The translations under genes were made by a program, and so were the position numbers. DNA of 22,268 nucleotides, from NCBI GenBank assembly GCA_030052745.1, contig JANBVO010000106.1:1-22268 (forward strand), given 5' to 3'. This stretch comes from Pleurostoma richardsiae. Lineage: Eukaryota; Ascomycota; Sordariomycetes; Calosphaeriales; Pleurostomataceae. This document shows, one piece after another, positions 1-22,268 of this stretch. Position 1 is the stretch's first letter; every line of letters starts with the position of its first letter. The notes beneath the pieces were generated by a model, which searched no databases, had not been told where the DNA came from, and saw nothing but the letters and a program-made list of their open reading frames with translations.

Positions 1-739
1 CGATATGAGGAATTGGGATGTGTGCGGGGAGATGAAAAAAGTGGGGGGCGAACACGAGCTTGCAATAGACAGTAACCGTCTAGCGGCAGAGGTGCGAATC
101 ATCTGCGAGACTGGACGTTTCACGGTTAGGGAAGCTAAAAATACGGGCGAAATTGCCCCGCATTTATTGGAGGGTATCTTAGCTCGGAGGTGTGTAACGT
201 ATCTTAATTACTAGAGACGATAGCCTTCGCGATATTACTTTAGCGCCCGGAAGTTGCGGAGGTGAGATATTTCTGGCCGACCGGTCGTTCTGTTTCGGTA
301 ACGATCGAATCACGTAGGCTTTCGGGGAAGCGGTAACTGTGTCTCCGGCGGGCGAGGAGGGTATAATCACGCTATGTTTACCGTAGTTTAGTTTGTTAAG
401 TAGGTATTATTAGTACGATCGCTGCTAGATTAAGGTTTTAAGCTGCGACGAACGACGTTTTGACCTCCGAAATAAGCGTGTGGTAGTAGGGGAACCGTTT
501 TGTCGGGTTCGGATGTATTAATAGGTACAGGTTATTGGCCGCTGGCGTTCACTAAGAGCAGGAGGGGTGAGTGGTACGCATGGGTTATTATAATTATCAA
601 CTTAAGTTGAGACGAAAAGACCCCGTCTGTAGCTGATTATCTGAGCCGCCTTCTACCCCGTACGTTGAAAGATAGGCCTCGAAGGCCCCTTCCGATCCTG
701 CGGTGGCCTTAGACGACTAGCATCTTCTCCGGTAGTAAA
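1..739. other. Region without a confident gene
   Basis: No frame on either strand gives a convincing protein. A minus-strand frame from about 640 to 430 and another from 370 to 179 read as plausible amino-acid mixtures with few stops, so a decayed gene may lie here. I see no domain, signal peptide or intron pair that would fix it. TA-rich trinucleotides (TAG, GTA, TAC) are common, as in the damaged genes further right. Confidence 0.4.
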
Positions 740-1849
740 TCATCCGCCCTGCCTGTCCTAGGCAGAATATTTAAGACGAAGCCGTAAGGGGCGCCTGCTC
801 CGCTCGTCCGATTGCGTGCTGTTCTTTAGTATCTTACGGAAAGGCCTTTTGTCTGTGTCGCCGCTACTGCTTCCATGTTGAAGGTCCGCGAACGTGCGCT
901 TTAGCGGCACGACGGGCGGAGAGGCCCTCCTACTTCTGGGGTAGTGGAGCTGGCTTCTTCCGCTGGACGGCTCTGGGCGCTGTGCTTCGACGGCTCTGGT
1001 CTCGCTGGCGGGTGCCATGGTGCGCCCTGGGTTCTGCGGCGAGACTATGTCGTGGTCTTCCGTGTCTCCCGGCGTCACGACCTCGGCGCCATCATCCTCG
1101 TTATCGTCGTTGGGCCAGAACAGGTCCTTAAGGTCGGAGTCGTCTGACTCGATGCTGGCCATGTCGGCTGCGTCGGGCTCCTGCTCTTCGTTGTCTGATA
1201 GCTCGTCCTAGTCCTCTTTAGAGTTGCTCGAAATAGTGATGGCCTCGTCCGGCCCGTCTTCGTCGTCGGACAGAGCCAGCCCCTTGGAGTAGTAGCCTTC
1301 GTCGCGGGGGTACGGCGTCCTAGGCCTGCCGTCGGCCCCGTACGCGACGCTGTATCCGGATCCGGGCCAGGCCGCAGGCGGGATCTCCTCGTCGCTCACC
1401 ATGGCGGGGAGGTCCGGAAAACTCGTGCGCGCCGTCGGAGACTGCAACGCGAACGGACCGAGCGGCACGACCCTAAGCCTAGCGGGGATGATGTACAGGC
1501 ACAAGAGGCTGGCATCTAGGAACGGGCGGCTGTTCGTGAGCATCCCTTCCATGTCGTAGCGGCTCTTCTCGTCCAGGACCGCGTCCCAGACGTTCAGCAG
1601 GGACATGATCTGATGCCTGACTCCGTAGTAGAAGTCCATCCCGAGATCGAGCTTCCCACGTAGGGCCGTAATAATACGCTCGTCGCTACCGAGCGCGTTG
1701 TCTTCGATAAATTGCCTCTCCGACGGGGACAGGATCTGCCCTAGGTAAGGATAACGCTGCTCATTCTCAATAATGCACACGTCTCTGACGTAGCTAGCAA
1801 ACTCGAGGATGCCGTGGGCACTGTCGGTAAGCTAGGGCGCGGCCGCCAT
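740..1849 (-). pseudogene. Unknown protein with acidic, Ser-rich C-terminal half; RIP-damaged
   Basis: One minus frame reads from an ATG at 1849 to a TGA at 742-740, about 369 codons, interrupted only by TAG codons at 1832-1834, 1208-1210 and 758-760. The first 130 residues look globular, with helices around YVRDVCIIENEQ and GKLDLGMDFYYGVRHQIM. The second half is low-complexity: acidic clusters such as SDDEDGPDE and DDSDLKDLFWPNDDNEDD, followed by a basic tail rich in Arg. I chose the ATG because the frame upstream of the longest stop-free stretch reaches it after a single TAG. If 758 is the true stop, the protein is six residues shorter. I do not recognise the family. The acidic-then-basic tail would suit a nuclear or nucleic-acid-associated protein, but that is only an impression. 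Confidence 0.6.
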
Positions 1850-1869
1850 CTTATTCTGTTGTAGTCCTC

Positions 1870-2178
1870 TCTGGGGAGATAATCTCGAGGTTCGTTAGAG
1901 GCAAGGCGTGGAATGTCTAATGTCCAGAAGTGATACTAACCTCTGTAGACGGACAGCAGATACCTTTATAATCTCTAAGCTCGCGACGCCCGGAAACCCG
2001 CCCCCCTCGTCTTCCCCGGCTCCAGTCTTTAGTCCTCGAGAACGGCCGGGCTCGCCTGGAGCCCGGCCACCGGGAGGTCACCATCCCGAATAACGAACAG
2101 GGCCCCGACGGCTAACTACAGTTCACATGCCATCGCACGCTAGCTTTCGTAGACACCGCCTTATCAGCCGTAAAATGA
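1870..2178 (+). pseudogene. Possible coding remnant, unknown
   Basis: A plus-strand frame running divergently from the gene at 740-1849 reads as plausible protein across TAA codons at 1918 and 1969 and a later TAA near 2113, up to a TGA at 2176-2178. Segments such as EVILTSVDGQQIPL and LVLENGRARLEPGHREV look like real coding sequence. The GC-rich middle (about 1985-2085) supports a former gene. No start codon is evident and no family is recognised. Confidence 0.3.
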
Positions 2179-2185
2179 GACGTAT

Positions 2186-2623
2186 TTGCGAAATGGAGAA
2201 GAGCTAGTATTAAGTGTACAAATATTTAATCAAGATCTATCACGACGTATCCGTCCTAGCACCTACTACCGCCACTACCCTCCTGAATATCTCCCATCGA
2301 TAAATACTTTACGGCACGATAAAGTCTTACAAACCTCATTCCTACAAGAAAGCTGTAAGATGATATTATATACGTTACGGCGGAAACGGCAAGCCTACCT
2401 GGAGAGCTCTCTCGTCGAGCTCGTTTAGCGAAAAGATGCACTACTCTATCTTCTAAATCTGCTCGCGCTACGCGCTTAAGTCTAAGCGTACGGTAGCTAG
2501 CTAGCGTAAACGGCCGAAGACCTCTTACACGTACTTTCTACGCTAAAACGTGGTAAGTTCTTTATAGTATTTAAGAAGTTCCTCTTACGTCGCTACAAGA
2601 GGGGGGCAGGGCGGAGTGTATAG
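2186..2623 (+). pseudogene. Possible coding remnant, unknown
   Basis: One frame is open from 2186 to a TAG at 2426-2428. It then stays protein-like (for example LLYLLNLLALRA, then TAEDLLHVLSTLKRGKFF) across several further TAG/TAA codons to a TAG at 2621-2623. It lies in a different frame from the remnant at 1870-2178. They could be two exons of one gene, but no convincing donor and acceptor join them. No family is recognised and the start is unknown. Confidence 0.25.
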
Positions 2624-2834
2624 AGATGAAAAATCCATTGATAAGAGAACTATAGTAAAATAATAATCACGAAGCAGCCGGTACGTAGATATTATATTAT
2701 AATCTCAGAAAGACCCATACACATTATACCCTAAGAAATAACTGGGACGAGTAACTTTACAAGTACATGAGCGCAGATAATTATAGCCTCCGAACTAAAC
2801 AAGTAGACCGGAACTCGAGACTAGCAGGCGACGG

Positions 2835-3696
2835 TCAGAGACAGGAGCCCGTCTACGGGCTTCCGGCAGGGGTGACTGGGGCCCCGGATATCATCGTCGT
2901 CACGGTTATCGTGATTGTGAGGACGGTGAGGGCGAACGTAATAGAGCTGCTGGTACGAGATGCGGTACTAACCTAGGTAAAACCGTCGTCCGTATTAAGG
3001 GACGAGGCGGACGTAATCGTACTAGTGCTCCTGGACGTCAAATCTCCCGTGCTGCTATTCTGGAACGTCGGCAAGGTAGTACTTAAGTAGGTATCCTGTA
3101 CCTACGCTCTCGTAGTGGTAGCGGTCGAGTCCGTGCCGCTCATGGTCACGACCGTAGATAGCGTAGTCTCGTTCTAAATAAAGGGGGTGGAGCACGTCAC
3201 GGTGCCGTTCTGCTGGCCGTCGAGCGCGGTATCCCCCTCGCCACCTGAAATCAGTACCTAGTTGCATGTTAGCAGTTACCGTCTACATTGCCTGAGGGCG
3301 TTAGTCTGTTTCAGAAGCACGTCTATTCCTTTATTTGAGGCCTACCAGATGAAATACGTGTAGCCATTGGGCACGCCGAGGGGGATCTGGAAGGTGGCGA
3401 CTTGTACGCCTAGGCACGGGTTCGCGTCAAACCCATACGTGATTGGCTCCGCAGCGGCGTCGATAAACCGTAAGACGGCCTCGTAGCGGCGACCGAACGG
3501 GTTCTCTACCCTGTAGAGCCTGTTAATAGCACGAATCCGGCGGCGTGGGTGGCTATCCTTACAGGGTAAACACGTTGGACTGTCCGGCTACTAGCTTAAT
3601 CGTTAGCTCCGTCATACACACGAGAGGAGAGATGTCATGGCCCGCGGCCAGCAGAGCCAAGAGTAGCACCAAAAGGATAACCATCAGGTACCCCAT
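2835..3696 (-). pseudogene. Secreted Ser/Thr-rich surface protein, three exons, RIP-damaged
   Basis: The gene starts at an ATG at 3696 with a signal peptide (MGYLMVILLVLLLALLAAG). Two introns fit: 3562-3511 (52 nt, GTAAGG...ATTAAC...CAG) and 3320-3258 (63 nt, GTGCTT...GCTAACATGCAACTAG). Spliced, it gives 249 codons ending at a TGA at 2837-2835, in one frame throughout. The middle (VENPFGRRYEAVLRFIDAAA, later CLGVQVATFQIPLGVPNG) is a compact beta-rich domain of a type I associate with fungal cell-surface proteins. The last 100 residues are Ser/Thr-rich, as in O-glycosylated or GPI-anchored tails. At least seven in-frame TAG/TAA codons interrupt it, mostly where Gln or Trp would fit, for example right after YTYFIW. 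Function unknown; likely wall or surface. Confidence 0.7.
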
Positions 3697-3880
3697 GACG
3701 AGGTTCGGTTCACCGTCTAGGCGAATCTATAGATAGCAACGTAATATGAGTACCTTGCACTAGAAGGGGGAAGAGCGGAAAGGAAGGGAAGGAACTTACT
3801 GCAAGTCTGCGATAGCTCGCCTGATGTTAGCATAGGTTAAATACTCGTTCACAGTCTACATCGAGACCACAATAACATCG

Positions 3881-4598
3881 ATGCAGAAAGCCCCAATCGC
3901 GGAGTTCGGACTCCCAGAACAACACAGCCCGGTCAGCACATCGAGACGAAAGATAGCTTCTTTCCCGGAATTCTTCTCTGAGCCGGCGGCGGAACAGGCT
4001 AGCCCTATCGTCGTCGAGGGCACAGCGGGGCGGGCCCCGGGCAGTACCAACTTCGAGCCGCAGTGGCCGGCGCTCGACTTTGGCCAACCCTACCTCTCGT
4101 CCCTGGACTTCCCGCTGGGCCCGGGCATGATGCCAACAGGTACACCGCAAACCCACGATCAGAACGCCGCCAACTCGCAGGACGAGATCAGAAGGTACGG
4201 ACCGAACTGACCTGGCGGTGGCACGACCTGACCCAACGACTGCTAGGCTCCTCGTCATGATCTGTTCCTAGCTGGACAAGATCGAGACGACGACAAAGGC
4301 GATGGACAGCAGGCTGGAGGAGACCCGAGGGACGACCAGTCGAGCCTACAAGATCCTAGAGAAGGTGTAGGCTGGCGAACAACAGGCCATCGAAGGGCTC
4401 AAGGCGCTAAAGAAGGGCATAAGCAGCTTCTCGCAGACGCTCTTCGGGTGGCTAACGAAGCTAGCAACGCGGGAAGACGAATGGGGGTCGTCTTTCGTGC
4501 AGATAGGCATGCCCGGCGACGGTATATAGGGTATGATCTCGCCCGTGTCTAGGCTTCCGGTATTAGAGGTCTCGTCTTTCCTAGATTTCTATATGTAA
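3881..4598 (+). pseudogene. Coiled-coil protein with Pro-rich N-terminus, two exons, RIP-damaged
   Basis: Exon 1 is open from the ATG at 3881 to 4194. A 52-nt intron (4195-4246, GTACGG...CTGACC...TGCTAG) restores the frame. Exon 2 then reads through TAG codons at 4269, 4368 and near 4527 to a TAA at 4596-4598, 222 codons in all. Exon 1 encodes a Pro/Ser-rich, probably disordered region (SEPAAEQASPIVVEG, LDFPLGPGMMPTGTPQTHD). Exon 2 encodes a heptad-like helix (LDKIETTTKAMDSRLEETRG, then GLKALKKGISSFSQTLFGWL). The final TAA may itself be a damaged Gln codon. It stands head to tail with a second coiled-coil gene 118 bp downstream. No known family recognised. Confidence 0.6.
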
Positions 4599-4716
4599 AT
4601 GAACGAACAGAACTATACGATAGAATAACATTTAGACCATACGTACCCCTTAGGGCCTTCGTTTCGCGGCACTAATGTATGTATAGCCCCTCTACCCCTC
4701 TACGTAAGCGAAGAGG

Positions 4717-5178
4717 ATGCCTCGAACTAGAACGCAGCGCCGCCTACCGCGGTTGAGTAAGGCATTGCCGGCCCTACCCTTAGTGGAGGAGGAGCCGCCC
4801 GCGGTACCGTTACCCCTATCCGACCGACGTCTCTTCGCGGACACCGGCAGGTACCCCCCGATACGTGTGACGAAGACGCCGTCTATGAACCTGCTCGAGG
4901 AGAAGATTACGGCTTTGCAGGAGGAGAACGAGGTCCTGTACAAGCAGATCGTAGTTAAAAACTAGGAAGATACCTAAAAGAACAGGATAATTACCCTGCT
5001 GTAAATAGAGAACGCGTAGTATAGCCGCGAGATAGAGCGCCGGAACGGGACGATGGTATATATCGCCGATACGATCAATGCTGCATTCTAGGAAGTAGAA
5101 AGACCGCCTTCGGAGGGCAGTAAGAGCCCGCAGGTCTTGATCGACGAGGTGATCCGTATTTATAGCTAGCTGAATTGA
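4717..5178 (+). pseudogene. Small coiled-coil protein, RIP-damaged
   Basis: A single frame of 154 codons runs from the ATG at 4717 to a TGA at 5176-5178. The basic, Pro-rich N-terminus (MPRTRTQRRLPRLSKALPAL) is followed from about residue 53 by a clear coiled coil (MNLLEEKITALQEENEVLYK). This continues across TAG/TAA codons that sit where heptads would carry Gln. Six or seven such stops occur between 4963 and 5166. The opposite strand is open for 158 codons (5292-4816), but only because each TAG reads as CTA there. The heptad pattern shows the plus strand is the real one. Unknown family; it could pair with the coiled-coil product encoded at 3881-4598. Confidence 0.65.
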
Positions 5179-5279
5179 CGACCTAGCTGGTAGCGTCGTA
5201 CGCCGGTCCTCAGTTTGTCCTCGTCTCAATGCTAGGATTTGGAAGTTCCGGCCTTTAAGATTCCGGATACCTACTCCTA

Positions 5280-5629
5280 CGACCCCGCTCATGCTATTAC
5301 TTATATTATCGCTCCGTGTACTATATTTACAGTTTTATCGTATATTCCTGGACAGACCTCTAGAGTATTTCGGACTTGACGTCTGCGACGAAAGGCGTTA
5401 TAGCGATTGGTAGAGTTGTCCTGGCCATTACAGCGGCGTGTATTATCTTCTTGTAAGTTTGAAGTCGTAATATCCTTGCGGAGCCTAACCATCTTCTAGT
5501 TCCCGACGTAACCGTCATAGGTACTATGACGTTAGCTACCATCGGCCCCGCTCGTACCGACGCCGGTCGTCCTCCTCGCTTGAGTTAATAATTAGGAAGC
5601 ATAGAGAGGACAAACGTAGGGGAATCTAA
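5280..5629 (+). pseudogene. Possible C-terminal part of a single-pass membrane protein
   Basis: A frame around 5380-5452 encodes a hydrophobic stretch (VIAIGRVVLAITAACIIF). It is followed by a textbook intron at 5453-5499 (47 nt, GTAAGT...CCTAACC...CTAG). The spliced frame goes on with a strongly basic Arg/Ser-rich tail (SRRNRHR, RSYRRRRSSSS) to a TAA at 5627-5629. A membrane span followed at once by Arg residues fits a type I membrane protein with a cytoplasmic tail. The part upstream of 5380 is ambiguous: two other frames also look protein-like, so the start is not determined. A minus-strand frame (5542-5360) is an alternative I consider less likely. Confidence 0.3.
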
Positions 5630-6156
5630 GAGTACGCAAGCACGACCTATTAAAAGATGTTAAAACTGATGTTGGTGGCGTAGTCCCCCCCCCTCTCCAT
5701 CGTGGTATGCTGTTTTAGTTGCTGCCATTCTCTTCTGAAAGTCTAGCTGTAGATCGTCGGCTTAAGGCTAGCTGTCGTTATTAAATGATATTTCTCTTCA
5801 CCTTACGGTGCTAGACTTCCGATTGTGACCTTATGTGTAATAAAATAAAAAGGCTACTAATTTGTGATATTCGCTCTAAACTCATGGAGGGTGCGGTAGG
5901 AACTACCTACGACAGACGTCCTTGCATATAGTTCATCTTAATACCGCCGTACGACGAGTGGGATTGATAAGTAGTAAAAATAGCCTACGGGTCGTAGAAT
6001 TAATGATATATTGCCTCCTCTTTCCGCTGTATCCTTTAAAGAGCGTGATAATAGACCGAGTATCCTCTTCTCGTATTATAGCCGGAACAGATTGTCTACC
6101 TAATAGTACCGATCATTTGTCAAGCTATTATTCTTACCTGGCAGCTATTCTGTAGC
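5630..6156. other. Intergenic, AT-rich, no confident gene
   Basis: The stretch holds a run of nine C at 5685-5693 and TA-rich sequence. A 77-codon plus frame (5922-6155) ends just before the next gene; it has no recognisable features and could be an upstream exon or chance. No promoter element can be assigned. Confidence 0.35.
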
Positions 6157-6840
6157 ATGGGCATCGTCTTCGAGTGTATTGACGAAGACATATCGAGAAG
6201 TTTTAGGTTTAGTACGGTTTAGGACGGCTCCGTTGTCACGTGGTTTCCTACGGATCCCGATAACTGTTACCCGTAGATCGTCGATAGTAGCAAGTACCGC
6301 CAGTTTACTCTTACCTTCGCAGTAGCCGATTATTTCGAGCCCGAAGCCGTCTTATGGTCAGTTATATAGATCTATATCCGGCGGCTTGAAGAGAACTAGC
6401 ACGTCACTGTTCTCGCACTTCTCACGGACAATTATTTTTTTATGTACATGCCCTTACTTATATCCCTGAGAGTGCCCGCGAGACCTTGGACGTGGGATAA
6501 GGCTAACCCTGAGCCGGTAGAACCGTGTTAGCATTCCGCCGTACCAGCCTGTTTCGGCGCAGCCGACAACGACCCCACATGGGCCGATCGGTACCTATGC
6601 GGAGCGGACGACCATCAAGCCGTCGTTTACGAGTTCGAGTTACAAGCTACGCTGTCGGATCTCCTCGCCATGCAATAGTCCTCCAGCCCGGCTATGCGCC
6701 CGCTGTTGCCGAAACGCTATCCGCCGTCCAGCGCGCGCTCGCCTGTGCGGAGACGTAAAGCGCCATCTAAAAGATGCAGACGATAGACCTCTAAAAGAGC
6801 CGAGACAGCTAAGTAGGCTGGAGGTAGATGCGGAGTCTGA
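6157..6840 (+). pseudogene. Unknown protein with basic C-terminus, RIP-damaged
   Basis: From the ATG at 6157 one frame of 228 codons reads to a TGA at 6838-6840, crossing about eight TAG codons. The first two thirds look globular, for example KYRQFTLTFAVADYFEPEAV and HVTVLALLTDNYFFMYMPLL. The last 50 residues are very basic (SARSPVRRRKAPSKRCRR). The frame upstream of the ATG is also free of stops for a short way, so the start could lie further left. Other frames are interrupted more randomly. I do not recognise the family. Confidence 0.5.
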
Positions 6841-7053
6841 GATGACGTGGGCCTGTACATATTGTCTTTTCTTTTTCTTGATTTCTTGCGGTGCAACGTG
6901 TTCATGGGATTGAATATGCGGTGCTTGAGACGAGTCCTGTCTGCTTCGACCTGAAATACAGTATAAATTCCCGAATGCTTCAGTATCGTCCCTATCCTGC
7001 GTAACAGTGCTATAGAAACCTCCGCCCTAGTGATAGCTGTCGTTCCGTTTGCG

Positions 7054-8064
7054 TTATAGCGTACAGGCGGGTACTGAGGTGTTCGTAGTCGAAGGGCCGG
7101 TCCTACTGATATTGACGAGGAAATTGTCGTTTAGCTGCGCAGAGATCGCCGTATTGTTCAAGTCTTGACCCGTCTCGAAGGAGAGAGCCTGGCTAGCCGA
7201 GAGCGCCTCGGAAGTCCTTTCGATATTCATACACGAGGTGTAGATCTTAGAGATGACGACGGACGGAGTTACATTTCTCGGTGCAACGGGATTTCCCATG
7301 GCATATCGCCTGGCCCGATCACCGCGAACAACCTGCCTCTTACTCGATACCATCGGAGCGGATATTATGGGCCAGTCCTAGACCTAGTATATGGTATACG
7401 TGCCCGTTTCTAGTATGTCGGCCGGTAGCCGGATATTTGTCTGGTACTAGAGGTCTGCTCCTTGGGGATCCTCGGGAGCCTTCTTAGATAGGGCTTGTCG
7501 GGTGACTGAGATCGGTTCGTTATTAACTTAATAGTACTGTCCGTCATTAAAGTTCCGTGTTGTGAGTAGCCTGCCCCGCTGGTCGCCTCCTTGCCTATCG
7601 GCGGTCTAGACTTTGTAGATCGTTAGCAGGGTATCGTTGTTAGACGGACTGGTAGTGCTGTAAATATAGACTGTACCCTTATTCTCTAGCTTGCTCGTGA
7701 AGGGAAAAGTTATATAGCCGTTCTCCTGGTACCGTAGGGCGACGAGATTTCTTGGCGCGGCGTATAGTATCGGATACTCCGTACTGTAGTCGCCCACGGT
7801 CTACGTCGACCTATATATGAGGTCGTCTGAGTGGATGATCTTGCCGTCAGGTCTGCCGTTGGGAGGGATAAGGTTAAGATCGAGGGCTTCGTTAAAGCCG
7901 GGCGATCGACTAATATAACCCCGAATGAACCCAGCGGGCCTTACTATGGTTCCATTCGGCGCGATACGTAGCAGCTATTCTACCTATGAGTGAGCGATAA
8001 TGACCTGAATAGGGACGAGTAGACCAGCTACGATTACCAGTTATAAGACCGTTGTAGACCTTAT
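7054..8064 (-). pseudogene. Secreted DUF7492-like protein, start codon lost, RIP-damaged
   Basis: One frame runs from 8064 to a TAA at 7056-7054, about 337 codons. It matches what I recall of a fungal secreted family annotated as DUF7492. Landmarks in order are: a signal peptide ending just before a His-Ser-Trp-type motif (here HS[TAG]VE[TAG]L), RIAPNGTIV, NLIPPNGRPDGKIIHSDDLI, AAPRNLVALRYQENGYIT, NKGTVYIYSTTSPSNNDTLL, GGDQRGRLLTTRNFNDGQ, DWP, IYTSCMN and GQDLNNTAISAQL. Seven or more TAG/TAA codons stand where Trp or Gln is expected. No ATG lies at the start of the signal peptide; an ATA at 8064-8062 occupies its place, as ATG to ATA would give. Cleavage before His would leave an N-terminal His, reminiscent of copper-dependent secreted oxidases, but I make no activity claim. 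It is divergent from the gene at 8442. Confidence 0.75.
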
Positions 8065-8441
8065 GACAGTGGCGGATATCTCGTCCCTAGAATTCGTTCG
8101 ACTAGAAGTAGTGTGATCCGTCCCCGTAGCAAATCTTTTTTGAGGAATATTAGAGAGCCCTAGGCCCTACGGGCAGATATGTATACGAACAGCTTGGCCT
8201 GCGACTGTTCGCAGCATTCCCGGCCCGCCACGTGCCGGGACTCGGAGAGATGGGAGCCCGGCACTTGCTTGCTGTATTTCGGGCTGATGCAAGCTGGAGG
8301 ACAGGTGTCGACGGATTGTCATCTTTAACTACCAACTTAAAGTTTATTTGCTTCTATGTTTGCCAGTGCCGTACACATATAGGCTTATATAGGAGCTGAC
8401 GGATCACACTCATTAAACGACGTAGTAAGACACCCGCCAAT
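8065..8441. other. Divergent intergenic region
   Basis: This 377-bp gap separates the leftward DUF7492-like gene from the rightward gene at 8442 and should have held both promoters. It contains the near-palindromic GC-rich stretch CCCGGCCCGCCACGTGCCGGG around 8219-8240. A 61-codon minus frame (8335-8150) has no recognisable features and I do not call it a gene. Confidence 0.4.
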
Positions 8442-9252
8442 ATGCAGTCCAATCCTGCCGACGAAGAGATGCTTCTAAGTCAGCCAAATGACCTTAAGCC
8501 GTTTTATATACCAAGGCAGTTGGAGGTCGGGATGCTTACCTAGCGCCTCGTCAGGCACGACGCCAGTGCGTTCTTCGCGGAGCATTTCGAAGAAATATAC
8601 CACTTCTAGGTATCGTTACTACAAATAACAGCATTGCTAGGAACCATACGTACGGACAGCCGCATCGTAAACACGTTTGAGGCTTTAGATAACGTCATAA
8701 TCAACGACACGCTTCTGTCGTCGTAGCTCGTATATATGTAACTATCCCGGTTCTATACCACAGTTAAATAACGTATATCGAACGCCCGACGGAAGGACAG
8801 GACGAGCCTGTACGGCCTCCGTAGGAACGCTACGATTGCTGGTAACGCACACCCTAACGTTAGTAGGCATACGTTAGATCGTAAATAACTCCGTAAGCGT
8901 CTACGGCACGTAAAGCGCTAGGTTTACTTCACTAGATCATCGCCCTTCTTACTAGTGATTTACTCGGAGAACGCCGAGTAGATCATGTACGTACCGGATG
9001 CACAGTGACATCTACGTGTTGACTTGCTGTAGTACGAAACTAACCATATCCAACGAACGACTAGGAACGACAGCGACGGAAATCCTACGAGTATACCCCG
9101 CTAAGCTAATCAAAGCGTCCGCTTACCTCGTAAAGGTAGCCTAGGATACGGTCAACCGCGACATTGCGTACGATCTAAGTCCTACGTAGGCAGTTATATC
9201 GAAATTGAAGGCCGAGTTGCTCGCACCACGCCTAAACTCTAGATCGGCGTGA
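8442..9252 (+). pseudogene. Unknown two-exon protein, RIP-damaged
   Basis: Exon 1 reads from the ATG at 8442, crossing TAG/TAA codons at positions fitting Gln or Trp (for example after VGMLT and after EEIYHF). The frame changes at a 46-nt intron, 8987-9032 (GTACGT...GTTGACTTGCTGTAG), and exon 2 ends at a TGA at 9250-9252, 255 codons in total. The protein looks mostly helical: PFYIPRQLEVGMLT, SLLQITALLGTIRTDSRIVN, LLSSQLVYM-like around a TAG, SSPFLLVIYSENAE, then YPAKLIKASAYLVKVA and AVISKLKAELL. I have an impression of similar uncharacterised Fusarium-type proteins but cannot name a family. The coherent reading across the intron is the main support. Confidence 0.55.
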
Positions 9253-9682
9253 TAGATGCTAACCTTTAATATAGACCGCCGGTAGAGATGCGCTATCGCG
9301 AGTTCCAGCTGGTTTAAGCTCGTGCTTTAAGCTCGTAGTTCTAAGTCTTGGTTACGACCTATGGTAGTCGATAATTGGCTAGTCTAAAGCTATACACAAA
9401 ATATAATTCGAATGATGCCCAATACAGTCTCCCCTCTCTAAAACACGCCTAGCTGCCGTGGTCTTCGGGATTAAAGGCTTATAAACCTTTAAGTACAACT
9501 TTTATAAATAAGTTCACTCCTCGTAGCGTAATGTTCTCGATAGCCGTATTGGTCGGGCAGCAACAGGCAGCCTCGTGGCTTGACATGTTTGCCTTACCCC
9601 GCAGCTGAAATAAACCGTTATAACCTCACCCTATCCTCGTAATGGTAGCGAAACTAATGAAACCCTCTCTAACTTTACCCCG
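9253..9682. other. Intergenic, upstream of the NLR gene
   Basis: No gene is seen in these 430 bases. Frames continuing from the gene on the left look partly protein-like to about 9390, so that gene may be longer than called. The remainder should include the former promoter of the NLR gene at 9683; no specific element can be named. Confidence 0.4.
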
Positions 9683-12600
9683 ATGGCAGAAGGTCTTAGT
9701 GTCGCGGCGAGCGTTATCGTCGTCATCGAGCTGGCCGTTAAGGTTACTTTACTCTGTCTCGAGTATTTTTCGGTCGTAAAGAAGGTTAAGCTTAATATTG
9801 AGCTCTTACGTGGTTATGTCGACGAATTGAAGGTGACCGCCGAAGAAACACAGAACCTACTTCAAGGTTCCTATGGATCTCGCCTTAGAACGTCGTAGAG
9901 ACTGCGCGACGCATTAAACCAGACCCGTTCACAACTTGGCGAGGTCGCGAACAAACTAGACGATAGACTTAGGCCGGGCCGGAAGTCGAAAGCGATGAGA
10001 GCGGTAGGTTTAAGAGCCTTAAAATGGCCTTTCGAGAGCAAAGCTATTGACGAGGTCATTACAAACCTTTGGCGAAACCAAACCGCCCTTTCTGCCGCTT
10101 TTCAAATTAATTAAACGTATATTTTCCGTCCGGAAAGACCTACTAGAAAGCGATTAACCGTCACGTCTAGAGCCGAAATTCTGGACATTAACAAAAAAAA
10201 CGACCTGTCGAAGCTCTCCGTCACGGCAAGCGTCGCCTTCGATTCTCAAGCCAACGAATACGACCCTCGGTACCACTCTAATACTAGAGTAGAGCTCCTC
10301 GCTGAAATATACAAGTGACTTGAGTAAGCAGATGGCAAGTATATTTTTTGGCTACGCGGAATGGCTAGCACCGGCAAATCAACGATATCGCGCACCGTAG
10401 CCGAATATCTCTCTGCTAATAAGGTACCTGCTACTAGCTACTTCTTTAAAAAAGGCGAAAGTAACCGCAGTAAAACAGACAAACTTTTCACAACGATCGC
10501 TATTCAGCTCGTACGGCAAGTTCTACATTTAGCCCCGCATATCCGCCGTGTGATCGAAGATGATGACAGTATCGGCGATAAGAGTAAAAAGGAATAGTTT
10601 AAGAAGCTCATTCTCTAGCCTCTAAAGAAATACGTCGAAGATCTTCGTAGACCTGCCCTAGTAGCCGTTATAATCGATGCTCTGGACGAATGCGACCGAG
10701 AAGCAGATGCTAGAGCCATTATCTATTTTTTGTCCCGCGCCCGAGAGCTTACTACTGTCCGTCTGAGGTTTTTCGTCACTAGCCGGCTAGAATTGCCTAT
10801 CCGGCTCGGGTTTAAAGATATCGGCGGCAGCTACGAGGATGTTGCCCTCTACGACATCCCCGAGTCCGTGATTAAGTACGATATTACTACCTTTCTTGAG
10901 CATGAGTTCGGTTAGATTAAACGAGATTATAATAATCGTCGTGCGCCAGATCTACATTTGCCTCCCGATTAGCCCAACGCTGCTACTATTTAGACATTAG
11001 TCAAGATGGCAATCCTATTGTTCATCTTCGCCGCGACGGTCTGCCGATTCGTTGGAGATCCCCGTCTTGGTGGTCCGAAGGAGGGACTGACGAGAGTCCT
11101 AAAATATAGGACAAGCCGAAAATCTAATATAGATGCGACCTACTGTCCAGTGCTTGATCAGCTGCTTATCGGACTTACGGACTTAAATAAGTGTAGAGTA
11201 ATAGAGAAATTCAAACAAGTCGTCGGTTTCATTATTATTCTCGCTAGCCCGCTATCGACAACCTCCCTCTCTCGGCTTCTAGCGGTACCACGGGATACTA
11301 TTGAGGATCAGCTGGACTTGCTTCACTCCGTTTTGAACGTCCCCCAGAACCCCGATACCCCGGTTAGGCTGCTACACCTCTCATTCTAAGACTTCCTTGT
11401 CGACCCTGAGAGGGGCAAGGAGCAAGAGCAGTTGCCATTCTAGATCGACGAGAAAGAGACGTATACGCGGTTAACAGCGTAATGTCTCTAATTACTGTCG
11501 ACGAGCGACACCTAGAAACGAAATATTTACGGTTTGCGAATGCCCGGAGCGCGACGGTCGGACATTGACCCGCATACTATCGATTAATGTTTCTCTACTG
11601 AAGTCTAGTATGCGTATTTCTATTAGGTTTACCACTTAAAGCAGAGCAAGGGCATTATGTAGGATAGCGATATAGTCGATAACTTCTTACGCCGCTATCT
11701 CCTGTACTAGTTTAAGGCATTAGGTATCATAGGTCGTATCTCAGAGAACATCGATATAGTAGACGACTTGTTAGAGATAACTGATGTACGTATGCCCGTT
11801 AGTATGCTGTTTTCTGATGAAACTAATTGCTAGTCTAGCGCGTAAGTAATGTGTTAGCTTTTCTTTACGACACTAAACGAGTTGTTATGAATAATTGCGG
11901 CGTTATCGACAAGACGCCGCTTCAAGTGTACCATTCGACGATTCTGTTTACGCCAGAATCAAGCGAGGTTCGCTAGGTGTTCCGAGACTAGTTTCCAGCT
12001 TGGATAAAGCTACTGCCAAAGGTAGATTCAGAGTGGCATCTATGTTTCTAAACGCTCGAGGGCCACGGCGATGGTGTCAGCTCGGTGGCGTTCTCGCCCG
12101 ACGGCCGGCAGGTGGCGTCGGCTTCAGTCGACCGGATGGTCAAGCTCTGGGAGACAGCGACGGGCCGCTGCGTGGCGACGCTCGAGGGCCATAGCGGTGC
12201 TGTCTGGTCAGTGGCGTTCTCGCCCGACGGCCGGCAGGTAGCGTCGGCGTCATTCGATAGTACGGTTAAGGTCTGGGAGATAGCGACGGGTAGCTGCGTG
12301 GCGACGTTCGAGGGCTACGGCAATATTGTTAACTCGGTGGCGTTCTTGCCCTACGGCCGGCAGGTAGCGTCGGCGTCATTCGACAGTACGGTCAAGGTCT
12401 GGGAGATAGCGACGGGCCGCTGCGTGGCGACGTTCGAGGGCTACGGCGGTGTTGTCTGGTCAGTGGCGTTCTCGCCCGACGGCCGGCAGGTAGCGTCGGG
12501 GTCAGTCAATAGTACGGTTAAGGTCTGGGAGATAGCGACGGGTAGCTGCGTGGCGACGTTCGAGGGCCACGGCGATATTGTTAGGTCGGTAGCGTTCTCG

Positions 12601-13527
12601 CCTGATGGCCGGCAGGTAGCGTCGGGGTCAGTCGACAGGACGGTCAAGCTCTGGGAGACAGCGACGGGCAGCTGTGTAGCAACACTCGAGGGCCACGGCG
12701 GTGCTATCTACTCAGTAGCGTTCTCGCCTGACAGCCAGCAAATAACGTCGGCGTCATTCGACAGGACAGTCAAGCTCTAGGAGACAACAACGAGCAGCTA
12801 CGTGACGACGTTCAAAGGCCACGGCGATATTATTAGGTCGGTAACGTTCTCGCCCGACGGCCACCAGATAGCGTCGGCGTCACACGACAGGACGGTCAAG
12901 CTCTAGGAGACAACGACGGGCAGCTACGTGGTGACGCTCGAAGGCCACAGTGGTACTATCTACTCGATAGCGTTCTCGCCCGACGGCCAGCAGGTGGCGT
13001 CGGCGTCACACGACAGGACGGTTAAGCTCTGGGAGACAGCGACGGGTAACTACATGGCGACGCTTAAATCCCACGGTGATGCTATCTACTCGGTGGCGTT
13101 CTCGCCTAACGGCCGGCAGGTGGCGTCGGCGTCATTCGATAAGACGATTAAGGTCTAGGAAATAGCGACAGGTAGCTACGTGGCGACACTCGAGGGCCAT
13201 GGCAGTGCTGTCAGCTCGGTAGCGTTCTCGCCCGACGGCCGCTATCTGCATACCGATAATGGCAACTTTCTACTTAACTCATCATTTGGACAGACACAGC
13301 TAGAAACACATGGGCCTCACTCTTCGAGCCAAGTAACTGTTGGCTAGAATATAGGGTTGAACGAGAACAAAGCATGGGTCACCTATAATAAGCATCCCAT
13401 TCTGTAGCTTCCACCGGCATATCGTCCTATTATATCAGCTATAAACAAATCGGCAATAGCTGCTAGATGTCATTCCGGGCGGGTATATTTAATGACCTTC
13501 TCATTTACGAATAATCTTTTCAAATAA
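9683..13527 (+). pseudogene. NACHT-WD40 NOD-like receptor (fungal STAND protein), RIP-damaged
   Basis: Fungal NLRs of this type sense non-self or incompatibility signals through WD40 repeats and signal through a NACHT NTPase. Three exons fit: 9683-10116, 10171-11785 and 11839-13527, with introns of 54 nt (GTATAT...TTAACC...CTAG) and 53 nt (GTACGT...ACTAATTG...CTAG). Together they give exactly 1246 codons. Order: a fungal STAND N-terminal domain (MAEGLSVAASVIVVIELAVK; later GLRALKWPFESK); NACHT with P-loop GMASTGKST near residue 208 and Walker B VIIDALDECD near 310; a linker with GLRMPGARRSDIDPHTID; LLPKVDSEW just before ten WD40 units; and a C-terminal domain with LPPAYRP and SGRVYLMTF. About 27 stops interrupt it, nearly all TAG or TAA; one is TGA (10316). 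The P-loop Ser replaces the usual Gly, again a CpA-type change. No function is expected now. It converges on the DUF3723 gene. Confidence 0.92.
12085..13250 (+). repeat. Tandem WD40 repeat array, 126-bp unit
   Basis: The motif VAFSPDG recurs exactly every 126 bp, at 12085, 12211, 12337, 12463, 12589, 12715, 12841, 12967, 13093 and 13219: nine complete 42-residue units plus a partial tenth. The units are nearly identical in DNA, as in the fast-evolving WD40 arrays of Podospora HNWD genes, where repeats are shuffled by recombination. Units 1-5 keep the Trp codon TGG and the Cys codon TGC/TGT. In units 6, 7 and 9 the Trp codon is TAG (12778, 12904, 13156), and in units 6-9 the Cys codon is TAC. 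Damage therefore begins sharply at about 12715. Confidence 0.95.
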
Positions 13528-14333
13528 TTTTCTCTATCTTTGTTCCCTAAATGGTTCAAGGGGACGTAGTTACTATATACCCAGTCAACTCAATAAATGC
13601 TTCAGTTATAAACATTGCTGCACTAGTCAGCTGTAGCGGGACCAGCTGGTACCGTTATAGTACATTGGTGTTGTTGTCTTCTCAGCACTGGGAGGGATCG
13701 TGCTCAACATATGCACCGCCCACCTTAAATCTTATTCGCAACATGTCGTTGTTCGAAGTTCTGCTATTAAGCTATGATTCATTAATGTCCATATCATCTC
13801 ACTAACCTACTATTTGAAACGCACTCAGAATCAAATCTATTCGTACTAGGATTCACTGATCGGGAAGCCAACAAATCCGAGCTTGTTTTAGCTTATCAAG
13901 AAGCCGTAATTTATAGCTAACAGTATAATCATAGGTATGTCCTACCCCTCTATAAAGCCGATCAGCTGCTATGAAACGCAAATATCAGTAGCACCCTAAA
14001 ATAACCGTCTACGGCACTAACGAGCATTCTCGTGTAGTCTGAAATTCCTCTAGCAGCTTTCGTATTAGAGGGCTCGAGACGCAAACGATAGCAGCAAACG
14101 GGCCTTCCCCACCTTCTCCGAAAGGTCCCACCGTGTACTCGTGCTAACGTAGGGGAGTTGAAATAAGAGTGGTCCCTACGTCCTATCCTCTAATAAACGA
14201 GACGTCCAGCTTCCTCTGCTTAGAACTGGTAGAGCTCGGCGATATGCTTCTCTTGCTGCGAAACACAACACAGCTCTCAAGATTATTCGCTTGTCCACAT
14301 GTCTCTCCAATGACTCGGAGAATTAAACCTAGG
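13528..14333. other. Region between convergent NLR and DUF3723 genes; weak coding remnant
   Basis: Both flanking genes end into this 800-bp region. A plus frame from about 13780 to a TAA near 14165 reads protein-like (LFVLGFTDREANKSELVLAY) across several TAG/TAA codons and one TGA, and may be a remnant of an unknown small gene. The open frame 13551-13805 has no recognisable features. If the TAG at 14336-14334 is a damaged sense codon, the DUF3723 reading would extend to a TGA at 14279-14277. Confidence 0.3.
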
Positions 14334-15205
14334 CTAGAGAATCGACTCTAGGGTCACTAGTACTGAGCGACTAGGCGAGGGTGCTGCTCCGGCTTCGTTT
14401 TGGGACACGGTAATAATCTGCCAATCGGGATCGCCTTGCTCCTCCTCCTACGAAGCCTCATGCACGCTTTTGGTCTCCGAAAAAGGATCCATTCCCCTCC
14501 TCTCGCTCTCGCTACCATAACTAGCTTAGCTACTCGTCTCGACTCTTGAATCGACAGCCTTAGATTTTAAAACAGGTATTTCTATAGATAAGGATCTCCT
14601 TACCTCCAGCCCTGCTATCTCCGTTATCTCCCCACGGACGCCTTCAGTTGAGCGAGGGGATTTTTACCGTTCGTCTAGAGCGTCTAAGTCCCTCCTGTTT
14701 GCTACACCTCCTGGCTGCGTACCAGTGGCGGCTTCGCGGCGTGTTCGAATATCGAGCAGCCGCTGGCGTACCTCATCTAGTAGAAGGCGACGTAGTCTTT
14801 CTATCCTTGCTAAATTCACACGACTCACATCCGGAACGGTCCGTCCTAAGCTTGGTTATCTTAGGTTATCCTCGTGGTACTGGAGCGCTACATGTTCTCT
14901 AACCTTGCTATCGACCGGGGAATCGTCCAATAAATCGGTCGTATACTAGCCCGACAATCGCCGTTTGAATTGCAACTCTTCGTTATTCTCGGTTGCCCTT
15001 AGCTTTACTCGCTTCAGTAGTGGCTCACGTTTCTTCACGGGACGTATACGCAGTGCCGTATTAGATGGTTCCGCAGGGCCTCCGGCATAAGTAAATACAC
15101 CTCGACCTCTTAAGATATCGTCTGCTTCTAGTGCTCCTGTCGTGCTGGATGGTCCGGCAGGAACTGGGAGAGCCTAGGCGAGCGCCTATCCTCCCTTTTC
15201 CGGGT

Positions 15206-15344
15206 CCGAAGTAGATGTTATCGGAGCGGAATCTCCCTTCGCGCTGGAGGGCCCGGCGGGGGTTTCCACTAAATGAGGGTAGGCAAACGTCTATCTGGCC
15301 GTCTCCGGATTCGAAGTAGATGTTACCGGAGCGGAATCTACCTT
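15206..15344 (-). repeat. Internal duplication in the DUF3723 tail
   Basis: A segment of about 36 bp starting TCCGAAGTAGATGTTA recurs about 103 bp apart (near 15206-15241 and 15309-15344). It encodes the paired peptides DSAPITSTSDPE and DSAPVTSTSNPE. A looser related pair with GAGTAAGCTTG lies near 15450 and 15583. These indicate growth of the tail by tandem duplication. Confidence 0.65.
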
Positions 15345-16032
15345 CGAACTGGCGATAGCGTTCTTACTACCGCCGGTGTTCTTTCTGCTCCCGGTATTCT
15401 TAGTATTCTTTTCATTTCTCTTTGCGAGTTACCTTAGAGTTGATATTCGAGTAAGCTTGGCGTTAGGTCTACCGGTGCTGGTAGATTTTCTTAGCCGGGT
15501 TCGGGTTTCCCGTATGGACAGTAGCTCAGTGCTCTTGGTCCTGGCCTTGGTTAACTTTACGCCCTGCGCTCGAGTTGATCTTTGAGTAAGCTTGCCACGG
15601 GGTTTGCGGGTCCTGGGAGACTTCCTTAGTTGGGCGTGGGGTCCTCGCGTCGAGAGAATTCCTGTCGACTCTGCGGTCGACGATATTCCTGCTTGGAGTA
15701 TTTCATGATTTCGCGGTTTTTCCTGGCCTGCTCTAGTGTCAGGCGTGGCAGACTGCGTGGAAGCCGGGTCTGGGCTCCTATCGCGTCTAGCGCTTGGAAG
15801 ATTATCTTTTTCCTTATACTACTTCGGAGTCCGTTCTGCTGGGCTTAATTCTCGGCTGCTTCCTCTGCTGGCCCTCCGTACTTCGTCCCGACGCCTGCCT
15901 TTCCTTTGGCGGTAGTTGGGATATTTAACAGACTTGGCCCGTTCCCGCCGCGGGGTCCTACTGACCGCGACTCCGGCTAGATATTCCGGAGATGGTATTG
16001 CGAAACGTAGGGGCTTAGGCGGGGGCTCAGGC

Positions 16033-16092
16033 GGATGTTTTAGCGGATGTTCTAGCGGGTGTTCTAGTGGGTGTTCTAGTGGGTGTTCCAAT
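16033..16092 (-). repeat. 12-bp minisatellite encoding EHPL repeats
   Basis: Five consecutive 12-nt units (16033, 16045, 16057, 16069, 16081) differ at only a few bases. They encode repeated Glu-His-Pro-Leu tetrapeptides within the disordered part of the DUF3723 product, flanked by looser Pro-Glu-rich copies. The length probably changed by replication slippage. Confidence 0.85.
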
Positions 16093-18425
16093 GAGGGCTC
16101 CGGCGGGGGCTCGTGTTCCGGCGGATGTTCCAATGGGGGCTTTATCGGTTGCTGCGACTCCCCTGCTGAGGCGGGCGGCAACTCTGGCTTACCCGACTTC
16201 CGATGGCTAGAGGAATGAACGTGAGAAGCGTCTCCGCCTTCTTCGGTTGTAGGCGTCCAGGTGGGCGGCGGCGTGCGTGGAGGTTCCGGAGCTGGAGCTA
16301 GCAAAGAGGATACCTCTTGGTCAAGGACTGGCCCGGTGCTTGACGCTCCCAAGTTCAACAGGCTCGTACTGTCATCGGGCCTGGGAGAAGGCTCTTCACT
16401 GAGAAGCGCGTCCTCTTCAGCGGGTCTCTTCAGCACGGTAACCCGTTTAGTGGGCAGAGGCGGGAACATCGGCCGCTCTGAACGCTGAGGGGTCGGCTTT
16501 GCTTCCGAAAGTTTTCGCGGGTACCGCAATGCAAATCTGTGACCAGGTCGAGACGCCGTCGTAGGGGCGTGTTCAGCGGTCTTCTTTGTGATTCCGGCCT
16601 TGAAAGCTGCCGTTTGACCTGTTCTATTAGTAGCCTTCTGGTTTCGGCGCGTAGGTCTAGGGGCTTTGGATGAAGGCGGCATTTTGCCGGATAGGTCCGC
16701 CGCGGTTATGTCTCCTGGCTCTGGCCGCTTAGGCACGGAGAAAGTAGGGGGCGGAACTGGCGGGTCGAACGGTGCTGCCGCTAGAGCGTTTATAATGTAT
16801 TTTGCTTTGCCGAAGAACGCTTTAAGGAAGTCATTTATAACAAATGCCGAGCTTAGACGTTCCTTGCTCGCCTCCTGTAGGGTCGGGAGGAAGGTATAGC
16901 GAGATAACGTCCGGAAGACGTTGGTAGTCGGTTTGCCGAACCTCCACTCTGGCGTTTGGGAAGCTAAACGGACCGTTTTCAATGACAGAAGCCGAGGTTC
17001 TATCTTGGGATTCCTTAGACCTTCCTCGATCAACGCGGTCGAGTACTCGATCTTGTTCGTACCGGCGTGGAGCCGGAGTAGGTCCCGAGTATCGACGTCT
17101 GTTATCATTGGTTTCTCTTTACGTTTATCTTATAGGGTCCGTTTATTGGAGAGGCGTGGAAAACGCCGGATAGTCATTAAGAATAAGAGTTGGTACGTTA
17201 GATTTCCGTCTATCGAAGCTAAAGAACGGAATCTACTTTCGCTGGTTTGATCGGTCTCGATGACTGGCGGGTTAGGCGGCCGCTAAGCGATACCTAGGTA
17301 GTTGTCTACTGTCTGTGCCTGTGACGGATTAAAGTTTGTCGCCTTTATGTTTAGAATGTGCCGTGTGATGATTTGTATGCTGATGGAGAGGTATCTTATA
17401 TTCGCTTGGAACGTCTCGAAACTAGTAATGATGGTGTCGAGCGATAGTATATTCTGTAGGATTACCTGCCGTAGAGCGTGATCTTTAACCTGCGAGAAGA
17501 TTAGGCGCTTATTTATTATTATGGTGATGAGGGCCGTGTTATTGGGGTCGGACAGCGCGAGGCCTTGTAGCTCCCTAATCGTGTTGAAGTCCAGATAGCT
17601 GATCACGCAGGGGTCACCGCCGGTAATCTTCATGAGGATGACGAGGATATGCTCGAAATATCGCACAATCTGCTCGTCACAGTGGAGGGCCAGGTACTTG
17701 TGGATGTTCCCCAGTTGGAACCCAGGCTACAGCCCCACGAACGGGAGCAATGCATTCAAGGCCGCTACGATGCTTCCCCTGAGGTAGTTGCCATTCTCGT
17801 TAACTTTAAGAAGAATCTAAAGGCTCTTCTCTTTGTAAGGGGTCAGCTACAGAACCCATTCGCCGATCAGGTTAGCCAGTCCGATCTCGTCTTAGCGCTG
17901 ATAGGATCGAAGAGTTCGGTATATCTCGCCGTCCGCATATTTCGTCTGGTAGAAGAAGCGCTTCACCTTCTCGCGGAGGAAGGCAGGGCGGGTGGCTGGT
18001 TCTGTCAGCAGGCGGCCTTCGTTTCCACTGTGCTACTTGCCTTCCGGGACATGGAACAACTTCACGGTCCACCAGAAGCGGCTACCGTAGAGCCCCCGCG
18101 CCGCCGCAATCCTCTGTCTGCCGTCTACGTAGACGATGCGGTTGTTGAGAGCGATGCGCGGTGGATTTCCCTCCCAGACGGTGCGGCGGAGGGCCTCAGG
18201 AGACCGGTGCAGAGTAGACAGGATCTCCTTATACGTACTCTCATCGACGCAGCCTGTTATATAGTTATCCTGATTATCCTGTCTGCACGCTAACCTTCGA
18301 AAGACTCTGATGAGTTTCTCAGTGATCGTACCGTACTCCTGTCTGCCATAGGCGGCATCAAATGTAAAAGCAGATGGCGGAACCCGAATGATACCGACGA
18401 GGTACTTTTCCGTTATGGTCTCCAC

Positions 18426-18946
18426 GATATAGCCGCGGAGAGGAGAACGACAGAGAGAGTGCGTGGGAGATAGCTGGGATTAAGCGATGCCTAGTACTGC
18501 CTACGAGAGCCTGACCTCCTGTCTGGCACATGTCTTCCTCGATTCGTGCCGGGATCCTGGTTCTGAGCAACCGCAATTTGGAGGACTAGGTTCCCGGGCT
18601 CGCCGACTATATAGGCAGGCTAGCCGAAAGGTATAGCTACTAGGACTCAGCCCACCGGCTTTACGGACTGCTCGTCGTGCTATGGCTATACGGGTCGGCG
18701 ATATCCTGCAGCAGGTTATCACTAGGACGCTGCTTAGCGAGAGATAACAGTTCGCCTGACGAGCGGGTGCAAGTACTACATCACATTCACGATCGGAGCA
18801 CTAAGTGGAGGTAACAAAAATCCTTGACATACGCCTACAGACAAATCGACAGGATTCTACCAGAGATCCTGCGCAAAGAATCGAATAACCAGACATCGTT
18901 GGAACAAGACGGCAATACAAGCACCTCCCCCACCCAACATGTACGA
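18426..18946. other. Intergenic, upstream of the DUF3723 gene
   Basis: No gene is evident in 520 bases. The minus frame of the DUF3723 gene stays open from 18425 up to a TAA near 18482, so some N-terminal residues may be encoded here. Open frames of about 70 codons on the minus strand (18576-18358, 18722-18501) have no recognisable features. Confidence 0.4.
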
Positions 18947-19504
18947 TCAGCTCTCACCAAAACATTCCCTTGCCAATGCATCCATTTGCCTCCTAGTCAA
19001 CGGGCGTAGTGTTCTCCGCCGTACCACGCGCGCTGGCCGCCTTATAGGAGAGGAGGATGAAGAGGATGAGGAGGATGGAATGGAAGACGAAGACGAAGAC
19101 GAAGTGCTGCTCGAAGAGCTCGGCGTCCGAGCCGGGCTAGGCTACTCCGGAAATGGAACAGATACGCTTAACAGTCCCGCCTCAGTTCCGCCGTTGGAGA
19201 GCGCGGCCAGTACGGTGGCGTCGGTGGCAGGCAAAGGTACATTGCCATTGGTGGCGGCAAGTCTGAGCCGTCGTTCCTCGATGCTCTCGAGACTGTCAAG
19301 CCCAAGACGTTCCTCGAATCCCGAGGTGTTGAGGCTGCTGAGTAGATCGTTGCTTGTCTCGAACAGGAAAGTCTAGCCCATGAAACTGCCCGCCAGGACA
19401 AATTTAGCCTGCGTGTCGTAGTGCAGCTCGAGCAGCCGCTTCATGGAGGTCTGCCGGCGGTCCAAGTAGCTCCGCACTCTCTTCTGAGATGGAGTTCGAG
19501 ACAT
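18947..19504 (-). pseudogene. Small protein with poly-Ser tract, unknown, RIP-damaged
   Basis: One frame runs from the ATG at 19504 to a TGA at 18949-18947, 186 codons, broken only by TAG codons at 19375-19373 and 19144-19142. The N-terminus is basic and probably helical (MSRTPSQKRVRSYLDRRQTS, then MKRLLELHYDTQAKFVLAGS). A middle region contains LNTSGFEERLGLDSLESIEE. Then comes a long Ser tract (19114-19045), encoded on this strand by TCT/TCC/TCG codons that appear as a GA-rich microsatellite on the plus strand. The tail is basic, ending ARECFGES. The plus frame 18939-19376 with its acidic Glu/Asp run is the antisense image of the Ser tract. No family recognised. Same orientation as its neighbours, the DUF3723 and ferric reductase genes. 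Confidence 0.6.
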
Positions 19505-20103
19505 AAGGGGCAGGCTTGCAAGTATGACGGAGGATGACGTAGGGATGCGAATTGAGAAGGCGAGATATGAGAAGTTTACTGCTGAACAGAAACTATATGA
19601 CCGTGATGGTGCTAGAAGTAAGGTATGAAGACTTCTAATAAGCAGAGACTCTATCGCCGTAATAGCAGTGGAGGAGTTCTGTAGTTATACATGACTAAGG
19701 AGTTCTATAATTAAGGTATCTCCGGCCATGTTCGAAGCCATGAAACAGGTGCGTTCTGAGGGGCACCAGTGATTAGCTGGGTTACCCGCGCCTAGCCAAC
19801 GATCAAGCAATAAACACCAAATTTAGCCGAGCACCTCTCCCATCCCGGCGCTGGGCAGCCAGCAGCCCGTACCCCGGTGGCACTCTCGCCCGGAACCTAG
19901 ACAGCCCGGATACGATCAGGAAAGGTAAAGGGGGAGGAAGACGAGGTTGGAGCTAGCCGCAGGGAACTACCGCGGCGCGATATTAGCCCTTACGGTGCGA
20001 ACGCCTGACGCATCGGGCGAGAAGTCGACCCTACAGCGAACCGCTGCGGTCGTCTCAAGAACATCCTTCGTTAAGAACCTTTTTGTTTCGCCTTGCTATC
20101 TAG
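19505..20103. other. Intergenic, no gene seen
   Basis: About 600 bases separate the poly-Ser gene from the 3' end of the ferric reductase gene. Frames on both strands are broken densely and carry no recognisable motif. If the TAG at 20106-20104 is a damaged sense codon, the ferric reductase reading would extend ten residues to a TAA near 20076. Confidence 0.45.
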
Positions 20104-22036
20104 CTACGGATGTTGCAGAGCGCCCTTTTCAGCCAACATCGCGGAGTCGGTGTCTCTTACTGTCGCTCCTGGCCTGTACTCCACCTCTGCGAAGCTGAGA
20201 TCGCGGTCTGCCGTGACGAACGACGTTACCGTCCGCCACGTGGTCGCCTTATACTCTGGGTTGCTATACACTTTTCTAGGTTAGCGGTAAAGCGAGCAGC
20301 TTTGGTAAGACGTACTAACGACAACGGTCTTGTCTGGTAACAGAGACTCGTACGCAACCTCCCTTATAGCCCTCGAAGTTCCCGACCATAGCTGCCCCTC
20401 CTTCGAGTACACAGCCCTCTAGTATCTCGACTCCGTAAACGGTGGGGGGCCGGTCCGAGGCGACGGGTAGATACACCAGACGAGGAGAAGTCTCTACAGG
20501 ATGTCAGCGTACAGCCGTAGGCGGCGGGTGTTTCTATAAACGTTATTGGGGTCTAGGGTCTACAGAGCTCTTAGATAGCCGTCAATCCACTTCTCTTGCG
20601 AGTTGTATTCTAGCACCTAGAACAGGTCGACCTTATGTATGAGATTGCGGAACAGAGACTTAATCGTGTCTTGCTACTACGGACTCCGGCCCTGCGTCTT
20701 ATTCGCGATAGAGTTCCCAGCGTCAGACCCCGCGTTAGGACCTAGGCTCTCATGCCTCGTCGCCATACCGGATAAGCTGCTGTTAGCGGACGCCTTTTTT
20801 GCTGTCTTCGTGCTGTAGGCCTTGGCGAAGATCTTCGCCTTGACTTCGTTGTTATGCTGCTTGTGCTCGGCGAGGCCAAACGCATGCGGCAGTACGCTGG
20901 CGATGCCTATGCCCTTCGCCGTAAGGATGACCCTATCAAAGAGGTGTAGACTTAGGTCGCGCCCGTAAGGACCTTCTAGGAGTAGCCGCTGCCCTAGCCT
21001 GAACGCCAGGCCGCGGAGCGAGCGGGCCTGGTGCGAGACTAGGAAAGCCAGGCTGGTCTCGTCGGACGACGGAGCTTGCGTGTAGTGCATCACAGCCATC
21101 GGGTAGCTGGTGAGGACTTCGTAGTGCAGGGCGCTCTCGGGCGAGAAGGCCGTGGCCTTCCTAGGGAGGTGGACGTAGAAGTAGCTCCTGGGAAAGACGC
21201 AGAGCCGGCCAGACCGTAGGCCGATCCGGGTCACCTGCGAGTCCTCCCATTTGTTATAGACAGTGGCCTTGCCGGCGGCGAACGAGAGCCGCAGGAGCCG
21301 GTAGAGGGCCGTAAGCGTCTATAGGCCGGCGGCCACGTAGATGGGAATCTGCGGGATCGTCCTCCCGACGAAGATGACGTGCGACAGCGTCGCCGCGAGC
21401 ACGGCGAGGAACAAGACCGCATGGATCTTGGGGAACAGGGTGCGCAGATAGGTGCGGGAAAACGCCAGCGACGTGACGCAGATCGCCAGGAGCCCGCCAG
21501 CGGCCTGGGTCGTCAGCCAAGCAGCGAGGGACGGGGCAGGGGCAACTTACGACGTAGCCAGACGTCTTGACGGAGAAGGCTGCCGCGCGATCCGTAAGGG
21601 CGAGGCCCGCGTGGAGCAGACCCTCTACGACCACCACCCGCCCGATCCAGTGGTGCGCCAGGTAGTAGGTGTGCCGCGCGATGCCGATGCGGTCCACGAG
21701 AGGATTCGTGCGGCCGCCCAGGAAGAGCGGCGTCGCGTTCATCACCGCCATCATGGCGGCGGTGTTCCCAAGGACCCCAAGGCTGCCCCCGCGGACGGCG
21801 CACATGACGAGGGGGTAGGCGTTAGCCGCGAGGAACGACAGAAAGACCAGGAGCTCCAGCCAGGTGACGCCGATGGACGGCCACTGCGGCGTCAGGAGGC
21901 GGTACAGCAGGAATCTCGCGAAGGGCGCTCGGAGGTGAGGCCAGACGCAGCGCAGGAGGCGCGACGTGAGCAGCCGCGCGGGATAGAGAGCGAGGAGACC
22001 TCCGAGGAGGATGGAGTAGAGGCCGATGACGTCCAT
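20104..22036 (-). pseudogene. Ferric reductase-like transmembrane protein (FRE), lightly damaged
   Basis: FREs pass electrons from NAD(P)H through FAD and two membrane hemes to metal ions. Exons 22036-21551, 21504-20542 and 20493-20104 give 613 codons; introns are 46 nt (21550-21505, GTAAGT...GCTGACG...CCAG) and 48 nt (20541-20494, GTTTAT...GCTGACATCCTGTAG). The ATG at 22036 begins MDVIGLYSILLGGLLALYP, a start typical of Starship FREs as I recall them. Heme-ligand pairs are HHWIGRVVVVEGLLH and HAVLFLAVLAATLSH. The FAD region is SYFYVHLPRK...SYPMAVMHY, where the His of the usual HP motif is Tyr. The NAD(P) region has LEGPYG and AKGIGIASVLPHA, then a polar insert of about 60 residues before LEYNSQEKWI and VWCIYPSPRTGPPPF. 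Exon 1 has no stop; TAG/TAA codons occur at 21321, 20679, 20619, 20562 and further on. The end is uncertain (20104 is a TAG). Confidence 0.88.
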
Positions 22037-22268
22037 GATGGCGGAGCAGCAGCCGTGCAGCGGGTGAGGATATCTCTGTCTCACGAGCGGTTGGCGACGG
22101 GGGGAGCGCGAAGAAGACGAACGAAGTGCAAGGACACCGCACGCGTCGGCGCGGAGGCTGCGTCCGTCGTGCAGCCCGGACGAGGCCATCTAGCCACCAG
22201 CTGGCGCATCCCGGTCCCCGGCGCCCGGCTCCAGACTCTCCCAAGCCGGTCTACGACGGGCCAGGCTC
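22037..22268. promoter_or_regulatory. GC-rich 5' flank of the ferric reductase gene
   Basis: This flank is GC-rich and little damaged. The frame stays open upstream of the ATG at 22036 as far as 22189, but the extra residues are low-complexity Arg/Ser-rich and unlike a ferric reductase N-terminus, so I treat it as leader and promoter sequence. No specific element can be identified. Confidence 0.4.

Follow-up and report, generated by a model that had tools for sequence, protein, structure and literature searches.

What is the origin of a 12.4-kb stretch of DNA in the ascomycete Pleurostoma richardsiae that holds genes for an NLR, a DUF3723 protein, and a ferric reductase-like protein (FRE)? 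A first-pass annotation, made from the sequence alone, took it for the interior of a decayed Starship. According to the available text of PMC12506042, the accessory families of these giant transposons include NLR, PLP, FRE, and DUF3723. Three of the four are present here (FRE, DUF3723, and NLR; no PLP), and such families are associated with Starships without strictly defining them. They are not a universal mark either, since DUF3723, FRE, and PLP are described as absent from Gaeumannomyces Starships in the accessible part of PMC12134995. The window we analyzed is the whole stretch of 22,268 bp, which is one entire contig, C9, of a genome assembled into 136 contigs (39.4 Mb). We lean toward reading it as one portion of an accessory block of Starship type that comprises FRE, DUF3723, NLR, and orphan genes and is present twice in the genome.

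All three families lie where the first-pass annotation had placed them. The decayed NLR gene occupies positions 9683 to 13523 of the plus strand (its end mapped approximately from the second copy, on contig C121). It starts with an ATG at 9683 and has a NACHT-type domain at about 10328-10786 (NPHP3_N, E = 9.3e-27) and ten WD40 stretches, with WD40 units at 12058-13317. The decayed DUF3723 domain (PF12520, profile positions 1-378 of 508) lies on the minus strand at 17064-18287, scores 180.5 bits against a cut-off of 22, and contains 5 TAG and 2 TAA codons. Chance does not explain these two matches; the FRE is weaker by profile. This divergent gene lies on the minus strand at 20677-22036, with a transmembrane part at 21590-21742 and an FAD/NAD part at 20773-21045. 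PF01794 matched the former in three runs at 23.3, 26.3, and 26.9 bits, each below the 28-bit cut-off, and neither PF08022 nor PF08030 matched in the window pieces searched. The FAD/NAD half matches the FRE of another contig, C129, by tblastn (7.1e-6; 2.0e-5 without composition correction; 2.0e-6 with the query reversed). The gene also contains an EGPYG...GIGIASVLP stretch that we take to be ferric reductase-like. The identification as a ferric reductase is supported by two parts that share a strand and follow each other in the expected order and by similarity to C129, but not by the PF01794 score. The Pfam searches of the window covered all but positions 1-2600 and 13393-22268 of the plus strand and 8503-12901 of the minus strand.

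The remaining genes of the window are decayed as well, and have counterparts on C121. An orphan gene at 762-2078 (minus strand; coordinates mapped approximately) corresponds to a 439-amino-acid open frame at C121 14288-15604, and no Pfam match was found for either. A DUF7492 domain at 7357-7998 (minus strand) matches at E = 3.6e-60 with stops read as X, and its frame is open on C121 (E = 4.2e-96). Between the NLR gene and the DUF3723 domain, a decayed frame at 14338-17127 (minus strand) is the counterpart of a 959-amino-acid open frame at C121 37-2913, which has no Pfam match and may be the DUF3723 tail or a separate gene; a window ORF of 429 amino acids (15819-17108) falls within it. Of 20 ORF pieces of C121 searched with Pfam, 5 had a match above a curated cut-off, 2 had weak matches only, and 13 had none. 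The DUF7492 domain, a transposon end at positions 1-74, and the whole-contig status of the window were absent from the earlier annotation.

That the block is decayed, as first proposed, is borne out by the many stops in the NLR and DUF3723 genes and by the composite RIP index, calculated as TpA/ApT minus (CpA + TpG)/(ApC + GpT), as in the available text of PMC12289983. The window as a whole has an index of 0.53, with positive values in 21 of 22 kb bins, a few of them barely so; the low bins are 13-14 kb and 21-22 kb (both 0.02) and 18-19 kb (-0.03). The contig end that carries the FRE (21-22 kb, 67% GC) is almost without RIP mutation. On C121 the index is positive in 1 of 50 kb bins, and on a third contig, C3, in 17 of 28. 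RIP and the gene families together point to a filamentous ascomycete.

C121 positions 75-16292 form the reversed counterpart of window positions 74-17127. Identity is 88% over window positions 74-12736, 79% over 12555-13653 (the WD stretch and 3′ part), and 90% over 14034-17127; about 380 bp (13654-14033) have no counterpart on C121. C121 was first found by a DNA search with window positions 13300-22268, which found no second copy of 17127-22268 in the genome. At the point matching window position 17127, C121 is interrupted by a copy of an approximately 4-kb transposon. A search with window positions 1-12000, in which 38 of 49 candidates were scored, returned mostly transposon end and missed the remainder of C121; the rest of the C121 homology is absent from the scored matches, so that match list is incomplete.

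The differences between the copies are directional, with C on C121 facing T in the window and G facing A. From C121 to the window, CpA became TpA at 723 of 2000 sites, and the corresponding C changes numbered 317 of 2122 for CpT, 188 of 2774 for CpG, and 158 of 2506 for CpC. This direction and the CpA preference make the window the mutated copy. With CpA-preferring C-to-T changes, an excess of TpA, and a duplicated sequence, the window block is a RIP-mutated duplicate. In NLR exon 1 (9683-11787) alone, 19 in-frame stops of the window face CAG (6), TGG (5), CAA (3), and five other codons on C121. RIP normally mutates both partners of a duplicate; the nearly unmutated copy may have come after RIP or escaped it. 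One copy of the block was thus mutated by RIP, and its C121 twin is nearly unmutated.

Setting RIP-direction changes aside and excluding gapped columns leaves divergence of another origin. It amounts to 0.59% on the left side of the NLR gene (57 of 9593 sites) and 0.95% on its right side (25 of 2627), values on which a very recent simple duplication was rejected. In the NLR gene itself (9683-13450), it reaches 266 of 3264 sites (8.15%), a figure that includes an uncertain alignment of the WD repeats, and in the adjoining class of 13451-14500, just inside which the NLR gene ends (∼13523), 44 of 673 (6.54%). The NLR is therefore strongly diverged between copies that are otherwise less than 1% apart on both sides.

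Is this the divergence of a dead gene or of a working one? The C121 counterpart reads 1100 amino acids from ATG to stop across one 44-bp intron-like step (GTATGT donor, CAG acceptor), and the NACHT profile scores 27.8 bits on it against 26.7. Outside the WD repeats, exon 1 holds 148 non-RIP changes, of which 82 are nonsynonymous, against 110.7 (100 to 120) expected at random, with a dN/dS of approximately 0.42; the NLR alleles therefore diverged as coding genes before RIP. Conversion from a close NLR elsewhere in the genome was considered as a source of the divergence and rejected, as no such donor was found. A 1757-bp DNA query from the C121 gene (N-terminal region and NACHT, without WD repeats) matched C121, C9, and two short stretches at 71% on C89 and C60, and showed no further close relative of the first half of the gene.

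The NLR resembles the HNWD/NWD recognition genes of Podospora anserina (het-d, het-e, and het-r), which likewise pair NACHT with 42-amino-acid WD40 units of high internal similarity and varying number. Here the 126-bp units number ten in the window and six on C121, the last unit being partial in each. Pooling both copies, the most variable columns of the unit are 6, 26, and 24 (9, 8, and 6 residue types), followed by 5 and 8 (5 each). In Podospora, according to the available text of PMC2873952, the number of WD repeats differs between alleles and positive selection acts on codon pairs 7 and 9 and 25 and 27 of the unit; columns 6, 8, 24, and 26 here share that spacing, shifted by one. Judged by its sequence, the gene would thus be of HNWD type, with a NACHT-type domain, similar WD40 units in variable number, and hypervariable paired positions. 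It differs from HNWD in that no HET domain was found in the Pfam searches of the window and C121 pieces, which makes it NWD-like rather than HNWD proper, with a putative recognition role. We infer a non-self-recognition receptor, in which the WD40 propeller would bind a partner, the NACHT domain would switch, and the N-terminal region would signal.

How far does the block reach beyond the window? Positions 1-74 (plus strand) are the terminal inverted repeat of an approximately 4-kb transposon with a TA target, so that the contig begins inside a transposon. Of the 38 scored matches in the search with positions 1-12000, 37 are to this end and include six pairs that lie about 3.97 kb apart in opposite orientation; the remaining match, on C82, is to the DUF7492 region. 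TA was seen by eye at the transposon junctions. C3 (28.9 kb) begins with the same transposon end, and its base 75 resumes at C121 16295, the window's base 74 corresponding to C121 16292. In the simplest reading of these junctions, the mutated copy probably runs on into C3 beyond the transposon: one transposon would have inserted at a TA within that copy, and C3, the transposon (∼4 kb), and C9 (22.3 kb) would adjoin. Homology between the copies would then extend over at least 51 kb, with gaps at 19-26 kb of C3. C3 mostly lacks a RIP signal at 20-26 kb. The stretches that match C121 there show only 75-88% identity to it (one short match, 93%), in keeping with the requirement of RIP that copies be alike.

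The FRE and DUF3723 genes recur together. Six DUF3723 matches in the genome, read as three genes (on C9, C129, and C64), are very distant from one another (best tblastn E = 0.006), and at all three loci an FRE-like gene adjoins the DUF3723 gene. Three of three within 3 kb would arise by chance with a probability of about 6e-8, if 18 FRE-like genes are placed at random and the clustering of accessory genes is ignored. On C129, the FRE precedes DUF3723 by about 1 kb and reads the same way, in the order seen in the window; FAD_binding_8 scores above its cut-off there (28.9 bits), and Ferric_reduct, at 21.1 bits, and NAD_binding_6, at 21.6, score below theirs. The FRE-like gene of C64 adjoins DUF3723 on the opposite strand, and is identified by tblastn (1.7e-5; 2.2e-4 with the window FRE piece) and by eye, FAD_binding_8 giving 12.3 bits where the cut-off is 22. 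The genome's 16 NAD_binding_6 matches include none of the three, and its 17 Ferric_reduct matches include only that of the window, so all three FREs are divergent. The pair would represent a conserved accessory module.

The captain recombinase that would have moved the block, in Starships a DUF3435 tyrosine recombinase and the first gene at the 5′ edge, was not seen on these contigs. Among 40 candidates scored, DUF3435 gave at least 34 exon-level matches on at least 17 contigs of the genome and none on C9, C3, or C121, where both copies run off contig ends; patatin gave 10 matches in the genome (13 candidates scored) and none on these three contigs, C129, or C64. The first-pass annotation had likewise found neither gene in the window. 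On C64, about 49 kb separate DUF3723 from the closest DUF3435 match. Only C129 (35.5 kb) is short enough for a close link; it carries the FRE, DUF3723, an OTT_1508-like deaminase, a TPR gene (weak TPR_NPHP3 match), and DUF3435. The latter lies at 34289-35536, reads off the contig end, and has one TGA and one TAG inside one matched stretch, and the FRE/DUF3723 pair sits about 22 kb upstream, on the wrong side for a captain-first element. C129 was therefore rejected as proof of captain linkage.

Accessory genes that never belonged to a Starship may instead have undergone a segmental or subtelomeric duplication, with RIP then mutating one copy, though we think this rather unlikely. Such a duplication would give the same picture here: no captain, patatin, or border was found on the contigs, and homology between the copies turns patchy past C121 35668, without a sharp edge. 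However, the adjacency of FRE and DUF3723, both Starship-associated, at three of three loci speaks against segmental duplication, and a subtelomeric origin finds no telomere repeat in the examined parts of C9, C121, C3, and C129. That same recurrence of the FRE/DUF3723 neighborhood makes it highly improbable that three common accessory families, each with a history of its own, came together by chance in a region undergoing decay. Such a chance cluster would draw on the tendency of accessory genes to cluster and on an FRE below the Pfam cut-off.

The copies could also represent the two haplotypes of a single locus, or two strains combined in the assembly, one of them mutated by RIP in the past. 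This would account for collinearity over tens of kilobases with less than 1% non-RIP divergence outside the NLR gene, and a highly divergent NLR is typical of alleles at a recognition locus. We consider this quite improbable, since RIP requires a duplicate within one nucleus, so that a second copy must have existed at least once. Our preferred reading, a Starship-type accessory block in two copies, has in its favor the three accessory families, the second copy, and the FRE beside DUF3723; the lack of DUF3435 and patatin matches counts against it, and so this part of the original proposal is only partly sustained. The available text of PMC12289983 also counts against it, reporting that in Verticillium most transposons inside Starships are without RIP.

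Comparison with described elements places the block more closely. Like the Starships Horizon and Sanctuary, which carry FRE, DUF3723, NLR, and PLP, it combines NLR, FRE, and DUF3723 within 12.4 kb, in a block that probably spans tens of kilobases and has a second copy in the genome; it differs from them in that no captain, PLP, or border was found. The contigs end too early for any border, direct repeat, or empty site to be visible. The available text of PMC11623301 describes RIP acting on duplicated Starships, and the derelict Pi-rho copies treated there (Paecilomyces variotii and Spiromastigoides) show heavy RIP over most of the block, as here, and a low-RIP stretch where copies differ too much, like C3 at about 20-26 kb. 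In contrast to those, the present genome retains a nearly unmutated copy in one assembly, and the captain is not seen. The window is probably a derelict Starship fragment of this known kind, unproven as such.

New here are a heavily RIP-mutated block and its nearly RIP-free twin in one genome, with a strongly diverged NLR. Our limited literature search found no published account of twin Starship copies whose NLRs have diverged. In a pair of which one member was killed by RIP and the other is nearly unmutated, the RIP-direction changes can be removed, leaving divergence of other origin, and the comparison exposes an NLR about 10 times more diverged than its neighbors. As a speculation that we hold only tentatively and think unlikely as it stands, one type of element could have arrived twice in succession, the first arrival being destroyed by RIP and the later one bringing a strongly diverged NLR allele. 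In view of that divergence and of the coding constraint on both alleles, NLRs borne by such elements might then be allele-specific recognition receptors; they would tell copies or hosts apart, and RIP would have removed one specificity. The twin pair makes the role of NLRs on giant transposons testable.

The FRE/DUF3723 neighborhood, found at three of three loci here, could also mark derelict elements that lack a captain. On C129, the DUF3435 gene is 92% like that of C44, and the similarity of the two contigs ends some 200 bp short of the DUF3435 domain, whereas C44 and C87 are alike for about 160 bp further; this break may mark either a 5′ truncation or an element edge.

DUF3435 genes, which encode the tyrosine recombinases that serve as Starship captains, lie close to the ends of several contigs in this genome. 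Among the matches listed from the genome profile search, six contigs carry one within ∼1.4 kb of an end, at the start of C44, C87, C126, C120, and C15 and at the end of C129, and in five of these six cases the gene runs off the contig. This pattern would fit an assembly broken a short way into the elements led by these captains. Some DUF3435 loci also form look-alike pairs: L002 (on C123) and L003 (on C80) are 92% alike across 3.1 kb, and a further pair, on C120 and C64, has similar profile search scores.

The two copies of the accessory block differ at a second high-divergence island (35.7-44.2 kb on C121, 19.3-24.3 kb on C3), which shows little RIP and contains an AAA ATPase and DUF7082 (weak match). 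RIP is slight around a 145-amino-acid open frame, acidic by eye, on the forward strand between the DUF3723 and FRE-like genes (window 18939-19376). Elsewhere in the genome, C82 669832-670175 matches window 7532-7869, in the DUF7492 region, at 66% DNA identity and represents a relative of the window DUF7492 gene.

The ∼4 kb, TA-targeting transposon is represented by its end at window 1-74 and by loci L022, L025, L029, L031, L033, L034, L035, L037, L038, and L039. Its 100-bp terminal repeats are 94-100% identical among copies, while the adjoining 1.5 kb are 81-91% alike; this part shows strong RIP (index >0.9) in nine of ten halves. The copy comprising L033 and L037 (C13 639959-644005) breaks a reading frame that, by eye, looks like a glycoside hydrolase.
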